This document shows, one piece after another, positions 1 to 64,000 of a stretch of 64,000 bases of DNA (position 1 is its first letter; every line of letters begins with the position of its first letter). A model generated the notes under the pieces. That model did not search any database and was not told where the DNA came from. It was given only the letters and a program-made list of their open reading frames with translations. The position numbers and the translations under genes are program-made. The stretch is taken from NCBI RefSeq assembly GCF_000317085.1, contig NC_019702.1:1518394-1582393 (forward strand), read 5' to 3'. This stretch comes from Synechococcus sp. PCC 7502. Lineage in GTDB: Bacteria > Cyanobacteriota > Cyanobacteriia > Pseudanabaenales > Pseudanabaenaceae.

Positions 1-81
1 GGAGCTATGGCACTTAGTTCTCTTTCGGTAGTCACAAATGCTTTAAGGCTGAGAGGGTTCCATCCTTCTGCAAGTAAATAG
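1..81 (+). CDS. copA: C-terminal end of a copper-type P1B ATPase (partial)
   Basis: An open frame enters from the left edge and ends at TAG 79-81. It encodes 26 residues including AMALSSLSVVTNALRLR. P1B-type copper ATPases end this way: the last membrane helix carries the MALSSVSVVxNALRLR signature after the metal-site helices. Only the tail is visible, so catalytic motifs (CPC, DKTGT) cannot be checked. The cupredoxin gene starts 11 bp later on the same strand, which suggests an operon for copper export. The start lies outside the window. Confidence 0.75.
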   Translation, partial: GAMALSSLSVVTNALRLRGFHPSASK

Positions 82-92
82 GACAAATAATT

Positions 93-584
93 ATGAAAAA
101 ACTAACAAGTATTTTACTCAGTATGGGCTTATCCGTTGGGATCGCTTCTAGTATGTCAGCACAGGAGATGAAACACAATTCCGCTAAATTTCAACCAATT
201 GAACAGCCTATTACTCTGAAAATTGCGATCGCTCTCGGTGGTTTATCTCTAATCGGTGCACAGCTTTGGTGGTTTCTGGGAAGTAAGCCTAAATCTCAAA
301 AGGCAGAAATAAGTGATGGTGTTCAAGAGGTGACGATTACGGTTGATGGTGGTTATGTTCCATCTTTAGTAACGGTTAAGCGGGGTCAGCCTGTACGCTT
401 GCAATTTAATCGCCGTGATCCTAGCAGTTGTTTAGAAAAGGTTCTTTTCCCTGACTTTCATGTTGCTCAGGATTTAACTCTCAATCAAACTACGCCTGTG
501 GAATTTACGCCTGACAGCCTTGGGGTATTTCAGTTTAGTTGTGGGATGGGAATGTTTCACGGGGCGATCGCTGTGGAGGAGTAG
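93..584 (+). CDS. Membrane-anchored cupredoxin-domain protein
   Basis: A 163-residue protein. The N-terminus (1-23) looks like a signal peptide or first helix, and a second hydrophobic stretch lies at about 43-66 (IALGGLSLIGAQLWWFL). Residues 78-163 form a cupredoxin-like beta domain ending in CGMGMFHG, where Cys150, Met152/154 and His156 are plausible copper ligands. Another His lies near 125 in PDFHV. It follows the CopA tail by 11 bp, so a role in periplasmic copper binding or hand-over to or from the ATPase is likely by context. Similar cupredoxin_1 proteins accompany CopA in other bacteria. The exact partner and redox activity are not shown. Confidence 0.75.
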   Translation: MKKLTSILLSMGLSVGIASSMSAQEMKHNSAKFQPIEQPITLKIAIALGGLSLIGAQLWWFLGSKPKSQKAEISDGVQEVTITVDGGYVPSLVTVKRGQPVRLQFNRRDPSSCLEKVLFPDFHVAQDLTLNQTTPVEFTPDSLGVFQFSCGMGMFHGAIAVEE

Positions 585-587
585 AAT

Positions 588-1970
588 TTAGTGGCTATGT
601 AAATGATGAATGTCGGTGTAATGAGCATGACTATGGCGCACTGGAGAATGCTCGTGAGAATGAGTATGCGGCTCAGTTAGCAATGCACCTTCAGGATGAT
701 CGTGTTGATGATGCTCATCGTGAGTATGCTCATGATCGTGCCAGAGATACTCGTGTTGATGTTTGTGAATTTTGGGAGATAGCAATACCTGGACTCCTGC
801 TAGAAGGGTGAATCCAATCAAGCTGCCGTAAAGAAAAGAATTATTCCCCTGACTGCCTAACCACCCTGCAATGGGATAGGAAACAGCCCACCAGAGATGA
901 CTCCATGCAAAATGTGCGCCATAAACTCGTCCTTGAAAGTTAGTCGGAATCTGTTCGGCAATTAGGGTTTGAGTTGGGAGATTTACTAAAACTTGCCCCA
1001 TTCCTGCGATCGCCCAAAGTAGCATTAATGGCACTAAGCCTACATAATTGGCGGGTAGAATTGCTGAAGTAATTAAAACTGCGCCAAATAGAACTACAGC
1101 CGTGCGTTCCCATTTCTTCCCAATCGCCCCTACCGTCACCGCCGCTATGGTTGCCCCAATCCCAAAAGCTGCCATTACCCAGCCGTATTCTAAGCTACTC
1201 AGTTTGAGAGTTCCTTTGATGTAGCCTACGGTATTTACTAAAATTTGCGCCCCAGAGATCGATGCTACGAGTTGCAGGAAAAGAGCATAGCGAATAAAAG
1301 CATTGGCAAATAAACGGGTTGTTCCTTCTTTAACATCACCGATAATTTTGCTTAAAACTCCTCGTTCCAAAGGCTCACTTTGCTTAACTTTAAGTTGATT
1401 TGGAAGTGTAAATATGAGAACTGCGGCGATCGCAAAAGAAATTGCATCTAGGAAAAATATCTGTCTCGATCCAATCCATGCCGAAACACTACCAGCAATG
1501 CCCGGACCTAAGACTCCCAAAAGTTGATAAGTTGCCGCTGAAAGAGCGATCGCACCTGCATATTCAGCTTTACCTATGACTAAGGGAATTGTGGCTTGAT
1601 AGGTTGGGGTAAAGAAGGCATTGAATACATTCAGCCCAAACACCAAAATATAAATTTGCCAAACTGCATTTACAAAAGGCATTGTGCCAATAATCAACAT
1701 CCGCGCAATGTGAGTGATAACTAGGATTAATTTTCGATCTAGGCGATCGGCGATCGCACCTGCTATTGGCGAAAGAATCACAAAAGCCGTTACCCGCAAA
1801 GTTAAAGCTACAGAAAGAACTACGGCACTATCTTTTCCTGCTAATTCAAAAGCAAGTAAAGCCAATCCCAACCAAGTCAGAGCATCGCCAAATAAGCTGA
1901 TAGTTTGAGCAAGATAGAGCCTAGTAAAAACTGGATTTCTTAAACTTTGAAATAAGGTGAAGTAATTCAT
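588..1970 (-). CDS. MFS metal exporter with His-rich C-terminus (NrsD/NreB-like)
   Basis: A 460-residue major facilitator with about twelve hydrophobic segments and the MFS loop pattern GAIADRLDRKLIL near residue 75. The last ~60 residues hold about 22 histidines in HxH and HDH clusters. This architecture matches nickel exporters of the NreB/NrsD group, whose His-rich tail binds metal in the cytoplasm. The cation cannot be decided from sequence. It is the last gene of a minus-strand run after the CDF exporter (18-bp gap), and its stop abuts the cupredoxin stop on the other strand. It probably shares the upstream CopR-type promoter at 3418-3437. Confidence 0.75.
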   Translation of the reverse strand: MNYFTLFQSLRNPVFTRLYLAQTISLFGDALTWLGLALLAFELAGKDSAVVLSVALTLRVTAFVILSPIAGAIADRLDRKLILVITHIARMLIIGTMPFVNAVWQIYILVFGLNVFNAFFTPTYQATIPLVIGKAEYAGAIALSAATYQLLGVLGPGIAGSVSAWIGSRQIFFLDAISFAIAAVLIFTLPNQLKVKQSEPLERGVLSKIIGDVKEGTTRLFANAFIRYALFLQLVASISGAQILVNTVGYIKGTLKLSSLEYGWVMAAFGIGATIAAVTVGAIGKKWERTAVVLFGAVLITSAILPANYVGLVPLMLLWAIAGMGQVLVNLPTQTLIAEQIPTNFQGRVYGAHFAWSHLWWAVSYPIAGWLGSQGNNSFLYGSLIGFTLLAGVQVLLSPKIHKHQHEYLWHDHEHTHDEHHQHDHPEGALLTEPHTHSHEHSPVRHSHAHYTDIHHLHSH

Positions 1971-1988
1971 AAAGAAAGTAGATTTTAA

Positions 1989-2903
1989 TTACACAGCACG
2001 ATCAGAGACAGGGTGATGAAGATGCGCCGAGTCACCTAATTCAATTTGAATGGTGGGATGTACGATATCAAAGCGATCGTGTAATTCATGACGAACTTCT
2101 TCTAAAAATCTATCTCCTGGATGTCCGTCAGGCATAACCAGATTAACTGTGAGACAGATTTCAGTAGTACTCATCGCCCAAATGTGCAAATGATGAACCC
2201 TAGTTACTCCCTGAAGTTGCTCAAAATAGCTAGAAACTACAAGGGGATTGATTGCTTCGGGAACAGCATCCAAAATTAAATTGCCAGATTCTCTAAATAA
2301 CTGCCATGTGCCAGATGCAATCACTGCAATTACAACTAAACTCATCACAGGATCGATCCATTGCCAGCCAGTGAATATGATTACAATTCCAGACAAAACA
2401 ACTCCTATTGATACAAGGGCATCAGCAGCAAGATGAAGAAATGCTCCACGGATATTCAGATCGCCTTTGCGTCCAACGAAGAACATTGCTGCACTGATGG
2501 AATTAATTAAAGTTCCCACCAATGCCACAATAATTACAGTTCCTCCTGCTACAGCCGAAGGTTCGCGTAGCCGCTGAATTGCTTCCCATGCGACACCACC
2601 TGATACGATTAGCAAAAAAGAAGCATTCAAAAGTGCTGCCAAAATTGACGATCGTTTCAGCCCAAAAGTACGGCGTGGTGTCGGTAAGCGGCGCACAAGC
2701 AGACTTGCACCCCAAGCCAACAGTAGACCAAGAACATCACTTAAATTATGACCAGCATCAGCAATTAATGCTAAAGAATTAGCGAGAATCCCATAGCTCA
2801 CTTCAACTATGACAAATCCAGTATTAAGGGCAATACTAACGGCAAAAGCCCGACTGAAGTTTTTTGGGGTATGCGAGCGATCGTGACTATGGGAATGTGT
2901 CAT
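1989..2903 (-). CDS. Cation diffusion facilitator (CzcD/ZitB type)
   Basis: A 304-residue CDF transporter. The start MTHSHSHDRSH gives a cytosolic His-rich tail. TM2 carries the HxxxD metal site in DAGHNLSDV (near residues 49-57), and TM5 carries HLAADALVS, the second half of the tetrahedral Zn site. The C-terminal cytosolic domain ends with HLHHP. CDF proteins exchange Zn2+, Co2+ or Cd2+ for protons across the inner membrane. It lies 51 bp after the small periplasmic gene and 18 bp before the MFS exporter, suggesting one minus-strand unit for divalent metal export. Confidence 0.85.
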   Translation of the reverse strand: MTHSHSHDRSHTPKNFSRAFAVSIALNTGFVIVEVSYGILANSLALIADAGHNLSDVLGLLLAWGASLLVRRLPTPRRTFGLKRSSILAALLNASFLLIVSGGVAWEAIQRLREPSAVAGGTVIIVALVGTLINSISAAMFFVGRKGDLNIRGAFLHLAADALVSIGVVLSGIVIIFTGWQWIDPVMSLVVIAVIASGTWQLFRESGNLILDAVPEAINPLVVSSYFEQLQGVTRVHHLHIWAMSTTEICLTVNLVMPDGHPGDRFLEEVRHELHDRFDIVHPTIQIELGDSAHLHHPVSDRAV

Positions 2904-2954
2904 TTATTTTTATTCAAAGCTTGGATATAAAGATGTAAATGCTTTAGCTAAACA

Positions 2955-3374
2955 TTATCGCTTAAAGCTAAATCTGCCATTCACCTTCTTGCCCCCAATG
3001 TCACAGAGTATCGCCACCTTAAAATCTCCTTTAGCTTTAGTTTCCAGCAAGGCAGTGTAATGCTTTTCCTTAGCATCGTACTTGAGGGCTAGAGTTTGCT
3101 TTTTGCCATCGGGCATAGTCACTTCAGCTTTCACATTTGCATTGCCTACAGATGAATGGTTATCACCTTTTTGCAGATAGAAGTCGAGATGTGCGCCCTT
3201 ATCAGTTTTTTCTGGCACAAATTCCAAATGATAGCCTTGGGTTTCTACTACTTGTCCACCATTTTTGCTTTCTGAATTGGCGATCGCCGCAAACTGCCCA
3301 AAAGAAGTGTTAGAGATAAATGGGGAGCCTGAGACTGCCAGTATTGCAGTAAAGACAAGAATTTGATTACGCAT
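2955..3374 (-). CDS. Small secreted protein of the metal-efflux cluster, unknown function
   Basis: A 139-residue protein with a probable signal peptide (residues 1 to about 26-32). The mature part is mostly beta, and residues 45-139 alternate polar strands (HLDFYLQKGDNHSS, VKAEVTMPDGKKQTL) in a way that recalls YtkA/FixH-type small beta domains. I do not recognise a named family. One late Cys occurs in LCDIGGKK. A perfect CopR-type direct repeat sits 43 bp upstream of its ATG, so copper-responsive expression is likely. By context it may be a periplasmic metal-binding or efflux-accessory protein. Confidence 0.6.
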   Translation of the reverse strand: MRNQILVFTAILAVSGSPFISNTSFGQFAAIANSESKNGGQVVETQGYHLEFVPEKTDKGAHLDFYLQKGDNHSSVGNANVKAEVTMPDGKKQTLALKYDAKEKHYTALLETKAKGDFKVAILCDIGGKKVNGRFSFKR

Positions 3375-3417
3375 ATTTTTTAGTATGGATTAACAGCAAT
3401 TAGAGAATGACACACAA

Positions 3418-3437
3418 TTATGAAATCAGGATGAAAT
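3418..3437 (-). promoter_or_regulatory. CopR-type direct-repeat operator, copy 1
   Basis: The plus strand reads TTATGAAATCAGGATGAAAT. On the minus strand this is TTCAT-N6-TTCAT, with 11 bp from one half-site to the next, as expected for an OmpR/PhoB-class regulator. It lies 43 bp upstream of the start of the small secreted protein and overlaps the last codons of the RND pump gene. It is identical to the sites at 6610-6629 and 9708-9727. Confidence 0.75.
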
Positions 3438-6400
3438 ATATTTTTCTACCCCTAAGAAATTATCTTCAGTAATCCCTTCTAACTTTTTAGGAACAATATA
3501 TTTACCAAACATAGAATACAAAGCTGGCAGCACCAGCAAGGTTAGGGCTGTGGAAGTAAATAATCCTCCTAAAACCACAACTGCTAAGGGTTGGAGAATT
3601 TCTTTACCTGCGCCAGTGCCAATTACTAAAGGAACCATACCCAAGGCTGAAGAGAGAGCAGTCATGAGGATGGCAACGAGGCGTTCGAGTGAACCTTCCA
3701 TTAACACTTCGGATAGTGGGATGCCCTTGGCTAATTTGGTGTTGTAATTATCCACTAACAGCAATCCGTTCCGAGTAGCAACGCCGAAAAGCGTAATGAA
3801 TCCTACCATTGAGGCGACTGAGATAATACCTCCACCTAAAGCCACCGAGATCACACCACCCACAAGGGCTAGAGGTAGATTGACCATAATCATCAAAGTC
3901 GCAGGAATAGATTTGACCGCAAAGTAGATCAAAATTGTGATCACAGCGAAGGCGATCGCCCCTGCAATTAGTAAGGTTTCAGTTGCTCGTTCTTGGGATT
4001 CAAACTGTCCGCCGTATTGAATGTAATAACCCGATGGTAGTTGAACTTGAGTTTTAATGCGATCGCGGATGTCGGTAATCACTGAGCCTAAATCTCTACC
4101 ATTCACATTCGCCGATACTACAATCAGCCGTGAGACATTTTCTCGATTGATCGTGTTAGGTCCTGTGCCGAAGGAAACTTTTGCCACCTGAGAAAGTGGG
4201 ACTTTTTTGCCTTCAGGTACATCTACCAAGAGATTGCTGATGGTTTCTAGGCTATTGCGAGAACTCTCATTCAGCCATACTACCAAGTCAAATACCTGCT
4301 GTTGTTCCAAAACCTGAGAGACAATATTGCCATTGAGGGCAGTTTCGATGGTTTCCGCTAAATCTCCGACTCGCAATCCATACCGAGCCGCCGCCAAGCG
4401 ATCAAAGCGAATCTGTAGTTGTTTGATTGGTACCTGTGGCTCTACTTGCAGATCGACTACGCCATTGATCCCACTCATGGCAGATTGTACCTGTTGCCCC
4501 AGATTACGCAATTGATCTAAATCGGAACCAAAAATCTTGACAGCGATCGCACTTCGCACACCAGAGAGAACTTCATCTAGTCGGTGAGAAATAAATCCAC
4601 CAATGTTTACAGCTACACCGGGGATTTTGGCAAATTCTTTTCGGAGAATTTCGATACTTTCTTCCCGTTTCTTTACGCCATCTTCGCTCAATTCTACATC
4701 TAGTTCCGCAAAGTTTACGCCTCCCACGTCGCTATCTCCCGGCGCACGTCCTGATCGCAGTTGCAAGGCGTTGAAATGTTTGTCGGTTTTGAGGTTTTGT
4801 TGAATGGCAAAGCTTGCTTGATTAGTAGTTTCCAGCGAAACCCCTGGATAGAGAACTGTAGAAATCACTAGCGATCGCTCTTGAAATTCAGGTAAAAATA
4901 CTCGTCCTAATGATGGCAGAATAATTCCAGAGGCAATTAAAGTGGCGATCGCTACACCTAAGATAATACTAGGGCGGCGAATGGCAAAGGTTAAAGCAGG
5001 ACGATAGATTTGTTGAGATTTATGGGCGAGCCAAGTTTCATCGGGCGGTAAGGGACGATTGACCAGTAGCAAAGCACAGAGGGCGGGAGTCAGAGTTAAA
5101 GCTACCAAAGTAGAAGCAACAATGGAGAGTAAATATGCCACACCCATCGGTGTAAAAATTCGACCTTCCACCCCAGACAGGGCAAAGATAGGAGCGAATA
5201 CCACAGCAATAATTACCGTAGAAAAGAGGACGCTGACTCGGACTTCCACAGAGCCATTAAAAACTACTTCCAAAGGCGGTACGGGTGTTCCTGCTAGTTG
5301 ATTCTCCCGAAGACGACGATAGACATTCTCCATATCCACGATCGCATCATCTACTACTGAGCCAATTGCTACAGCTAGTCCACCCAAAGTCATGGTGTTA
5401 ATGCCTTGCCCCGTCCATGATAGAACCATCATCCCCATTAAAAGTGAGATTGGTAATGCACTCAAACTGATGATCACCGTGCGCCAGTTCATCAAAAACA
5501 TCACCAGTACTACCGATACGATAATCATGCCATCTCGTAATGCTTCTTCTACATTCTTGAGTGAGGCTTCGATAAATTCGGCTTGACGGAAGGTATTTTC
5601 AACTTTGATATCGCTTGGTAATCCTTGCTTAATTTCAGCGATCGCCATTTCTACGCCTTTGGTCACTGTGGGAGTATCAGAGATCGGTTGCTTGTTCACG
5701 ATTACCACAACTGCCCTTTTCCCATTAACAATGCCATCTCCTCGTTTTAGTTCTGCGCCAATTTTGACATCAGCAACTTGCCCTAATAGAATTGGCACGC
5801 CTTTGTGGGATTTAATTACCGATTGCTGTAATTGCTCTGCGGATTCAATTCTACCGATCCCACGCATTAGTAATTCTCGATCTGGACTGATTAAAAACCC
5901 ACCTGCGGCATTCACATTCGCTTTTCTGGCTGCTTCGGTCACTTCTGCCAAGGTAACATCGTATTGCTGCAATTTGGCTGGATCGACTAGCACCTGATAC
6001 TGACGAATATCGCCTCCAAAAATTACGACTTGAGTTACCCCCGGCACTGCTAAAAGTCGGTTTTTCACCTGCCAATCCACAATTCGCCGTACTTCCATTA
6101 GGTCGGTCTTGCCGCCTTCTTCTATGGTAAAAGCATATTTAGCGATTGCTCCAATCGGAGAACTAACGGGCGAAATTTGAGGTATGCCCACGCCTTTGGG
6201 TAATTGGCTTTGAGCCTGTTGCAATCGTTCTGTTACCAGTTGTCTCGCTCGATAAATATCTGTATCCCAAGTGAAAATCACTTTTACCACCGAAATGCCT
6301 ACTGCCGAAGCCGATCGCACTTTTTCTACGCCCGGTGTGCCGTTAATTGCACTCTCAATTGGTCGGGTAACTAAGGATTCTACTTCTTCAGGAGCAAGAC

Positions 6401-6563
6401 CTGCCGCTTCGGTTTGAATCTCTACCTGTGGTGGGGCAAAGTTGGGAAATACATCTAAGGGCATCTGAGTAAGTACCCGAAATCCCCAGAGACTGATTAA
6501 AATTGAGGCAATTACGATTAACCAGCGCTGGGCGATCGACCATTTGACAACGGCATTGAGCAT
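3426..6563 (-). CDS. Heavy-metal efflux RND transporter (CusA/CzcA family)
   Basis: A 1045-residue inner-membrane RND pump of the HME type. TM1 follows the start (WLIVIASILISLWGF), two large periplasmic loops occupy about 40-340 and 560-870, and TM4 carries AIGSVVDDAIVDMEN near residue 405, where acidic residues relay protons. Such pumps form a tripartite complex with an adaptor and an outer-membrane channel. The adaptor gene is 7439-9010, and no outer-membrane factor is visible here. Copper/silver versus divalent specificity is not certain from the TM4 motif, but the CopM neighbour and operators favour copper. It has its own operator 46 bp upstream. Confidence 0.9.
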   Translation of the reverse strand: MLNAVVKWSIAQRWLIVIASILISLWGFRVLTQMPLDVFPNFAPPQVEIQTEAAGLAPEEVESLVTRPIESAINGTPGVEKVRSASAVGISVVKVIFTWDTDIYRARQLVTERLQQAQSQLPKGVGIPQISPVSSPIGAIAKYAFTIEEGGKTDLMEVRRIVDWQVKNRLLAVPGVTQVVIFGGDIRQYQVLVDPAKLQQYDVTLAEVTEAARKANVNAAGGFLISPDRELLMRGIGRIESAEQLQQSVIKSHKGVPILLGQVADVKIGAELKRGDGIVNGKRAVVVIVNKQPISDTPTVTKGVEMAIAEIKQGLPSDIKVENTFRQAEFIEASLKNVEEALRDGMIIVSVVLVMFLMNWRTVIISLSALPISLLMGMMVLSWTGQGINTMTLGGLAVAIGSVVDDAIVDMENVYRRLRENQLAGTPVPPLEVVFNGSVEVRVSVLFSTVIIAVVFAPIFALSGVEGRIFTPMGVAYLLSIVASTLVALTLTPALCALLLVNRPLPPDETWLAHKSQQIYRPALTFAIRRPSIILGVAIATLIASGIILPSLGRVFLPEFQERSLVISTVLYPGVSLETTNQASFAIQQNLKTDKHFNALQLRSGRAPGDSDVGGVNFAELDVELSEDGVKKREESIEILRKEFAKIPGVAVNIGGFISHRLDEVLSGVRSAIAVKIFGSDLDQLRNLGQQVQSAMSGINGVVDLQVEPQVPIKQLQIRFDRLAAARYGLRVGDLAETIETALNGNIVSQVLEQQQVFDLVVWLNESSRNSLETISNLLVDVPEGKKVPLSQVAKVSFGTGPNTINRENVSRLIVVSANVNGRDLGSVITDIRDRIKTQVQLPSGYYIQYGGQFESQERATETLLIAGAIAFAVITILIYFAVKSIPATLMIMVNLPLALVGGVISVALGGGIISVASMVGFITLFGVATRNGLLLVDNYNTKLAKGIPLSEVLMEGSLERLVAILMTALSSALGMVPLVIGTGAGKEILQPLAVVVLGGLFTSTALTLLVLPALYSMFGKYIVPKKLEGITEDNFLGVEKYISS

Positions 6564-6609
6564 AATTTCAGGTAATTTTAGGCTTTATATTGCCTACTCT
6601 GCCATGAGA

Positions 6610-6629
6610 TTATGAAATCAGGATGAAAT
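6610..6629 (-). promoter_or_regulatory. CopR-type direct-repeat operator, copy 2
   Basis: Identical 20-bp copy of the TTCAT-N6-TTCAT site (minus strand), 46 bp upstream of the RND pump start. On the minus strand it is followed by an AT-rich CAATATAAAG that could serve as a -10 region. It gives the pump gene its own regulated promoter downstream of the toxin-antitoxin pair. Confidence 0.75.
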
Positions 6630-6723
6630 TTAGCCCCTTGGTGTAAGCTGTGACTATCTAGACATACAAAAAATTCCCCACTTCTCAGGTTCTCTAGGAT
6701 ATTTTTTACACGCCTACTAGGAA

Positions 6724-7140
6724 TTATCGCCAATTATCTAGGAGTAGGCTGTAGCCAAAATTTTGAATGCGTTGATAGTGAGAAGTATTTCCAGTAACTA
6801 GAGTAATTTTATTATTGATAGCGATCGCCCCAATGATACAGTCAGGATAACCAATCCTTTGTCCAGTACGCTCCAAATCCGCATAAATTCTACCTGCTAA
6901 GTCTGCATCGGCTAAAGTCATTGGTAATACTTCTTCAGTAATTAAAGTGCTTAAAAACTGTTTGATCCGTGCTTCATTTTGCCGTCTATGCCAACCTTCG
7001 ACAATCTCCATTACCGAAATAACAGAAGTTGTATAAAACCCAAACTGACTTCTATAGGCGATCGCTTTTGTCCGAATATTTGGATCGATGCCCTTAAGAA
7101 TTTCTGAAATAATATCGGTATCTAGTAATGACTTACTCAA
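6724..7140 (-). CDS. PIN-domain toxin, VapC type
   Basis: A 138-residue PIN-domain ribonuclease. Acidic residues occur where VapC enzymes need them: Asp7/Asp9 in LLDTDIISEILK, Glu in VISVMEIVEG (near 46) and Asp in RIGYPDCIIGAIA (near 101). VapC toxins cleave tRNA or rRNA when their antitoxin is degraded. The last motif reads TGNTSHY, so the fourth acidic position is less clear. It follows its likely antitoxin gene by 12 bp. The pair is placed between the adaptor and pump genes of the metal-efflux system, with no obvious functional link to them. Confidence 0.8.
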   Translation of the reverse strand: MSKSLLDTDIISEILKGIDPNIRTKAIAYRSQFGFYTTSVISVMEIVEGWHRRQNEARIKQFLSTLITEEVLPMTLADADLAGRIYADLERTGQRIGYPDCIIGAIAINNKITLVTGNTSHYQRIQNFGYSLLLDNWR

Positions 7141-7152
7141 TTTAAAGACACC

Positions 7153-7386
7153 TTAAATAAAAGATTTACGATTCTCAAAAGCCTCATTAGATATATCCGT
7201 CATTATTTCACTTTCTTCTGCAAAAATTCCCAACCAAGGGTTTTCAGGAGACAACGTACCTTGGCTTAAAGAATTTTCAGGAATTTCTTGATCTAGCATC
7301 TGGCGTAGAGTGATTTTTTCCTCAAGACTCAGGGAGTGAATTGATTCAGCTAATGCTTCTGAAGGAATTGTTACTGTAATTGGCAT
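7153..7386 (-). CDS. Antitoxin-like protein paired with the PIN toxin
   Basis: A 77-residue acidic protein (MPITVTIPSEALAESIHSL) immediately upstream of the PIN toxin on the same strand. Size, gene order and a predicted amphipathic middle helix suit a VapB-type antitoxin, but I do not recognise a classical AbrB, RHH or Phd fold. The assignment rests mainly on pairing. Binding to the toxin through the C-terminal half and autoregulation would be expected. Confidence 0.6.
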   Translation of the reverse strand: MPITVTIPSEALAESIHSLSLEEKITLRQMLDQEIPENSLSQGTLSPENPWLGIFAEESEIMTDISNEAFENRKSFI

Positions 7387-7438
7387 AAAGACCTCATTGC
7401 TAACTGGCTAATTAAGAGTATAACCTGCGTTAATAGTT

Positions 7439-9010
7439 CTAACGATCAATGCGGCGGGACGCATCCCTGCTGAGTGGGGAATCGCTTGTAAGTTCAGGCT
7501 CACGCAGGATCACCATTTTTGTACCAGACCTTCTGCCTAGCCAAAAGGCACCAGCCACAATTCCACCACCCGCGATCGCTCCTGTTAAAAGCATTGTCCA
7601 CACGGGAGGAGAAAAACTAGATTCTTTTACTTCATTTGGTTTAGGTTCTGATTCGGTGGGTTTGCTGCCACCTCTTAAAGACTGGGCATAGAGTTGGGTA
7701 GCTCTTTGGGTGGCGATCGCATCTCCTTCAAACAAGCCATTATCCACTTCGACAAAATCCCCAGAGGTTCTGCCTAAAACCACTTCTACGGGTTGAAAAG
7801 CATTGCCATTTTGGACGAATACCAGATTTCTGCCATTTGCTTCCACTACTGCTGCCGCAGGAATTGCCACAACTGATTCAGATTTTTCGGTAAGGACTTC
7901 TAACTCGGCAAACATTCCTACGGTGAGAGTGCGATCTGGGTTTTCAATCTCGGCTTGAACGGGAATAATTCGAGTTTCACCATTCACAACTGCGCCGATG
8001 GTTCTGACTTTACCTGTGAATTTACGTCCTGCTGCTGTTACTCTCACCCGTTGACCGATTTTGATTTTGTTCAAGTCTTTTTCATAGATATTGGCGGTTG
8101 CTAGGAGGCGATCGCTATTCACAATGGTCATTATGGGTTTACCAGCATCTTCACCCGATTCTGCCAGAGTAGCTTTTAGTTCGGAAACTGTACCTGTAAT
8201 TGGTGATGTAATGGCGATCCTGCCATCGGCATTGGCATTTGCCCCCAATTGATTTAGTCGAGCATTATAGGTAGAATCGCTGAGTTGAATCCGTTCTTTT
8301 GCTACTTGGAGTGCTGATTTTGCATTTTTTACTTCGGCTTCAGCTTTTAAAACTTCTAATTTGCTTTCAGCTTTGGTAAGCGCAGCTCTGGCGGTGGATA
8401 ACTTCGACTCTGATTCCATCACTTGACGGCTGGGAATTGCTCCACTCGCTAAGAGTTCTTTATCGCGATCGTAACGCTCTCGATCTACTTTTAGTTCGAT
8501 CTGTGCTTGTCTAATTTCAGCATTAGCTATTTGCTGGCTGCGATCAAGGTTTTGTAGGGCTAGGGTTAAGTTTGCCTGTGCTTCTCGCAAATTCCCATCG
8601 GCTTCGGCTCTCTTCTCAAAAGAGGCTACTCTTAATTCGGCAATCTCTGGACTGGATAGAATTGCTATGGGTTGTCCCGCTTGAACGCGATCGCCCAGTT
8701 TGACTAGCAGTTGAGTGATTTGCCCTTTAGTTGGAGTGGTGATTTCGACTTTGCGATCGGGCATTGCCTCAATTTGTCCGTTAGTCTTGATGCCAAGTTC
8801 CAATTGCCGACTGGCGACAGATTCAACTTTGATCCCAATTTGTTTGGCGGTATTTGTATCTACTTGGATTGCATCTTTAGGCTGAGTATCGCCACTTTTA
8901 AATTCATCACCATGACCACCGTGGGCAAAGACTTTAGTAGGTGCAGAAAAAATTACAAAGCTAGTGATAATTACTGATACAAATCTATGGGCATTTTTGG
9001 AGCTAGGCAT
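7439..9010 (-). CDS. Periplasmic adaptor of the HME-RND pump (CusB/CzcB-like) with C-terminal membrane helix
   Basis: A 523-residue HlyD-fold adaptor. It begins with a signal peptide and a GHGGHGDE-like metal-binding stretch (AHGGHGDE near residue 30). A biotinyl-lipoyl half follows at about 85-125 (GQITQLLVKLGDRVQAGQPIA), then a long coiled coil at about 130-265, the second lipoyl half (ITSPITGTVSEL, near 268) and a beta-barrel region to about 440. Near 472-495 there is an extra hydrophobic helix (MLLTGAIAGGGIVAGAFWL), unusual for CusB-like adaptors, which are normally free or N-terminally anchored. It follows the DUF305 gene by 33 bp and shares its promoter. Confidence 0.85.
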   Translation of the reverse strand: MPSSKNAHRFVSVIITSFVIFSAPTKVFAHGGHGDEFKSGDTQPKDAIQVDTNTAKQIGIKVESVASRQLELGIKTNGQIEAMPDRKVEITTPTKGQITQLLVKLGDRVQAGQPIAILSSPEIAELRVASFEKRAEADGNLREAQANLTLALQNLDRSQQIANAEIRQAQIELKVDRERYDRDKELLASGAIPSRQVMESESKLSTARAALTKAESKLEVLKAEAEVKNAKSALQVAKERIQLSDSTYNARLNQLGANANADGRIAITSPITGTVSELKATLAESGEDAGKPIMTIVNSDRLLATANIYEKDLNKIKIGQRVRVTAAGRKFTGKVRTIGAVVNGETRIIPVQAEIENPDRTLTVGMFAELEVLTEKSESVVAIPAAAVVEANGRNLVFVQNGNAFQPVEVVLGRTSGDFVEVDNGLFEGDAIATQRATQLYAQSLRGGSKPTESEPKPNEVKESSFSPPVWTMLLTGAIAGGGIVAGAFWLGRRSGTKMVILREPELTSDSPLSRDASRRIDR

Positions 9011-9043
9011 AAGGTTATTCTCTCAAATTAAGGTTTACATTAA

Positions 9044-9664
9044 CTATTTTCCATACCAAGCTTTACGCCACTGCTGCATTTGCGTAATTTCTGCTTTCTG
9101 AGAAGAGAGAATGTCTTGGGCGAGTTTTTTGACTTCGGTACGCTTGGTTTTACCTTGTGCCTCTGTTGCCATCATTAATGCCGCTTCATGATGGGGAATC
9201 ATCGCATTAAGAAAGCGCAGATCGAAGTTGGCATCAGAGGCTCCTAAATCTTCACTCATCATCATTCCTTTCTTCTGGGAGTCTGTCATTGTCATCATGT
9301 GACCCATTTCTGAATTCCATGCCATAGGAGTGCTGCCCACATTTGGATACCAAGATTTACGCCATTTTTGCATTTGAGCGATTTCTACTTCCTGTGCTTT
9401 GATGATTTCGGCTGCGAGTTTCTTGATTTCGGGACGCTTAGATTTTTGTAATGCTTCTTTTGCCATTGCGATCGCCCCTTGGTGGTGAGGCATCATACCG
9501 TCAATAAAGCGAAGATCGAGGTTGGCATCGGCTTTACCCAGTTCCATCGACATTCCGCTCATGTTGTGGTTCATTTTGCCCATCTGTGCGGCGGACTGCC
9601 ATGTCCCAATGCCGATCGCTGCGGTTAAGGCGATTATTGCTAACGTGTGAGGTTTTAGTTTCAT
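9044..9664 (-). CDS. copM: Tandem DUF305 copper-binding protein (CopM-like)
   Basis: A 206-residue protein with an N-terminal signal or anchor (LAIIALTAAIGIGTW), then a Met/His-rich stretch (QMGKMNHNMSGMSM). Two DUF305 four-helix repeats follow. The first has MMPHHQGAIAMA near residues 57-68 and the second MIPHHEAALMMA near 153. His-His and Met residues are likely copper ligands. CopM of Synechocystis is a DUF305 protein co-regulated with CopRS that lowers copper load, and this gene fits that role. A CopR-type operator lies 43 bp upstream and the pump adaptor follows downstream, so it is probably the first gene of the operon. No CopRS genes are in the window. Confidence 0.8.
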   Translation of the reverse strand: MKLKPHTLAIIALTAAIGIGTWQSAAQMGKMNHNMSGMSMELGKADANLDLRFIDGMMPHHQGAIAMAKEALQKSKRPEIKKLAAEIIKAQEVEIAQMQKWRKSWYPNVGSTPMAWNSEMGHMMTMTDSQKKGMMMSEDLGASDANFDLRFLNAMIPHHEAALMMATEAQGKTKRTEVKKLAQDILSSQKAEITQMQQWRKAWYGK

Positions 9665-9707
9665 GAGTTTGAGTTTGTAATGCTTGCAGATTAAGCTTTA
9701 CACAAGA

Positions 9708-9727
9708 TTATGAAATCAGGATGAAAT
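9708..9727 (-). promoter_or_regulatory. CopR-type direct-repeat operator, copy 3
   Basis: Third identical 20-bp site, 43 bp upstream of the CopM-like start on the minus strand. With the other two it defines a regulon of at least three transcription units. It also marks the left edge of the metal island, because the next gene leftward-facing from 10452 is a phage-type repressor. Confidence 0.75.
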
Positions 9728-9789
9728 TTGTTTTACTTTGGGCGATCGCTTCTGTCACTAATCCCGGTTCGGACGGATCGCCTCCCAAA

Positions 9790-10452
9790 TTATCCCGTAA
9801 CCTTGTGGACAGTCCAGACTACTTTACCAACTACTCGAAAATCGGTGGACTCATCCGCAAAGTTCACAATATATGGCTGATAGGCGGGATTATCACTTGT
9901 CACCCTAAGCTGACCACCGGGCTGCCGTTGCAATCGTTTTACTTGTAATAATCCATCCGAATGCAACACATAAATTCCATCACCAATCTGTTCCACATTA
10001 GAAGAGACCAGTAGCACATCGCCATTATTTAGAGTCGGCATCATGGAATCGCCTCGCACAAAGATTAAGCTGGCATCTTCAGGTCGGACTTTAAGCTGAT
10101 TTTCTAGCCAATCTTTATCTACCCTTACCATCTCTGCTTCAGGTTCTCCATCCACAAAAGCACCCATTCCTGCCGAAGCTGCGACATCAAACTGGGGAAT
10201 TTTTACATACCGTTCTGCTTCAGTGCGAGAACCTCTGCCCGTAATCAGCCAAGTGTAATCAATATGGTGACGTTCGCAAACTCTGGCAATCACTTCAGCA
10301 TCGGGTAAGCGATCGCCATTTTCATAACGAATGAGCGTACTTTTAGCAATATTTAGACTATTGGCAAAAGCCTGTTGGGTCATCTTTCCCCGTACTTCAA
10401 GAATGCGATCGCCTATGCCAAAACAAAGATCGGCAGTTGTAGTGGTATCCAT
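9790..10452 (-). CDS. CI/LexA-type repressor (XRE HTH + S24 peptidase)
   Basis: A 220-residue protein. An XRE-type helix-turn-helix covers about 10-65 (MTQQAFANSLNIAKSTLIRYENG). A linker holds a likely Ala-Gly self-cleavage site in VAASAGMGAF (near 93). The C-terminal S24 domain has the catalytic Ser in GDSMMPTL and Lys in LLQVKRL. This is the architecture of phage CI repressors that are inactivated by RecA-stimulated autocleavage. It is divergent from the replication gene and presumably silences it, so the adjacent element could be induced by DNA damage. Its stop lies about 60 bp from the CopR site. Confidence 0.85.
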   Translation of the reverse strand: MDTTTTADLCFGIGDRILEVRGKMTQQAFANSLNIAKSTLIRYENGDRLPDAEVIARVCERHHIDYTWLITGRGSRTEAERYVKIPQFDVAASAGMGAFVDGEPEAEMVRVDKDWLENQLKVRPEDASLIFVRGDSMMPTLNNGDVLLVSSNVEQIGDGIYVLHSDGLLQVKRLQRQPGGQLRVTSDNPAYQPYIVNFADESTDFRVVGKVVWTVHKVTG

Positions 10453-10670
10453 TTTGCAAATAAAAATAAATTGTTAAAAAGTTCAAAAGTAGTCCAAACG
10501 GACAACATTATTTTCTTAATCCATGATACCATTATTTCAGTCGAAGTTTTCAACAACTAAATAATTCAAATTACTGATGATGATTCTACATATTCTCTCG
10601 AATGGCTATGTTCGAGGTCTGGTTTTACTATGTCTACAAACTACTAACTATGCAAGAAAAAAGAGGCAAG
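10453..10670. promoter_or_regulatory. Divergent control region between repressor and replication gene
   Basis: This AT-rich region separates two divergent genes. It holds the perfect inverted repeat GTCC-AAAC-GGAC at 10492-10503 and two similar opposed half-sites, TTGTTAAAAA (10471-10480) and TTTTCAACAA (10547-10556). These are candidate operators for the CI-type repressor. A frame open from ATG 10602 reaches into this region, but the start at 10671 is favoured for the replication gene. Confidence 0.4.
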
Positions 10671-13370
10671 ATGAATAGTTTTCGGACTTCTGCGAGAAAT
10701 CCCTGCCCTGTCTGTGGCAGAACTAAGGATGGTGATTGTGCGATTGATGAAGTTGAGTCGGGGCTTAAGGTGCGGTGCCATACTCATCTGAGGGATGCTG
10801 GGATTGAAGATTTTGTCTATCGAGGTCAGACTGAATGTGGGATGTGGGGTTTGTATTATTCGGTACCTCAAGATAGTTCAGATAGACCTAAAGCGATTCG
10901 AGTTAAAGGTACTCAGGAGTATTTCTATCCTAATATCAAGGGCGATCCTCTGGCTAAGGTGGTAAGAACTGATGATGGTCAAGGGATTAAGAAGTTTGCC
11001 CAGTGGCATCGGATTCATGGCAAGGGAATAGTCTGGTCTTTGGGTTTTCCTGAGAAGTTGCAGAAACAGGTGCATCTTTATCGGATTGGAGATGAGATTA
11101 ATAAAGGGGCGATCGCTAGTAATGAGCAGATTCTAATTGTTGAGGGTGAAGGGAAGGTCGATCTGCTTTTATCTATGGGTATCGCTGCTACTTGTGTGAT
11201 CGGTGGTGCTGGAAAATGGCGTAGATATGGCTATCCCAACTATCTTGAAGATTTACAGGGTGCTGCTGTAGTTCTGGTGCCTGACCGAGATACTAAGGGC
11301 TTGGAACACATGAAGGATGTTGAGAAAGATTTTCCTAATTCTCAATGGCTCTATCCCTATCCTGATTCACCGCTTTGGAATAGATTACCAGAGAAGGGAG
11401 GTTTAGATATTGCCGATTGGATTGAAGATTTTAAGTTAACCAAAGTGCAAATCATGGATGCTGTGGGCAAAGTTCCCTTACCTCCAAAAGTGGCTAATCC
11501 ACAAGAACTTAATGAGCAAGAAGATAATGACATTCTCAAAAGTGAAACTCAGACTTTACTCGGTTGGGTATCTGAATCTATTGCGATCGACTCGCTGATT
11601 CCTAGTCTGGCTATTCCTTTTACTCAAGTTGCTAAGGCTTTTAATATTCCCGAAGTTGTCTTAGTGTCTGCCCTTCTGCCAATTGCAGCATCCCTTTTAA
11701 GAGTCGGCACTAAGATCGAGATTGCTGCGGCTACAGAATTTTATCCACCTCCCATTATCTGGACTGGCATTATTGCTGAGTCTGGGGCTACAAAGTCCCC
11801 TATCTTCAAAATACTTACTAAACCTCTTAAGGTGCTACAAGCTGAAGCTGAGGAAGATTACAAGGCTGTTCTGCAAGAGTACGAAAAGCAATTGGCTAAG
11901 TTTAATGCTAACCCTAACACCGACCAAGAAAAGCCAATTAAGCCCAATCCTCGCAACTATTTCTTTCAAGATTTCACGACTGAAGGGCTGGCTCAAAGCT
12001 TAGAGGGTACAACTCATGGTACGGCGATCGCTATTGATGAACTGGCAGAGATGTTGGCTGGCTTTAATCAATATAAGGGTGGCAAAGGTAACGACAGACA
12101 AAAATGGTTGACGATTTATGATTCTGGGGGGATGAAGGTTGACCGCAGTAGTGGGAAGAGAATGTTTCTAACCCATACACCCGTGAGTATTTTAGGCACG
12201 ATTCAGCCTGACGTTCTAAAGCAACAGATGGGAGATTTATATACGGTTGATGGTTTGTGGCAGAGATTTCTATGGGTTAATTTGCCTGTGACTCGTCTAC
12301 CTGCTCCCAATGATGGCGTGACTTGCAATATTAGTGAGTTATTACTGGGGATATATCGGCGTTTGGAGAATTTACCTGCGATCGCCTACTCCATTTCCAA
12401 AGAAGCAAGAAAGCTCTGGTCACGCTGGCATGACTGGTGTGAAACCCAGAAATTAGCTGAAGCACATCCAAGTATTAGGACACTTTACCCAAAGGCTCGT
12501 GAACGGGCAGCGAGAATAGCATTGGTATTCCATATTGTGGAGGCTGTGGCTAAGGGGCAGATGCCGAGCCATGAGATTTCTGCTGATACTTTAAATGCTG
12601 CTATTCAGTTTGTCCAGTGGACGATCAAACAGACACGGTTGCTCTACGCCGATTTAGGGATTACTGAACATCAAGACTCTGCCAAAATTACTCGTTTTGT
12701 CGAGCGGTTTAGGTATGCAGATTGGATTACAGCTAAACAAGTTAGGTCTTGGATTCCTGCCCGACAAAAGCCAACTTGTGATGAGTGCCGAGAGTTTATG
12801 CAACAGATTGTGGCTATGGGTTATGCCATAAACAACGGGCAAACGGGTAGAAAATATAATATTAAAATACTCTCTAGTAGTCCCTTTAGTCACTTTGACC
12901 CTCAGACCCAGACAGAGTATACACCTGAGCGTAGTCACTTTGGTAGTCCACAGGTAGTCACTTTAGTCACCTTTAGCCAAGATTTACCCCTAAATTCTGA
13001 GAAAGCCAATTCAAATTGCCAAGTTGGTTGTAATTTATCGTTAGAATCTGAGTCTTCTAATTTACATCTAAACTCTGCTGTCAAAAGTGACTACGGTGAC
13101 TACGCAGTGACTACAAAGGTGACTACGTTTAAACCCATTCAGGGAGAGGATTTGAACCCCATAGTGACTAAAGTGACTACCCCTATAAATATAAGTGTTG
13201 GGGATAGAGTGCGCTATCGGGGCAAAGGTGAGAATGGGCTATTTACTCTGAAGGGCTTGAAGACTGATGAGTTAACGGTTGTGGCGATCGCTGAAGACAT
13301 GGTTGTGGTGTCTAGTCCACGTTGGCTGACTACCCAGAATATTCCTGCTAAAGATTTAGAGAAAATTTAG
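10671..13370 (+). CDS. Replication protein: zinc finger, TOPRIM and DUF3987 helicase-like domains
   Basis: About 899 residues from ATG 10671, chosen because AAGAGG lies 4-9 bases upstream; the frame is open from ATG 10602. The N-terminus has a zinc-finger-like CPVCG...C...C (residues 10-45). A TOPRIM-type segment ILIVEGEGKVDLLLSMG and VPDRDTKG lies at about 155-215. A DUF3987 module starts near 365 with the P-loop-like GIIAESGATKSP, then IDELAEMLAGF and GKRMFLTHTPVS. Such fused primase/helicase proteins start replication of phage satellites and plasmids. The last ~150 residues are low-complexity (VTTKVTTF, VTKVTTP) because their DNA carries the iteron arrays at 12878-13179. Confidence 0.8.
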   Translation: MNSFRTSARNPCPVCGRTKDGDCAIDEVESGLKVRCHTHLRDAGIEDFVYRGQTECGMWGLYYSVPQDSSDRPKAIRVKGTQEYFYPNIKGDPLAKVVRTDDGQGIKKFAQWHRIHGKGIVWSLGFPEKLQKQVHLYRIGDEINKGAIASNEQILIVEGEGKVDLLLSMGIAATCVIGGAGKWRRYGYPNYLEDLQGAAVVLVPDRDTKGLEHMKDVEKDFPNSQWLYPYPDSPLWNRLPEKGGLDIADWIEDFKLTKVQIMDAVGKVPLPPKVANPQELNEQEDNDILKSETQTLLGWVSESIAIDSLIPSLAIPFTQVAKAFNIPEVVLVSALLPIAASLLRVGTKIEIAAATEFYPPPIIWTGIIAESGATKSPIFKILTKPLKVLQAEAEEDYKAVLQEYEKQLAKFNANPNTDQEKPIKPNPRNYFFQDFTTEGLAQSLEGTTHGTAIAIDELAEMLAGFNQYKGGKGNDRQKWLTIYDSGGMKVDRSSGKRMFLTHTPVSILGTIQPDVLKQQMGDLYTVDGLWQRFLWVNLPVTRLPAPNDGVTCNISELLLGIYRRLENLPAIAYSISKEARKLWSRWHDWCETQKLAEAHPSIRTLYPKARERAARIALVFHIVEAVAKGQMPSHEISADTLNAAIQFVQWTIKQTRLLYADLGITEHQDSAKITRFVERFRYADWITAKQVRSWIPARQKPTCDECREFMQQIVAMGYAINNGQTGRKYNIKILSSSPFSHFDPQTQTEYTPERSHFGSPQVVTLVTFSQDLPLNSEKANSNCQVGCNLSLESESSNLHLNSAVKSDYGDYAVTTKVTTFKPIQGEDLNPIVTKVTTPINISVGDRVRYRGKGENGLFTLKGLKTDELTVVAIAEDMVVVSSPRWLTTQNIPAKDLEKI
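12878..13179. repeat. Mirror-symmetric iteron array, candidate replication origin
   Basis: Twelve 8-mers. The left arm (plus-strand TAGTCACY or a near match) starts at 12878*, 12887, 12932, 12944*, 12955 and 12964. The right arm (reverse complement RGTGACTA) starts at 13086, 13095, 13106, 13118, 13163 and 13172. Asterisks mark the two imperfect copies (TAGTCCCT, TAGTCCAC). Spacings are 9-45-12-11-9 and 9-11-12-45-9, an exact mirror. The 114-bp centre (12972-13085) is AT-rich. The 37-bp spacers inside the arms are alike in length but not in sequence. Replication initiators of satellites bind such iterons. The array lies in frame within the coding region of the likely initiator. Confidence 0.75.
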
Positions 13371-13377
13371 ACGCTAT

Positions 13378-14127
13378 ATGAAACATCTCGACCTGTTTTC
13401 GGGCATTGGTGGCTTTACTGTGGCTGCGCGATCGCTCGGTATTCAAACAATCCAGTTCGTAGAAATTCACGATTACTGCTGCCATGTCCTTACCAAAAAC
13501 TTTCCAAATATTCCAATCCACCGAGATATTCATACCTTCTATGCAAAACCCAATCAATTCGACCTCATCACTGGCGGATCTCCCTGTCAAGACCTTAGCC
13601 TCGCTGGAACAAGAACTGGAATTACAGGAGAGCGATCGTCCCTCTGGTTTGAAATGCTCCCAGTCATCAAAGAATGTAGACCCAAATATGTTGTCTGGGA
13701 AAATGTCAAAGGTGCAATTTACGCAGGCGGACTTGCCGAAGTCTTACGAGGACTCAGTGAACTTAGCTATAGCTTTGATGTGGAAATCATATCGGCTGCG
13801 GAAGTTGGTGCGCCGCATTTGCGGGAGAGGGTTTTCGTGGTTGCCTACGCCTATGAGCTATTCGGGAAAACGTCATGCTGGTCAAACCAAGTTAGATCGG
13901 AAATTAAGGCTGTTACCCACCCCGACAGCTTCTCAGGGCGGGGACTTTCCGAAAAGGGTAAAGGCTTATCTCCCCACTGGTCAAGTGTTGAATCCCCAGT
14001 TTGTGGAGTGGCTTATGGGCTTCCCCACCGATTGGACAGACTTGCGGTGTTAGGTAATTCGGTTGTGCCTACGGTGGCGGCGATCGCCCTTAAACGAGTT
14101 TTATTTTTGGAGGAATATGGCAGTTAA
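13378..14127 (+). CDS. C5 DNA cytosine methyltransferase, phage type
   Basis: A 249-residue enzyme that transfers methyl from S-adenosylmethionine to C5 of cytosine. Motif I DLFSGIGGF is at residues 4-12. Motif IV with the catalytic Cys is GGSPCQDLSLAG near 64-75, motif VI WENVKG near 106, motif VIII HLRERVFVVA near 148, and motif X GNSVVPTVAAIALKRV near 222. It is short, because the target-recognition region between VIII and X is only about 60 residues. No restriction gene is next to it, so it is probably protective or regulatory for the element. It starts 7 bp after the replication gene. Its 3' part overlaps a second meaningful frame. Confidence 0.88.
   Translation: MKHLDLFSGIGGFTVAARSLGIQTIQFVEIHDYCCHVLTKNFPNIPIHRDIHTFYAKPNQFDLITGGSPCQDLSLAGTRTGITGERSSLWFEMLPVIKECRPKYVVWENVKGAIYAGGLAEVLRGLSELSYSFDVEIISAAEVGAPHLRERVFVVAYAYELFGKTSCWSNQVRSEIKAVTHPDSFSGRGLSEKGKGLSPHWSSVESPVCGVAYGLPHRLDRLAVLGNSVVPTVAAIALKRVLFLEEYGS
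13778..14053 (+). CDS. Out-of-frame phage-type peptide overlapping the methyltransferase 3' end
   Basis: In frame +2 an open frame runs from 13484 to TAG at 14051-14053. Only the part from about 13830 looks biological: SWLPTPMSYSGKRHAGQ, LLPTPTASQGGDF and LNPQFVEWLMGFPTDWTDL. LPTPTA and LNPxxVEWLMGFPxGWTDL strings are familiar from phage proteins linked to methyltransferases. The same bases in frame +1 give the methyltransferase motif GVAYGLPHRLDRLAVLGN, so both frames look selected. Start codons are possible at 13778 and 13853, or the frame could be reached by frameshifting from the methyltransferase. The start given is provisional and no clear ribosome site is seen. Confidence 0.5.
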   Translation: MWKSYRLRKLVRRICGRGFSWLPTPMSYSGKRHAGQTKLDRKLRLLPTPTASQGGDFPKRVKAYLPTGQVLNPQFVEWLMGFPTDWTDLRC

Positions 14128-14482
14128 AATTACTATCGAAGTGGATGGTGCCGATCCTTACCTTGGCGATCGGCTACAAGCAATATTGCAAAGTATATTT
14201 GAAGCCAGTGGCAGCGATGAGGATAGAAGCAACAGTGCCGATAAACACATTGCCGCTAAAGCATTGGGCATAACCGTCACTAAGCTCAGAGATTTACGAC
14301 TGAGTGGGGAATTGCATGAAGGAATACATTACTCCCGTATTTCGCCCCAAACTATTCGTTATAACTTGCCTATGCTCAAGGATTGGTGGGTAAATCGCAA
14401 CGATCCTGCTGCTCATCAAAGAGCAATCGACCAACATTTACGCAGTTTACCGTCTAACCAGAAATCTAAAAGTGGTAGATAA
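14117..14482 (+). CDS. Small DNA-binding / excisionase-like protein
   Basis: About 121 residues from ATG 14117, chosen over an upstream in-frame ATG because GGAGGA lies 6-9 bases before it. The start overlaps the methyltransferase stop region. The N-terminus is MAVKITIEVDGADPYLGDRL. Residues 45-100 (AAKALGITVTKLRDLRLSGEL, then a short winged segment) resemble the winged helix of excisionase or MerR-like proteins. In a small integrated element it could act as an excision or transcription factor. I cannot name the family. It is the last gene before tRNA-Pro. Confidence 0.6.
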   Translation: MAVKITIEVDGADPYLGDRLQAILQSIFEASGSDEDRSNSADKHIAAKALGITVTKLRDLRLSGELHEGIHYSRISPQTIRYNLPMLKDWWVNRNDPAAHQRAIDQHLRSLPSNQKSKSGR

Positions 14483-14519
14483 TTGGTAGACGATTAAATT
14501 GCGATCCTTGAAACCCTAT

Positions 14520-14592
14520 CGGAATGTTGGGATTTGAACCCAAGACCCCCACTACCCCAAAGTGGTGCGCTACCAAGCTGCGCTACATCCCG
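14520..14592 (-). tRNA. tRNA-Pro (GGG anticodon)
   Basis: 73 nt on the minus strand. The acceptor CGGGATG pairs with CATTCCG with one G-U. The anticodon stem CCACT/AGTGG encloses TTGGGGT, giving anticodon GGG, and the T arm contains GGTTCAAATCC. CCA is not encoded. The 3' end faces the phage-like element at 9790-14482, as expected for integration into a tRNA 3' end, but I find no direct repeat of the tRNA tail at the left side. Confidence 0.92.
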
Positions 14593-14662
14593 TTTTTAGT
14601 GCGTCTATAAATATAACATCAATTCTAAATTTTGATAGATGCAAATCTTTGTAATATTAAAA

Positions 14663-15529
14663 CCTAAGTTGCTACCCATAGATTAACGCTAAGAGCAAGG
14701 ACAAAGAGCATAGCTTTAAGCTCAAATCCCTTAGCCGTGACAGCATGAATAGATTTAGGTAAAAGTTGGGATATTAAACTGCCAGTGGTTTCAATAACTT
14801 TGCGCTTATGGTGTTGAAGAAACTGAACATAACCAGCAAGAGGTCGAGTTGAGCTGCTTTTTCGCATAGCTGAGAGCTGGATATTTTCGGCTTCAAGCAA
14901 CAAATCCTCAACCTCATAATCGTTGTAAGCTCTATCTGCATAGACCACAGAGCCTTCAGGTAAATCAAATGGAAATACTCTCAAGCCCTTAACATCAGCA
15001 AATGAACCATTAGTTAGAAAAAATTCCACAGGCTCTCCTGACTCCGTCACCATCAGATGAATTTTAATACCATAAAAGTATCTTCTCTTGCTGGCTTGAT
15101 AGCCTCGATACTCTTGTTTGCCATCATAGATTTTTGACCTTGGAATGCGGATATTGGCACAGACAGGTATGGGAAAACTATCAATGCTGTAAACCCATTC
15201 CGTGTTTAGTTGTTTCCATGTTTGCCCCAACGCTTCAAACAATATCAACAGCATTTGCTCAACTCGATATAGTCTGCGGTTGATCTGATAAATATTTTCT
15301 TTCCCTCTCGTAATTTCTACAAAAATACATAGTGGCAACTATAGCGGTGGTCATTACTTCGCCATCACTCATTTCTTGTTGTCGATCACCACGATGATTC
15401 ATTGCTCTTAGAATGTCATCGCATAAGCAATAAATCGCTATAATTTCATCATTCATTTTTCTTGCTGCTACTTGCATCTTTTCCTTTGTAGCAGATTTCT
15501 TTCCCTCAGCTATTAGGTAGCAACTTGGG
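14663..15529 (-). mobile_element. IS982-family insertion sequence, decayed
   Basis: Bounded by inverted ends CCTAAGTTGCTACC (14663-14676) and GGTAGCAACTTGGG (15516-15529), which match with one difference. It is 867 bp long, somewhat short for IS982 elements of about 1 kb. The transposase inside carries an internal deletion with frame change, so the element is not autonomous. Confidence 0.8.
14664..15456 (-). pseudogene. IS982 transposase, frameshifted by an internal deletion
   Basis: The N-terminal frame starts at 15456 (MNDEIIAIYCLCDDIL) and reads MSDGEVMTTAIVATMYF. The frame then changes near 15290-15335, and the rest reads NRRLYRVEQMLLILFEALGQ, VYSIDSFPIPVC, YRGYQASKRRYFYG and VYADRAYNDYE. 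Compared with the usual family order, a stretch of roughly a dozen residues between the two parts is missing, which shifts the frame. The DDE acid in SIDSF and that in YADRAY are present. The stop codon lies inside the terminal repeat. Confidence 0.8.
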
Positions 15530-15539
15530 TTATTAAAAA

Positions 15540-16062
15540 TGAATAACCCCGCCGCTTGCGGCGGGGTATCCAACTTAAAAGAGTTCTAGCTGATTATTTA
15601 TGTGTAAGCCTGTGTAATCTTTTCCTTGAGCTTCTACATACTTTTTAACCATTCCTTCGTTTCCATGCTTTCCAACTATACTTGCGTAATACCCGTCACT
15701 CCAAAATTCACCTCCCCACAATTTTTTCTTGACCCATGGGCATTTCTTAAATATTTCTCTTGCTGTTAGACTTTTGATCAGTCTTACCAATTTTGTAACG
15801 CTATATGTCGGTACTGATTGAACAAGATAATGAACATGATCTTTATCTACTCCTATTTCTAAAAATTTAACCTCATATCGTTTCTCTATCTCTAAACAAA
15901 CTTCTTTTAGTACCTGATCTACTTCTTGATCAAATACCGCCCTTCGATATTTTGCTGGAAATACAAGATGATATATCAATACACTTACGTTATGTTTTTT
16001 GTGTATATATTCACTCATTCCTGAATGTTAATCGAAAGCCGCCCCAACGGGCGGGGAATTTA
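15540..16062 (-). mobile_element. IS200/IS605-type element with hairpin ends and tnpA only
   Basis: A single tnpA gene flanked by subterminal hairpins rather than inverted repeats: CCCCGCCGC-TT-GCGGCGGGG at 15547-15566 on the 3' side and CCGCCC-CAAC-GGGCGG at 16039-16054 on the 5' side. This is the layout of IS200-type single-strand transposons. No tnpB is present. Exact ends are not fixed. Confidence 0.7.
15575..16018 (-). CDS. tnpA: Y1 HUH transposase TnpA (IS200/IS605)
   Basis: A 147-residue, apparently full-length Y1 transposase. The metal-binding HUH motif is HVHYLVQS near residue 61, and the catalytic Tyr is in SDGYYASIVG near 110. The family works as a dimer that cuts and joins single-stranded DNA at the hairpin ends, so this copy may still be active. 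It lies just outside the IS982 remnant and no guide-RNA nuclease (TnpB) partner is nearby. Confidence 0.88.
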   Translation of the reverse strand: MSEYIHKKHNVSVLIYHLVFPAKYRRAVFDQEVDQVLKEVCLEIEKRYEVKFLEIGVDKDHVHYLVQSVPTYSVTKLVRLIKSLTAREIFKKCPWVKKKLWGGEFWSDGYYASIVGKHGNEGMVKKYVEAQGKDYTGLHINNQLELF

Positions 16063-16210
16063 CCCAAGAGATTAAAAAAGTCAGCTTGGAGATGTATTAG
16101 ATAATTAATTCGCATTCTTCGATTTTCACGAGAAACCTGTCCACAATCAGCAAACATCATTCTTATAGGACTTACGCAAAGGGGGGAATGAGTTAAAAAG
16201 GAAGAATAAA

Positions 16211-16412
16211 ATGTCAAACAACTTTACTACGTTAGATTATTGGCAGTACTTGCTAAGTAGTCAGATAAATTACAAAATCATAAATTTAGCAGACCATTTA
16301 GAAGGACATAATCATGACAAGATCAAGCGATATTTGGCATCACAAAGATTAATACCGAGATTGCTATGGCAGAACGTAAAGTCAACAATCATTACAAATG
16401 AAACTGAGTATA
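16211..16412 (+). pseudogene. N-terminal fragment of a transposase cut by an IS5-family element
   Basis: The frame MSNNFTTLDYWQYLLSSQINY...LADHLEGHNHDKIKRYLASQRL...KSTIITNETEY looks like the start of a cyanobacterial cut-and-paste transposase. It stops being host sequence at TATA 16409-16412, where the IS5-family copy begins. The sequence right of that IS (from 17307) does not continue the protein, so the target was already decayed or was deleted. The family name is uncertain. Confidence 0.5.
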
Positions 16413-17302
16413 GAGCCTGTTTCATATCTATTATGAGCAAGATGTATGATGCTTAGAAAATGCTAAATCCATACTCAAGTAGCCTAACAGATAAAGAATG
16501 GGAAATTATAGAACCATTGCTCCCAAAGAAAAAGCAAACTAGACCGCCAACTTGGACAAAAAGACAAATTTTAGACGGCATACTCTACCAACTCAAAAAC
16601 GGCTGTAATTGGCGAGATATGCCCCGAGACTTACCACCATTCTCTACAGTGTATCGATACTACAAGGAGTGGAAAGATACAGGTACATTTACTGCGATTA
16701 TGGAAGCTTTGCATTCAACAGCCCGTGAACAGTCAAAAAAAATCAAAATGGACAACTTTAATCATCATTGACTCACAAGCAGTGAAAAATACTTGTAATG
16801 CAAGTATAGAATCCAAGGGCTTCTGCTCCTACAAAGCAACTAACGGGATCAAAAGACATTTAGCCGTTGACACTCTGGGATTTCCTTTCTTTACCTATTT
16901 AACAAGAGCAAATGTATCAGATGACCAAGGACTGATTGAGATGTTAACGTTTAACATTGATTACTTCAAATCGAAGCCAGATGACATTACCCTAACTACG
17001 ATATTGCTGGATAGTGGTTATCATATCGAAAAATTGACGACTGATTTACAGAAGGTTTATCCTGAGATTATGACTAAGATTAGGTTTGAAATTTCTCCTA
17101 AGGTATCAAAGCAACAGAAGGCAGAAAAAGGTCTGTCTGGGTTTGTAGTTGTGCCGACAAGGTGGGTACTTGGGTTGAAAGATGCAAAATCTTAGTTAAG
17201 AACTTTGAGAGAACTCTTTTTAATGCTACGGCTAAACTCAATCTTTGCTTTATTCGTTTGATGCTAAAAACAATTGCTACTCATGAGATATGAAACAGGC
17301 TC
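16413..17302 (+). mobile_element. IS5-family insertion sequence, copy 1 (internal 16-bp deletion)
   Basis: 890 bp with inverted ends GAGCCTGTTTCATAT, flanked on both sides by TATA (16409-16412 and 17303-17306), so the target duplication is TA or TATA. The transposase is read from two overlapping frames, 16460-16771 and 16725-17195. Relative to the intact copy at 49097-50002 it lacks 16 bp after 17166. That removes the IERSNAW segment with the catalytic Glu and shifts the frame. The element is defective in cis but may be mobilised in trans. Confidence 0.85.
16460..17195 (+). pseudogene. IS5-family transposase, truncated by deletion
   Basis: Frame 1 (103 residues, MLNPYSSSLTDKEWEIIEPLL) and frame 2 join at a run of eight A (16735-16742), where a one-base slip continues into IIIDSQAVKN (first Asp) and LLDSGYHIEKL (second Asp). 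The protein then ends early as RWVLGLKDAKS because of the 16-bp deletion. It therefore lacks the Glu of the DDE triad and should be inactive. Confidence 0.8.
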
Positions 17303-17504
17303 TATACTCCTGCCATTTTTTTCTTTGAACTCGGTTTATATATTTATACCATCTGTAGCCTATACTCTTCGATTTGGTATAAGGAGAAATTTATCACTAG
17401 AAAACTTACAGTTATGATTCACCTCAAAGATATAGAATCTGTTGATTTCTATGAACTTGAAGAGTTTTTAACATCAGCCTGTTTTTAGTTCAAATTTATG
17501 AGGT

Positions 17505-18803
17505 TTACAAGTCTTGAAGCCTCAGTCTTACAGAATCACCGTGGGATGGTAAGCCTTCTGCTTCGGTTAAAGCGGCGATCGCCCCCGACACATCCTTTAA
17601 TGCCTCCGGGCTGAACTGGATAATGCTGGAATGTTTCATAAAGGTCTCTACGCCCAAAGGTGACGCATAGCGGGCTGCTCCCGAAGTTGGCAAGGTGTGA
17701 TTAGGTCCTGCTAGATAATCTCCCACCGCCTCTGGGGTGGAATGCCCGAGAAAAATGGCTCCTGCATGGCGAATCATCTCTAACATTTCCCAAGGTTCTT
17801 CGATCGCTAGTTCCAAATGTTCTGGCGCAAATAGATTAGATAGATCAGCAGCAGTTTTGAGGCTATCTACAACAACGACTAAACCATAATTTGCGATCGC
17901 TTTTTCGGTGAGGATACGACGGGGATGTCTTTCTAGTTGAACTTTGACCTCTTCTGTCACTTTATTTGCCAAACGGGCATCGGTGGTAATTAAAATCGCC
18001 GCAGCTAAGGAATCATGCTCTGCCTGTGCCAAAAGATCGGCGGCAATATGCACGGGATGGGCAGTTTGATCGGCAATAATTAAAACTTCTGAAGGACCAG
18101 CCAAAGAATCGATCCCAACTTTGCCATAGACTTGTTTTTTAGCAAGGGTAACGTAAATATTCCCAGGTCCAGAAATCACATCAACGGCGGGAATAGTTTC
18201 GGTTCCATATGCCAAAGCGGCGATCGCCTGCGCCCCCCCAATCCGATAAATTTCATCAACCCCAGCAATATCGGCAGCAACTAAAATGGCGGGATTAATA
18301 GTTTTATCTTTACCCGTCGGTGTGACCATGACAATCCGCTTTACCCCAGCCACAACCGCAGGCACGGCATTCATCAACACTGTACTTGGGTAGGTGGCTT
18401 TACCACCAGGTACATAAATTCCCGCAATATCCACGGGACTGTAACGTTTACCAAGCACTGTATTTTTATCACCGAATTGTACCCAACTTTTCGGTACACG
18501 CTGTTTATGGAAACTTAAAATGCGTTCATGGGCAGTTTCGATCGCTTTCAGCAATTCACTATTGACTTTTTGATAAGCTACATCTAGCTCTGCTCCACTA
18601 ATGCGGAGATCAGCTTGGGTAATAGTCTGCCCATCAAACTCAGCCGTATAGCGAATTAGAGCAAGGTCTCCCTGTCGGCGTACTGTTTGAATTATTTCAC
18701 TGACGGTAGCTTCTTTATGAGTTACTTGGTCATCATAAATGCGATCGCAGATTCTTTTTATTTCAGTTTCTGCCTCAGGTCGCTGAGTAATAATTCGCAG
18801 CAT
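17505..18803 (-). CDS. hisD: Histidinol dehydrogenase
   Basis: A 432-residue, full-length enzyme for the last two oxidations of histidine synthesis (L-histidinol to L-histidine, two NAD+, Zn2+). Signature segments are visible: IAGIYVPGGKATYPSTVLM near 130, ISGPGNIYVTLAKKQVYG near 210 and the substrate/Zn region FAPEHLELAIEEP to GPNHTLPTSGAARY near 320-380. It is a cytosolic homodimer. It stands alone on the minus strand, and other his genes in the window (hisE, hisC) are separate, as is usual in cyanobacteria. About 200 bp between the IS copy and its stop hold nothing recognisable. Confidence 0.96.
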   Translation of the reverse strand: MLRIITQRPEAETEIKRICDRIYDDQVTHKEATVSEIIQTVRRQGDLALIRYTAEFDGQTITQADLRISGAELDVAYQKVNSELLKAIETAHERILSFHKQRVPKSWVQFGDKNTVLGKRYSPVDIAGIYVPGGKATYPSTVLMNAVPAVVAGVKRIVMVTPTGKDKTINPAILVAADIAGVDEIYRIGGAQAIAALAYGTETIPAVDVISGPGNIYVTLAKKQVYGKVGIDSLAGPSEVLIIADQTAHPVHIAADLLAQAEHDSLAAAILITTDARLANKVTEEVKVQLERHPRRILTEKAIANYGLVVVVDSLKTAADLSNLFAPEHLELAIEEPWEMLEMIRHAGAIFLGHSTPEAVGDYLAGPNHTLPTSGAARYASPLGVETFMKHSSIIQFSPEALKDVSGAIAALTEAEGLPSHGDSVRLRLQDL

Positions 18804-18919
18804 AGGTATTAGAGCATATAAAATCTAGACTATTAACCCCAGCTTAACCTGATTTTTTAAGATCAAGCTCAGTTCTGGTATGTATCCTATTGTAATGGTT
18901 TGCAATTTAATCTGTAAGC

Positions 18920-21358
18920 CTAGCTGCGTAAGGTTGCCCTAAATTTTTCTTCTAACACATCTCGAATTTTCTGGTGTACAGGATTAATATCGGCATCGGT
19001 CAAAGTGCGATCGCTAGCTCGATAAATTAAGCGAAAAGCCAGACTTCGTAAACCCTGTGGTACTCCTTCCCCTAGATACTGATCAAATAATTGCACAGAC
19101 TCAAGTAAATTTCCACCGGTAAAAGTAATAGCCCGTTGAATTTCTGCCACCGATACCTTTAATGGCACAAAAAAGGCAATGTCCCGATCGCTAGGGGGAA
19201 AACTGGAAAAACCTTGAAAAATTGTGATCGCCTTCCGATCAATTGCCTCTAGTAATGCGCCTAAATCCAACTCAAAGGCATAAATCTCCGAGGGTAAATC
19301 ATGGATTTGACAAACTTGGGGATGCAGTTGCCCAAAGGTGCCAAGGCGTTCCCCTGAAATCCACAGTGAAGCGGTGCGACCGGGATGGAGACGGGAATTT
19401 TGTTGATCGGGCTGGTATTCTACCGTTACGCCCAAACGCTGAAATACAGTTTCTAAGACTCCCTTAGCGGCATACCAATCAAGGGGTTTAGTATTATGCT
19501 GCCAAGTCCCAACCGTTGGATCACCACCAAAAATACCACCAACATGATCTGCTTCAACGCTACCTTCTTCATCCTGCCAAAACACCCGCCCAATTTCAAA
19601 GCCCCATAACCAACCATTACCTTGATTTAAGTTATAGGCAAACGCCTCAATTAAGCCTGACAGTAAATCTAAGCGCAAAGCACTATACTCTAAGGCAACG
19701 GGATTGGTGATTTTGACTTGAGTAGATTGAGTTGGACTACACAAAGAACTATGGGTAACTTCAGTTAAGCCCACACCCCGAAGACATTCTCGAATTTGTC
19801 GTTTTAGTAATTCATCGGTGCCTAAATAGCCTAGTTCTGTCCGCGGGGGCAAGGTTTCTTGGAATTTATCGTAGCCATAGATGCGAGCAATCTCTTCAAT
19901 TAGGTCAATCTCCCGCTCTATATCCGCATAACGATAGGTGGGCACGGCTACTTCCCAAGTATCTGGGTGCAAATTATCAGCTTTCAATTCATCATTAGCT
20001 TTTAACTCAAAGGATAAGGCTGTTAGAACCTTAGTCACGATTTCCGCCGATAAATCAACGCTATCCCCATCCTCAGTTTCAATGGAACCTAAAACTTCCT
20101 GTACTCGTTCTAGCCTGAGGGTAATTTTTCTGGTTTCCGTGGGGCGGCGATCGCTAATACTTTGACTGATAATCTCACCACCTGCCAGTTCCAAAATTAA
20201 TTCTAAGGCTCTTGCTGTGGCAATTTCTAACCCCGCTTGATTTACCCCTCGTTCATAGCGTGCCGATGCCTCTGTGCGTAACCCCTGCGCCCTTGCTGAC
20301 TTGCGCACTACAGTTTGATCAAATAATGCTGCTTCTAGGACTAAATTGACCGTGCGATCGCTTACCTCTGTTTCTTTACCACCCATGACCCCGGCGATCG
20401 CCACAGGGATATCACCTGAAGTAATGAGTAAATTTTGACTAGATAAATTTCGAGTTTGTCCATCTAGGGTAATTAGGGTTTCCTGTTCACGGGCAAAGCG
20501 CACACCGATCTTTAGATCAGACTCTAAATCGGAACCTAAAGTATCGGCATCAAAACCATGCAACGGCTGTCCCCATTCCAACAAAATATAATTAGTAATA
20601 TCTACAATATTATTAATTGATCGCATACCTGCCGCTTGAATCCGCCGTTGTAGCCACTGGGGAGAATCTTGAACTTTTATGCCCTTAATTAAAGTGCCAA
20701 TATAGGCAGGACAAGCTTTAACTGCATCTCTAGAATCTACAGATACCCAATTTTCAGACTTGATCTCATAGTTTGATTTAGCGATCGGTAACTTAACTTT
20801 CTCACCGATCAAAGCTCCTAATTCCCGTGCCATCCCGACCATACTCAAGGCATCAGCCCGATTTGCCGTAGAGCTAACATCTAAAATCACATCATCCAAT
20901 CCCAACAACGGACGCACATCTGCCCCAATAGTTACACCTTCAGGAAATTCATGAATACCACTGGATTCCTTTGCCAAACCTAATTCTGACAAGGAGCAAA
21001 TCATGCCCTCTGAGCGCACCCCCCGTAATTTTGTAGGACGTAATTTTAAATCTACCGTAGGTAAGTAAGTGCCAATAGTCGCCACAGGTACATATAACCC
21101 AGTTCGGGCATTTGCCGCCCCACAGACAATGTTTAAAGGTTCATTCCCACCCACATCTACGGTACAAACTTGAAGGCGATCGGCTTGGGGATGACGCTCT
21201 GCATTTAAAATTTTGCCCACCACCACACCATCAGCCCAGGTACGGCGATCTTCAATACCCTCTACTTCAAACCCAGCCATAGTCAAAGCATCTGCAACTT
21301 CTTGGGGAGATAAGGAAAAGCTTACTAATTCTTGCAGCCAGTTTAGGGAAATATGCAT
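18920..21358 (-). CDS. pheT: Phenylalanyl-tRNA synthetase beta subunit
   Basis: An 812-residue beta chain of the heterotetrameric PheRS. A tRNA-binding OB domain covers about 40-150 ([21 protein letters not shown]). The B3/B4 editing domain runs at about 210-390, B5 at about 400-480 with [23 protein letters not shown], the catalytic-like core to about 700, and the FDX-ACB anticodon-binding domain lies at 715-812 ([13 protein letters not shown]). Length is normal. The catalytic alpha subunit is not in the window. The gene is followed by 115 bp before hisD and stands 76 bp from the FAH gene. Confidence 0.96.
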
Positions 21359-21434
21359 TGATCAGCTGTGGGTTAATTTAACTAGAGGGAGTTTTAAGTC
21401 TAATTTATCATGTTTAAGGATGGCTCAAAACCGC

Positions 21435-22244
21435 TTAGCTCTCATCCTCTTCCAAGTTTGCTAAAGGGCTACGTAGGTCTACATAATTTTGCAACTTGCC
21501 AATTCCTTCGATTTCAATGGCAATGCGATCGCCCACTTGTAAAGCTCCAACCCCTTGAGGTGTTCCTGTCAGGATTATATCTCCTGGGAGCAATGTCATA
21601 ATTTGACTGATATAAGCTACTAAAAACTCTGGACTAAAAACCATATTGTCGATGGTATCAGCCTGTAAGGGTTGCTTAGAACTTTGTAAGAAAGTTTGAA
21701 TCTGTGCTGTAGGGCTGATCTCGCGCACAATCCAAGGACCCAGGGGGCAGAAAGTATCAAAGCCTTTAGCCCTTGTCCACTGATTATCCTGTCTTTGTAA
21801 ATCCCTTGCGGTTACATCATTGGCGATCGTATAACCCCAAATAGCTGAGGAGGCTTGATCTAAGGAGCAGTTAGTACAGTAGCTACCAATTACTAAAGCC
21901 AATTCTCCTTCATAATCAATTTGCTTAGACTGCGATGGTAATAAAATCTTCCCCTCTGGCGCAAGAATAGCACTCGATGGCTTTAAAAATATTAAAGGTT
22001 CTGTAGGTACTGGGCTATTCATTTCCGCAGCATGTGCCACATAGTTTTTACCAACTGCCACAATCTTACTGGGTTCACAGGGAGCCAATAATTCATAACC
22101 ATCTGGGGCAATTAAGTCATTAGTAGGCTTACCTCCCAACCAAGGAGCCGCACTTAATATCTGTACAGATTGGTTTAATTGCAAAATACCGTAAAAAACT
22201 CGCTCATGACTGGCGGTTTTGACTCGAACATAGCGATCTGCCAT
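21435..22244 (-). CDS. Fumarylacetoacetate hydrolase-family protein
   Basis: A 269-residue protein of the FAH superfamily. Residues 60-90 carry NYVAHAAEMNSPVPTEPLIFLKPSSA, the metal-binding Glu/Asp set appears in IDYEGELALVIG (near 110) and NDVTARDLQRQDNQW (near 143), and TGTPQGVG lies near 230. Family members hydrolyse or decarboxylate acylpyruvates and related beta-diketo acids in the cytosol. The substrate cannot be set from sequence; acylpyruvase or oxaloacetate tautomerase/decarboxylase activity is possible. It is upstream of pheT on the same strand but need not be related. Confidence 0.85.
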   Translation of the reverse strand: MADRYVRVKTASHERVFYGILQLNQSVQILSAAPWLGGKPTNDLIAPDGYELLAPCEPSKIVAVGKNYVAHAAEMNSPVPTEPLIFLKPSSAILAPEGKILLPSQSKQIDYEGELALVIGSYCTNCSLDQASSAIWGYTIANDVTARDLQRQDNQWTRAKGFDTFCPLGPWIVREISPTAQIQTFLQSSKQPLQADTIDNMVFSPEFLVAYISQIMTLLPGDIILTGTPQGVGALQVGDRIAIEIEGIGKLQNYVDLRSPLANLEEDES

Positions 22245-22509
22245 ATTGTCTTGGCTTAAGTTTTATTAATGATCATTTTACCTGAATCTGCCTTGATCTC
22301 ACCTCGTCCAATTTAATCTACAGCAATTTATTTGCAGATTACAGTCTATTTGAGGATTAAGGGATAGGTTGGGTTAGGGGCTGCGGGTTTTACCCCTGTA
22401 CCCCGTACTACGCAAATCCATAAAAAACTGTAATTGCAGAAATTTATAACTTCTAGACTTATTAACAAAACTAAGATATCATTAAAGACTGTGATTTTTT
22501 AAGACTCCT

Positions 22510-22875
22510 ATGAATGCCCAAGCGATCATCAGCGAAATTGAAGCTAAATACTTAAAGTCAGATATCCCTCAACTCTATGTGGGAGATACTGTCAAAGTTG
22601 GTGTCAAAATTAAGGAGGGTGATAAGTTCCGTACTCAACCCTACGAAGGTGTAATTATCTCCAAAGCTCGTAGTGGTATCAACTCTACTATGACTGTGCG
22701 TAAAACTTTCCAAGGTGTTGGCGTAGAAAGAGTATTTTTACTCCACTCCCCCCAAGTCGAAAGTATAAAAGTTATACGTCGAGGTAAGGTCAGAAGGGCT
22801 AAATTATACTATCTGCGCGATCGCATCGGTAAAGCCAGCCGTGTTAAGCAAAGATTTGATCGAGATCTCACCTAA
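22510..22875 (+). CDS. rplS: 50S ribosomal protein L19
   Basis: 121 residues with the L19 core: [32 protein letters not shown] and the conserved [36 protein letters not shown]19 sits at the interface of the ribosomal subunits. It is followed by tRNA-Trp, secE and nusG, a gene order common in cyanobacteria. The 265 bp upstream contain AT-rich promoter-like sequence but no feature I can name. Confidence 0.96.
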
Positions 22876-22943
22876 GTCCCTGCGAAAGTACGAGGATTAT
22901 GCTAAAGTCAATTTATCTCAAGTTTAATTAAGCTACGAAAATT

Positions 22944-23016
22944 GCGCTCTTAGTTCAGTTGGTAGAACGCAGGTCTCCAAAACCTGATGTCGGGGGTTCA
23001 AGTCCTCCAGGGCGCG
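22944..23016 (+). tRNA. tRNA-Trp (CCA anticodon)
   Basis: 73 nt. The acceptor GCGCTCT pairs with AGGGCGC (one T-G), and the discriminator is G. The anticodon stem CAGGT/ACCTG encloses CTCCAAA, giving anticodon CCA. The T arm contains GGTTCAAGTCC. No encoded CCA tail. It lies between rplS and secE, as in many bacteria. Confidence 0.94.
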
Positions 23017-23104
23017 CTCGCCTATCACCTTCAAGCCTAAAATTTGAAACTTAAACTTTTCAAAAATTAGCAACCAAAAAATTAGCAACCAAAAAATTGC
23101 AATC

Positions 23105-23344
23105 ATGACTCACAACGAAGCTAAAGATATTAAAGACGGGGAAAAGCGATCGCTAAGTCCTAGTTCTGATTTATCTGATTTTTTTAAGAGTACTAAGGCT
23201 GAGCTAGATAAAATTGTATGGCCCTCACGTCAACAACTAATTAGTGAGTCCGCAGCCGTAATTCTCATGGTTGTAGTTTCTGCAGGCTTAGTATTTTTGG
23301 TAGATAGTATTTTTGGATGGATTTCTAGTCGGATATTTCTGTAA
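23105..23344 (+). CDS. secE: Preprotein translocase subunit SecE
   Basis: 79 residues. A charged N-terminus is followed by FFKSTKAELDKIVWPSRQQLISES, the conserved amphipathic SecE helix, and a single transmembrane helix at about 51-73 (AAVILMVVVSAGLVFLVDSIF). It belongs to the SecYEG channel in plasma and thylakoid membranes. The stop overlaps the nusG start by one base (TAATG), so the two are translationally coupled. Confidence 0.94.
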   Translation: MTHNEAKDIKDGEKRSLSPSSDLSDFFKSTKAELDKIVWPSRQQLISESAAVILMVVVSAGLVFLVDSIFGWISSRIFL

Positions 23345-23949
23345 TGTTTGCTGAAAATCAAGATACAACCCAAGCTACAGACCCTAATGTGTGCCACTGG
23401 TATGCAGTTCAAGTTGCTTCAGGTTGTGAGAAACGGGTTAAGTTAAGCCTTGAACAAAGGATTCAAATGCTTGATGTTCAAGATAAAATTGTCCAGATAG
23501 AGATTCCTCAAACTCCTATTGTTAAGGTGCGTAAGGACGGGTCACGGCTTAGTTCTGAGGAAAAGGTTTTTCCTGGCTATGTACTGATCAAGATGTTTAT
23601 GAGTGATGATGCTTGGCAGGTAGTGAAAAATACTCCCCATGTAATTAACTTTGTTGGCACTGAACAGAAGCGTCATTATGGTCGAGGAAGAGGGCATGTA
23701 ACCCCCCGTCCCTTTGGCAGAAGTGAAGCAGAACGCATTTTCAAAATCGCTGAACTACAAGAGCCAGTCATCAAGATTGATATGTCTGTGGGAGACAAGA
23801 TTAAAGTCCTCTCAGGACCATTTAAAGATTTTGAAGGAGAAGTGGTTGAGGTAACGCCTGAACGCAGTAAACTCAAAGCCCTACTTTCAATTTTTGGTAG
23901 AGACACTCCCGTAGAATTGGAGTTTAACCAAGTTCAAAAAAATAATTAA
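23344..23949 (+). CDS. nusG: Transcription termination/antitermination factor NusG
   Basis: 201 residues. The NGN domain starts at CHWYAVQVASGCEKRVKLSLEQR and contains EEKVFPGYVLIKM. The KOW domain starts near 145 with IDMSVGDKIKVLSGPFKDFEGEV. NusG binds RNA polymerase across the cleft. It is preceded by secE with a one-base overlap and followed by rplK after 91 bp. Confidence 0.96.
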   Translation: MFAENQDTTQATDPNVCHWYAVQVASGCEKRVKLSLEQRIQMLDVQDKIVQIEIPQTPIVKVRKDGSRLSSEEKVFPGYVLIKMFMSDDAWQVVKNTPHVINFVGTEQKRHYGRGRGHVTPRPFGRSEAERIFKIAELQEPVIKIDMSVGDKIKVLSGPFKDFEGEVVEVTPERSKLKALLSIFGRDTPVELEFNQVQKNN

Positions 23950-24040
23950 AGTTTTTCATTTCAAGCTTTGAGTGAGGCTTTAAGACTATCGTGTCAATCC
24001 AAATTAATATAAAAAGTTAATCCAAAATTAATCCAAACCA

Positions 24041-24466
24041 ATGGCAAAAAAAGTTACCGCAATTATTAAACTCGCACTCAATGCGGGTAAAGCAAACCCT
24101 GCACCTCCTGTTGGTCCAGCTTTAGGACAACATGGTGTCAATATCATGATGTTTTGTAAGGAATACAATGCCCGTACTGCCGATCAGGTGGGTACGGTAA
24201 TCCCTGTGGAAATTTCTGTGTTTGAGGATCGGAGCTTTAGCTTTGTGCTGAAGACCCCTCCAGCTTCGATTTTGATCCAAAAGGCAGCAGGACTAAGCAA
24301 GGGCTCAGGCGAACCTAATCGTAAAAAAGTCGGTTCTATTACCCGTAATCAGTTGCGAGAAATTGCTCAGATTAAGCTCCCAGACTTGAACGCCAATGAT
24401 ATTGATGCTGCCATGAACATTATTGAAGGCACTGCTAAAAATATGGGTGTCACAATTACAGCTTAG
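24041..24466 (+). CDS. rplK: 50S ribosomal protein L11
   Basis: 141 residues, normal length. Clear L11 signatures: [32 protein letters not shown] at the N-terminus and [25 protein letters not shown] at the C-terminus. L11 forms the stalk base with L10/L12 and binds 23S rRNA in the GTPase-associated region. Part of the secE-nusG-rplK-rplA-rplJ-rplL run. Confidence 0.97.
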
Positions 24467-24519
24467 TTGACCATATTGGCTTGTTTGAGTTAAGATTAAA
24501 GACTTAACTAATTATTTAT

Positions 24520-24553
24520 CGGGGGAGAGGCTCTAAACTTCGTTATTACCCCA
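24520..24553 (+). promoter_or_regulatory. Possible L1-responsive mRNA hairpin before rplA
   Basis: GGGGG at 24521-24525 can pair with CCCC at 24549-24552 around an AGAGGCTCT segment, just 12 bp before the rplA start and next to its ribosome site (AAGGAAGG). L1 represses its own operon by binding a structured mRNA site in several bacteria. The fit is by position and shape only. Confidence 0.3.
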
Positions 24554-24564
24554 AGGAAGGAAAA

Positions 24565-25281
24565 ATGGCTAAAAAAGCTTCAAAGCGGGTGCGTTTAGCG
24601 CAAAGCAAAGTCGAGTTAAGGGCTTATATGCCCTCGGAAGCGTTAGCTTTATTAAAAGATACAGCTACTGCTAAGTTTATAGAATCTGCCGAGGCTCATG
24701 TGCGGCTGGGTATTGATCCAAAATATGCAGACCAACAACTAAGAACCACCGTAGCATTACCCAAAGGGACAGGAATGACTGTGAAAGTTGCGGTAATTGC
24801 GCGTGGGGAAAAAGTAGCTGAGGCAGCGGCGGCTGGGGCAGATATTTCTGGTTCTGAAGACTTGATTGATGAAATCAGTAAAGGAATGCTGGATTTTGAT
24901 CTATTAATTGCTACTCCAGATATGATGCCTCAGGTGGCTAAATTAGGGCGGCTTTTGGGTCCAAGAGGGCTTATGCCTTCTCCTAAGGGTGGTACGGTTA
25001 CCTTTGATTTAGCAACGGCGATCGCTGAGTTTAAGGGCGGTAAGATTGAGTTCCGTGCTGATCGAACTGGTATTGTCCATGTCTTGTTTGGCAAAGCTAA
25101 TTTTACCGTTGAGGATTTGCTGACAAACCTTAAAGCGCTCCAAGAAGTGATTGATCGTAATCGTCCTTCGGGTGCTAAGGGTAGGTATTGGCGATCGCTG
25201 TATGTATCTTCAACTATGGGTCCTGCCATAGAAGTGGATATTAGCTCTTTGCGAGACCTAAAATTAGGTGAAGCTGCCTAA
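24565..25281 (+). CDS. rplA: 50S ribosomal protein L1
   Basis: 238 residues. Conserved core includes [19 protein letters not shown], the central [14 protein letters not shown] and [19 protein letters not shown]1 forms the mobile stalk that guides E-site tRNA out of the ribosome. A strong ribosome site (AAGGAAGGAAAA) precedes ATG. It is followed by 193 bp of leader before rplJ. Confidence 0.97.
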
Positions 25282-25460
25282 CTATACTAGACCTTAGATG
25301 TGGAGATATTGCCTACTGAAATTTTTTACAACTTGATATTGTAGCCGTAGATAGCAGGGGCATTGCTTAATTTCCTGCTGAGGTGAAGTTAATAGGGTAA
25401 ATCTCTATTGCCTCGCCTTGCTATAGGTTGGGGCTTTTATTTTTGCAAAATATACCGTTA
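25282..25460 (+). ncRNA. Ribosomal protein L10 leader with terminator/antiterminator
   Basis: The 193-bp gap upstream of rplJ holds a structured leader typical of rplJL operons, where the L10-(L12)4 complex binds its own mRNA. A terminator stem GCCTCGCC/GGTTGGGGC (25410-25434, loop TTGCTATA) is followed by TTTTATTTTT. An alternative stem pairs AATAGGG (25391-25397) with CTCTATT and GAGG (25379-25382) with the CCTC of the terminator. The two are mutually exclusive, so attenuation is the likely control. Confidence 0.7.
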
Positions 25461-25474
25461 AGGAGGTGAGAAAT

Positions 25475-25999
25475 ATGGGAAAAACTTTAGAACAAAAGCA
25501 AGATGTAGTCGCTAAGCTGGAAGCAGAAATTGCTGATGCCCAAATGATTATAGTGCTTGATTTTGCCACATTAACCGTAGCAGAAATTACTAAGCTGCGT
25601 CGGCAAATGAGACCCTCTGGGACTGTGTGTAAAGTGACTAAAAACACTTTGATGAAAAAGGCGATCGAGTCTAAATCCGAGTGGCAACCTTTGGAAACTT
25701 TTTTAAAGGGAACCTCTGTGTGCTTAGTGATTAAAGAGGATGTTGGTGCTGCGTTCAAAGCCTATCAGGGATTTTTAAAGGAAACTAAAAAAACTGAACT
25801 GCGGGGCGGAGTATTTGATGGTCGGGCTTTAAATCCAGAACAACTTAAGGCGATCGCCGATCTGCCATCTAAGGAAGTACTTTTGGGACAAATTGCTGGC
25901 GCAATCAATGGTGTTGCTACAAAACTGGCATTTGGCATCAAAGAAGTACCTCAATCTTTGGCGAGGGCAATCAAAGCCATTCACGAAGAAGCTGCGTAA
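25475..25999 (+). CDS. rplJ: 50S ribosomal protein L10
   Basis: 174 residues from ATG 25475, chosen over GTG 25466 because AAGGAGGTGA sits 6-9 bases upstream and would otherwise be inside the gene. Core segments include IIVLDFATLTVAEITKLRRQMR, CKVTKNTLMKKAI and GQIAGAINGVATKLAFGIKEVP. L10 anchors L7/L12 dimers on the ribosome. Cotranscribed with rplL and controlled by the leader in front. Confidence 0.95.
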   Translation: MGKTLEQKQDVVAKLEAEIADAQMIIVLDFATLTVAEITKLRRQMRPSGTVCKVTKNTLMKKAIESKSEWQPLETFLKGTSVCLVIKEDVGAAFKAYQGFLKETKKTELRGGVFDGRALNPEQLKAIADLPSKEVLLGQIAGAINGVATKLAFGIKEVPQSLARAIKAIHEEAA

Positions 26000-26097
26000 A
26001 AGTAGCTTAATCCTTTGCTCAATTAACTTGATTAATTAAACATTCAAGTAAGCATTCAAATAAACAATCAACATAATTAAACTTAAGGAGAAATTCG

Positions 26098-26484
26098 ATG
26101 TCTGCTGTAACTGATGAAATTATTGAGAAACTAAAATCACTAACCCTACTAGAGGCTGCTGAATTAGTTAAGGCAATTGAAGAAACCTTTGGAGTATCTG
26201 CTGCTGCTCCTGTAGGCGGTGTGGTCGTTGCTGCTGCTGCTGCTGCTCCTGTGGAAGAAGTAGAAGAAAAAACTGCATTTGACTTAGTATTAGATGCTGT
26301 ACCTGCGGATAAGAAAATTTCAATCTTGAAGGTGGTACGGGAAATTACTGGTCTTGGCTTGAAAGATGCTAAGGATTTAGTGGAAGCTGCACCTAAAACC
26401 GTTAAAGAAGGTCTGCCTAAAGCCGATGCTGAGGCTGCTAAGAAGCAACTAGAAGATGCCGGTGCTACTGCTTCTGTTAAGTAA
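26098..26484 (+). CDS. rplL: 50S ribosomal protein L7/L12
   Basis: 128 residues. The N-terminal dimerisation helices ([26 protein letters not shown]) are joined by an Ala-rich hinge ([15 protein letters not shown]) to the C-terminal domain ([38 protein letters not shown]). It recruits translation GTPases. A good terminator follows at 26498-26532, and rpoB does not follow, as is usual in cyanobacteria. Confidence 0.97.
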
Positions 26485-26497
26485 GGTTTTGAGTTAA

Positions 26498-26532
26498 CTG
26501 TAGGGATGCTATGGTGTCTCTACAGATTTTTT
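26498..26532 (+). terminator. Rho-independent terminator after rplL
   Basis: CTGTAGGGA (26498-26506) pairs with TCTCTACAG (26517-26525), nine pairs with one G-T, with a 10-nt loop, followed by ATTTTTTAT. It ends the ribosomal protein transcript 11 bp before the hisE start. Confidence 0.8.
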
Positions 26533-26542
26533 ATGATTTTTT

Positions 26543-26833
26543 ATGACTGATCAACCATCAGATCCGCTATCAGAGCTTTTCACCGTAATTTGTGATCGGC
26601 TTGAGCATCCTCGCCCTAATTCCTATACCTGTCAGCTATTTGCAGGGGGCGATAATAAAATCCTCAAAAAAATTGGCGAAGAAACTGCCGAGGTAGTAAT
26701 GGCTTGTAAGGATAATGATCCTGATGCGATCGCTTCTGAGGTGGCTGATCTTTTTTATCACACGCTTGTGGCTATGGCATATCACCAAGTAAGTTTAGCC
26801 AGTGTCTATACAAAACTAGAACAACGCCGCTAG
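26543..26833 (+). CDS. hisE: Phosphoribosyl-ATP pyrophosphatase
   Basis: 96 residues of the all-alpha NTP pyrophosphatase type: SYTCQLFAGGDNKILKKIGEETAEVVMACKD with the acidic EExxE metal site and SEVADLFYHTLVAM. It hydrolyses phosphoribosyl-ATP to phosphoribosyl-AMP in histidine synthesis. Many cyanobacteria carry a fused HisIE, but here HisE stands alone without the cyclohydrolase domain. It begins just after the rplL terminator and has no strong ribosome site. Confidence 0.9.
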   Translation: MTDQPSDPLSELFTVICDRLEHPRPNSYTCQLFAGGDNKILKKIGEETAEVVMACKDNDPDAIASEVADLFYHTLVAMAYHQVSLASVYTKLEQRR

Positions 26834-26885
26834 TAATTAAAAATCAAGAATTTAAAAACTAAATATTATTTATCCAAAAGCAAAA

Positions 26886-28217
26886 ATGCCGATCGCACAT
26901 GTATTAGGGCTAGGAAAATCTGGAGTTGCGGCAGCCCGTTTGTTAAAATCTAATGGCTGGCAAGTGGCGGCAAGCGATCAAGGAACTAACCCCAGCTTAA
27001 TGCGACAACGAGATTTGCTAGAGTCTGAAGGCATTGAAGTAACACTAAATAGTAGCCCTAGCTGGGAAGACACCTCAATTGAATTAATTATTGTTAGTCC
27101 AGGAATTCCTTGGGATAGCCCTATTTTACAAAAAGCGAGAAATTTAAGCATTGAGACCATTGGCGAAGTGGAGTTGGGTTGGCAATACCTTCATAAAATT
27201 CCTTGGTTAGCAATTACTGGCACCAATGGTAAAACTACAACTACAGCTTTAGTGGCGGCAATTTTTCAAGCGGCAGGGATAAATGCTCCCGCTTGCGGCA
27301 ATATTGGTGTACCTGTGTGCGACGTTGCCTTAAATTCTCAACTACCTGATTGGATTATTGCCGAAATTAGTAGCTACCAAATTGAGTCGGCTCCCAGTAT
27401 AAATCCGCAAATTGGTGTGTGGACAACCTTTACTCCCGATCATCTCAATCGTCATCGTACCGTTGAGGCGTATCGAGATATTAAATATAGTCTGATCAAG
27501 CGATCGCGGCAAATTATTTTAAATAGCGATGATCAATACCTGTCCCAACATGGTGCTTCCCTATGTCCTCAGGCTGTATGGACATCCTGCACTAATTCTA
27601 CTAATGGGGCATACATTGAGGCGGGATGGGTAAAATTTGCTGATCAAGATGTAGTAGCTGTACATAAATTTAAGTTGATCGGGCAGCACAATCTCCAAAA
27701 CTTATTAATGGCGGTAACCGCAGCAAAACTGGCAGGAATTAGTTCTGAAGCTATTGCCGCAGGAGTAGCTGAATTTAATGGGGTTGCCCATCGCTTGGAA
27801 TATATTTGTGATCGCCAAGGGGTACAGTTTATTAATGATAGTAAAGCCACTAACTACGATGCCGCATTGGTGGGATTACAAGCCATAGAAAATACAACCA
27901 TCCTAATTGCTGGCGGCGAACCTAAAACTGGAGAACCCCAAGCATGGCTAGAACTAATTAAGCAAAAAGCAGCTAAGGTACTTTTAATTGGAGAAGCTGC
28001 TCCCTTATTTGCCAAATTGCTCCAAGGGGTAAATTATTCTACCTATGAAATTGTAAATACCCTTGAAGTAGCAGTCCCTAGGTCATTAACTTTAGCGGTA
28101 AGCCTTAAGGTTAAAACAGTTTTATTCTCTCCTGCCTGTGCTAGCTTTGATCAGTTTGCTAACTTTGAACAACGGGGCGATCGCTTTCGAGAACTATGCC
28201 TAGATATTAACGCCTAA
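26886..28217 (+). CDS. murD: UDP-N-acetylmuramoylalanine-D-glutamate ligase
   Basis: A 443-residue cytosolic Mur ligase that adds D-Glu to UDP-MurNAc-L-Ala using ATP. The N-terminal Rossmann domain begins VLGLGKSGVAAARLLKSNGW. The central domain has the P-loop ITGTNGKTTTTAL (near 112) and AEISSYQIE. The C-terminal domain has INDSKATNYDAALVGLQAIE and FSPACASFDQFANFEQRGDRF. Length is normal. Its end overlaps the convergent mscS-type gene by 11 bp. Confidence 0.96.
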   Translation: MPIAHVLGLGKSGVAAARLLKSNGWQVAASDQGTNPSLMRQRDLLESEGIEVTLNSSPSWEDTSIELIIVSPGIPWDSPILQKARNLSIETIGEVELGWQYLHKIPWLAITGTNGKTTTTALVAAIFQAAGINAPACGNIGVPVCDVALNSQLPDWIIAEISSYQIESAPSINPQIGVWTTFTPDHLNRHRTVEAYRDIKYSLIKRSRQIILNSDDQYLSQHGASLCPQAVWTSCTNSTNGAYIEAGWVKFADQDVVAVHKFKLIGQHNLQNLLMAVTAAKLAGISSEAIAAGVAEFNGVAHRLEYICDRQGVQFINDSKATNYDAALVGLQAIENTTILIAGGEPKTGEPQAWLELIKQKAAKVLLIGEAAPLFAKLLQGVNYSTYEIVNTLEVAVPRSLTLAVSLKVKTVLFSPACASFDQFANFEQRGDRFRELCLDINA

Positions 28218-29658
28218 GATTAGGTTGGATTGATTTTTGGAGATTATTTAATGCCCTCCGTCGGATTTCTAGAACTTGACTAATTTCACGGGAAAAACTC
28301 GGTTGGCGCTCGATCATTTTATCCACTTCATTGGCAGAGATCATCATCAGTTCTAAGTCCTGCTTCGCCCTAACAGTAATCATGCTGACCTCTCCTGAAA
28401 ATAGCGTCATTTCACCAAAAAACTCACCCGGATTAATTTGGAGTACCTCATGTTCATCGCCATTGGGATCAACTACGGTCATTACGGCGATACCGACAAT
28501 CACGATATATAAGGCACTACTAGGATAACCCTGTTGAATCACATTCTCCCCTGCACCAAAATGTTGCAAATTTATATCAGGCGATCGCAGGTTATAGTCC
28601 CGTTCCAGTGGCACAAAAGCAGGAATCGAATCTAGGCTTTGGGCAAATTTCTTACTACCCTCTGCCTGTGAAGTTGGTCCGTGGAAATGATAGAGAGTGC
28701 GAATCGGAAAGGGAATATTGAGATTATTGCGTTGGGCAGCATACCAAACCCTGGTCATAAAGCGATCGCGAATTTCTTCTAAGTCGGCATAGTCTTCGAT
28801 AAAAAACTTCACCTCATAGGTAATTGATGAATCGCTATAGCCTAAGGTAAAAATATACGGCTCTGGATTAGCCAAAATGCCTTGAGTCTCTAGGGCAGTG
28901 TTTTTTAAGACGTACTTAGCAAGGTTAGGGGGGTCTTTATAGGAAAACCCCACTTGGACTCGTTCCGCATGAATCCGTTGGGGGCGACTAAAATTACGAA
29001 TTACTTCCCCCGAAATTACTTTATGGGGAATAACCACCATTTCCCGTTCTAGGGTGACAAGACGAACCGATCGCCAATTAATATCAATTACCTGTCCCAC
29101 TAAACTACCAACTTTTAACCAGTCCCCTACCGAAAATGGTTGCTCAAAAAGGAGTGCAATTCCTGACATAACACTGCCCAGAGTATCTTGCAATGCCAAA
29201 CCAATGACGATCGAGCTTACGCCTAAGGCAGTCACAAGTCCAGCTAAATCAGCATTCCACACCGTTGCCAAGACGATCGCTGTCCCTAATAGCACCAAAA
29301 ACAAGCGGGACAAATCAATTAATAACTTAGGAACCTTTGCCTGCCAAGTGTCCGCCTTTGCCTGCTCAAATAAAACTGTATTTAGTAGTGATAACGCACC
29401 ATGAATGACACAAATCCAGAGGAGGGTCTGGATACTTCGTACCCGTTCATCTTGAGGTGGTAGCTCTAAAACATGTTGAGTAAATAGTAAAAAAATTAGT
29501 ACGGGTAAAACTAAATTTCTAATAATTTGTAAGGTAGCGACAAAGGGCTGTTTTTGCTTTTGCAGACGATGAATTAATTCTCCCAATAGAACCACTGCCA
29601 CAGGGAAACCAATAATTAAAGCGATCGCCCAAAGCCAGAGACCGTTAATCAAGATCAA
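28207..29658 (-). CDS. MscS-type channel with C-terminal cyclic-nucleotide-binding domain
   Basis: A 483-residue membrane protein. About four hydrophobic helices lie in residues 1-165. The pore-lining and beta region is GLALQDTLGSVMSGIALLFEQPFSVGDWLKVG (near 155-185), and the alpha/beta vestibule runs to about 330. From about 365 a cNMP-binding domain follows (NVIQQGYPSSALYIV, GEFFGEMTLFSGEVSMITVRA). This is the layout of bacterial cyclic-nucleotide-gated MscS relatives. It may release solutes in response to a nucleotide rather than tension. It directly abuts the 106-residue gene upstream, in an operon with a PedR-like regulator. Confidence 0.88.
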   Translation of the reverse strand: MILINGLWLWAIALIIGFPVAVVLLGELIHRLQKQKQPFVATLQIIRNLVLPVLIFLLFTQHVLELPPQDERVRSIQTLLWICVIHGALSLLNTVLFEQAKADTWQAKVPKLLIDLSRLFLVLLGTAIVLATVWNADLAGLVTALGVSSIVIGLALQDTLGSVMSGIALLFEQPFSVGDWLKVGSLVGQVIDINWRSVRLVTLEREMVVIPHKVISGEVIRNFSRPQRIHAERVQVGFSYKDPPNLAKYVLKNTALETQGILANPEPYIFTLGYSDSSITYEVKFFIEDYADLEEIRDRFMTRVWYAAQRNNLNIPFPIRTLYHFHGPTSQAEGSKKFAQSLDSIPAFVPLERDYNLRSPDINLQHFGAGENVIQQGYPSSALYIVIVGIAVMTVVDPNGDEHEVLQINPGEFFGEMTLFSGEVSMITVRAKQDLELMMISANEVDKMIERQPSFSREISQVLEIRRRALNNLQKSIQPNLRR

Positions 29659-29979
29659 TTAGCTCCAATTACTTGTCATTACCTCTAAATCAACACTAGC
29701 TTTAGTCTCAGCTACTTGGTGCCATGTGCCGTAGTGATTTAGGATTCGAGTGATTAGCTCTGGCATAGCATTATTATTATCCGAGTTGTGATTAACATCG
29801 GGATCAAAGGTAATACTTATCGCCGCAATTTGACTGTCATTATAGTCAAAATTCTGAGCATCTTGCCAATGTAACTCAGTACTTACGGCGGGTACTTGCC
29901 CTAGGTGAACAGCCAACTCTTTATACATAGCTAGGGGCAGAGATGGCGAAAAACTAATTCTATGCACTCTGCAATTCAT
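29659..29979 (-). CDS. Conserved small protein between PedR-like regulator and channel, unknown
   Basis: 106 residues, no signal peptide or membrane helix. The sequence mixes short beta and alpha segments (MNCRVHRISFSPSLPLAMYKELAVHLGQV, AAISITFDPDVNHN, MPELITRILNHYGTW) and gives no family I recognise. Its start overlaps the end of the regulator by 20 bp, and its stop is followed at once by the channel start. That arrangement argues for translation coupling and a shared function, so it is probably a real gene. Confidence 0.6.
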   Translation of the reverse strand: MNCRVHRISFSPSLPLAMYKELAVHLGQVPAVSTELHWQDAQNFDYNDSQIAAISITFDPDVNHNSDNNNAMPELITRILNHYGTWHQVAETKASVDLEVMTSNWS

Positions 29980-30259
29980 CTTGAGACTTGGGAGACTTGG
30001 GCTTGTTAATTATGCAACAATTTACCTGATCAATACAGACTTTGCCCCATTGCAAAGCCCATCGTACTAATGCCACCCGATTATCGGTATGGGTTTTTGT
30101 CAAAATATTACTGATGTGATTATCTACGGTGCGTTTACTAATTTCCAACTCGGCTGCTATCTCTTGATTGGTTAACCCCGAGGCAACTAGCTCAATTACC
30201 TGAAGTTCTCTGTCTGATAAGGATGTGACGTTGGGAGTGAGTTGGAGTGAGTTGGTCAT
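29960..30259 (-). CDS. pedR: Small LuxR-type regulator (PedR-like)
   Basis: A 99-residue stand-alone LuxR/GerE helix-turn-helix without a receiver: LSDRELQVIELVASGLTNQEIAAELEISKRTVDNHISNILTKT (residues 14-56). The tail has Cys75, Cys81 and Cys82 in WGKVCIDQVNCC. PedR of Synechocystis (Ssl0564) is a regulator of this size whose cysteine senses photosynthetic electron flow through thioredoxin, and the tail cysteines here suit that mechanism. The identity is by resemblance. First gene of an operon with the small unknown and the MscS/cNMP channel. Confidence 0.7.
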   Translation of the reverse strand: MTNSLQLTPNVTSLSDRELQVIELVASGLTNQEIAAELEISKRTVDNHISNILTKTHTDNRVALVRWALQWGKVCIDQVNCCIINKPKSPKSQDELQSA

Positions 30260-30415
30260 AGCTAGGTGATATAAATACTTATCAATATGTTATCAAGATG
30301 GGGATCATAATTGGTGACTAGTTTTTGGCTAATTTTCACCAATGTTGCCTAAATGTTGCCTAACGGAAATTACCAAAGTGTATATTCAACCATTTAAAAT
30401 GACTTTTACAACCAA

Positions 30416-31912
30416 CTATCGGCTGTATAGCTGCGTTAAATTGCGGAGGCGATCGCTTAAGTCAGAAGTTAATAAATCGTTAGAACTATAACGCCAAGCC
30501 CAGTTACCTGTGGCAGTGCCGGGCATATTCATCCTTGCTGTGTTATCTAAGCCCCAAATATCCTGTAAAGGGATCACCGCCAAATCAGATACCGATGCTA
30601 AAGCTAGTCGAATTAATAGCCAATTTATTTCCTTAACCTCATCTACTCCAACATAATTTGTCAATAATTCTTGCTCATGCTCACTTGCACGTTGCCACCA
30701 ACCCACTGCCGTATCATTATCATGGGTGCCAGTATAAACTAAGCTATTTTTAACATAGTGGTGGGGGAGATAAATATTGTTAGAGTCGCCCCCAAAGGCA
30801 AACAGTAAAATCCTCATCCCCGGAAATTCAAATTGATCCCTGAGTGCCTCAACTTCAGGGGTGATAATTCCTAAATCCTCTGCCAAAATTGGTAACCCAC
30901 CTAAAACTGCCCTTAAAGTCGTAAATAGCTCCTGCCCTGGTGCCAATTTCCATTCTCCATTTATGGCTGTATCTTCACCCGATGGTACCTGCCAAAAGGA
31001 CTCAAACCCACGAAAATGATCGATGCGAATAATATCCACATACTGCAACATGAACTTAAAACGATTAATCCACCAGCTAAAATTATCCTGTTGCAATACC
31101 TCCCAGTTATAGACTGGATTTCCCCATAACTGCCCTGTCTCACTAAAATAGTCCGGTGGCACACCAGCCATTAATGCAGGTTCAAAACTTTCTGGATCAA
31201 GGACAAAGATACTAGGATTTGCCCAGACATCAGCACTATTGTGTGCAACATAAATGGGAATATCGCCAATAATTAAAATTTCCTTTTGATTGGCATAGCC
31301 GCGTAATTCTGCCCACTGCTTAAAAAACTGGAATTGCAAAAATTTATGGAAGCTAATTTGCTCTTGGAGAAGTTCAGTATGGTGACGGATTGCCTCTGGT
31401 TCCCGTTGGGCGATCGCCTCCTCCCAGGTATGCCAAGGCTTATGTTCGTAGGTTTCCAAGATTGCCATGAATAGGGCATAGTCATCTAGCCAGATACTTT
31501 GGTTTGCACAGAAATCTGTAAATTCAGGATTTTCATTAGTAATAAAGCGATTTTTAAATCGATCATACGCCAGTCGGAAAATATTAGTCTTATAGGGAAT
31601 TACTCGATCAAAATCCGTGAAATCTCGCTCAAAATCTGGTAAGGATTCCAAATCTGATTCCCATAGTAATTCCTGCTTGATCAATAGATCGGGACTAATT
31701 AACATAGGGCTGCCAGCGATCGCACTGAAACACATATAGGGAGAATTACCGTAACCAGTGGGTCCTAGGGGTAAAACCTGCCAAAGCTTCTGTCCACTTG
31801 CTTCCAGAAAATCTATAAATCCATAGGCAGAGGTGCCTAGGTCACCAATTCCAAATCGACTAGGTAAGGAGGTGGGGTGAAGCAGGATTCCACTGGAACG
31901 TTTGAACGACAT
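30416..31912 (-). CDS. malQ: 4-alpha-glucanotransferase (amylomaltase, GH77)
   Basis: A 498-residue enzyme that transfers alpha-1,4-glucan chains in glycogen breakdown. GH77 signatures are present: SSGILLHPTSLPSRFGIGDLG at the start, IRIDHFRGFESFWQVP with the nucleophile Asp (near 295), ILAEDLGIITPEVEALR with the acid Glu (near 343) and YTGTHDNDTAVGWW. Length is normal for a bacterial MalQ. It is monocistronic and divergent from hisC, sharing a 57-bp gap. Confidence 0.95.
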   Translation of the reverse strand: MSFKRSSGILLHPTSLPSRFGIGDLGTSAYGFIDFLEASGQKLWQVLPLGPTGYGNSPYMCFSAIAGSPMLISPDLLIKQELLWESDLESLPDFERDFTDFDRVIPYKTNIFRLAYDRFKNRFITNENPEFTDFCANQSIWLDDYALFMAILETYEHKPWHTWEEAIAQREPEAIRHHTELLQEQISFHKFLQFQFFKQWAELRGYANQKEILIIGDIPIYVAHNSADVWANPSIFVLDPESFEPALMAGVPPDYFSETGQLWGNPVYNWEVLQQDNFSWWINRFKFMLQYVDIIRIDHFRGFESFWQVPSGEDTAINGEWKLAPGQELFTTLRAVLGGLPILAEDLGIITPEVEALRDQFEFPGMRILLFAFGGDSNNIYLPHHYVKNSLVYTGTHDNDTAVGWWQRASEHEQELLTNYVGVDEVKEINWLLIRLALASVSDLAVIPLQDIWGLDNTARMNMPGTATGNWAWRYSSNDLLTSDLSDRLRNLTQLYSR

Positions 31913-31969
31913 GGCAAAGTCTGAATATAGGGATTTAATTTACTCTATCAGTAACTGGTATGATCTTCT

Positions 31970-33073
31970 ATGTGTCAGATTTCAAACTCTAAAACTCCAA
32001 TGCCCTCACCTATTCGACCTGATTTAGCTGCGTTGTCCTCCTATCAAGCTGAGGAATATTTAAGTCTAGATCATCCTATCGATAAACTTGACGCCAATGA
32101 GGTCTCCGTAGATTTACCCGATTGGTTTAAACAAAAATTAGGAGCGATCGCCCAGTCGGAAATTTTGGCTAATCGTTATCCCGATGGTAGTTATTTAAAT
32201 TTAAAGAAATTGATTGCCGAATACACAGGAGTACAGCCCGATCAAATTTCCCTAGGTAATGGCTCCGATGAATTAATTCGTTCTCTATTAATTGCCACCT
32301 GTTTAAGCTCTGATTCCAAGCATGGTAGTATTCTGACCCTAGAGCCGACTTTTTCTATGTACGGAATTTTAGCGCAGGGACTGGGGATTCCTGTAATTAA
32401 AGTGCCTCGTCACCACAATGATTTCAGTATAGATATAGAAGCTGCCAATATCGCCATCTTATCTGGAACAATTAAGGTTGTCTGTTTAGTTCATCCCAAC
32501 TCGCCAACGGGCAACTTATTAAATGCTCAAGAATTAGCTTGGGTGCGATCGCTCCCTGAACATATACTGGTGGTAATTGATGAGGCATACTTTGAGTTCT
32601 CAGGTCATAGCCTGGTCCCGGAGTTAGCTCAGCATCCCAATTGGTTAATTTTGCGTACTTTTTCTAAAGCCTTTCGTTTAGCAGCCTATCGTGTTGGTTA
32701 TGCGATCGCCAACGTCGAATTAGTCACTGCCCTCGAAAAGATTCGCCTACCCTATAACCTGCCCACAATTTCTCAACTGGCGGCAGAGTTAGCCATGGGA
32801 CATCGCCATGAACTGCTGTCGAATATTCCCGAAATTTGTCAAGAGCGGGATTTTCTATTTACACAAATTAAAAATCTAGGCATTTCAGTATGGAAAAGTG
32901 ATGCCAATTTTCTGTATCTTCGTACCCCTAAGGACTCAGAAATCCTGAGTTCTCTAAAAACCAAGGGTACACTAATTCGGCAAACTGGCGGAGGACTGCG
33001 CCTCACCATTGGAACTCCAAACCAAAATCAACGGACTTTAGAAAGATTAAAGGAATCGATCAATTATTTTTAA
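31970..33073 (+). CDS. hisC: Histidinol-phosphate aminotransferase
   Basis: A 367-residue class I/II PLP aminotransferase. LDANEVSVDLP and NRYPDGSYLNLKKLIAEYTGV form the N-terminal arm, ISLGNGSDELIRSLL the cofactor phosphate region, VHPNSPTGNLL and VIDEAYFEFSG hold PLP-ring contacts, and RTFSKAFRLAAYRVGYAI holds the Schiff-base Lys. It converts imidazole-acetol phosphate to histidinol phosphate. An internal ATG at 32000 (MPSPIRPDLAAL) could be the true start, since the first ten residues look non-conserved. Confidence 0.9.
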   Translation: MCQISNSKTPMPSPIRPDLAALSSYQAEEYLSLDHPIDKLDANEVSVDLPDWFKQKLGAIAQSEILANRYPDGSYLNLKKLIAEYTGVQPDQISLGNGSDELIRSLLIATCLSSDSKHGSILTLEPTFSMYGILAQGLGIPVIKVPRHHNDFSIDIEAANIAILSGTIKVVCLVHPNSPTGNLLNAQELAWVRSLPEHILVVIDEAYFEFSGHSLVPELAQHPNWLILRTFSKAFRLAAYRVGYAIANVELVTALEKIRLPYNLPTISQLAAELAMGHRHELLSNIPEICQERDFLFTQIKNLGISVWKSDANFLYLRTPKDSEILSSLKTKGTLIRQTGGGLRLTIGTPNQNQRTLERLKESINYF

Positions 33074-33111
33074 CACAATTCCTCTTATTTCTGATACACT
33101 AGTACAACTGT

Positions 33112-33185
<74 letters not shown>

Positions 33186-33379
33186 TTTTTTATTCTGTAT
33201 CTGCAAATCAAGGCTCGTTAATTATAAGTGTTCAATAGGGTAATCAAAAATGGGTACCCAGACATTTTTTAAGGTGGTTTAACATCGATTTATCTGGATT
33301 TAGGTCATTTAATAATGAACCTTAAGTACCCCACATTCATAACCCCTTGGACGATTACCTTTTATTTTTGAGCCAAGAT
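33186..33379. other. Intergenic, no feature recognised
   Basis: About 190 AT-rich bases between initiator tRNA and a convergent small gene. A short T-run after the tRNA may serve as its terminator, but no strong hairpin or conserved element is seen. Confidence 0.4.
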
Positions 33380-33646
33380 TTAGAACGAGGTAATACTCTT
33401 AAATAGGTAGCCTAAGGTAAGTCCAATCAGTAATGCCCATACCTGTCCGCTTCTAATAAAGTTGTTCCAGCCGCCAGCTATATCTTTAGAGACATCTTGT
33501 TTGAACTGTTGTGCAAGTGGCTGCCAATCTAGGTGCAAATGACTAAAATTTAACGAACTAAAGTCAAAAGAGCTAAGGTCGAAAGAACTTAGTTCTAATG
33601 TTGCGATCGCATGGTTAACTGCATCTAAGCCGATTTCAATCATCAT
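33380..33646 (-). CDS. Small C-tail-anchored protein with FxxLxF repeats, unknown
   Basis: 88 residues. The middle (19-40) reads as four or five near-pentapeptides, SSFDL-SSFDF-SSLNF-SHLHL, recalling a very short pentapeptide-like or amphipathic beta segment. A polar helix follows (WQPLAQQFKQDVSKDIAGGWNNFI), then one hydrophobic helix at 70-85 (VWALLIGLTLGYLF) near the C-terminus. I know no family. A membrane-anchored protein with a cytosolic N-terminus is likely. It is upstream-oriented away from the PP2C gene and stands alone. Confidence 0.5.
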   Translation of the reverse strand: MMIEIGLDAVNHAIATLELSSFDLSSFDFSSLNFSHLHLDWQPLAQQFKQDVSKDIAGGWNNFIRSGQVWALLIGLTLGYLFKSITSF

Positions 33647-33703
33647 ATTTTTGTGGTTTTGCTTAAGTTTGATCTGAAGTTTAAATATATATACCTTACT
33701 TTT

Positions 33704-35062
33704 CTAATTTTGTACCTGTAAAACTATTAGAGTCATGTCATCACTGTAGGTTGATTCTTTGCCTATAAAGTTTTCCAATTTTTCAAAAATGTAATCTAGG
33801 ATTAACTGTGGATAGTTATTGGTTTCAGGTTTATAGTCTTTAGAAATTTTTTGACAAGCTTGATTAAGGTAGAATCTCAAATTTTCCTCATCAAAGCGAT
33901 CTCCTTTAGTGTTGGCTGCCTCCGTAAAACCATCGGTGTAGTAGATCACAACATCTCCAGCATAAAGTTGGACATTGCGTTCATCGTACCTAGAACCGGG
34001 TTCTAAGCCAATAATGGCACCCAATGTATCCAGGGAGCAAATACTGGAGTTCTGAGATCGCCATAATAGAGCGGGTAAATGGGCAGCATTACTGTAGGAT
34101 AGGACTTGCTTTTTAGGGTCATATTCTGAGTAAAACATCGTTACAAATCTGTGTGACTTATCTAAGTCATCAAACATAATTTGATTAAGATGCTCTAAAA
34201 TCATGCCAGGACTATGACCATTCAAAACTTCAGCCCGCAGCATCCCCCTAGTCATGGTCATAATTAATCCTGCTGGCACCCCCTTCCCCATGACATCACC
34301 GACCACAATACTCCAACGTTTACCTTTTTGAATGGGAATGAAATCATAATAGTCACCCCCCACCCGACTAGCAGTTAAACATCTGGCTGCTAATTGCAGT
34401 CCTTGAATATGGGGACAGTTTTTGGGCAAAAGTTGGCGCTGGATTTCGGCACCAATCTCTAATTCTCGATCTTGCCGTTCTTTTTTTATTAATTCTGTAG
34501 CTAAGGTATTATTCTCGATCGCCACTGCCGCTTGATCTGCAACTAGGCGTAGTAATTTTTGTCTTGTCGTATTCCAAGTGTAATTTTGGTCATAACTAAA
34601 AACGTATAATCGACCAACTACCGCATTTTTAATTAAAATTTGGGTGTAAAAAAGCTTAACGACAGAGCCGAGGGCATGCTGGACTACTCGATCTAAAACT
34701 TCAACCGAACCAGAAAGTGATTGAATCTCCTGCTCTAGCCGCCGCCGTAGGTGCTGGAATTTAACCTGATTAGAGACTTGCTCATTGTACTGTAAAGACT
34801 CTAAACGAGCCTGTCCATCGGGCTTAAATATGATTAAAAGGGAACCATCAGCATTATTTACTCGACTGGCGAAAAGTGGTACTACTTCCAAAAACTGATT
34901 AAGATTATTGAAACTTCTAAGCCCAAATCCCAAAAATCCTAGTAATTCCTGAATCTGCTCTTGCTCTTGTTTTGTCTCAGCTTCATTTTTCCCCGTTGTT
35001 GCTAACAGCGTAGGAGTTTTTTGCGGGTCTGGGGTTTTACGAAGTGAGGGAATAAAGGACAT
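33704..35062 (-). CDS. GAF + PP2C (SpoIIE/RsbU-type) serine phosphatase
   Basis: 452 residues. A GAF-like sensor covers about 45-190. The PP2C phosphatase runs from about 205 to the end, with metal-site Asp residues in RVGGDYYDFIPI and WSIVVGDVMGKGVPAGLIM, then SYSNAAHLPALLWR, VIYYTDGFTEAAN and YSDDMTLIVLQ. Such phosphatases act on anti-anti-sigma factors or STAS proteins in stress signalling. The start codon directly abuts the ftsY stop, so it is the second gene of an operon with ftsY. No STAS or anti-sigma gene is nearby. Confidence 0.88.
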   Translation of the reverse strand: MSFIPSLRKTPDPQKTPTLLATTGKNEAETKQEQEQIQELLGFLGFGLRSFNNLNQFLEVVPLFASRVNNADGSLLIIFKPDGQARLESLQYNEQVSNQVKFQHLRRRLEQEIQSLSGSVEVLDRVVQHALGSVVKLFYTQILIKNAVVGRLYVFSYDQNYTWNTTRQKLLRLVADQAAVAIENNTLATELIKKERQDRELEIGAEIQRQLLPKNCPHIQGLQLAARCLTASRVGGDYYDFIPIQKGKRWSIVVGDVMGKGVPAGLIMTMTRGMLRAEVLNGHSPGMILEHLNQIMFDDLDKSHRFVTMFYSEYDPKKQVLSYSNAAHLPALLWRSQNSSICSLDTLGAIIGLEPGSRYDERNVQLYAGDVVIYYTDGFTEAANTKGDRFDEENLRFYLNQACQKISKDYKPETNNYPQLILDYIFEKLENFIGKESTYSDDMTLIVLQVQN

Positions 35063-36634
35063 TTAACTACTCAAAAGTGCCTCAACAAATTCATAACTAG
35101 AGAAAGGTCTAAGGTCATTAATACCCTCTCCAGCTCCAATAAACCGAATCGGTAGTCCAAGTTGTTGTACCACAGCGATCGCCACCCCACCTCGGGCTGT
35201 ACCATCTAGCTTAGTAAGGATAACCCCACTAATCCCAGCAGACTTAGTGAAAACTTCCGCCTGTCTTAAACCGTTCTGCCCTAGAGTTGCATCTAAGACT
35301 AGCAGAGACTCTACCTTTGCACCAGTAGCTTTTTTATCGACAATGCGGCGGATTTTACTCAATTCATCCATTAAATTCTGTTTGTTTTGTAGCCTTCCCG
35401 CAGTATCTACCAAGAGAAGTTCTGTCCCACGAGATTGAGCAGACACGATCGCATCAAATACCACTGAAGCTGGATCAGTATTTTTGCCAATATTAGCAAT
35501 GACTTCAACCCCAGAGCGATCGCCCCACACTTGCACTTGTTGCACAGCAGCAGCCCTAAAGGTATCGGCGGCGGCAATTAAGGTACTATACCCAGAATTT
35601 TTAGATAAATGTGCTAACTTACCAATGGTTGTGGTTTTACCTGCACCATTTACCCCAGTAATTAACCAAACATTAAGCTGATTCTGTTCGGGAGCTAATC
35701 TCACTGGAGTTCGGGTATTTTGAAATGGCTGCTCTAATATTTCCTGTAAAATTTGTTTTAAAAAAGCGATCGCGGCCTCGGGAGGTAGAACTTCATCACG
35801 GATTTTAGCTTGAAGTTTTTGAATAATTAAGTCCGTAGCTTTTACACCCACATCGGCTTGGAGCAGTAAAGCTTCAATCTCATCGACCGCATCAGCATTA
35901 AGTGGTCCCTTACCCACCAGAGCTTTAAGCTGATTTACTAAACTAAGACGAGTTTTATCTAAACCCTGCCGTAGTCGTTTTAACCAAGCAATTTCCTCTA
36001 CTGAGACATCTTGAGGACGACGACCCTGAGCCGCTAAAATTTCGGCTGACCACAGAAACCCCTCATCCAATCCTTGATCTACTGGTAATTCTGGAATTGA
36101 ACTAGCGATCGCAATTGATTCTGTTACATCGACTGGTTCTTCGATCACATTAGCATTTAGGGCAGCAATCCGAGCTTGGCGATCACTATCTGCCCAAAAG
36201 GGTAAAGACTCAGGTTCTTTAACTTCTATAGCTTTTATAACTTCAACTTCTGAAATTTCCGAGATTCCCTCACTCGATTCTGAGCGATCGTTTACTACTT
36301 GCGGATCAACATTATCGACAATAGTTTCAATAGGGGTTTCTGATAATGCCGTCTCTGTAAGTTCTAAAACTTCTGGCTCAGATATTTGTACACTTAATGA
36401 TTCTGGTGGGCTAACTTCCGTAGATTCAGATAATGATTCAGTAGCTAAGGTATTAGATGTATTTTCATTATTCTCCCTTGCCTGAATATTGGCATAGGCG
36501 GTTTTTGCCCAGTTGAGTAAATCTTGAGCGGGGACAGCAGGTGTATCAACTTTCTCCACAGGTTTTTCGTCAGGAGTTACCGTATTTTTCTCCTGCTCAT
36601 CATCAAATTTGCGCCGAAACCAGTTGAATACCAT
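35063..36634 (-). CDS. ftsY: Signal recognition particle receptor FtsY
   Basis: About 523 residues from ATG 36634 (MVFNWFRRKFDDEQ, the usual cyanobacterial start). An in-frame ATG ten codons upstream is less likely. Residues 1-210 are a Glu/Ser-rich acidic A domain. The NG GTPase domain occupies the last ~300 residues, with P-loop GVNGAGKTTTIGKLA, AADTFRAAAVQQV, LLVDTAGRLQNK and ILTKLDGTARGG. It receives SRP-ribosome complexes at the membrane. It is followed at once by the PP2C phosphatase gene. Confidence 0.95.
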   Translation of the reverse strand: MVFNWFRRKFDDEQEKNTVTPDEKPVEKVDTPAVPAQDLLNWAKTAYANIQARENNENTSNTLATESLSESTEVSPPESLSVQISEPEVLELTETALSETPIETIVDNVDPQVVNDRSESSEGISEISEVEVIKAIEVKEPESLPFWADSDRQARIAALNANVIEEPVDVTESIAIASSIPELPVDQGLDEGFLWSAEILAAQGRRPQDVSVEEIAWLKRLRQGLDKTRLSLVNQLKALVGKGPLNADAVDEIEALLLQADVGVKATDLIIQKLQAKIRDEVLPPEAAIAFLKQILQEILEQPFQNTRTPVRLAPEQNQLNVWLITGVNGAGKTTTIGKLAHLSKNSGYSTLIAAADTFRAAAVQQVQVWGDRSGVEVIANIGKNTDPASVVFDAIVSAQSRGTELLLVDTAGRLQNKQNLMDELSKIRRIVDKKATGAKVESLLVLDATLGQNGLRQAEVFTKSAGISGVILTKLDGTARGGVAIAVVQQLGLPIRFIGAGEGINDLRPFSSYEFVEALLSS

Positions 36635-36881
36635 GTCAAAACCTGCTTTAACCTTATAAGACAAATATTATGGGGGTAATTAATCGAGAAATTATTAAAT
36701 TTGAGAAATTATTAAATTTTAATTTTAAACAAACAAATTCTAAACAAACATTAGACAAACATAAATTGAGATTACTGCGTCTGGATCTAAATCTTTGATC
36801 AAAACCCATTGAGCTTCAACTGCTCTAAACTTATGATTAAGGCAATAAAAGACTAAATTAAACACCTCAGGTAAAATTACT

Positions 36882-37364
36882 ATGCCATCATCAGCTATTG
36901 AAATTAATCTTGGAATTGATGCCCAAGATAGAGAGGAAATTGTTGCAGGACTATCTCGGCTCCTTGCAGATACCTATACCCTTTATCTAAAAACCCATAA
37001 CTTTCATTGGAATGTCACAGGACCAATGTTCCAGACATTACATCTGATGTTTGAAGGACAATATACAGAGTTGGCATTAGCTGTAGATTTGATCGCTGAA
37101 CGGATTAGATCACTGGGATTTCCTGCCCCCGGCACCTATTCCGACTATGCTCGACTTACTTCAATTCCAGAAACCATCGGAGTCCCCAAGGCAGAAGAGA
37201 TGATTCGCCTGCTGGTAGAAGGACAAGAAGCAGTGGTGCGTACTGCTCGATCAATTTTTGCCGTGGTAGATAAAGCCAATGATGAACCTACAGCAGATTT
37301 ATTAACTCAAAGAATGCAGGTACATGAAAAATCTGCATGGATGCTCAGAAGCTTATTAGAGTAG
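36882..37364 (+). CDS. dps: Dps-family ferritin-like protein
   Basis: 160 residues forming the dodecameric Dps fold. Inter-subunit ferroxidase ligands are visible in [42 protein letters not shown]: two His, Asp and Glu in the usual spacing. Dps oxidises iron with peroxide and shields DNA; cyanobacteria often have several copies. The 217 bp upstream are AT-rich and contain tandem AAACAAAC motifs at about 36727-36760 but no operator I can name. Confidence 0.92.
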
Positions 37365-37671
37365 TCTTCTCACCGAATTAAATAGAATTGAATTAGATGA
37401 CATCGGATAAATTTTAGAATAATGGGGTAGGCTTCAGGGATGTAAAAACTCTCAAAAATTTTGAGCCTACTCTTTAAAAATATCTTTAATGCTTTTAGCA
37501 TTTTTAGCTATGGCTTTATGGGATTTAGATCTAGGATATTTACAAAATTAAAGACAAAAAATAAAAATTTAATAAAAGTTTATCTAACGTCCTGATTTTT
37601 GGTATTATTTAATACCTTTGACAACATTTCTCAGACTCTGTTAGTCTGTCTTAAAGATCGGGAGCAAAATA
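37365..37671. other. Intergenic with a nested palindrome, possible bidirectional terminator
   Basis: Between dps and guaB3. GTAGGCT (37427-37433) is inverse-complementary to AGCCTAC (37464-37470), and inside it CTCAAAAATTTTGAG (37451-37465) forms a second palindrome that shares bases with the outer one. The two stems compete. The right side is followed by TCTTTAAAAA. It may end the dps transcript. The remaining ~200 bp upstream of guaB3 are AT-rich promoter-like sequence. Confidence 0.4.
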
Positions 37672-38835
37672 GTGAATATTCAAATTGGACGGGGAAAATC
37701 AGCGAGAAGAGCCTACGGCATTGATGAAATTGCCCTAGTTCCTAGTGGTAAGACTCTTGATCCTAGCCTAGCCGATACCTACTTAACCATAGGTAATATC
37801 CGTAGAGAAATTCCCATAATTGCCAGTGCTATGGATGGAGTGGTTGATGTCAAAATGGCGGTGTTACTCTCAGAGTTGGGTGCTTTCGGAGTCATTAATC
37901 TGGATGGCATTCAAACAAGGTACGAGGATACAGCCCCGATTCTCGATAAAATTGCTTCTGTGGGTAAAGAAGAATTTGTCGGTTTAATGCAGAAACTCTA
38001 TGCCGAACCTGTCAAGCTTGAACTAATTGAGCAAAGAATTAAGGAAATTAAAAATAGCGGAGCGATCGCTGCCGCAAGTAGCACTCCTATTAATGCTGAA
38101 AAATATGGGTTCCTAGCTACTCAAGCAGGCTGTGATTTGTTTTTTGTCCAATCTACCGTCGTCTCCACAACTCACTTGTCTCCAGATGGCTTTAAGTCCT
38201 TAAATCTGGCTGAATTTTGTCAGAAAATGCCTATTCCCGTAATTTTAGGAAACTGTGTAACCTACGATGTCACCCTCGAACTACTACAGGCGGGTGCCGC
38301 AGGAATTTTAGTGGGAATTGGACCTGGTGCAGCTTGTACCTCTAGGGGTGTTTTAGGTGTGGGCATTCCCCAAGCAACGGCTGTAGCTGATTGTGCAGCA
38401 GCTAGAGATGATTTTTATACCCAAACTGGAAAATATATTCCCATAATTGCCGACGGCGGACTAATTACAGGTGGGGATATTTGTAAATCGATCGCCTGTG
38501 GTGCAGATGGAGTGATGATTGGTTCACCTTTAGCACGGGCAGCAGAGGCTCCGGGTAGAGGTTTTCATTGGGGCATGGCAACGCCTAGTCCAGTTTTACC
38601 AAGGGGAACAAGAATTAAAGTTGGAACTACGGGTACGATTGCCCAAATTTTGAGAGGTCCTGCTGGACTAGATGATGGCACCCATAATCTATTAGGCGCA
38701 CTTAAGACTAGTATGGGTACCTTGGGAGCAGAAACTATCCGTGAAATGCAACAGGTTGAAGTGGTAATTGCTCCATCATTATTAACTGAAGGCAAGGTTT
38801 ACCAAAAAGCACAGCAGCTTGGTATGGGTAAATAA
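37672..38835 (+). CDS. guaB3: GuaB3, IMP dehydrogenase-related oxidoreductase
   Basis: 387 residues from GTG, with GGGAGC 10 bases upstream. The TIM-barrel has no CBS domains, unlike standard IMP dehydrogenase of about 490 residues. The flavin-free active loop carries Cys in GIGPGAACTSRGVLGVGIPQ (near 220), and GGLITGGDICKSIACGADGVMIGSPLARA is the phosphate-binding part. The GuaB3 group is found in cyanobacteria and actinobacteria and is thought to act in purine nucleotide conversion. The reaction (GMP reductase-like or IMP dehydrogenase-like) cannot be set by sequence alone. Confidence 0.88.
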   Translation: MNIQIGRGKSARRAYGIDEIALVPSGKTLDPSLADTYLTIGNIRREIPIIASAMDGVVDVKMAVLLSELGAFGVINLDGIQTRYEDTAPILDKIASVGKEEFVGLMQKLYAEPVKLELIEQRIKEIKNSGAIAAASSTPINAEKYGFLATQAGCDLFFVQSTVVSTTHLSPDGFKSLNLAEFCQKMPIPVILGNCVTYDVTLELLQAGAAGILVGIGPGAACTSRGVLGVGIPQATAVADCAAARDDFYTQTGKYIPIIADGGLITGGDICKSIACGADGVMIGSPLARAAEAPGRGFHWGMATPSPVLPRGTRIKVGTTGTIAQILRGPAGLDDGTHNLLGALKTSMGTLGAETIREMQQVEVVIAPSLLTEGKVYQKAQQLGMGK

Positions 38836-38851
38836 TATATCTAGGGAGAAG

Positions 38852-39241
38852 TTAATTTTGGATTAATTCAATTGGCAAACCGTCAGTATCGGCAATAAAG
38901 GCAACCCTATAAGTGCGATCGCCAATTTCTTGAGTCCTAGGGGTAAGTAAGAGCTTAAGTTTACCTAACTTTGCCACTAATTCCTGTAAGCATAGTTCCA
39001 AGTTATCCACTTCAAAAGATAAATGGTAATAGCCTACATAACTTTCTGCCTCAAAACCATTGGCAGTTGGTTGTGGTTCAGGTACCTGCATTAGCTCAAG
39101 CCTTGTATTAGCTCCAATCATCCAGCAAGCAAGGGTAATACCAGACGTAAATCGACTTTCCACGGTAAAACCCAAAGCCTCATAAAAGGCGATCGCCTCA
39201 AAAATATCTGCGGTTTTAATTGAGATATGGTGGGAACGCAT
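38852..39241 (-). CDS. VOC/glyoxalase-family protein
   Basis: 129 residues with two beta-alpha-beta-beta-beta repeats. The N-terminal repeat starts HHISIKTADIFEAIAFYEALGF and the second has YHLSFEVDNLELCLQELVAKLG and VAFIADTDGLPIEL. Metal ligands may be His4/His5, Glu54 and Glu at the end (LPIELIQN). It resembles a lactoylglutathione lyase (methylglyoxal detoxification), but the superfamily has many reactions. Convergent to guaB3, single gene. Confidence 0.8.
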   Translation of the reverse strand: MRSHHISIKTADIFEAIAFYEALGFTVESRFTSGITLACWMIGANTRLELMQVPEPQPTANGFEAESYVGYYHLSFEVDNLELCLQELVAKLGKLKLLLTPRTQEIGDRTYRVAFIADTDGLPIELIQN

Positions 39242-39475
39242 TGACAGCTTTTAAAGTCTCCAATTTACATCAATCCTAATATTCTGTAACTTCTATTACA
39301 GCAAACCTTAACCATTAGTTAACCAAAATCACTGTCCAATTTAATAATTTTCAATTAGAATAGGCTTATGTTCAGTATGAACTTTGCCAAACAAGATTAA
39401 ATGCCGTGTAAATCTGCAAATCTAGACAGCAAGTTTAATCGTATAAAACTAAAACGAAACGTGAGGAATTTTCAA

Positions 39476-41113
39476 ATGTCAAAATCAAGACTAGGTTTTC
39501 TGGTAGCTGCGATCGCTACAACGTCTGTGCTTGGAGTATCTACTGCATCTGCTGCTCCTGAGAGTGGAACTGGTACTCAATTGATTCAAAACATGAATCG
39601 TGATGCCCTGATTGCTAACCCAACCATCTTACAAAATACCAACGCCCAAGTTACATCCGTATCTCAATTCAGTGATGTCCAACCCACCGACTGGGCATTT
39701 ACCGCACTGCAATCTTTAGTAGAAAGATATGGTTGCATTGCTGGTTATCCTGATAGCACCTACCGTGGTTCAAGGGCTTTATCCCGTTATGAATTTGCTG
39801 CTGGCTTAAATGCTTGCTTAGACAAAATCAATGAATTAATTTCCTCAGGACTAGCTGATAAAGTAGGCAAAGAAGACTTAGCTACCTTACAAAAACTACA
39901 GGAAGAATTTTCAGCTGAACTAGCTGCCCTCAAAGGTCGTGTAACTGCCCTCGAATCTAAGACTGCTACCCTTGAAGCTCAGCAATTCTCTACTACTACA
40001 AAACTAACTGGTAGTGTAATCTTCACTGGTGCTGGTTCCTTTGGTGATAATTCTGCTGTTGATGGAAACAGAAACATTACTTTTGCTGGACGTACTCGTT
40101 TGAACTTTAACACCAGCTTTGGAGGAAAAGATTTACTATTTATCCGTTTGCAAGCTGGAAATATTCCTAACAATGCTGGTGGCAACTTACTAAGGCTAGC
40201 CTTTGATGAAAATACAGCTACCGCAGCAGGTGGCTCCACTCTTAACGTTCAACTTGATAGACTGTATTACCGTTTCCCTTTAACTAACCAAATCAACTTA
40301 CTGGTTGGTACTACAGTAAATATTGAGGATGTCTTGGATGTCTCTAACCCTGACTTATTAAGTTCTGAGACAGGTTCAATTTCACGCTTTGCTCGTCGTG
40401 ATCCATTAATCTTCCGTGGACAAGGAGATGGAAATGCTGCTGCTGCCGTAAAAATCAAGTTCAATGATCAATTTGGCTTAAATATTGCTTATTTGGCTAA
40501 CCAAGCTCAAAACCCATCAACAGTTTTAGCTGATGCAGGCGTATTTGGTGGTGGTTATACAGGTGCTGTTCAAGTTTTATTCACTCCCTTCAAGCCCCTT
40601 GCCTTAAGCTTTGTATACGAACGTACTTACGATCCATCTCCAACTAACCTTTCGTCTGGCACTGGTACCTCTCTAGCTAACACTACCTATGGGCTTGCTT
40701 CAGTAGGTGGAAGTGCTGACAGATTTGGATTCCAACTAAACTATAACTTTAGTCCTAACTTGAGCTTTAATGGTAGAGTCAGCTATGCCACTACCCGTGC
40801 GGTGAGTGGGGATACAACTGCTGATATTTTGAGTTGGTTAACTTCTATTACCTTTAAGGATTTGTTTGTTCAAGGTAACCAAGCATCTATTGCCTTTGGT
40901 CAACCTCCTTATGTAGTTGGCGGCAATATTGCTCGTGCTGATAGCTCTCAAAATCCATATCACATTGAAGCCTTTTATCGCTTCCAACTTAGCAAAAATA
41001 TCTCTATTACTCCTGGCTTAATTACCGTTCTGAATCCAGGTACAATTACTGGTGGTGGTGTAGATAATAGACCTGAATTTGTTGGAGTACTACGTACTAG
41101 CTTGACCTTCTAA
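39476..41113 (+). CDS. SLH-domain outer-membrane porin (OprB/Som type)
   Basis: About 545 residues from ATG 39476 (GAGGA 9-13 bases upstream). A signal peptide ends near ASA (25), followed by one SLH domain (SQFSDVQPTDWAFTALQSLVERYGCIAGYPDSTYRG...LSRYEFAAGLNACL, about 65-120). A coiled-coil segment (KLQEEFSAELAALKGRVTALESKTATLEAQ, about 150-190) and a carbohydrate-selective porin beta-barrel to the terminal aromatic Phe (VGVLRTSLTF) follow. SLH binds pyruvylated cell-wall polysaccharide, as in other cyanobacterial Som porins. A terminator follows. Confidence 0.93.
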   Translation: MSKSRLGFLVAAIATTSVLGVSTASAAPESGTGTQLIQNMNRDALIANPTILQNTNAQVTSVSQFSDVQPTDWAFTALQSLVERYGCIAGYPDSTYRGSRALSRYEFAAGLNACLDKINELISSGLADKVGKEDLATLQKLQEEFSAELAALKGRVTALESKTATLEAQQFSTTTKLTGSVIFTGAGSFGDNSAVDGNRNITFAGRTRLNFNTSFGGKDLLFIRLQAGNIPNNAGGNLLRLAFDENTATAAGGSTLNVQLDRLYYRFPLTNQINLLVGTTVNIEDVLDVSNPDLLSSETGSISRFARRDPLIFRGQGDGNAAAAVKIKFNDQFGLNIAYLANQAQNPSTVLADAGVFGGGYTGAVQVLFTPFKPLALSFVYERTYDPSPTNLSSGTGTSLANTTYGLASVGGSADRFGFQLNYNFSPNLSFNGRVSYATTRAVSGDTTADILSWLTSITFKDLFVQGNQASIAFGQPPYVVGGNIARADSSQNPYHIEAFYRFQLSKNISITPGLITVLNPGTITGGGVDNRPEFVGVLRTSLTF

Positions 41114-41145
41114 TCTAGGTTAAAACTAACTTAAAAATACTAACT

Positions 41146-41177
41146 AAAGGCAGTTCTGTGATAGGGGCTGCTTTTTT
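41146..41177 (+). terminator. Rho-independent terminator after the porin gene
   Basis: AAAGGCAG (41146-41153) pairs with CTGCTTTT (41168-41175), eight pairs with one G-T, over a 14-nt loop, then T-rich sequence. It ends the porin transcript and precedes the convergent NB-ARC gene. Confidence 0.7.
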
Positions 41178-41189
41178 GTGGGCGTAATC

Positions 41190-42782
41190 TTAAATCCAAA
41201 TACCGAGAAGTGTCATATTTACCTCGACGTATCCTCCTTGGTTAAAGGATTTAGCTAGAACTTGCGTAAGATCAATGGACTGGTTAATAAGTACTAGGGT
41301 ATCTTTTAAGGGCTTAAGGGTCATGCGAATTTGGGCAGCGCGGACAGTATCAGGCGCAAAGTCTTCGACGAGACTATGACTGTGTAAGAGCTTAAGAGAT
41401 GATAAATTCTGATTGATGGCGATCGCCCGTATTTCTTGAGATACCTGTTCGAGAAATTTTTTATTTACATACTTAGTTAGTACTGGTTCTAGTAAAAATA
41501 GGACTTCTTCACCCGCGGAGACTTTTTCAATGAGTGATCGCCAACGTAAGGATTCTAGGGCATTTAATAATTCGGCACCTCCGTTAGGCATAACAGATCG
41601 CAGATCATTTACCGATGTGGGACGTCGCTTGATTGCTAGCCAATAGATTACATCTTTTTCCAAATGAGAAAGTCGCTCAAACTGCTCATATAAGAGGGTT
41701 TGTAATACATCTCCTAAGACAAGAGCGGTTTGCTTTAGAAATGCGGAAATATTGCAATCAAATAATTCATTAATGGTACTTGCCACAATTTTGAGGGCGG
41801 CGGGATTACCTCGATATTGTTGAATGAGTTGATCTATGCCTGCTTGATCCCCAGCAAAGCCTTTAGTCTTGAGGAGAGCGATCGCTCCTTGTTTTTCCAG
41901 ACCTTGAAGTTTGTAGGAACGGAGACTATCACTTTGAAGGAGAGAAATTTGTTTGGGTTGTTCTCGACTGATCACTAAAATGCAGCTTTGATGCCTTTCT
42001 ATACCTAAGCGTTCTAAAAATTGCCCATAGTCTGAGTAGCCTTGGCGATAGGAACCAACGAGTTCTCCATCTTGGAGGGTGGCTTCAAAGTCATCAATAA
42101 TAATTAGACAGCGATTATTTTTGAGAATTTCGATAAATTGGGATAACTCTTCGAGCTTTGGATCGGAATTGGGTAAAAATCGACATAAGTCTGCTAAAAG
42201 TTGGTTTAAGGGTGGAATATATTTAAGCGATCGCCAGATTAAGTAAGTAAATTCCCCTTGTAATTGTTCTGCTAATTTTACAGCTAGGGCGGTTTTGCCG
42301 ATTCCTCCCATTCCCCACAGGCATATTTCTCGACAGTGATCGCTAATAATATAACGTTCTAGTTCTTGAAGCTGGTCTTCTCTTCCTAATAATGTGGTAA
42401 TTTCTGGTGCTTCGCCCCAATCCTGCTTTCCAGATATTTTGATGTCTTGACGACGGGATGATTCCACTTTTTTATAGCCATTATCAGCTAACCAATCTCC
42501 TACAACTTCCCATTTCAATGTATTGGGGGGATGGGCAGTGAGTTCTTCGATGTAGCGATATAAGCCCTTATTTAACTCAACCCTTAATGCCCCAGATGTC
42601 CAACTTAGTTTGAATGCCAACTGTCCCGGGCGATACCGACAGAGTAGCCCTCTTAAACAGGCTTTTTCCATGGACTTAAGGGGTTTGTGGTTAACTTTTT
42701 CTAAGTCTGCATAGAGTTTTTCCAAGTGCCAAGCTTGTTCTGCTTCAGTAAATAGACTGCTAAAATTATCGGCATTAGTCAT
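41190..42782 (-). CDS. NB-ARC (STAND) ATPase without C-terminal sensor repeats
   Basis: 530 residues. The N-terminal ~105 residues (LTAHPP, KSMEKACLRGLLCRYRPGQLAFKLSWTSGALRVELNKGLYRYIE) form the helical domain commonly fused to cyanobacterial NB-ARC proteins. The NB-ARC ATPase has a P-loop at 156-165 (GMGGIGKTAL), Walker B at 226-231 (LIIIDD) and an ARC part to about 430. Such proteins usually end in WD40 or TPR repeats as sensors. This one ends with a ~95-residue helical tail, so the sensor is missing or supplied in trans. It may be regulatory or defence-related. Confidence 0.85.
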   Translation of the reverse strand: MTNADNFSSLFTEAEQAWHLEKLYADLEKVNHKPLKSMEKACLRGLLCRYRPGQLAFKLSWTSGALRVELNKGLYRYIEELTAHPPNTLKWEVVGDWLADNGYKKVESSRRQDIKISGKQDWGEAPEITTLLGREDQLQELERYIISDHCREICLWGMGGIGKTALAVKLAEQLQGEFTYLIWRSLKYIPPLNQLLADLCRFLPNSDPKLEELSQFIEILKNNRCLIIIDDFEATLQDGELVGSYRQGYSDYGQFLERLGIERHQSCILVISREQPKQISLLQSDSLRSYKLQGLEKQGAIALLKTKGFAGDQAGIDQLIQQYRGNPAALKIVASTINELFDCNISAFLKQTALVLGDVLQTLLYEQFERLSHLEKDVIYWLAIKRRPTSVNDLRSVMPNGGAELLNALESLRWRSLIEKVSAGEEVLFLLEPVLTKYVNKKFLEQVSQEIRAIAINQNLSSLKLLHSHSLVEDFAPDTVRAAQIRMTLKPLKDTLVLINQSIDLTQVLAKSFNQGGYVEVNMTLLGIWI

Positions 42783-42904
42783 TGGCTTTTACAGTCTTGA
42801 TCATTCAGACTCTCGATCTGCATCCTAGCAAAGAACATACACAAAAATAACTGTCAACACACCTAACGTATTGTTAGATCAACTCTAAATTTACTAAATT
42901 TATT

Positions 42905-43516
42905 ATGCTTGAGTGGGTAACGGAAACAATATATAACCTTGGATATGTGGGCATTGGATTTTTAATGTTTTTAGAGAATTTATTTCCACCAATTCCATCA
43001 GAATTAATAATGCCTTTAGCAGGTTTTGTGGTGCAGCAAGGCAAAATGGATTTTACACTAGTTGTCTTGGCAGGAGTTGTGGGAACTGTCCTAGGAACTT
43101 TACCTTGGTATTATACAGGACGATTATTGGGTGAAAAAAGATTGACAAGATTTTGCGATCGCTATGGTAAGTGGATCGGAATTTCTGGAGAGGATATTAG
43201 TAAAGCTACCAGATGGTTTGATCATCATGGCAATAAAGCTGTACTTTTTTGTCGCCTTGTTCCTGGAGTAAGAACTTTAATTTCAATCCCTGCTGGCATT
43301 GGCAACATGGAGCTAGTAGCATTTTTAGTTTACTCTAAGATCGGTACAACTCTATGGGTGGGGTTGCTAGCCTATGCGGGGTTTATCTTGGGACAGAATT
43401 ATAAAGTAATTGAAGGGTATATCGATCCAGTTTCTAAGGTGGTTGCGATCGTAATTATTGGGACTTTTTTAGGTTATGTGCTGGTCAAATTTACTAGAAA
43501 AAATGCTACTAGATAA
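42905..43516 (+). CDS. DedA-family membrane protein
   Basis: A 203-residue inner-membrane protein of the DedA/VTT family, with five to six hydrophobic helices, FLENLFPPIPSELIMPLAGFVVQQ near the start, CDRYGKWIGISGEDISKATRWFDHHG, and FCRLVPGVRTLISIPAGIGNM containing the conserved Arg. DedA proteins are needed for membrane integrity and lipid or polyprenyl carrier recycling. Its 3' end overlaps the convergent response regulator by 8 bp. Confidence 0.9.
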   Translation: MLEWVTETIYNLGYVGIGFLMFLENLFPPIPSELIMPLAGFVVQQGKMDFTLVVLAGVVGTVLGTLPWYYTGRLLGEKRLTRFCDRYGKWIGISGEDISKATRWFDHHGNKAVLFCRLVPGVRTLISIPAGIGNMELVAFLVYSKIGTTLWVGLLAYAGFILGQNYKVIEGYIDPVSKVVAIVIIGTFLGYVLVKFTRKNATR

Positions 43517-44201
43517 CTAAACCATTTTGTAAGGCATAACGGACAAGTTCGGTGCGGCTGCTAGTACCAGTTTTATTAAATAGACGGCTTACATACTTTT
43601 CCACATTACGAATAGTGGTGCCTAAGCGACTGGCAATTTCTTTATTCATTAACCCTTCCACTACCAGTTCTAAGACACTTTGTTCACGGGCAGTAAATTC
43701 AATTTTGATGGTCGGTACTTTGGTGGCAACATTAATGCGCCCTTCATTGGGTTTTTGTTTTAGTAATGCCTTAATTTCAGCAATTTGATCGGCTAAATCG
43801 GCAATTTCTGGCGGGGTATTAGTTTGCAGACCTCTTTGTTTTAGGAGGTTTTCAATAATTGCAACTAATTCATCGGGATCAAAGGGCTTGGATAAATAGG
43901 CATCACATCCCGCTTGATAACCCAGAATGCGATCGCTCGTCATCCCACGGGCAGTTAAAAATATAACGGGTAATAGGGCAAATCTTTCATCGGCACGCAT
44001 TTGCTTGAGAAATTCATAGCCATTAACTTGGGGCATCATGACATCGGAAATCACAAGGCTAGGGGTGAAATGTTCAATTAATGTCCAAGCTTCTCGAGCA
44101 TTACTAGCCACAGTTACGGTAAAACCACAGTCTTCTAGGTAAGCTTTAACTGCTTCACGCACTCCGGGTTCATCGTCAACTAGTAGCAAATGTCCAGACA
44201 T
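43509..44201 (-). CDS. rre1: NarL-type response regulator (Rre1/Ycf29-like)
   Basis: 230 residues. The receiver domain (1-120) has the phospho-Asp in LVISDVMMPQVNGYEFL (Asp53 region), acidic VDDEPGVREA and the Lys in YLSKPFDPDELV. A linker helix follows, then a LuxR-type HTH at about 165-230 (FTAREQSVLELVVEGLMNKEIASRLGTTIRNVEKYVSRLFNKT). It closely resembles cyanobacterial Rre1 and plastid Ycf29, which act with Hik2 or other histidine kinases in stress and redox responses. Assignment by resemblance. No kinase gene is adjacent. Confidence 0.8.
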   Translation of the reverse strand: MSGHLLLVDDEPGVREAVKAYLEDCGFTVTVASNAREAWTLIEHFTPSLVISDVMMPQVNGYEFLKQMRADERFALLPVIFLTARGMTSDRILGYQAGCDAYLSKPFDPDELVAIIENLLKQRGLQTNTPPEIADLADQIAEIKALLKQKPNEGRINVATKVPTIKIEFTAREQSVLELVVEGLMNKEIASRLGTTIRNVEKYVSRLFNKTGTSSRTELVRYALQNGLVI

Positions 44202-44282
44202 ATATTTAGATCAACTATTTAGATAAAGTATGTAGTATATAAGTTTAATTTTAGACTTGATCTGTACGTTCCCCCGCAGATT

Positions 44283-45875
44283 ATGCAGCGATCACCCCAC
44301 TCTCTATTCCATTATAAAACCTTAGAAAAACGGATGCTTTCCTTTGGGTTTCCTAAAAATTTGAGCGATCGGCTTCAAGTAATTAAAAAATGGGTGGCAT
44401 ATATTCAATCTGGTAATCAACCCAATCCAGTTAGTGATGCTGAATTTATCCATGATTTATGTGTAGATGTTTTAGGCTATCGATCGCCATTTATTCCTAA
44501 TACTAAAACTTGGGAATTAGAATTTACACCTACACCTGCGTTAGGATTCTTTGGTACAGAATCAAGTCATGTATTAGCAGAAATTATAATTGATGATATT
44601 TGGGTACAACCGCAACTAAATTATGCAACAACTGCTTGGGTTATCGTTACAAATTATAAATGGATACGGTTATATGCCCGTGAAAGTATAGGGATATTCT
44701 ATGAGCAGTTTAATTTAGAAGATATTGTTGATAATTATGAGTACTTAAAGCAGTTTTATTTCATGCTTTGTCGGCGGACTTTATTAAGTGCCAACTCCCA
44801 AGAGCAATCCCGTTTATCTAAATTATTAGACGAATCTCAGACCTTAATTCAAGATGTAATTAACAACTTTTATTATCAATATTGCAAAATTCGTGGAGAG
44901 CTAATTAAAGATTTTTGCTATCGTCTATCTTCTCATTCAGATTTGAAGTCAAATTTAGATTTAGAATTCAATCATACAAATATTAAATTTATAGCGATCG
45001 CTAAGGCACAGAAATTATTAAATCGGATTTTATTTATTAGCTATGCTCAAAATCATCACCTATTACCAAATACTTTAATTATTAATGCCTTTGAATTTAT
45101 TAATCCTTATATTTATCAGCCAATTTGGGCAAACTATAAGGCTATATTCAGTTGGATTTATAAAGGCAATGCTGGGCAATCAGTATTTGGATATGGCAGT
45201 AGTTTATTTGAACACGATCCAATTTTAGATGAATTATTATTCGTAGGTGATGAATTATGTAGGCAAATCAAAGAACTCAGTCGATTTAATTTTTACGATG
45301 ATATTTCTGACTTGGCGATCGCTTATATTTTAGAAGAATTAAACAAAGATGTAGAAATACTTAAAATTCAAGATTCATTTAAGCGCAAAAAACTTAAATA
45401 TCCTAGTAAAATTTTGCAAATGTATGAATCAGTAGAAAATCTAGTTAAATCTCAGTTAAACCGAAAAGTTCAACTCGAAACTAGCTCTCAAATTAATAGT
45501 TGGACACTACATAAAATAGTTTTAGAAAATTTTAAAATATACGCTCCCGAATGTAAATCTGGCATATTCCTAGTATTAGCTTTGAATATATTACTAAGAC
45601 AATATCAACAAATATATGATGCGCTTAACTTAGAATCTGATCCTAAGGTTGCTGTTAGAGTTTTACCAGACCAAATTTTACAAAATCAAATCTATGGCAG
45701 CGATCGCAACTCAGAATCTGTGGAAATTACTAAGTTAAATCTGTGGCTGCATACAATCACTGCAAATCAAACTCTTTTAGACTTAGATCATAATATTCAA
45801 GTTGGTAATAGTCCTAGCTTTTCCGAAATTATAAATCTTGCCCAAACCACGGAAAATTTGTTGATTTTAAAGTAA
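44283..45875 (+). CDS. Type IIG restriction-modification-like protein with lost catalytic motifs
   Basis: 530 residues. The N-terminus (47-170: VSDAEFIHDLCVDVLGYRSPF, TAWVIVTNYKWIRLY) and the middle (245-345: LLNRILFISYAQNHHLLPNTL, YQPIWANYKAIFSWIYKGN, GYGSSLFEHDPILDEL) match the helical regions of Eco57I-type fused enzymes. At 417-428 the SAM motif (usual DPACGSGAFL) reads APECKSGIFL. Then LPDQILQNQIYGSDRNSESVEITKLNLWL (462-489) and DLDHNIQVGNS match the family, but the NPPY motif is absent because the protein ends at 530. A catalytically dead relative or a truncated enzyme. Confidence 0.65.
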   Translation: MQRSPHSLFHYKTLEKRMLSFGFPKNLSDRLQVIKKWVAYIQSGNQPNPVSDAEFIHDLCVDVLGYRSPFIPNTKTWELEFTPTPALGFFGTESSHVLAEIIIDDIWVQPQLNYATTAWVIVTNYKWIRLYARESIGIFYEQFNLEDIVDNYEYLKQFYFMLCRRTLLSANSQEQSRLSKLLDESQTLIQDVINNFYYQYCKIRGELIKDFCYRLSSHSDLKSNLDLEFNHTNIKFIAIAKAQKLLNRILFISYAQNHHLLPNTLIINAFEFINPYIYQPIWANYKAIFSWIYKGNAGQSVFGYGSSLFEHDPILDELLFVGDELCRQIKELSRFNFYDDISDLAIAYILEELNKDVEILKIQDSFKRKKLKYPSKILQMYESVENLVKSQLNRKVQLETSSQINSWTLHKIVLENFKIYAPECKSGIFLVLALNILLRQYQQIYDALNLESDPKVAVRVLPDQILQNQIYGSDRNSESVEITKLNLWLHTITANQTLLDLDHNIQVGNSPSFSEIINLAQTTENLLILK

Positions 45876-45877
45876 TT

Positions 45878-47017
45878 TTATTCCCATAGTCTTTTGCCAT
45901 CTTGGGTATGTAAGCGGTTATGAGTATCTCGCAGTAAATCAGGAATATTTAAGTTTTCGGGACAACGGGGTAAACAATCACTACAGTCATTACATTTATT
46001 TGCTTTTGCTCCGGGGAACCAATGTCCAGCATTTTCAAACATTTTATAGCGATATTTACCAAACTCTTCCATATCAAAGGCGATCGCCAAGTTGCGTAAT
46101 CTTAAAACCTCGGGAATATTAATATTTTCGGGGCAGGGTAAACAGGCATAACATTGCGAACAGCGATCACTCCCTAAAGCCAAATATTGAGTATCTAAAT
46201 TTTTCAGTAAAGACTGCTCTAGTTCACTTAGGGGTTGATCGTTATCCCACACGCGTTTATGGGAGTCAAACTCTTGGGGATTTGCCGCACCTAAGCTCAG
46301 GGTATGGATTCTGGGATCAGCTAACAAAAAGCGAGCGTTTAATTCCACTGGGGTATAAGGATGACAAAGTTGTTGAAGTTTTGCGGGTGGGTCATAGAGC
46401 ATTCCACCTTTATCTGATGGAGAAATTATAAATACCCCCATATCTTTTTGGTGCGCTAATGCAATGGCGGGGGCGTTACGTTGATTGAAATAGTAATAGT
46501 GCAAATTTACCGACTCAAATAAATCCGTAGCGATCGCTCCCATAATTACTTCTAAGGAACCGTGGGTGGAAAATCCAACATGACGAATTAATCCCGCCTG
46601 CATTGCCTCCCGTACAGCCTGCATACAACCGTTGGGCTGCTTTACCATTTCTATATGCTCCCAAGTATTGATGCCATGAATGTCAAAGTTATCGATGTAG
46701 TCAAGTTGGAGTTTTTGCAGAGATTCTTTGATGAATTGCCGCATGGTACCAGCATCCTTGGTGGGTGGAATTTTTGTAGTTACAATTAGTCGCTCTCTTT
46801 GCTGCTTCAGTCCAGCCTTAAATGCTGCGCCAATATATACTTCGCTTTTGCCGTAACCCTTGGCAGTTTCCAGATGATTAATGCCTAGCTCTACCGCCTT
46901 AAAAGTTGTGGCAACAGCATTAGCTTCTGATTCTAAATAGCGCATGGTGCCAAAGGAAAACACCGACAAGTTCATTTCCGTCTTTCCGAATCGGCGATCG
47001 CGCATAGGTAATATCAA
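45878..47017 (-). CDS. Aldo/keto reductase with C-terminal 4Fe-4S domain
   Basis: 379 residues. An AKR TIM-barrel covers 1-280 with the Tyr/Lys-type active region (GINHLETAKGYGKSEVYIG). The C-terminal ferredoxin-like part has CSQCYACLPCPENINIP (near 290) and CNDCSDCLPRCPENLNIP (near 345), each able to bind a 4Fe-4S cluster. The family occurs in cyanobacteria as ferredoxin-linked AKR-like proteins of unknown substrate. It is convergent with the preceding gene, with only 2 bp between stops. Confidence 0.88.
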   Translation of the reverse strand: MILPMRDRRFGKTEMNLSVFSFGTMRYLESEANAVATTFKAVELGINHLETAKGYGKSEVYIGAAFKAGLKQQRERLIVTTKIPPTKDAGTMRQFIKESLQKLQLDYIDNFDIHGINTWEHIEMVKQPNGCMQAVREAMQAGLIRHVGFSTHGSLEVIMGAIATDLFESVNLHYYYFNQRNAPAIALAHQKDMGVFIISPSDKGGMLYDPPAKLQQLCHPYTPVELNARFLLADPRIHTLSLGAANPQEFDSHKRVWDNDQPLSELEQSLLKNLDTQYLALGSDRCSQCYACLPCPENINIPEVLRLRNLAIAFDMEEFGKYRYKMFENAGHWFPGAKANKCNDCSDCLPRCPENLNIPDLLRDTHNRLHTQDGKRLWE

Positions 47018-47163
47018 ATTAAGATCAAGTTAGTTAATTACTAGTTTAATTAATAATTTATTGTTGTATCCTAGAAACTCAGTATAGTTAAGGGTTTAAA
47101 ACCTCATCCCAAATTATTACTGCACCTATTTATTTTTATTCGTTATTTTTATTCTGCAAAATT

Positions 47164-47325
47164 ATGGCAGCGATCGCTCGAGAACTTGGTCTAGCTCAAA
47201 CCCTAAGTATTAGTAAGCTAGTGACAAAACTACAGGAAATTAAGGACTCAAAGGAAAAAGTCTCAGATAATGCTATTTCCGATCAAGATGCACCTAAATT
47301 AGATGCCAGCCCAGAGGGTGAGTAA
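47164..47325 (+). CDS. Possible small protein, 53 residues
   Basis: ATG 47164 to TAA 47325 gives MAAIARELGLAQTLSISKLV, a helical segment, then a polar tail (KLQEIKDSKEKVSDNAISDQDAPKLDASPEGE). Codon style resembles the host and a HIP1 site falls in codons 2-5. No ribosome site is clear and no family is recognised. Listed because the 464-bp gap between the AKR gene and the PIN gene holds nothing else obvious. Confidence 0.35.
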   Translation: MAAIARELGLAQTLSISKLVTKLQEIKDSKEKVSDNAISDQDAPKLDASPEGE

Positions 47326-47832
47326 GTTATATCAAGTCGCAAAGATTAAGCTACGGATATTAATAGAACCTATTCTTATCTTTTATTCCATTGCTGAAAT
47401 TTTCAGCCTATATCCCCTATAGGCAGATTAGCCTGAAACTTTCCGTCTAATACATAGTTAGCTCATAGGAAAGATCACCGAATGTCTTATGTAGTAATAG
47501 ATACTAACATTCTATATTCATTGGTTCAGATATCCCCGAACCCTAAAGTCAGTGCTAGCAATATTAAAAGCTATCAGTTAGCTACTACTACTGCCACTTT
47601 AATAGAGGCGATTTCAAAATTTCGCGGAGACCTACAATCTCTGCAAGCGTGTTTGCATCCTATTGTTAACGAGGAATATACCCTGCTAAGTGTTGGGCAT
47701 GCGCCGCTATCTAACGAAGTTATAAAAGCTATCTTCAACGCAGGAAATCTCAGTGAGGTTCAAGATGTCATTGACCAAGTTGTTTCTTTCAAGATTTCAA
47801 GGGAGGCGGAATTCCTTAGGTTTGTCCTTATA

Positions 47833-48036
47833 GAGCCTGTTTCATATCTCATGAGTAGCAATTGTTTTTAGCATCAAGCGAATAAAGCAAAGATTGAGTT
47901 TAGCTGTAGCATTAACGAGAGTTCTCTCAAAGTTCTTAACTAAGATTTTGCATCTTTCAACCCAAGTACCCACCTTGTCGGCACAACTACAAACCCAGAC
48001 AGACCTTTTTCTGCCTGCTTTTGCTTTGATACCTTA
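47833..48036 (-). mobile_element. IS5-family insertion sequence, copy 3 (3' fragment, reversed)
   Basis: The outer end GAGCCTGTTTCATATC at 47833 and about 200 bp match the 3' end of the IS at 49097-50002 in reverse orientation. It carries the same 16-bp deletion as copy 1 (GGTGGGTACTTGGG read on the minus strand) and is cut off at TA 48035-48036 by the IS630-type element. Confidence 0.8.
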
Positions 48037-49092
48037 TACCAAATCGTTAAATACGAGCTACAGATAAAGCCTCTAAAATATAATCCCACCCAACAATCGA
48101 AGCAATTACCTCCTGAGTCATAACTTCTAACCTTTCCCGCATTAATGCACGCAACTGGTCAAGATCTTTTGGCAGTTTCCACCTCAACCCTAATTTGAAA
48201 TGCTGCCACACTCTTTCAATGGGATTAGTCTCAGGTGCATGGGCAGGCTGAAATAGCAAAATAATATTTTTAGGAATCTTTAACCGTTTTGCTCTGTGTG
48301 CTCCTGCTTGATCCACTTGCATAACGATGATGTCACCTTGAAAATATGTGCTTACTAAGTTCAGAAATACTTGGAAGCATTCACTATTAAGGTGAGTAAA
48401 TTCATAGAAAAAGCTTTCCCCTGTTGATGGTTCTACAATTCGATAGAGGTAAGTTGCCTTAAACTGCCACTGAACTTTACCTTTGGGTTTGACTCCTCTT
48501 GCTGTGATCTTCCTTCCACTAATTGTCTTTAACCCAATTCGTGTTTCATCTTGACAAAAGAATCTCACTTTGCCATTTAGTCCGATTATATTAATGCCGA
48601 ACCATGCAATCATGCTTATATTACTGGCAAGGTTTTTTTATATGCTTCTACTTGCTCTTCTGACTTTCCTGCACTGACTGGACGTGTCACTTTCGGTCTG
48701 GCTTTCAGCCGATATCGGACTAGATGATGCACAGTTTTATAGTTTGATTTGATTCCTAATTGGTTCTCTAACCATTGGCAGATCTGCCCATAACTTTCAA
48801 AGCCTTCTGCTTCTTCCAGCTTTTTTATCAATGCTTTCTGCGCCCATTGTGGAATACTCTGTTTTCGCCCTGTTCTAGGTTTAGTCCTACTATTCCCCCT
48901 TTGCGATAATTCCCTAACCAATCTTGCAATGTAACTCGATGCCGTCCCAGTATTGTCGATGCTGTCTGGATTGTGCTTGCTTGTTTTGTTTTTAACAGAT
49001 ACAGCATCTGAATTCTTTCTTTATCTGATGCGGTCTTTTGCACTCTCAGCATATGTTTTAGCTCTTCTTCACTTTCGCTGATCTCTAATTTG
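48037..49092 (-). mobile_element. IS630/Tc1-type insertion sequence, decayed
   Basis: Minus-strand element between the two IS5-family copies. It starts right after a TA in copy 3 and its 5' end is truncated or interrupted by copy 2. The transposase is broken into three frames: HTH part in 49124-48828 (LGRHRVTLQDWLGNYRKGGI), linker part in 48921-48616, DDE part in 48613-48047. Confidence 0.7.
48047..49069 (-). pseudogene. IS630-type transposase, frameshifted twice
   Basis: The order is HTH (SEEELKHMLRVQKTASDKERIQMLYLL), winged linker (YGQICQWLENQLGIKSNYKTVHHLV) and DDE_3 core (VRFFCQDETRIGLKT, GDIIVMQVDQAGAH, LFQPAHAPETNPIERVWQHFK). All three acids, Asp in QDET, Asp in VDQAGAH and Glu in NPIE, are present. 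Frame changes near 48850-48900 and at 48614-48616 (stop) disrupt it. The 5' start is lost near copy 2 of the IS5-family element. Confidence 0.75.
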
Positions 49093-49096
49093 TATA

Positions 49097-50002
49097 GAGC
49101 CTGTTTCATATTTATTATGAGCAAGATTTATGATGCTTAGAAAATGCTAAATCCATACTCAAGTAGCCTAACAGATAAAGAATGGGAAATTATAGAACCA
49201 TTGCTCCCAAAGAAAAAGCAAACTAGACCGCCAACTTGGGCAAAAAGACAAATTTTAGACGGCATACTCTACCAACTCAAAAACGGTTGTAATTGGCGAG
49301 ATATGCCCCGAGACTTACCACCATTCTCTACAGTGTATCGATACTACAAGGAGTGGAAAGATACAGGTACATTTACTGCGATTATGGAAGCTTTACATGC
49401 AACAGCCCGTGAACAGTCAAAAAAAATCAAAATGGACAACTTTAATCATCATTGACTCACAAGCAGTGAAAAATACTTGTAATGCAAGTATAGAATCCAA
49501 GGGCTTCTGCTCCTACAAAGCAACTAACGGGATCAAAAGACATTTAGCCGTTGACACTCTGGGATTTCCTTTCTTTACCTATTTAACAAGAGCAAATGTA
49601 TCAGATGACCAAGGACTGATTGAGATGTTAACGTTTAACATTGATTACTTCAAATCGAAGCCAGATGACATTACCCTAACTACGATATTGCTGGATAGTG
49701 GTTATCATATCGAAAAATTGACGACTGATTTACAGAAGGTTTATCCTGAGATTATGACTAAGATTAGGTTTGAAATTTCTCCTAAGGTATCAAAGCAACA
49801 GAAGGCAGAAAAAGGTCTGTCTGGGTTTGTAGTTGTGCTGACAAGGTGGGTAATTGAAAGGTCAAATGCTTGGGTTGAAAGATGCAAAATCTTAGTTAAG
49901 AACTTTGAGAGAACTCTCGTTAATGCTACAGCTAAACTCAATCTTTGCTTTATTCGCTTGATGCTAAAAACAATTGCTACTCATGAGATATGAAACAGGC
50001 TC
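49097..50002 (+). mobile_element. IS5-family insertion sequence, copy 2 (intact)
   Basis: 906 bp with ends GAGCCTGTTTCATAT at both sides, flanked by TATA at 49093-49096 and 50003-50006. It differs from copy 1 by 16 extra bp (exactly the deleted segment) and a few substitutions. Probably the autonomous member that can mobilise the defective copies. Confidence 0.85.
49144..49993 (+). CDS. IS5-family transposase, two frames joined by slippage
   Basis: Frame 1 (49144-49455) holds the N-terminal DUF4096-like region (LTDKEWEIIEPLLPKKKQTRPPTW, GCNWRDMP). Frame 2 holds IIIDSQAVKN, LLDSGYH and IERSNAWVERC, giving the DDE triad. The frames meet at eight A (49419-49426), and a one-base slip of ribosome or polymerase there would give a single fusion protein. 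The same run occurs in copy 1, so the frame break is not a sequencing error. Confidence 0.75.
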
Positions 50003-50667
50003 TATAGCGGTAACTGTAGGAATTGTTGAAATGCTGCGGGACGAAGGATACAAATTTGAAGATCAAAATTTATCGCAAAAACAAACACTCCTTACTCGAT
50101 CAATGCTTGAAGGGAATTTGGAATTCTTTGAGAAACACTTCCAACAGGAACTACGGAAAGGGTATAACGAAAATAATGAGCAAACGGCAGCGCTCGAAGC
50201 GTTTGCAATAAAATTGTCGTCACTGATCGATGTCTTTATATTCAATTTTCACATGGTTAAAACTGGAGTTCTGCTAGGTGAATCCTATAGCGAGGAAGAT
50301 GCAGAGAGGTTGAAAAATAGTATTAGCTCAGACGTAACAAAGAAAAGAATAGCCAATATTCCTTTGAGCTATTTTGCCAAAAAGAAATACCATACGGTTG
50401 TTGATAGCTACCTCGTCCAAGTAAGAAATGAGCTGACAGGGAATGAAAATATGACAAGCGAAGCTTTAGAATACATAATTTCAAAAATGACTACCATGTA
50501 TAAGCAAAAGGCAAAATTTCAAAAAAATGACATCTTTGATTTTTTCATACTGTTCTCTCTCCACCTTCCTAATGCATGCTTAGTTACACTTGATGAAAAA
50601 TTCCTAGCATTGCTAAATTCAATCGATGCCAAAAGCTACTCACTCTGCAAGACCCTTGGATTCGTGA

Positions 50668-50737
50668 GCTAACAAGTTGCCACATGCGGAAAAATTAGGA
50701 GCGCAGCGAGTAATTTTCTGGTAAGCAAAGCGTTAGC
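50668..50737 (+). other. attC-like recombination site between two cassette-like genes
   Basis: 70 bp bounded by GCTAAC (50668-50673) and GTTAGC (50732-50737), which pair. Inside, TTGC (50677-50680) pairs with GCAA (50725-50728), and GAAAAATTA with TAATTTTC (50711-50718) leaves one extra A, like the extrahelical bases of attC. The stop codon of the PIN gene lies in the 5' box and the next ATG is 10 bp after the 3' box, as in integron cassettes. The box sequence deviates from RYYYAAC/GTTRRRY at one compensated pair. No integrase is visible. Confidence 0.45.
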
Positions 50738-50747
50738 ATGGAAGAGT

Positions 50748-51206
50748 ATGAAAATAACTACAGACAATGTACATGAAGCTGAAAATGCAATTAGAGACAT
50801 TCTCTACATGTATTATGACCTCGTAAAATCTTATAAAGGTTTCGGTCATAATATTGAGTCTGGGAAGTTTAACCCGCTCAATTATATCGACGCAGTATTG
50901 GAAGAGCCTATTGGTTATACATTCGCTGTCGACATTGAACTCTTACAAAATGGTTCTGCAGTCGCGCTATTATGTGACTTAGTAAATATGTGGGACGAAT
51001 TTGAAACTTCAGACGTACAGGTTTCTCCCATTATTGACCAAATTAAAGCAGCCTTAGTTTCTGGTCGTTTTAGGCATCTACCGGAATTCCAAAAAGCTAT
51101 TGAGCTTGGTCTTGGTAATTCAGAAGAAGCATTTCGTAAAGAAATTATTTCTATTTATCAAAAGCATGTTTGTGGTTATTTTAATCGCATGAAAAATCAA
51201 TGCTGA
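50748..51206 (+). CDS. Cassette-like orphan gene, unknown function
   Basis: 152 residues, soluble and mostly helical (MKITTDNVHEAENAIRDILYMYYDLVKSYKGFGHN, VAFDIELLQ-like FAVDIELLQNGSAVALLCDLVNMWDEF, LPEFQKAIELGLGN). I do not recognise the family. It begins 10 bp after the attC-like site, and its own stop codon is again in a GCTGACAAGTGG string much like the GCTAACAAGTTG at the previous gene. It is therefore probably a mobile gene cassette. Confidence 0.6.
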   Translation: MKITTDNVHEAENAIRDILYMYYDLVKSYKGFGHNIESGKFNPLNYIDAVLEEPIGYTFAVDIELLQNGSAVALLCDLVNMWDEFETSDVQVSPIIDQIKAALVSGRFRHLPEFQKAIELGLGNSEEAFRKEIISIYQKHVCGYFNRMKNQC

Positions 51207-51379
51207 CAAGTGGTTGCAGCAACAGTCGCTACGCTCCTTGGACAGTTTTTAAGTTATCTGTTTATCACTAAGATTAAGCACTTAAAAATGATTTGCTTCG
51301 TTGTTTAGTTCTGAGAGGTTGTTGGCGATCGCGGTTCAACTTTTGTGAGGAAATTAGAGAAGGTTTTGGACAATACTGC

Positions 51380-52171
51380 TTAGGAACTTCCCATTATCCA
51401 GTCAAGCTTACCAATAAGATCCCGATCTTCAGTAAGATCGGTTGCTACCCCTAGAGGACATTGTGCTGGTATCCGCAAACCCATTCGAGGCTCAAACCAT
51501 CCATCTAGATCTGGGCGATCGATTTCCATATCCAACGAAAAGGGAACTAAGTGAATCAAATAGCCAATCCAATGTAGCGGTTGTTCGGCAATCGTAATTC
51601 GACCGAGTTTTACGCTTTCTTGGATGGGATACCATTCATCATCTGTGTCTACATCTTCATAGGCAAACATGGCTGCTAACCATGTTGGTAATGGTGAGTT
51701 TGGATGGTCTTGGCGAAACCATTGACTTAGCTTAGGGAAGGGAGAAGGGGTGAAATCATCACTTAGCCACACAGCCCCATTCATACTATGCAGATAAGTA
51801 TATAACACCACCTGATAGTCTCCAGACGGCAGTGCGATCGCTTGAACGTCTGAGCTGTCTCCTGCCTCCATCCAATTATGCAGACAATCAGGATCGAAAC
51901 CACCAGCGATCAGTACTTGTTCGTTGATTATTTTTAGTCGCCAACGCGCTCTTGCGATCCATTCTGAGGATTCGATTTCAGTAAGCGGTTCGTTCGTAAC
52001 TACGCGAATCACACTATAGTCATCACCTTCTAAACTAAAGAGCGCAACCTTATTAGCCTCGACAAACTGTAGATCATGTTCACGATGGTCTGCCACAATC
52101 TGAGCAACTGCATCACCGGCAATCACACTCCAACTACCTGCATCATTGTAGAGATAAATATCTTGGCGCAT
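51380..52171 (-). CDS. Hypothetical protein, possible immunity/SMI1-like
   Basis: 263 residues without signal peptide. Segments such as IYLYNDAGSWSVIAGDAV and LPSGDYQVVLYTYLHSMNG alternate beta strands, and the second half is rich in Trp and Asp (FAYEDVDTDDEWYPIQESVKLG, DGWFEPRMGLRIPAQCPLG). I know no firm family. Orphan acidic proteins of this kind often turn out to be immunity or regulatory proteins, but that is a guess. ATG at 52171 is the only plausible start. Confidence 0.5.
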   Translation of the reverse strand: MRQDIYLYNDAGSWSVIAGDAVAQIVADHREHDLQFVEANKVALFSLEGDDYSVIRVVTNEPLTEIESSEWIARARWRLKIINEQVLIAGGFDPDCLHNWMEAGDSSDVQAIALPSGDYQVVLYTYLHSMNGAVWLSDDFTPSPFPKLSQWFRQDHPNSPLPTWLAAMFAYEDVDTDDEWYPIQESVKLGRITIAEQPLHWIGYLIHLVPFSLDMEIDRPDLDGWFEPRMGLRIPAQCPLGVATDLTEDRDLIGKLDWIMGSS

Positions 52172-52256
52172 AATTTCTGAGGGGGAGCAAACTGTTACTG
52201 TTGATTTTAATCAAGTTATCACTTCTCAAGTTATTTCAAAAAAAGTTCAGCCGATC

Positions 52257-52658
52257 TCAAACTTTTATCGACTCTAATTCCTTAATATTCTTAGGCACTT
52301 GTACCGTTATATATTTTCTCAATTCATCTTCTAAATTTTCAGCATTACGGTGCGCTTCCCAATTTTGAAAGCCAAGCATCCCAAAGAAATCCCATTTGCC
52401 CTGCATAGAATTATCATCTTCTGAGATAGTACCTTTATAGTTGACTGAGGCGCGTTTTTTAGTAATCGATATGTAAGTTTTGACAAAGCTGATATTTCGT
52501 CCTACCACTTCACCTTGTAATGTCGCCTCTCCCAGATAGCTATCATCCAAAATATTGCCGCAAAGCATATTACCATTCTGGATAAAGGTAGCCTGAAAAC
52601 GAGTAGGTTTGCCCCTTTGCCAGTAAGTGCCAAGCCATGAGCCTGTAATATTAGCCAT
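52257..52658 (-). CDS. Small beta-rich protein, unknown
   Basis: About 133 residues from ATG 52658 (MANITGSWLGTYWQRGKPTRFQATF), chosen because the upstream ten residues look like random leader. It has short strands (GNMLCGNILDDSYLGEATLQGEVV, VNYKGTISEDDNSMQGKWDF) suggesting a lipocalin-like or DUF-type beta-barrel. No signal peptide. No name can be given. It is on the minus strand, 85 bp from the preceding gene. Confidence 0.5.
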   Translation of the reverse strand: MANITGSWLGTYWQRGKPTRFQATFIQNGNMLCGNILDDSYLGEATLQGEVVGRNISFVKTYISITKKRASVNYKGTISEDDNSMQGKWDFFGMLGFQNWEAHRNAENLEDELRKYITVQVPKNIKELESIKV

Positions 52659-52862
52659 ACTATCCATTACCAGTAGATATAACAGCAACTATAAAGCAAG
52701 TGGATCGCTAACCGTTACAAAATATGCTTTAGTTTTGGATCGGATAACGCTTTTGTTGAACGGAAAGTTTTATGACTAAGGATAAATTTAAAAAGATTTA
52801 TGCTGAGAGTCTGGGGTTTGTAAGAGTCAACTCATACTTGCAATCAATTAGTAGTTGATTCT

Positions 52863-53081
52863 ATGCTTATCCTTGGTGGGACACTGATGAGTGTGTTCGT
52901 TGTTTTCTTTGCTAAAGCACCAGCGATCGTAGGCATTTTAGTAATCCTGATCTTTACTAGCATTGCCGTATTCAATGGTTGGAAAGGATATGTCGAGCTT
53001 AAAGGTAATCCCATTATGATTCTTACCCCTAGTCAAATGGTTGTTGCACGGCTTAGTGATATTGTTGATACAAATGATTAG
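52863..53081 (+). CDS. Small membrane protein, unknown
   Basis: 72 residues with one long or two short hydrophobic helices (LMSVFVVFFAKAPAIVGILVILIFTSIAVFNGW), then a polar tail (LTPSQMVVARLSDIVDTND). The ATG has no clear ribosome site and an upstream ATG (52772) leads only to 28 codons. It may be real, but the support is thin. Confidence 0.35.
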   Translation: MLILGGTLMSVFVVFFAKAPAIVGILVILIFTSIAVFNGWKGYVELKGNPIMILTPSQMVVARLSDIVDTND

Positions 53082-53201
53082 AAACTTGTTGGGGTAGTAC
53101 TTTTCTCTCAAAGCAAATTTCCTCTAGGATTTTAGCTTGATTAACTACAAAAAAGTAACCATCTAAATGGGCTGATCTAGCATTAATGACTGTAAATATT
53201 T

Positions 53202-54422
53202 TTAACGGTGAACAAATCGAATGAAAATAAATATCAGCCAAAATACAAAAAACACCAACCCCGCAACTATTGCAAGAATGCTAGATGAGTTTGTGGGTTG
53301 GTTCAAGGAGACCGCCGAAGTCGTATCCGCAGTATTAATGAAGGTATCTTGATCACGAATAATTGCCTGTGGGATCAGGTTCTCTGATTCAGTCCTAACA
53401 TCTGGCATTTGCTTTACGGCTGTACCAATGGCTAAAAACTCAATAATTCCACCACCTAAATTGTAAACATAGGTTTTGATGCCAACCACCTGATCCGCAC
53501 CACAACGACGGGCATCTTCGGCGATATGCTTTAATGCCTCTTCTCTAGCTTCATAAATCAGCGTTGTCAACTCTCTAATTTCACCGCGCACAAAAGATTT
53601 GAAAAATGAGCTGATACCACCTAGCAATCCCAAAGAGTACACTGAAACTCCTAAGACTAGCTGCACAGGCATATATCCTTGGTTAATCAGGTTCCACATT
53701 TCTTCATTAGTTAGATCGCTAGCGATCGGGTTTTGGCGATAAACATCTGGTAGTAGTGGATGATGGGAAGCAGTACCAATCATCACCATTTCTTGCATTG
53801 CGCCCAATGGTAAAATCGATGTCTTGATGCCTACAACTGCATTGGCTCCTACTTCCCGTGCTTCTGATTTGATACGCTGAAGTGCTAGATGACGGGTTTG
53901 ATTAAAAATGCGTGAAAATTCTTTGATCTCTCCCCTAGCAAGACTTTTCAAACTGCCTAATAGACCACCACCAACTCCAATCGAATAGGCGACATTGCCA
54001 AATACAAATTGTTTGGGCGTAAATCCACAATCAAGTTGGCAGTATAGAGCTTGTCCATCAGCTGATGTCGAAAATTCAAAATCTCTTGTTTTTTTGCCTT
54101 CACGATATACACAGGAACCGATCGCTAAAAATTCCACATTTGTACCGTGAAAAATTAGTTCATTAGAAACGCCCGTAATTCCCACGCCGCCGTGATGTTT
54201 AGCTTCTTCAAGCATTCTGGCATAGGCGCGATGCCTACCTTCATGAATAATCTTCGTGATTTGATGAACTTCACCTCCAACTAGAGTTTTCAGTCCCGAA
54301 CCAATACTACTAATCAATCCAAGGGAGATCACACTGTTGCCAATCACTAGATCGCCTGCGGTTAGACCATGTTTTCGCAAACAGAAAATCTCATTGCCTG
54401 ATAACCCTGTAATTACTACCAT
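53202..54422 (-). CDS. Protein with three YbjQ-type (DUF74) domains and a C-terminal membrane helix
   Basis: 406 residues. Three related units carry similar phrases: GDLVIGNSVISLGLISSIGSGLKTL (about 23-47), KQFVFGNVAYSIGVGGGLLGSLKSLARGEI (about 136-166) and VQLVLGVSVYSLGLLGGISSFFKSFVRGEIREL (about 253-286). Each is followed by a helix with ARxMLEEAKHHGGVGI or HIAEDARRCGADQVVGI. YbjQ domains form pentameric rings and are called heavy-metal-binding in databases without firm proof. The tail has a TM helix near 385-402. Possibly a membrane-tied ring by intramolecular repeats. Confidence 0.75.
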   Translation of the reverse strand: MVVITGLSGNEIFCLRKHGLTAGDLVIGNSVISLGLISSIGSGLKTLVGGEVHQITKIIHEGRHRAYARMLEEAKHHGGVGITGVSNELIFHGTNVEFLAIGSCVYREGKKTRDFEFSTSADGQALYCQLDCGFTPKQFVFGNVAYSIGVGGGLLGSLKSLARGEIKEFSRIFNQTRHLALQRIKSEAREVGANAVVGIKTSILPLGAMQEMVMIGTASHHPLLPDVYRQNPIASDLTNEEMWNLINQGYMPVQLVLGVSVYSLGLLGGISSFFKSFVRGEIRELTTLIYEAREEALKHIAEDARRCGADQVVGIKTYVYNLGGGIIEFLAIGTAVKQMPDVRTESENLIPQAIIRDQDTFINTADTTSAVSLNQPTNSSSILAIVAGLVFFVFWLIFIFIRFVHR

Positions 54423-54722
54423 GTCTGTATCCCTTTATAAATTGAATGAATTTTTCTGATTTTTGGATCGCAAGCTGTTACAAAACTTGATACACGTAAG
54501 ATTGGTTAGTGTAACAGAGCTAATATCTCAGGTTAGTATCTAGAAAGTAAATCTATGAAAGCACAACCTTAATTTTGTAACTCCTGAAGGGGAACGCAAG
54601 CAAGGAACTTTTAAAGCAGTTTGGCAGAAATCGCAAATTACCAGATTCTAGAGAACTTGCCCTTAGATATGACAGATCGGGATTCGGTATTTGTGAGGAA
54701 ACTGGAGAAGACAAATATATCA
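54423..54722. other. Intergenic 300 bp, possible decayed gene fragment
   Basis: Between the YbjQ protein and the VapC gene. A short frame at about 54555-54640 reads LNFVTPEGERKQGTFKAVWQ before stop codons, which may be a remnant of a coding region. The rest is AT-rich with no hairpin or repeat I can name. Confidence 0.3.
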
Positions 54723-55124
54723 CTATGAATTTGCTGCCCAAAGGATAGAAATGTCTTGATATTGACTAAACATATTATCAGCCGTCACAATCGTCATATT
54801 TTCTATTTGAGCTTGTGCGATTAAGAGTCTGTCGAATGGATCGCGATGATGTAAAGGCAAAGCCGCAGCTTGGATAGCATGGTTAACTGAAATGTCAAGT
54901 GATCTTGCTCCCAATTGCACCATGCGACTTGATATATAGCTATCTAATGGTTCTGGTAATGGCAACTTGCCGATCGCTACTTTAATACCCATTTCCCACA
55001 CACTTGCCACAGAGAACCACACTTCATTAGCTTCATCAACAATACAAGCGATCGCCTCCTCGCTAAGAAGCTCTGGCTGAGAAAACCACCACAACCAGCA
55101 ATGAGTATCCATTAGAAGTTTCAC
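54723..55124 (-). CDS. VapC-type PIN toxin, second pair
   Basis: 133 residues: MDTHCWLWWF (Asp6), SVASVWEMGIK (Glu), HHRDPFDRLLIAQAQ (Asp pair, near 95) and IVTADNMFSQY (Asp). This is the PIN subfamily that pairs with Phd/YefM antitoxins. Likely a ribonuclease toxin. The start overlaps the antitoxin stop by 4 bp (ATGA), so translation is coupled. Confidence 0.88.
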   Translation of the reverse strand: MKLLMDTHCWLWWFSQPELLSEEAIACIVDEANEVWFSVASVWEMGIKVAIGKLPLPEPLDSYISSRMVQLGARSLDISVNHAIQAAALPLHHRDPFDRLLIAQAQIENMTIVTADNMFSQYQDISILWAANS

Positions 55125-55366
55125 CCTTCACTACCCTCAAATGCTGACAAAATATCTTCTGGCAAAGGAGCGTTAAAGTCTTCAGGCACAATAAACCTTC
55201 CCCGATCTATCCCTAAACTAGCCTTACGATTAGAAGAAGTAGAAAATGGCACTAGCTTAGCCACAGGAATACCTCGATTAGAAATAACAATCTCTTCCCC
55301 AAGTTCTACCCTCGACAAAAGGCGTGAAAGATTGGTTTTAGCCTGATGAATATTAACAGTTTCCAT
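55121..55366 (-). CDS. Phd/YefM-family antitoxin, second pair
   Basis: 81 residues beginning METVNIHQAKTNLSRLLSRVELGEEIVISNRGIPVAKLVP, the typical Phd/YefM N-terminal DNA-binding fold. The tail (DFNAPLPEDILSAFEGSEG) is acidic and would wrap the toxin. It should autoregulate the operon. Confidence 0.9.
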   Translation of the reverse strand: METVNIHQAKTNLSRLLSRVELGEEIVISNRGIPVAKLVPFSTSSNRKASLGIDRGRFIVPEDFNAPLPEDILSAFEGSEG

Positions 55367-55531
55367 ATAAACACACTAGACTAAGTTTATAGACTAAGTT
55401 TAGTATGGTTAATAAATCTTGTAAATGCAAAATCGTCACATATCCTAATGCGATCGCCGTTCGCCATTGGTAGCAAAATTTGAAAAGATGATGGCAGAGG
55501 GCTAAGAATCAGTTACCAGTAAAATTGCAAT

Positions 55532-56356
55532 ATGTTGCAACCCCTAGTTTTTTTAGTAACCATCGGATTAATAATTCTCTGGATTATCTTTCAACCAGTA
55601 ATTTTGGCATTTCAACGCAAACGCATTGCCCAGCAGCCTTTTCCCGAACGATGGTTAGCGATTATTACCCGTAATGTTGCTATTTATCATTACCTAGACC
55701 CCGATCAACAAAAAGAACTGCAAGGACATATTCAGATATTTCTCAAGGAAAAGCAGTTTATTGGATGTCTGGGGCTACTGGTAACTGAAGAAATGAAAAT
55801 TACAATTGCCGCGATCGCTTGTCTATTACTATTCAACAGACGACATACTTACTTTCCCAACTTACGCTCAATTTTGGTTTATCCCAATGCTTATATAGTC
55901 TCGGAAACGATTAGCGATGGATTGCTTTTACAAGAGAGACGAACGATTAGACTTGGGGAGTCATGGACAAAAGATCAGTTAGTTTTAGCATGGGCGCAGG
56001 TCGAGCAAGATATTACCCGATGGCAAGATGGACGTAATGTGGTTTTACATGAATTTGCTCATCAATTAGATCAAGAGGAAGGAAAGACGGCAGGTGTGCC
56101 AATTTTGCTGCGCCAGTCGGATTTTGAGTTATGGGCAAAAGTAATGAGCAAGGCGTATTTAGAGTTATGCGATCGCTTAGAACGGAATAAGAAAACAATA
56201 ATTAATAGCTATGGAGCCACCAGCCCCGCAGAATTTTTTGCAGTTGCCACAGAAACTTTTTTTGAACAACCAATGGCACTAATGAAAGAGTACCCCGATC
56301 TATACTCCCTGTTTGAATACTACTATTACCTCAATCCCGTTGAATGGGGAAAGTAA
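55532..56356 (+). CDS. mtfA: Zinc metallopeptidase, MtfA family (M90)
   Basis: 274 residues. An N-terminal membrane segment (LVFLVTIGLIILWIIFQPVILAF) is followed by the peptidase domain with HExxH in VVLHEFAHQLDQEEG (near 168-182) and a downstream Glu in SPAEFFAVATETFFEQP (near 234). E. coli MtfA is a soluble aminopeptidase affecting the glucose PTS regulator Mlc. Here the N-terminal helix suggests membrane attachment and the substrate is unknown. Confidence 0.88.
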   Translation: MLQPLVFLVTIGLIILWIIFQPVILAFQRKRIAQQPFPERWLAIITRNVAIYHYLDPDQQKELQGHIQIFLKEKQFIGCLGLLVTEEMKITIAAIACLLLFNRRHTYFPNLRSILVYPNAYIVSETISDGLLLQERRTIRLGESWTKDQLVLAWAQVEQDITRWQDGRNVVLHEFAHQLDQEEGKTAGVPILLRQSDFELWAKVMSKAYLELCDRLERNKKTIINSYGATSPAEFFAVATETFFEQPMALMKEYPDLYSLFEYYYYLNPVEWGK

Positions 56357-56780
56357 TTTCGGTAGTGTTATCAAGGAAATGTTCTTTAAAACTTTTACAA
56401 CGTAATGTAAAACTATTTTTGAGCTATTGCTCTGAGTTTCTTTGAGCTACCGAAAACTTAAACTTCTCAAACAAGAGTGCAAACTTAGATTTGTCTATGA
56501 TCACCTTGCCAAGCACATAGTTATCAACACATCCCGTTTATGAAAACCAATACAGTTAAAGACGATTATGATCGATAAATTGCTTCTGTTTTTAGCTGGA
56601 TAACAGGCAACTCAGAAATAGCAATCAAGCATAATCATGAGTTTCTGTATTAGGCGATCGCTAGCTATTCCCAGAAAATAACTAATTTTGCACCTAAAAT
56701 TAAATAACGATTAAATAATGAAACTTTGTAAAGCATGGGTACCAATATCCTCGCGCAATCTCTTACAAAACAAGGCATAG
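56357..56780. other. Intergenic 424 bp, no clear feature
   Basis: AT-rich stretch between mtfA and the monooxygenase-like gene. It has one HIP1 core near 56656 and several short A/T runs. I see no gene, hairpin or repeat strong enough to name. It probably holds the promoter of the downstream gene. Confidence 0.4.
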
Positions 56781-57494
56781 ATGAGATTGATTATGTCCGA
56801 AGCTGTAAATAGTTTTAATGATCCTTCTGTTACAGTTGTGATCTCAAGACGGGTTAAACCCGAATGCAAAGTAGAATTTGAGTCATTTTTATCTGGAATC
56901 GTTAATGCCTGCGGGCAGTTTCAAGGACATTTAGGTACCAACATTTTTCGACCTGTTAATTCCGACGACCCAGAGTATCGCATCATTTTTAAGTTTGATC
57001 GCCTTAGTAATCTTCGGAACTGGGAGAAATCACCAGAACGACAGCACTGGTTTGCCATAGCAGAACCTCTTACGATCAGTCCGCCCCAAATTCAGGTAGT
57101 AACTGGCTTGGAGACTTGGTTTACCCTTCCCGGTAATCCGTCAATTACACCTCCACCTCGATATAAGATGGCTGTGGTGACATGGTTGGCAGTCTTTCCG
57201 TTAATTACTTTGATTTCTGTAGCTCTGAAGCAACTATTGGTGATGCTACCTTTAGTAATCCGTGTGGCAATTATTACGGCGATCGCAGTTCCAACAATGA
57301 CCTATCTCCTTATGCCCCAAATGACCAAATTATTCTCAAGTTGGTTATATCCAATAATAGATATGGCAGATACGGCATCACCTGCAAATAATGAGAATTT
57401 AAAAGTACTAGAAACTAGCCAATTCGCAAACCCACTGCCTAAATTGGAAACTGCTAAAGAAGACCTTGACTTAATTAATCTACGGCAAAGGTAA
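56781..57494 (+). CDS. Antibiotic-biosynthesis-monooxygenase-domain protein with membrane helices
   Basis: 237 residues; the start could also be ATG 56793 (MSEAVNSF). An ABM ferredoxin-like domain covers about 20-115 (SVTVVISRRVKPECKVEFESFLSGIVNACGQFQGHLGTNIF, YRIIFKFDRLSNLRNWEKSPER). Two hydrophobic helices follow (MAVVTWLAVFPLITLISVAL and VIRVAIITAIAVPTMTYLLMP, about 135-190). A transmembrane ABM relative is common in bacteria but uncharacterised. The end overlaps the convergent SIMPL gene by 20 bp. Confidence 0.75.
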   Translation: MRLIMSEAVNSFNDPSVTVVISRRVKPECKVEFESFLSGIVNACGQFQGHLGTNIFRPVNSDDPEYRIIFKFDRLSNLRNWEKSPERQHWFAIAEPLTISPPQIQVVTGLETWFTLPGNPSITPPPRYKMAVVTWLAVFPLITLISVALKQLLVMLPLVIRVAIITAIAVPTMTYLLMPQMTKLFSSWLYPIIDMADTASPANNENLKVLETSQFANPLPKLETAKEDLDLINLRQR

Positions 57495-58239
57495 TGGAAA
57501 CCACGGCGGTAATGTCTTTGTCTATGGTTGCAGTGTTATAGACTCCCCCGCCACTTACTTCTGTGGAAAATCGAGGTGTAATTTGAAAGGCATCGGTTTC
57601 AGCACGACGGACAACACCCACTTTATTCCCAGTTACGGAAGCGATCGCATCGGCACGGGCTTTAGCATTCTTAGCAGCTTCGGCAATCATTTCTACCCGT
57701 AGTTGACTGAGTTGGGTATATAAATATTCTGGTGGCTCAGATACATAGGGAATACCTTCGTTAATTAAATCCGTACTAGATTGCGCTACCTTGGCGATGG
57801 CATTTACATCCTTAGAACTAACTTCAAAGCGCTGGGTCAGCTTGTATGCCAGAGTCTTACCCGTAGGATTACCGTTAATATACTCTGCGATCGCCTCCGT
57901 AGTAATGGCACTGAGACTAAGAGAACTATCACTAATATTCTGGGACTTTAGGTAAGCAAGTACGCGATCGCTTGAGCGTTTTACCTCTTGATAAGCCTGC
58001 GGTAGGGTAGATTGCTGACTAGATACGGAACTGCGCCACACAGCATAATCCGCTTGAATTGGACGTTTCGCCGAACCGATAATGGTTAGGGAATCACTGA
58101 CCCGTAATGACCGCAAAGCTGAACTTCCGACAATTGCTGACCCACTTACTGCGATCGCGATCGCCACCAACCCCCAAAAGACTTGTGGAAACCTGCTAAC
58201 CTGTTTTTGATCTTCTTGATCCTGTGCTTGATTAGACAT
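57475..58239 (-). CDS. SIMPL-domain (DUF541) periplasmic/membrane protein
   Basis: 254 residues. An N-terminal TM anchor (VFWGLVAIAIAVSGSAIVGSSAL, about 23-46) is followed by the SIMPL domain (LTIIGSAKRPIQADYAVWRSSVSSQQSTLPQAYQEVKRSSDRVLAYLKSQNI). The end TIDKDITAVVSITFAVD is typical. SIMPL proteins (YggE/BP26) form ring or channel-like oligomers in the periplasm and help under oxidative stress. Context gives no partner. Confidence 0.85.
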   Translation of the reverse strand: MSNQAQDQEDQKQVSRFPQVFWGLVAIAIAVSGSAIVGSSALRSLRVSDSLTIIGSAKRPIQADYAVWRSSVSSQQSTLPQAYQEVKRSSDRVLAYLKSQNISDSSLSLSAITTEAIAEYINGNPTGKTLAYKLTQRFEVSSKDVNAIAKVAQSSTDLINEGIPYVSEPPEYLYTQLSQLRVEMIAEAAKNAKARADAIASVTGNKVGVVRRAETDAFQITPRFSTEVSGGGVYNTATIDKDITAVVSITFAVD

Positions 58240-58364
58240 AAATTAATTATCTTTCTAACTTTTAGATTAGAGCATTCTCTTAGAACACAGATCGATTTGG
58301 CAAAACCTCTGAACTGCTATATATAGTATGCTAGATATTACATGTAAACTCTCAAGCGATCGCT

Positions 58365-59480
58365 ATGCAGCCTTTTTCTCCTCCCAGTGTAACAGTCCGA
58401 CCTGTGCAGTATCGAGATTTAGAAGCGATTCATCTTTTACAAAATAGTTTTGAAATATCATCTCCTGACTACGCTCCCGACTATGTAGGGCAGATTAATC
58501 AATGGTTTAAGGTGGTGCGCTTTATTAGCTGGCTACCTAACCCTTTGAGCAATCTATTTAGAGCCTATGTTGCTGAAGTAGGTGGACAAATTTTAGGATT
58601 TATTCGTGTATCTCCAGTTAATCACAGCCGTACTACATGGCAGATCGATCAAATTAGTGTCATGACTGGAATTCAACGCCATAATATTGGCACCCAGCTA
58701 ATTCGTCACTGTCTTGAGTCCTGCTGGGAAGCACGCACCTGGATATTAAATGTAGATGTTAACTGCAAAGATGCGATCGCCCTGTATAGACAAAATGGTT
58801 TTCAACCCCTGGCACAAATTACCGACTGGGAAATTCCCTTTGCCTCTCTCCATGAAATTGCCCAAAATCAACAGCCCGATCTGCCCAATCTCTTGCCTGT
58901 GAGTAATGCCGATGCCTTTCTGCTGTACCAACTAGATACTGCTGCCATGCCGCCACAGATTCGCCAAGTTTATGATCTAAGCATCAATGATTTTCGTCAG
59001 AGTCTTGTGGATAAAGCGATCGAACATGGTCAAAATGTCTTAAAGTCAACCCAGCATGTCACGGGCTATGTATACGAACCTCAACGCAAAGCAGCGATCG
59101 GCTATTTTTCCCTAGTTTTACAATCAGCCCAATCAACCCACAACTGTCACCTCACAGTTCATCCCGCCTATACATGGCTATACAAAGAGCTTGTCGCCCA
59201 AATGGCACGCATTATTGATCAAGAAAAAACACCATCCTCTGTACTAGTTTCCTCCGCCGACTATCAACCCGAACGAGAAGCATACCTAGAGCAAATTCAA
59301 GCTACGCGCAAACGTCACTCTATGCTGATGGCAAGGTCGGTATGGCATAAGGTTCGAGAAACTAAACCCGCCTTAGATGCCCTGCAACTATCGAGAATGC
59401 TGACAGGACTCCAACCTGTGCAAAAACCCATTCCAGGTAGAATTGATACACCTCCGTCGGCAAACCCAGATAATCAATAA
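58365..59480 (+). CDS. GNAT-family N-acetyltransferase, long form
   Basis: 371 residues. The GNAT fold lies at about 10-165: VRPVQYRDLEAIHLLQNSF, AYVAEVGGQILGFIRVSPV, WQIDQISVMTGIQRHNIGTQLIRHCLE (acetyl-CoA loop, RHNIGT) and NVDVNCKDAIALYRQNGFQPL. The C-terminal half (170-371) is a second region of unclear fold, perhaps a degenerate GNAT repeat (QPERKAAIGYFSLVLQ-like VYEPQRKAAIGYFSLVLQS). The substrate is unknown. Confidence 0.85.
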   Translation: MQPFSPPSVTVRPVQYRDLEAIHLLQNSFEISSPDYAPDYVGQINQWFKVVRFISWLPNPLSNLFRAYVAEVGGQILGFIRVSPVNHSRTTWQIDQISVMTGIQRHNIGTQLIRHCLESCWEARTWILNVDVNCKDAIALYRQNGFQPLAQITDWEIPFASLHEIAQNQQPDLPNLLPVSNADAFLLYQLDTAAMPPQIRQVYDLSINDFRQSLVDKAIEHGQNVLKSTQHVTGYVYEPQRKAAIGYFSLVLQSAQSTHNCHLTVHPAYTWLYKELVAQMARIIDQEKTPSSVLVSSADYQPEREAYLEQIQATRKRHSMLMARSVWHKVRETKPALDALQLSRMLTGLQPVQKPIPGRIDTPPSANPDNQ

Positions 59481-59502
59481 TCCCAACTAATGATTCATCT
59501 CA

Positions 59503-60879
59503 TCACTTATTCATTTCATCATAAATGGCAGCCGTACTAGGTGATGAGCTAGTTAAAGCTTGGAACACCCAGAATTTAATCAAGCCATCTAAAAATACAG
59601 GCACAGTGGCAATAAAAGCCAAGGTTAAATCTCGGTTTTCTGGTAAGCCAAAATGTACAGAGAAGGTATCGATTAAAACTTCCCAGCCATGACTAGAATG
59701 GTAGCCAACAAAAGTATCAGTTATTACAATGATTAAAAATGCCTTGGCATTATCGTTGAGACCATGAATAGTCTCATCTATGAACTGTTTAATTATTTTT
59801 ACTTCTTTTTTGCCTGTCAGTAAAATAGCGTAAACGACAAATCCTGCGGTCATGTCAGCAAATAAGTTTTGAACTCCTTCTAAGCTTAAGTCTTGATAAA
59901 GCTTATAGATTTCTTGTACTTTTTCTTGCAAAATCTCCTCAACTTTTTGCCCACTTACCTCATCAGGTCTCCCAGAGAGTAAAGCCTGAAACTCGACTTT
60001 TGCCCTTTCTTCTCGGTATTCAGCTAAGGCACGTTCTTCAATTTCTTTACTAAACTGAAACTCAACTTTGTGACGACTTTCCCAACTCTTAACCAGGGGT
60101 TTATACAAAAAGTTTTTAGATACCTGCTGGGTGGAAATAGTAACTACAACCAAAATAATAATAAATCTAATGCCAATATTGATCCGCCGTCGAGTTTGTC
60201 GAGCATCTTGAACTAGTTCTTGTTCGTACTTATCACCAGAGGTAATGTTGCGACGAATTCGTTCTAGGGATTGCAAAATTGAAATCGGCACATAGGTTTG
60301 CTCCACATATTTGGGGGTAAAGTCACTATGCTCAACGCTCATACTTACTGAATTAGCATCTGACTTAATAGGACTTTTGGGTGTATTGTTATGAGTCTTG
60401 GGAGCAATACCTTTAACTCCTTCTAAAAGTTTGGCAGACTGATGACTAGCCGCAGTTTCATTCACAGGCTCAGAAATATTGGCACGATACCTAGATAAAA
60501 TTAGATCGATGAATACTAGCTTCTGTAAAATCGTGGGCGTAGCATACTCTCCATTAGTATTTCCATTACCATTATTTATGGCTTTGACTGGCGGTTTAAT
60601 CGCATCGGATTTTAAAAAGTTGGGAATTCTGGAGCTTAATCGATATTCTGCTAACCTGACATCTATAGTGATCAAAGCATTCTGCAACTGAGTTTGAAAT
60701 AGACTGTAGGTATTATCAGCATAGCCCCAATTTCTGGATATAGGATTACCTTCAAAATAGTCATCTTCTAACTTTTTAACTGCAACTGCGGCTTTGTAGG
60801 CTAGGTCAATTGCTCTTGCGGGAGTATCTTTAACCCAGCGATTTAGGTCAGACCAGAAATTTTTAAATCCACCTTTCAC
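59503..60879 (-). CDS. pxcA: Proton extrusion protein PxcA (CemA/CotA-like)
   Basis: 458 residues. The N-terminal soluble part (WSDLNRWVKDTPARAIDLAYKAAVAVKKLEDDYFEGNPISRNWGY) is characteristic of cyanobacterial PxcA, and a low-complexity linker (about 95-185) follows. The CemA-like membrane domain starts near 235 with FIIILVVVTISTQQVSKNFLY and ends with LIKFWVFQ. PxcA supports light-dependent Na+-linked proton extrusion and inorganic carbon uptake. Length is normal for the cyanobacterial form. Confidence 0.92.
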   Translation of the reverse strand: MKGGFKNFWSDLNRWVKDTPARAIDLAYKAAVAVKKLEDDYFEGNPISRNWGYADNTYSLFQTQLQNALITIDVRLAEYRLSSRIPNFLKSDAIKPPVKAINNGNGNTNGEYATPTILQKLVFIDLILSRYRANISEPVNETAASHQSAKLLEGVKGIAPKTHNNTPKSPIKSDANSVSMSVEHSDFTPKYVEQTYVPISILQSLERIRRNITSGDKYEQELVQDARQTRRRINIGIRFIIILVVVTISTQQVSKNFLYKPLVKSWESRHKVEFQFSKEIEERALAEYREERAKVEFQALLSGRPDEVSGQKVEEILQEKVQEIYKLYQDLSLEGVQNLFADMTAGFVVYAILLTGKKEVKIIKQFIDETIHGLNDNAKAFLIIVITDTFVGYHSSHGWEVLIDTFSVHFGLPENRDLTLAFIATVPVFLDGLIKFWVFQALTSSSPSTAAIYDEMNK

Positions 60880-61085
60880 GATTAATTTAATTCCTTAATT
60901 TTTATTAGTTATTAATTCAGCTATTAATTCTAAATATTTTAGCTATTTGCTATTTTTAAATTTTTCATGGTTTTTAAAATTTGTTTTTACAATCAAGACC
61001 TCTTTGAGCGAAGCTTTATTTATATCAAATTTGCATTAACTATAATTAGCTAGTAACTAGATTATTAAATAGATTAAATTGAATA

Positions 61086-62348
61086 CTAATTAGTTTTAGG
61101 TAGCTGATTATCTGGAAGCTTAATAAATACTAAATTCCCAGAGGTAACACCAGTTAAAATTTGAGTCTGATTATCAATGGTGATCCCAATGGTAACCGCT
61201 TGAAACCGAGGTTTTTGATTTTGATCCGGAGTATATACCCCTGTTTGCCCTTTTTCGGTGGCGATCGCTACGGTCGGTACCAATAGAGCGTTATTAATTC
61301 TTGATCCCAGAAATATGAGATTAGCATTCATCCCTGATTTTAGCTGAGATAAACCCGTATTTAATTTTACCCTAACTTGAAAAGAGGTAACATTCTGCTC
61401 GATTACGGCTTCGGGGGCAATGAGGCGTACCTCTCCCATAAAAGTTTGATCGGGATAGGCATCAGCGATAATTTCTACTTTCTGCCCAATTTTAATTTGA
61501 GCAATATCTACCTCCGGAACTTTTGCCAAGATTTCTAGCCCACTAGCAGCCGAAACAATCGAAGTTGAACTACCCGATCCCACCGCCGACGCAGAGGTTG
61601 TCGGAGTGACAAATGCCCCCACATTGGAAAATTTCTGGGTGATAATGCCATCAAAGGGAGACTTGATAATTGTGTCGTCTAACTGGACTAGTGCCGCATC
61701 TAAGCGGGCTTTTGCTTCTTGTGCTTGTGCTAGAGCTTGGGCAATATCTTCAGGTCTTGAGCCATTTTGCAAAAGTTCCAGTTGCCTTTGCAGTTCGATT
61801 AAGTTGGCGGTGGTTGCTTTTTGATCTGCGAATAATTCATCAAGGCGATCGCGGGTAATTACTCCTTGGTTTGCTAAATCTTGATTGCGGACTAAACGGG
61901 TACGGCTAAGGTTAGCTCTGGCTCTAGCAGATTCTAGTCGAGCTTGGGCAGCAGCAATATCTTCGCGCCGACTACCCGATTGCAATTTATTCAGGTTGGC
62001 TTGGGCATTGGCAAAACTAGCTTGGGCTTGGGCAATTTGGGTTTGAATGCTGCGGTCATCCATTTTGGCAATAATTTGTCCTTTACTAATGCGATCTCCC
62101 TGTTCCACATAAAGCTGTGCCAATTGACCTGCAACTTTAGGACTAAGGTTTACGGTTTGGATCGGTTGAACTATACCACTAGCTCTGATTTTGAGGTTTA
62201 AGGATTTAGAAGTAACAGGAACCGTTAAATCAGTTATATTTTGGGTCTTTTGAGTTTGGGTGAGGGAAAAAGTAGCGATCGCCCCTACTGTAACTAAGCC
62301 TGTAACTATAACAGGTAGCAACCAAGAATTCGGCTTAGAAATTTGCAT
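61086..62348 (-). CDS. HlyD/MacA-type membrane-fusion adaptor
   Basis: 420 residues. N-terminal TM (WLLPVIVTGLVTVGAIATFSL), lipoyl half (LSPKVAGQLAQLYVEQGDRISKGQIIAKMDD, about 68-100) and a coiled coil (about 100-215) with two similar GSRxEDIA repeats (QSGSRREDIAAAQARLESA, QNGSRPEDIAQALAQAQEA). The second lipoyl half (IIKSPFDGIITQKFSNVG) and a beta-barrel follow. Adaptors of this type serve ABC exporters (DevB/MacA) or RND pumps, but no pump gene is in the remaining window. The 205 bp upstream of pxcA separate the two. Confidence 0.87.
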   Translation of the reverse strand: MQISKPNSWLLPVIVTGLVTVGAIATFSLTQTQKTQNITDLTVPVTSKSLNLKIRASGIVQPIQTVNLSPKVAGQLAQLYVEQGDRISKGQIIAKMDDRSIQTQIAQAQASFANAQANLNKLQSGSRREDIAAAQARLESARARANLSRTRLVRNQDLANQGVITRDRLDELFADQKATTANLIELQRQLELLQNGSRPEDIAQALAQAQEAKARLDAALVQLDDTIIKSPFDGIITQKFSNVGAFVTPTTSASAVGSGSSTSIVSAASGLEILAKVPEVDIAQIKIGQKVEIIADAYPDQTFMGEVRLIAPEAVIEQNVTSFQVRVKLNTGLSQLKSGMNANLIFLGSRINNALLVPTVAIATEKGQTGVYTPDQNQKPRFQAVTIGITIDNQTQILTGVTSGNLVFIKLPDNQLPKTN

Positions 62349-62563
62349 TCAGTATTTTATTCCTTTAAGTCTCATATCCATTTTAGCCAAATCTAGATTT
62401 AAAAGGGTTCGGTTCTAGGGCAAAACCCCAATTGAGGACAAAGTTCCAAGTTCTCTTCGTCCGTACTTTATTCTGTAAATCTGAGTGCGTAAGTTCTAAT
62501 TTAAGTGAGTTAAATAAGTGAGTTAAGATAGAAAGCAATTGCAGTTAAGTTGGGGAAAAGTAT

Positions 62564-62812
62564 ATGTGTATTTGCGTCAACTGTCACTATGTCGATCGCT
62601 GTATTACTTACCATGCCGTCGAAGAGCAGCATCAGCAACCCCATTTAACTGCTAGTCCAGATTTTGAGGCAAATTCACCCAGTATAAACGTCAATATTCG
62701 CACCGATAATCAAGGGATTGAGATGGAATGGGATGTGGTGGGCTGTCTCAGCTTTTCTGAAGAACTAGGTAAATGGGCAAAACTCCGCCCTGGTCAGTTA
62801 ATTCCGACTTAA
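62564..62812 (+). CDS. ycf34: Ycf34 family protein
   Basis: 82 residues: MCICVNCHYVDRCITYHAVEEQHQQPHL, with CxCxxCxxxxxC likely to bind a 4Fe-4S cluster, and VNIRTDNQGIEMEWDVVGCLSFSEELGKWAKLRPGQLIPT. Ycf34 is conserved in cyanobacteria and some plastids and was reported to bind an Fe-S cluster and affect photosynthetic electron transport. A good marker for the lineage. The end overlaps the convergent gene by 15 bp. Confidence 0.95.
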   Translation: MCICVNCHYVDRCITYHAVEEQHQQPHLTASPDFEANSPSINVNIRTDNQGIEMEWDVVGCLSFSEELGKWAKLRPGQLIPT

Positions 62813-64000
62813 GCAAGTAACTGCTCCATCCCACTTGGTACTCATAGTTTGGTCTGGGTTTAAAAGCGCAACAATGTGGGGAACGGGACGGGGATCATAA
62901 CTCATCAGAGACTTACCCCGATATGCCAAGGAGGCACTAGCTCCAGAATCTAGCATGACCGCCTCTTGCAAGCCAGCTTTTGCTAGTAATTTTCCTAGGT
63001 TCACAGAATCAATCATTTCCATGGTCACGCCAATTACGGGTCTTCCCTTGCGATCTATACCCCAGAACGCCCGATCGCGATTGGCATCAAAACCATACAA
63101 TTTACCAAAACTAGCTGCATCCTGAGGCTGTCCATTTTTTACCAGCCACCCAGCCGCGACAAAGGCATCGGTAACATCGGGCATTTCTGCTTGTAATTGC
63201 TCTTTAGTCGAGTGCAGAGTGGGATTGTAAGGAATAAACTTAATATCGCTAGGGCTAATTAACACTAGGGGACGATTTTTAAGTAGGGGATTTTCACCTG
63301 ATCGCCCCACATCTAATACCCCTGCATCCTCAGCAAATTGACTGAGCACTGGTCCAATCATTTTATTGCTTTCTAGGGATTGCAAAGAGAAAAAGCCCCC
63401 ATCAACGGCAGCGATCGCCTTGGCAGTTTTCATAATTTCTCGCACTTGAGCGCGGGTGTGGTGATGCACAGTTACAGGTCTTCCGCCAGAGATTAGCGTG
63501 ATGGGCAGACCATCAAAATTCACCAGTTTTTTGGAAATTGGACTGGCAAAGTTGACTACGGTGCTGTCGGGTAAGTTATCTATGTCCTTATCGCTGGTAT
63601 TTCCTGAATCAGGTACTCCATTACTAGCGATCGCTATGACATCAGCAAAACGAGATTGTCCATAACGTCTAATTGCTAATAGATCATCGGATTTTTCTGC
63701 GGGCAATTCATCCCTCGGATCGAGGCTCATGGTTAGGGCAGCTTCATAGCCAACTTCTTTAACCTGATCTTTAATGCGATCGCTATAGGAACCCTCAGGA
63801 TAGGTGAAATATTTAATAGCAATGCCCAATTCTTTTTCCAGAACTTGCTTAGAAATGCGTAACTCGCGATCTACTTGAGCTTCATCAATCCTCGATAAAT
63901 TAAAGTGATTGACCGTATGGGAGGCGATCGTAATTAATCCGCTTTTATACATTTCTCTAATCTGATCCCAATTGGCTTTAGGCTTGTTTCCGCCTTTACC
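62798..64000 (-). CDS. Polysaccharide deacetylase fused to phosphodiester-glycosidase domain (partial, runs off edge)
   Basis: At least 400 residues are visible; the frame stays open to base 64000 (GKGGNKPKANWDQIREMYKS), so the start lies beyond the window. The N-terminal part keeps a polysaccharide deacetylase end (LITIASHTVNHFNLSRIDEAQVDRELRISKQVLEKELGI, FTYPEGSYSDRIKDQVKEVGYEAALTM). From about residue 120 a phosphodiester-glycosidase (NAGPA) domain follows: AVDGGFFSLQSLESNKMIGPVLSQ, FWGIDRKGRPVIGVT, EAVMLDSGASASLAYRGKSL. The pair suggests an envelope-remodelling enzyme that both deacetylates and cleaves phosphodiester-linked sugars. Confidence 0.82.
   Translation of the reverse strand, partial: GKGGNKPKANWDQIREMYKSGLITIASHTVNHFNLSRIDEAQVDRELRISKQVLEKELGIAIKYFTYPEGSYSDRIKDQVKEVGYEAALTMSLDPRDELPAEKSDDLLAIRRYGQSRFADVIAIASNGVPDSGNTSDKDIDNLPDSTVVNFASPISKKLVNFDGLPITLISGGRPVTVHHHTRAQVREIMKTAKAIAAVDGGFFSLQSLESNKMIGPVLSQFAEDAGVLDVGRSGENPLLKNRPLVLISPSDIKFIPYNPTLHSTKEQLQAEMPDVTDAFVAAGWLVKNGQPQDAASFGKLYGFDANRDRAFWGIDRKGRPVIGVTMEMIDSVNLGKLLAKAGLQEAVMLDSGASASLAYRGKSLMSYDPRPVPHIVALLNPDQTMSTKWDGAVTCLSRN

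Follow-up and report, generated by a model that had tools for sequence, protein, structure and literature searches.

A mirrored iteron array within a DUF3987 initiator gene as the probable replication origin of an integrative element in Synechococcus sp. PCC 7502

The DNA analyzed here, referred to as the window, is a stretch of 64,000 nucleotides from Synechococcus sp. PCC 7502 in which the 3' part of a DUF3987 replication initiator gene carries twelve short iterons, arranged as two inverted arms with mirrored spacing. This array very probably marks where replication of its island begins. We hold with good confidence that it would serve as a bidirectional origin of the PICI type for this 31.6-kb element, recognized by the element's own initiator and at the same time read through as coding sequence. 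An earlier note on this DNA had proposed an origin embedded in the gene for its own initiator, and the arrays of homologues, the architecture of PICI origins, and the context of the element lend support to that proposal, in which the replicative function is predicted from sequence.

The array (12878-13179) is composed of twelve TAGTCACY-type sites, six per arm. Those of the left arm (12878..12971, forward strand) start at 12878, 12887, 12932, 12944, 12955, and 12964, giving a spacing of 9-45-12-11-9, and those of the right arm (13086..13179, reverse strand) start at 13086, 13095, 13106, 13118, 13163, and 13172, giving the mirror image, 9-11-12-45-9. Ten of the twelve sites match TAGTCACY exactly, while the site at 12878 (TAGTCCCT) has one mismatch and the site at 12944 (TAGTCCAC) has two. 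Sites and spacings agree to the base with the earlier note, and so does the count of ten exact copies and two deviating by one or two bases. The array is present once in the whole genome. Between the arms lies a 114-bp centre (12972..13085), a putative melting region, which the earlier note had described as AT-rich. Its length is as described and, at 66.7% AT, it is the 114-bp stretch of the initiator gene with the highest AT content, but the excess is only moderate and is not general in relatives: an AT-rich centre was rejected as a general rule, the AT content being 67% in the window and 40-69% across 13 related arrays.

Neither dinucleotide nor synonymous shuffling yields a comparable array. 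Across the window, 15 exact words were observed against a mean of 2.4 in shuffled sequence, and 15 or more occurred in 0/100 shuffles. Synonymous codon reshuffling of the initiator gene produced a mean of 0.9 words and a maximum of 4 in 1000 trials, versus 10 observed, and a mirrored set was found in 0/150 such shuffles. When the spacings of the window array were permuted with arm orientation kept, five mirrored pairs were recovered in 1/300 trials. With the right arm reverse-complemented, the two arms are identical at 41/48 positions within sites and at 21/46 positions elsewhere, indicating that the array is not a recent inverted duplication and bearing out what had been suggested earlier.

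The initiator gene (10602..13370, forward strand) encodes a protein of 922 aa whose sole Pfam match is DUF3987 (PF13148, E=4.9e-52, aa 368-683), and its PHROG matches are to phage helicase and primase families. These matches and an alignment of homologues divide the protein into a primase-like N-terminal part, the helicase-like DUF3987 region, a putative winged helix at ~aa 690-750, the linker encoded by the array, and a small C-terminal beta domain; the limits of the putative winged helix and of the beta domain are estimated from the alignment and a structure model. This model is of low confidence (mean pLDDT 41) and gives weak support for possible disorder of the segment at ~aa 740-865. The array spans codons 760-860 of 922. 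In the alignment the helicase and putative winged helix are conserved, and there are zero invariant columns across the array segment.

As the array lies within an open reading frame, its repeats could be ascribed to chance arising from a repetitive peptide linker, and in-frame spacings are indeed over-represented, with 141/212 same-strand neighbour spacings within ORFs divisible by 3. Against this purely coding explanation, the iteron copies of each arm are read in just two frames, those in which the word's internal stop codon stays out of frame; the resulting peptides differ (SH, VVT, SDY, VTT), and sites occur on both strands. Arrays also persist outside ORFs, and there only 9/28 spacings are multiples of 3, the bias being lost (Fisher p=7e-4). 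In Nodosilinea-type elements the array straddles the initiator stop codon, and in a 6987-bp Microcystis plasmid (p1) it lies ~440-705 bp downstream of the stop, wholly outside the gene. Since the linker encoded by the array is not conserved and arrays elsewhere straddle or follow the stop, the array is conserved as DNA, and we reject the purely coding explanation as having next to no chance of being correct. The reading frame does bias the spacing toward multiples of 3 and in this way shapes the array, without accounting for it. The earlier note had held that the signal would be coincidental or purely coding if orthologues kept the protein sequence and lost the spacing; the opposite was found, with homologues losing the protein sequence of the array segment but not the spacing. 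The N-terminal module of the initiators is also swapped, being Prim-Pol/PriCT-2 in loci L104 and L115 and of other types elsewhere (L105 being among those compared with the window and L114), while DUF3987, the winged helix, and the array remain linked.

The search for arrays in other cyanobacterial DUF3987 genes, suggested earlier as a check, drew on 386 and 390 cyanobacterial genomes and a plasmid collection (67 records), from which 85 genes in 54 clusters at 60% identity were analyzed. The scan looked from -1300 to +1100 around the stop codon for the 8-mer with the strongest clustering and was counted as positive at a score of at least 6. By this measure 37/54 initiator clusters are positive, contradicting the possibility that homologues lack the repeats; the threshold is reached by 2/1350 dinucleotide shuffles and by 29/299 control windows taken from these loci. 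A stricter mirror statistic, which requires opposite-strand copies of one word to share one exact centre, exceeds zero at 23/42 loci of the first set, in 1/4200 shuffles, and in 19/205 control windows. Because the control windows are real sequence with repeats of other kinds, a comparison with shuffles only would make the evidence look too strong. No array was detected by the scan in 17/54 clusters, including three that are non-cyanobacterial, some that are truncated, and L107, and these absences may reflect truncation, decay, other origins, or the limits of the scan. L107 shares a 60% cluster with L108, whose array is complete, but itself stops early and lacks one, a possible case of decay or loss. 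The E. coli gene yfjI, the DUF3987 gene of CP4-57, has no array.

Hosts of a DUF3987 initiator with an array are cyanobacterial plasmids and chromosomal islands, and complete plasmids of ~7 kb with the gene include Microcystis p1 and O. nigro-viridis pOSC7112.05. The window protein had no match in genome-contig and viral-contig collections, and no relative in the searched genomes exceeds ~43% identity over the helicase part. The PCC 7502 genome encodes one initiator paralogue, with 38% identity.

A recurrent spacing plan with inverted arms is seen in many of these loci, with successive distances of 8-10, 42-48, 11-13, and 9-12 bp and a phasing of ~11 bp. In words, a pair of sites 8-10 bp apart is followed by a gap of 42-48 (or 54-57) bp, by three to four sites 9-13 bp apart, and then by the mirror image, with the gap-adjacent site often inverted. 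The word itself varies by locus and includes TAGTCAC, CAGTCAA, AGGTGCAT, CTGACAAA, TGTAGACA, CGGTAGAC, CCCTCCAC, AGCCAACA, and others. The paralogue in the same genome uses another word in six exactly mirrored pairs, spaced 9-45-11-12-9 and 9-12-11-45-9 (+9+45-11+12+9+, 34 bp, mirror); L044 has six exact pairs (9-33-12-12-12), L115 has seven exact pairs, and in the Planktothrix plasmid locus L060 (10-11-12-42-9) five pairs are exact and a sixth is off by at most 1 bp. The pairs lie on the outside of the arms in the window, the paralogue, L028, L044, L106, and L108, and on the inside in L055, L060, L062, L066, and Nodosilinea-type elements. Within-array permutation of spacings recovered the symmetry in 0-2/300 trials for nine arrays; in many other arrays symmetry alone is not significant by this measure. 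When same-strand distances from 30 arrays are pooled, the strongest period is near 11 bp, as expected for sites sharing one face of the helix. The strict twelve-site template of the window misfits other loci and was rejected as a general model, the rule being common while site number and order vary. A different pattern was observed in the DUF3987 gene of the Allocoleopsis plasmid pMIC7113.02 (L057), where sites of alternating orientation follow a strict 13/74-bp alternation between ~1340 and 800 bp before the stop.

The closest parallel to this plan is found in the PICI origins. In the E. coli PICI EcCICFT073, a pri-rep-ori segment replicates a plasmid and deletion of ori impairs replication, and the organization of PICI origins was stated to occur in "no other known bacterial replicon" (PMC6092414). 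Like the window array, the origins of EcCICFT073 and the SaPIs have two inverted iteron sets flanking a centre on the 3' side of a primase-helicase initiator gene (PMC6092414). In EcCICFT073 (NC_004431) we located TGTCTACC-type sites after pri-rep at +15, +24, +72 (inverted), +92, +103, and +112, an array of 9-48-20-11-9 directly 3' of the gene with five mirrored pairs about one exact centre. This grid, ~9, 46-48, 20, 11, and 9 bp, follows the same mirrored plan as the window and paralogue arrays; with the first site set to 0, the sites of one arm fall at 0-9-57-77-88-97 in EcCICFT073, at 0-9-54-66-77-86 in the window, and at 0-9-54-65-77-86 in the paralogue. Diverged E. coli relatives have a changed word (CTCTACCC) and mostly keep the grid. 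Unlike the PICIs, the window initiator has a DUF3987 helicase rather than the D5/DUF5906 type (that of EcCICFT073 is D5_N/DUF5906/Pox_D5), the window array lies within coding sequence while those of relatives straddle the stop or sit downstream, and DUF3987 arrays occur also on autonomous plasmids. A separate observation concerns the words: the E. coli PICI word GGTAGACA is the core of the Nodosilinea-type DUF3987 word CGGTAGACA (L147, ~4011-4236, and L114, L116, L119, and L141), a match that may be due to chance or to shared winged-helix recognition.

The similarity to PICIs extends to the element as a whole, which like them has integrase, repressor, initiator, and ori modules. It is inserted in a tRNA-Pro(GGG) gene (14519..14592, reverse strand) between 43-bp exact att repeats, with attR (14518..14560) overlapping the 3' end of the tRNA gene and attL outside the window at -17049..-17007 in window-relative coordinates, followed by a tyrosine integrase (-16904..-15804). 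The part within the window (1..14517) holds metal-efflux cargo and the replication module, and the gene content of the whole element comprises metal-efflux genes, a Gp157-like gene, an SNase-like gene, the CI-like repressor, the initiator, and a DNA methyltransferase. The CI/LexA-like repressor (9790..10452, reverse strand; HTH and S24 peptidase) is divergent from the initiator, and the intergenic region between them contains a perfect inverted repeat, GTCC-AAAC-GGAC (10492..10503), a candidate operator. Immediately 3' of the initiator is a C5-cytosine DNA methyltransferase gene (13378..14127, forward strand). A small ORF of 139 aa is at 14063..14482 (forward strand), and relatives of it lie between the repressor or integrase and the initiator in many related elements. 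The gene order of many chromosomal homologues is tRNA, integrase, CI-like repressor, small ORF, and initiator with array. A gene at -14780..-14196 within the element appears by eye to be phage-type lysozyme- or endolysin-like, has no Pfam match, and may bear on a phage-satellite lifestyle; no packaging gene was recognized among the genes scanned. Outside the element, a third exact copy of the att repeat delimits a second element of ~6.9 kb, which has an integrase of its own at -18290..-17133 and lies in tandem at the same tRNA-Pro (genome ~1494490-1501345; window -23.9 kb to -17.0 kb), and a transposase cluster (IS200-like, IS4/5-like) lies just to the right of the tRNA at 14664-17195.

The element thus has the site-specific integration of a PICI, with its own integrase and att repeats, and a divergent master repressor adjoining the replication module, but it is neither small, as a PICI is at about one third of a helper phage, nor free of large non-phage cargo, being 31.6 kb with metal-efflux genes. 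We do not claim it as a PICI, its size and cargo being atypical. Related elements of 5-10 kb exist, and three complete small ones were delimited, of 5.3 kb (tRNA-Trp), 9.5 kb (tRNA-Thr), and 10.3 kb (tRNA-Val).

There are three further rival explanations. Inverted short sites are typical of operators and a CI-like repressor adjoins, so the array might be bound by a regulator of the initiator gene or of the downstream methyltransferase. However, the initiator gene starts 2.3 kb upstream of it, twelve sites across 300 bp are excessive for such a role, the repressor-initiator intergenic region has zero TAGTCACY sites, and the array is present in most homologues without an adjoining methyltransferase; we regard an operator as very improbable. 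Classical plasmid iterons also act in handcuffing and incompatibility, and the array could likewise be where the initiator or a Par protein binds to govern copy number, incompatibility, or partition, with replication starting elsewhere. Some of the plasmids do carry par genes, but the array tracks the initiator rather than par, including in small chromosomal elements with no recognized par gene, and its grid matches a supported PICI ori, making this explanation unlikely. The element may instead be fixed in the chromosome as a decayed remnant, its array an origin by descent that is now disused. The cargo, the nearby IS elements, the single integrated copy, and the tandem second element would be consistent with this, while the initiator ORF, integrase, repressor, att repeats, and ten perfect iterons are all intact; we give this possibility a small but real chance.

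Other known systems share features with the proposed origin. The search model for the PICMI satellites of Vibrio (PMC10803314) accepts DUF3987 as a replication primase alongside int and an AlpA-like gene, and the 5.3-kb cyanobacterial element L109 has nearly the same content. Unlike PICMIs, which integrate at fis, the elements here are integrated in tRNA genes, and any link of theirs to phages is hypothetical; by the terms searched, the paper describes no origin. The lambdoid phage ori inside gene O likewise places initiator-binding iterons within the initiator gene (PMC7466680), but lambda ori has four iterons beside an AT tract and the window has twelve inverted, mirrored sites and an unrelated initiator, which sets it apart from the lambda type. 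The CyRepA1 and CyRepA2 replicons (pSYSA, pCC5.2; PMC9978351, PMC10079941) also have cyanobacterial multi-domain primase/helicase-like plasmid initiators; these combine DUF3854 and DEXDc without DUF3987, and iterons are not described in the two papers. In the window initiator PF13148 alone was found. DUF3987 ATPases were predicted to be replication helicases of mobile elements and winged helices to recognize origins (PMC5862659), in passages that name no origin sequence for DUF3987 proteins. The literature searched contained no measurements of binding or replication for DUF3987 elements.

Combining these observations, we propose that the element's own DUF3987 initiator, with its primase-like N-terminus and putative C-terminal winged helix, would bind the iterons. 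Each inverted arm would form a helical grid of ~11 bp (pair, 45-bp gap, and quartet), and this phasing suggests one initiator assembly on each arm. The two assemblies would face opposite ways around the centre, melt the DNA, and start bidirectional replication, probably upon lifting of the CI-type repressor and excision of the element. The origin would lie within the initiator gene's 3' portion and be translated as a disordered linker.

More broadly, the chances seem even that a single origin class, defined by a mirrored pair-gap-quartet grid with ~11-bp phasing, serves both DUF3987 and D5/DUF5906 initiators across at least two phyla, whether they are carried by a phage satellite, an integrative island, or an autonomous plasmid, with the word drifting while the geometry is fixed and with the cyanobacterial origin overprinted on the coding sequence of its initiator. 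If so, a common winged-helix/hexamer assembly geometry would dictate origin design, and the spacing rule would represent a geometric constraint testable by a structure of the initiator on one arm. A PICI-like organization is now seen on cyanobacterial plasmids and tRNA islands with a different initiator family, and here DNA function and reading frame clearly shape each other, as in-frame spacings dominate only inside the ORF. The quantitative spacing rule may allow the origins of many DUF3987 elements to be recognized from their sequence, and the arrays with their initiators are candidate replicons for cyanobacterial vectors.
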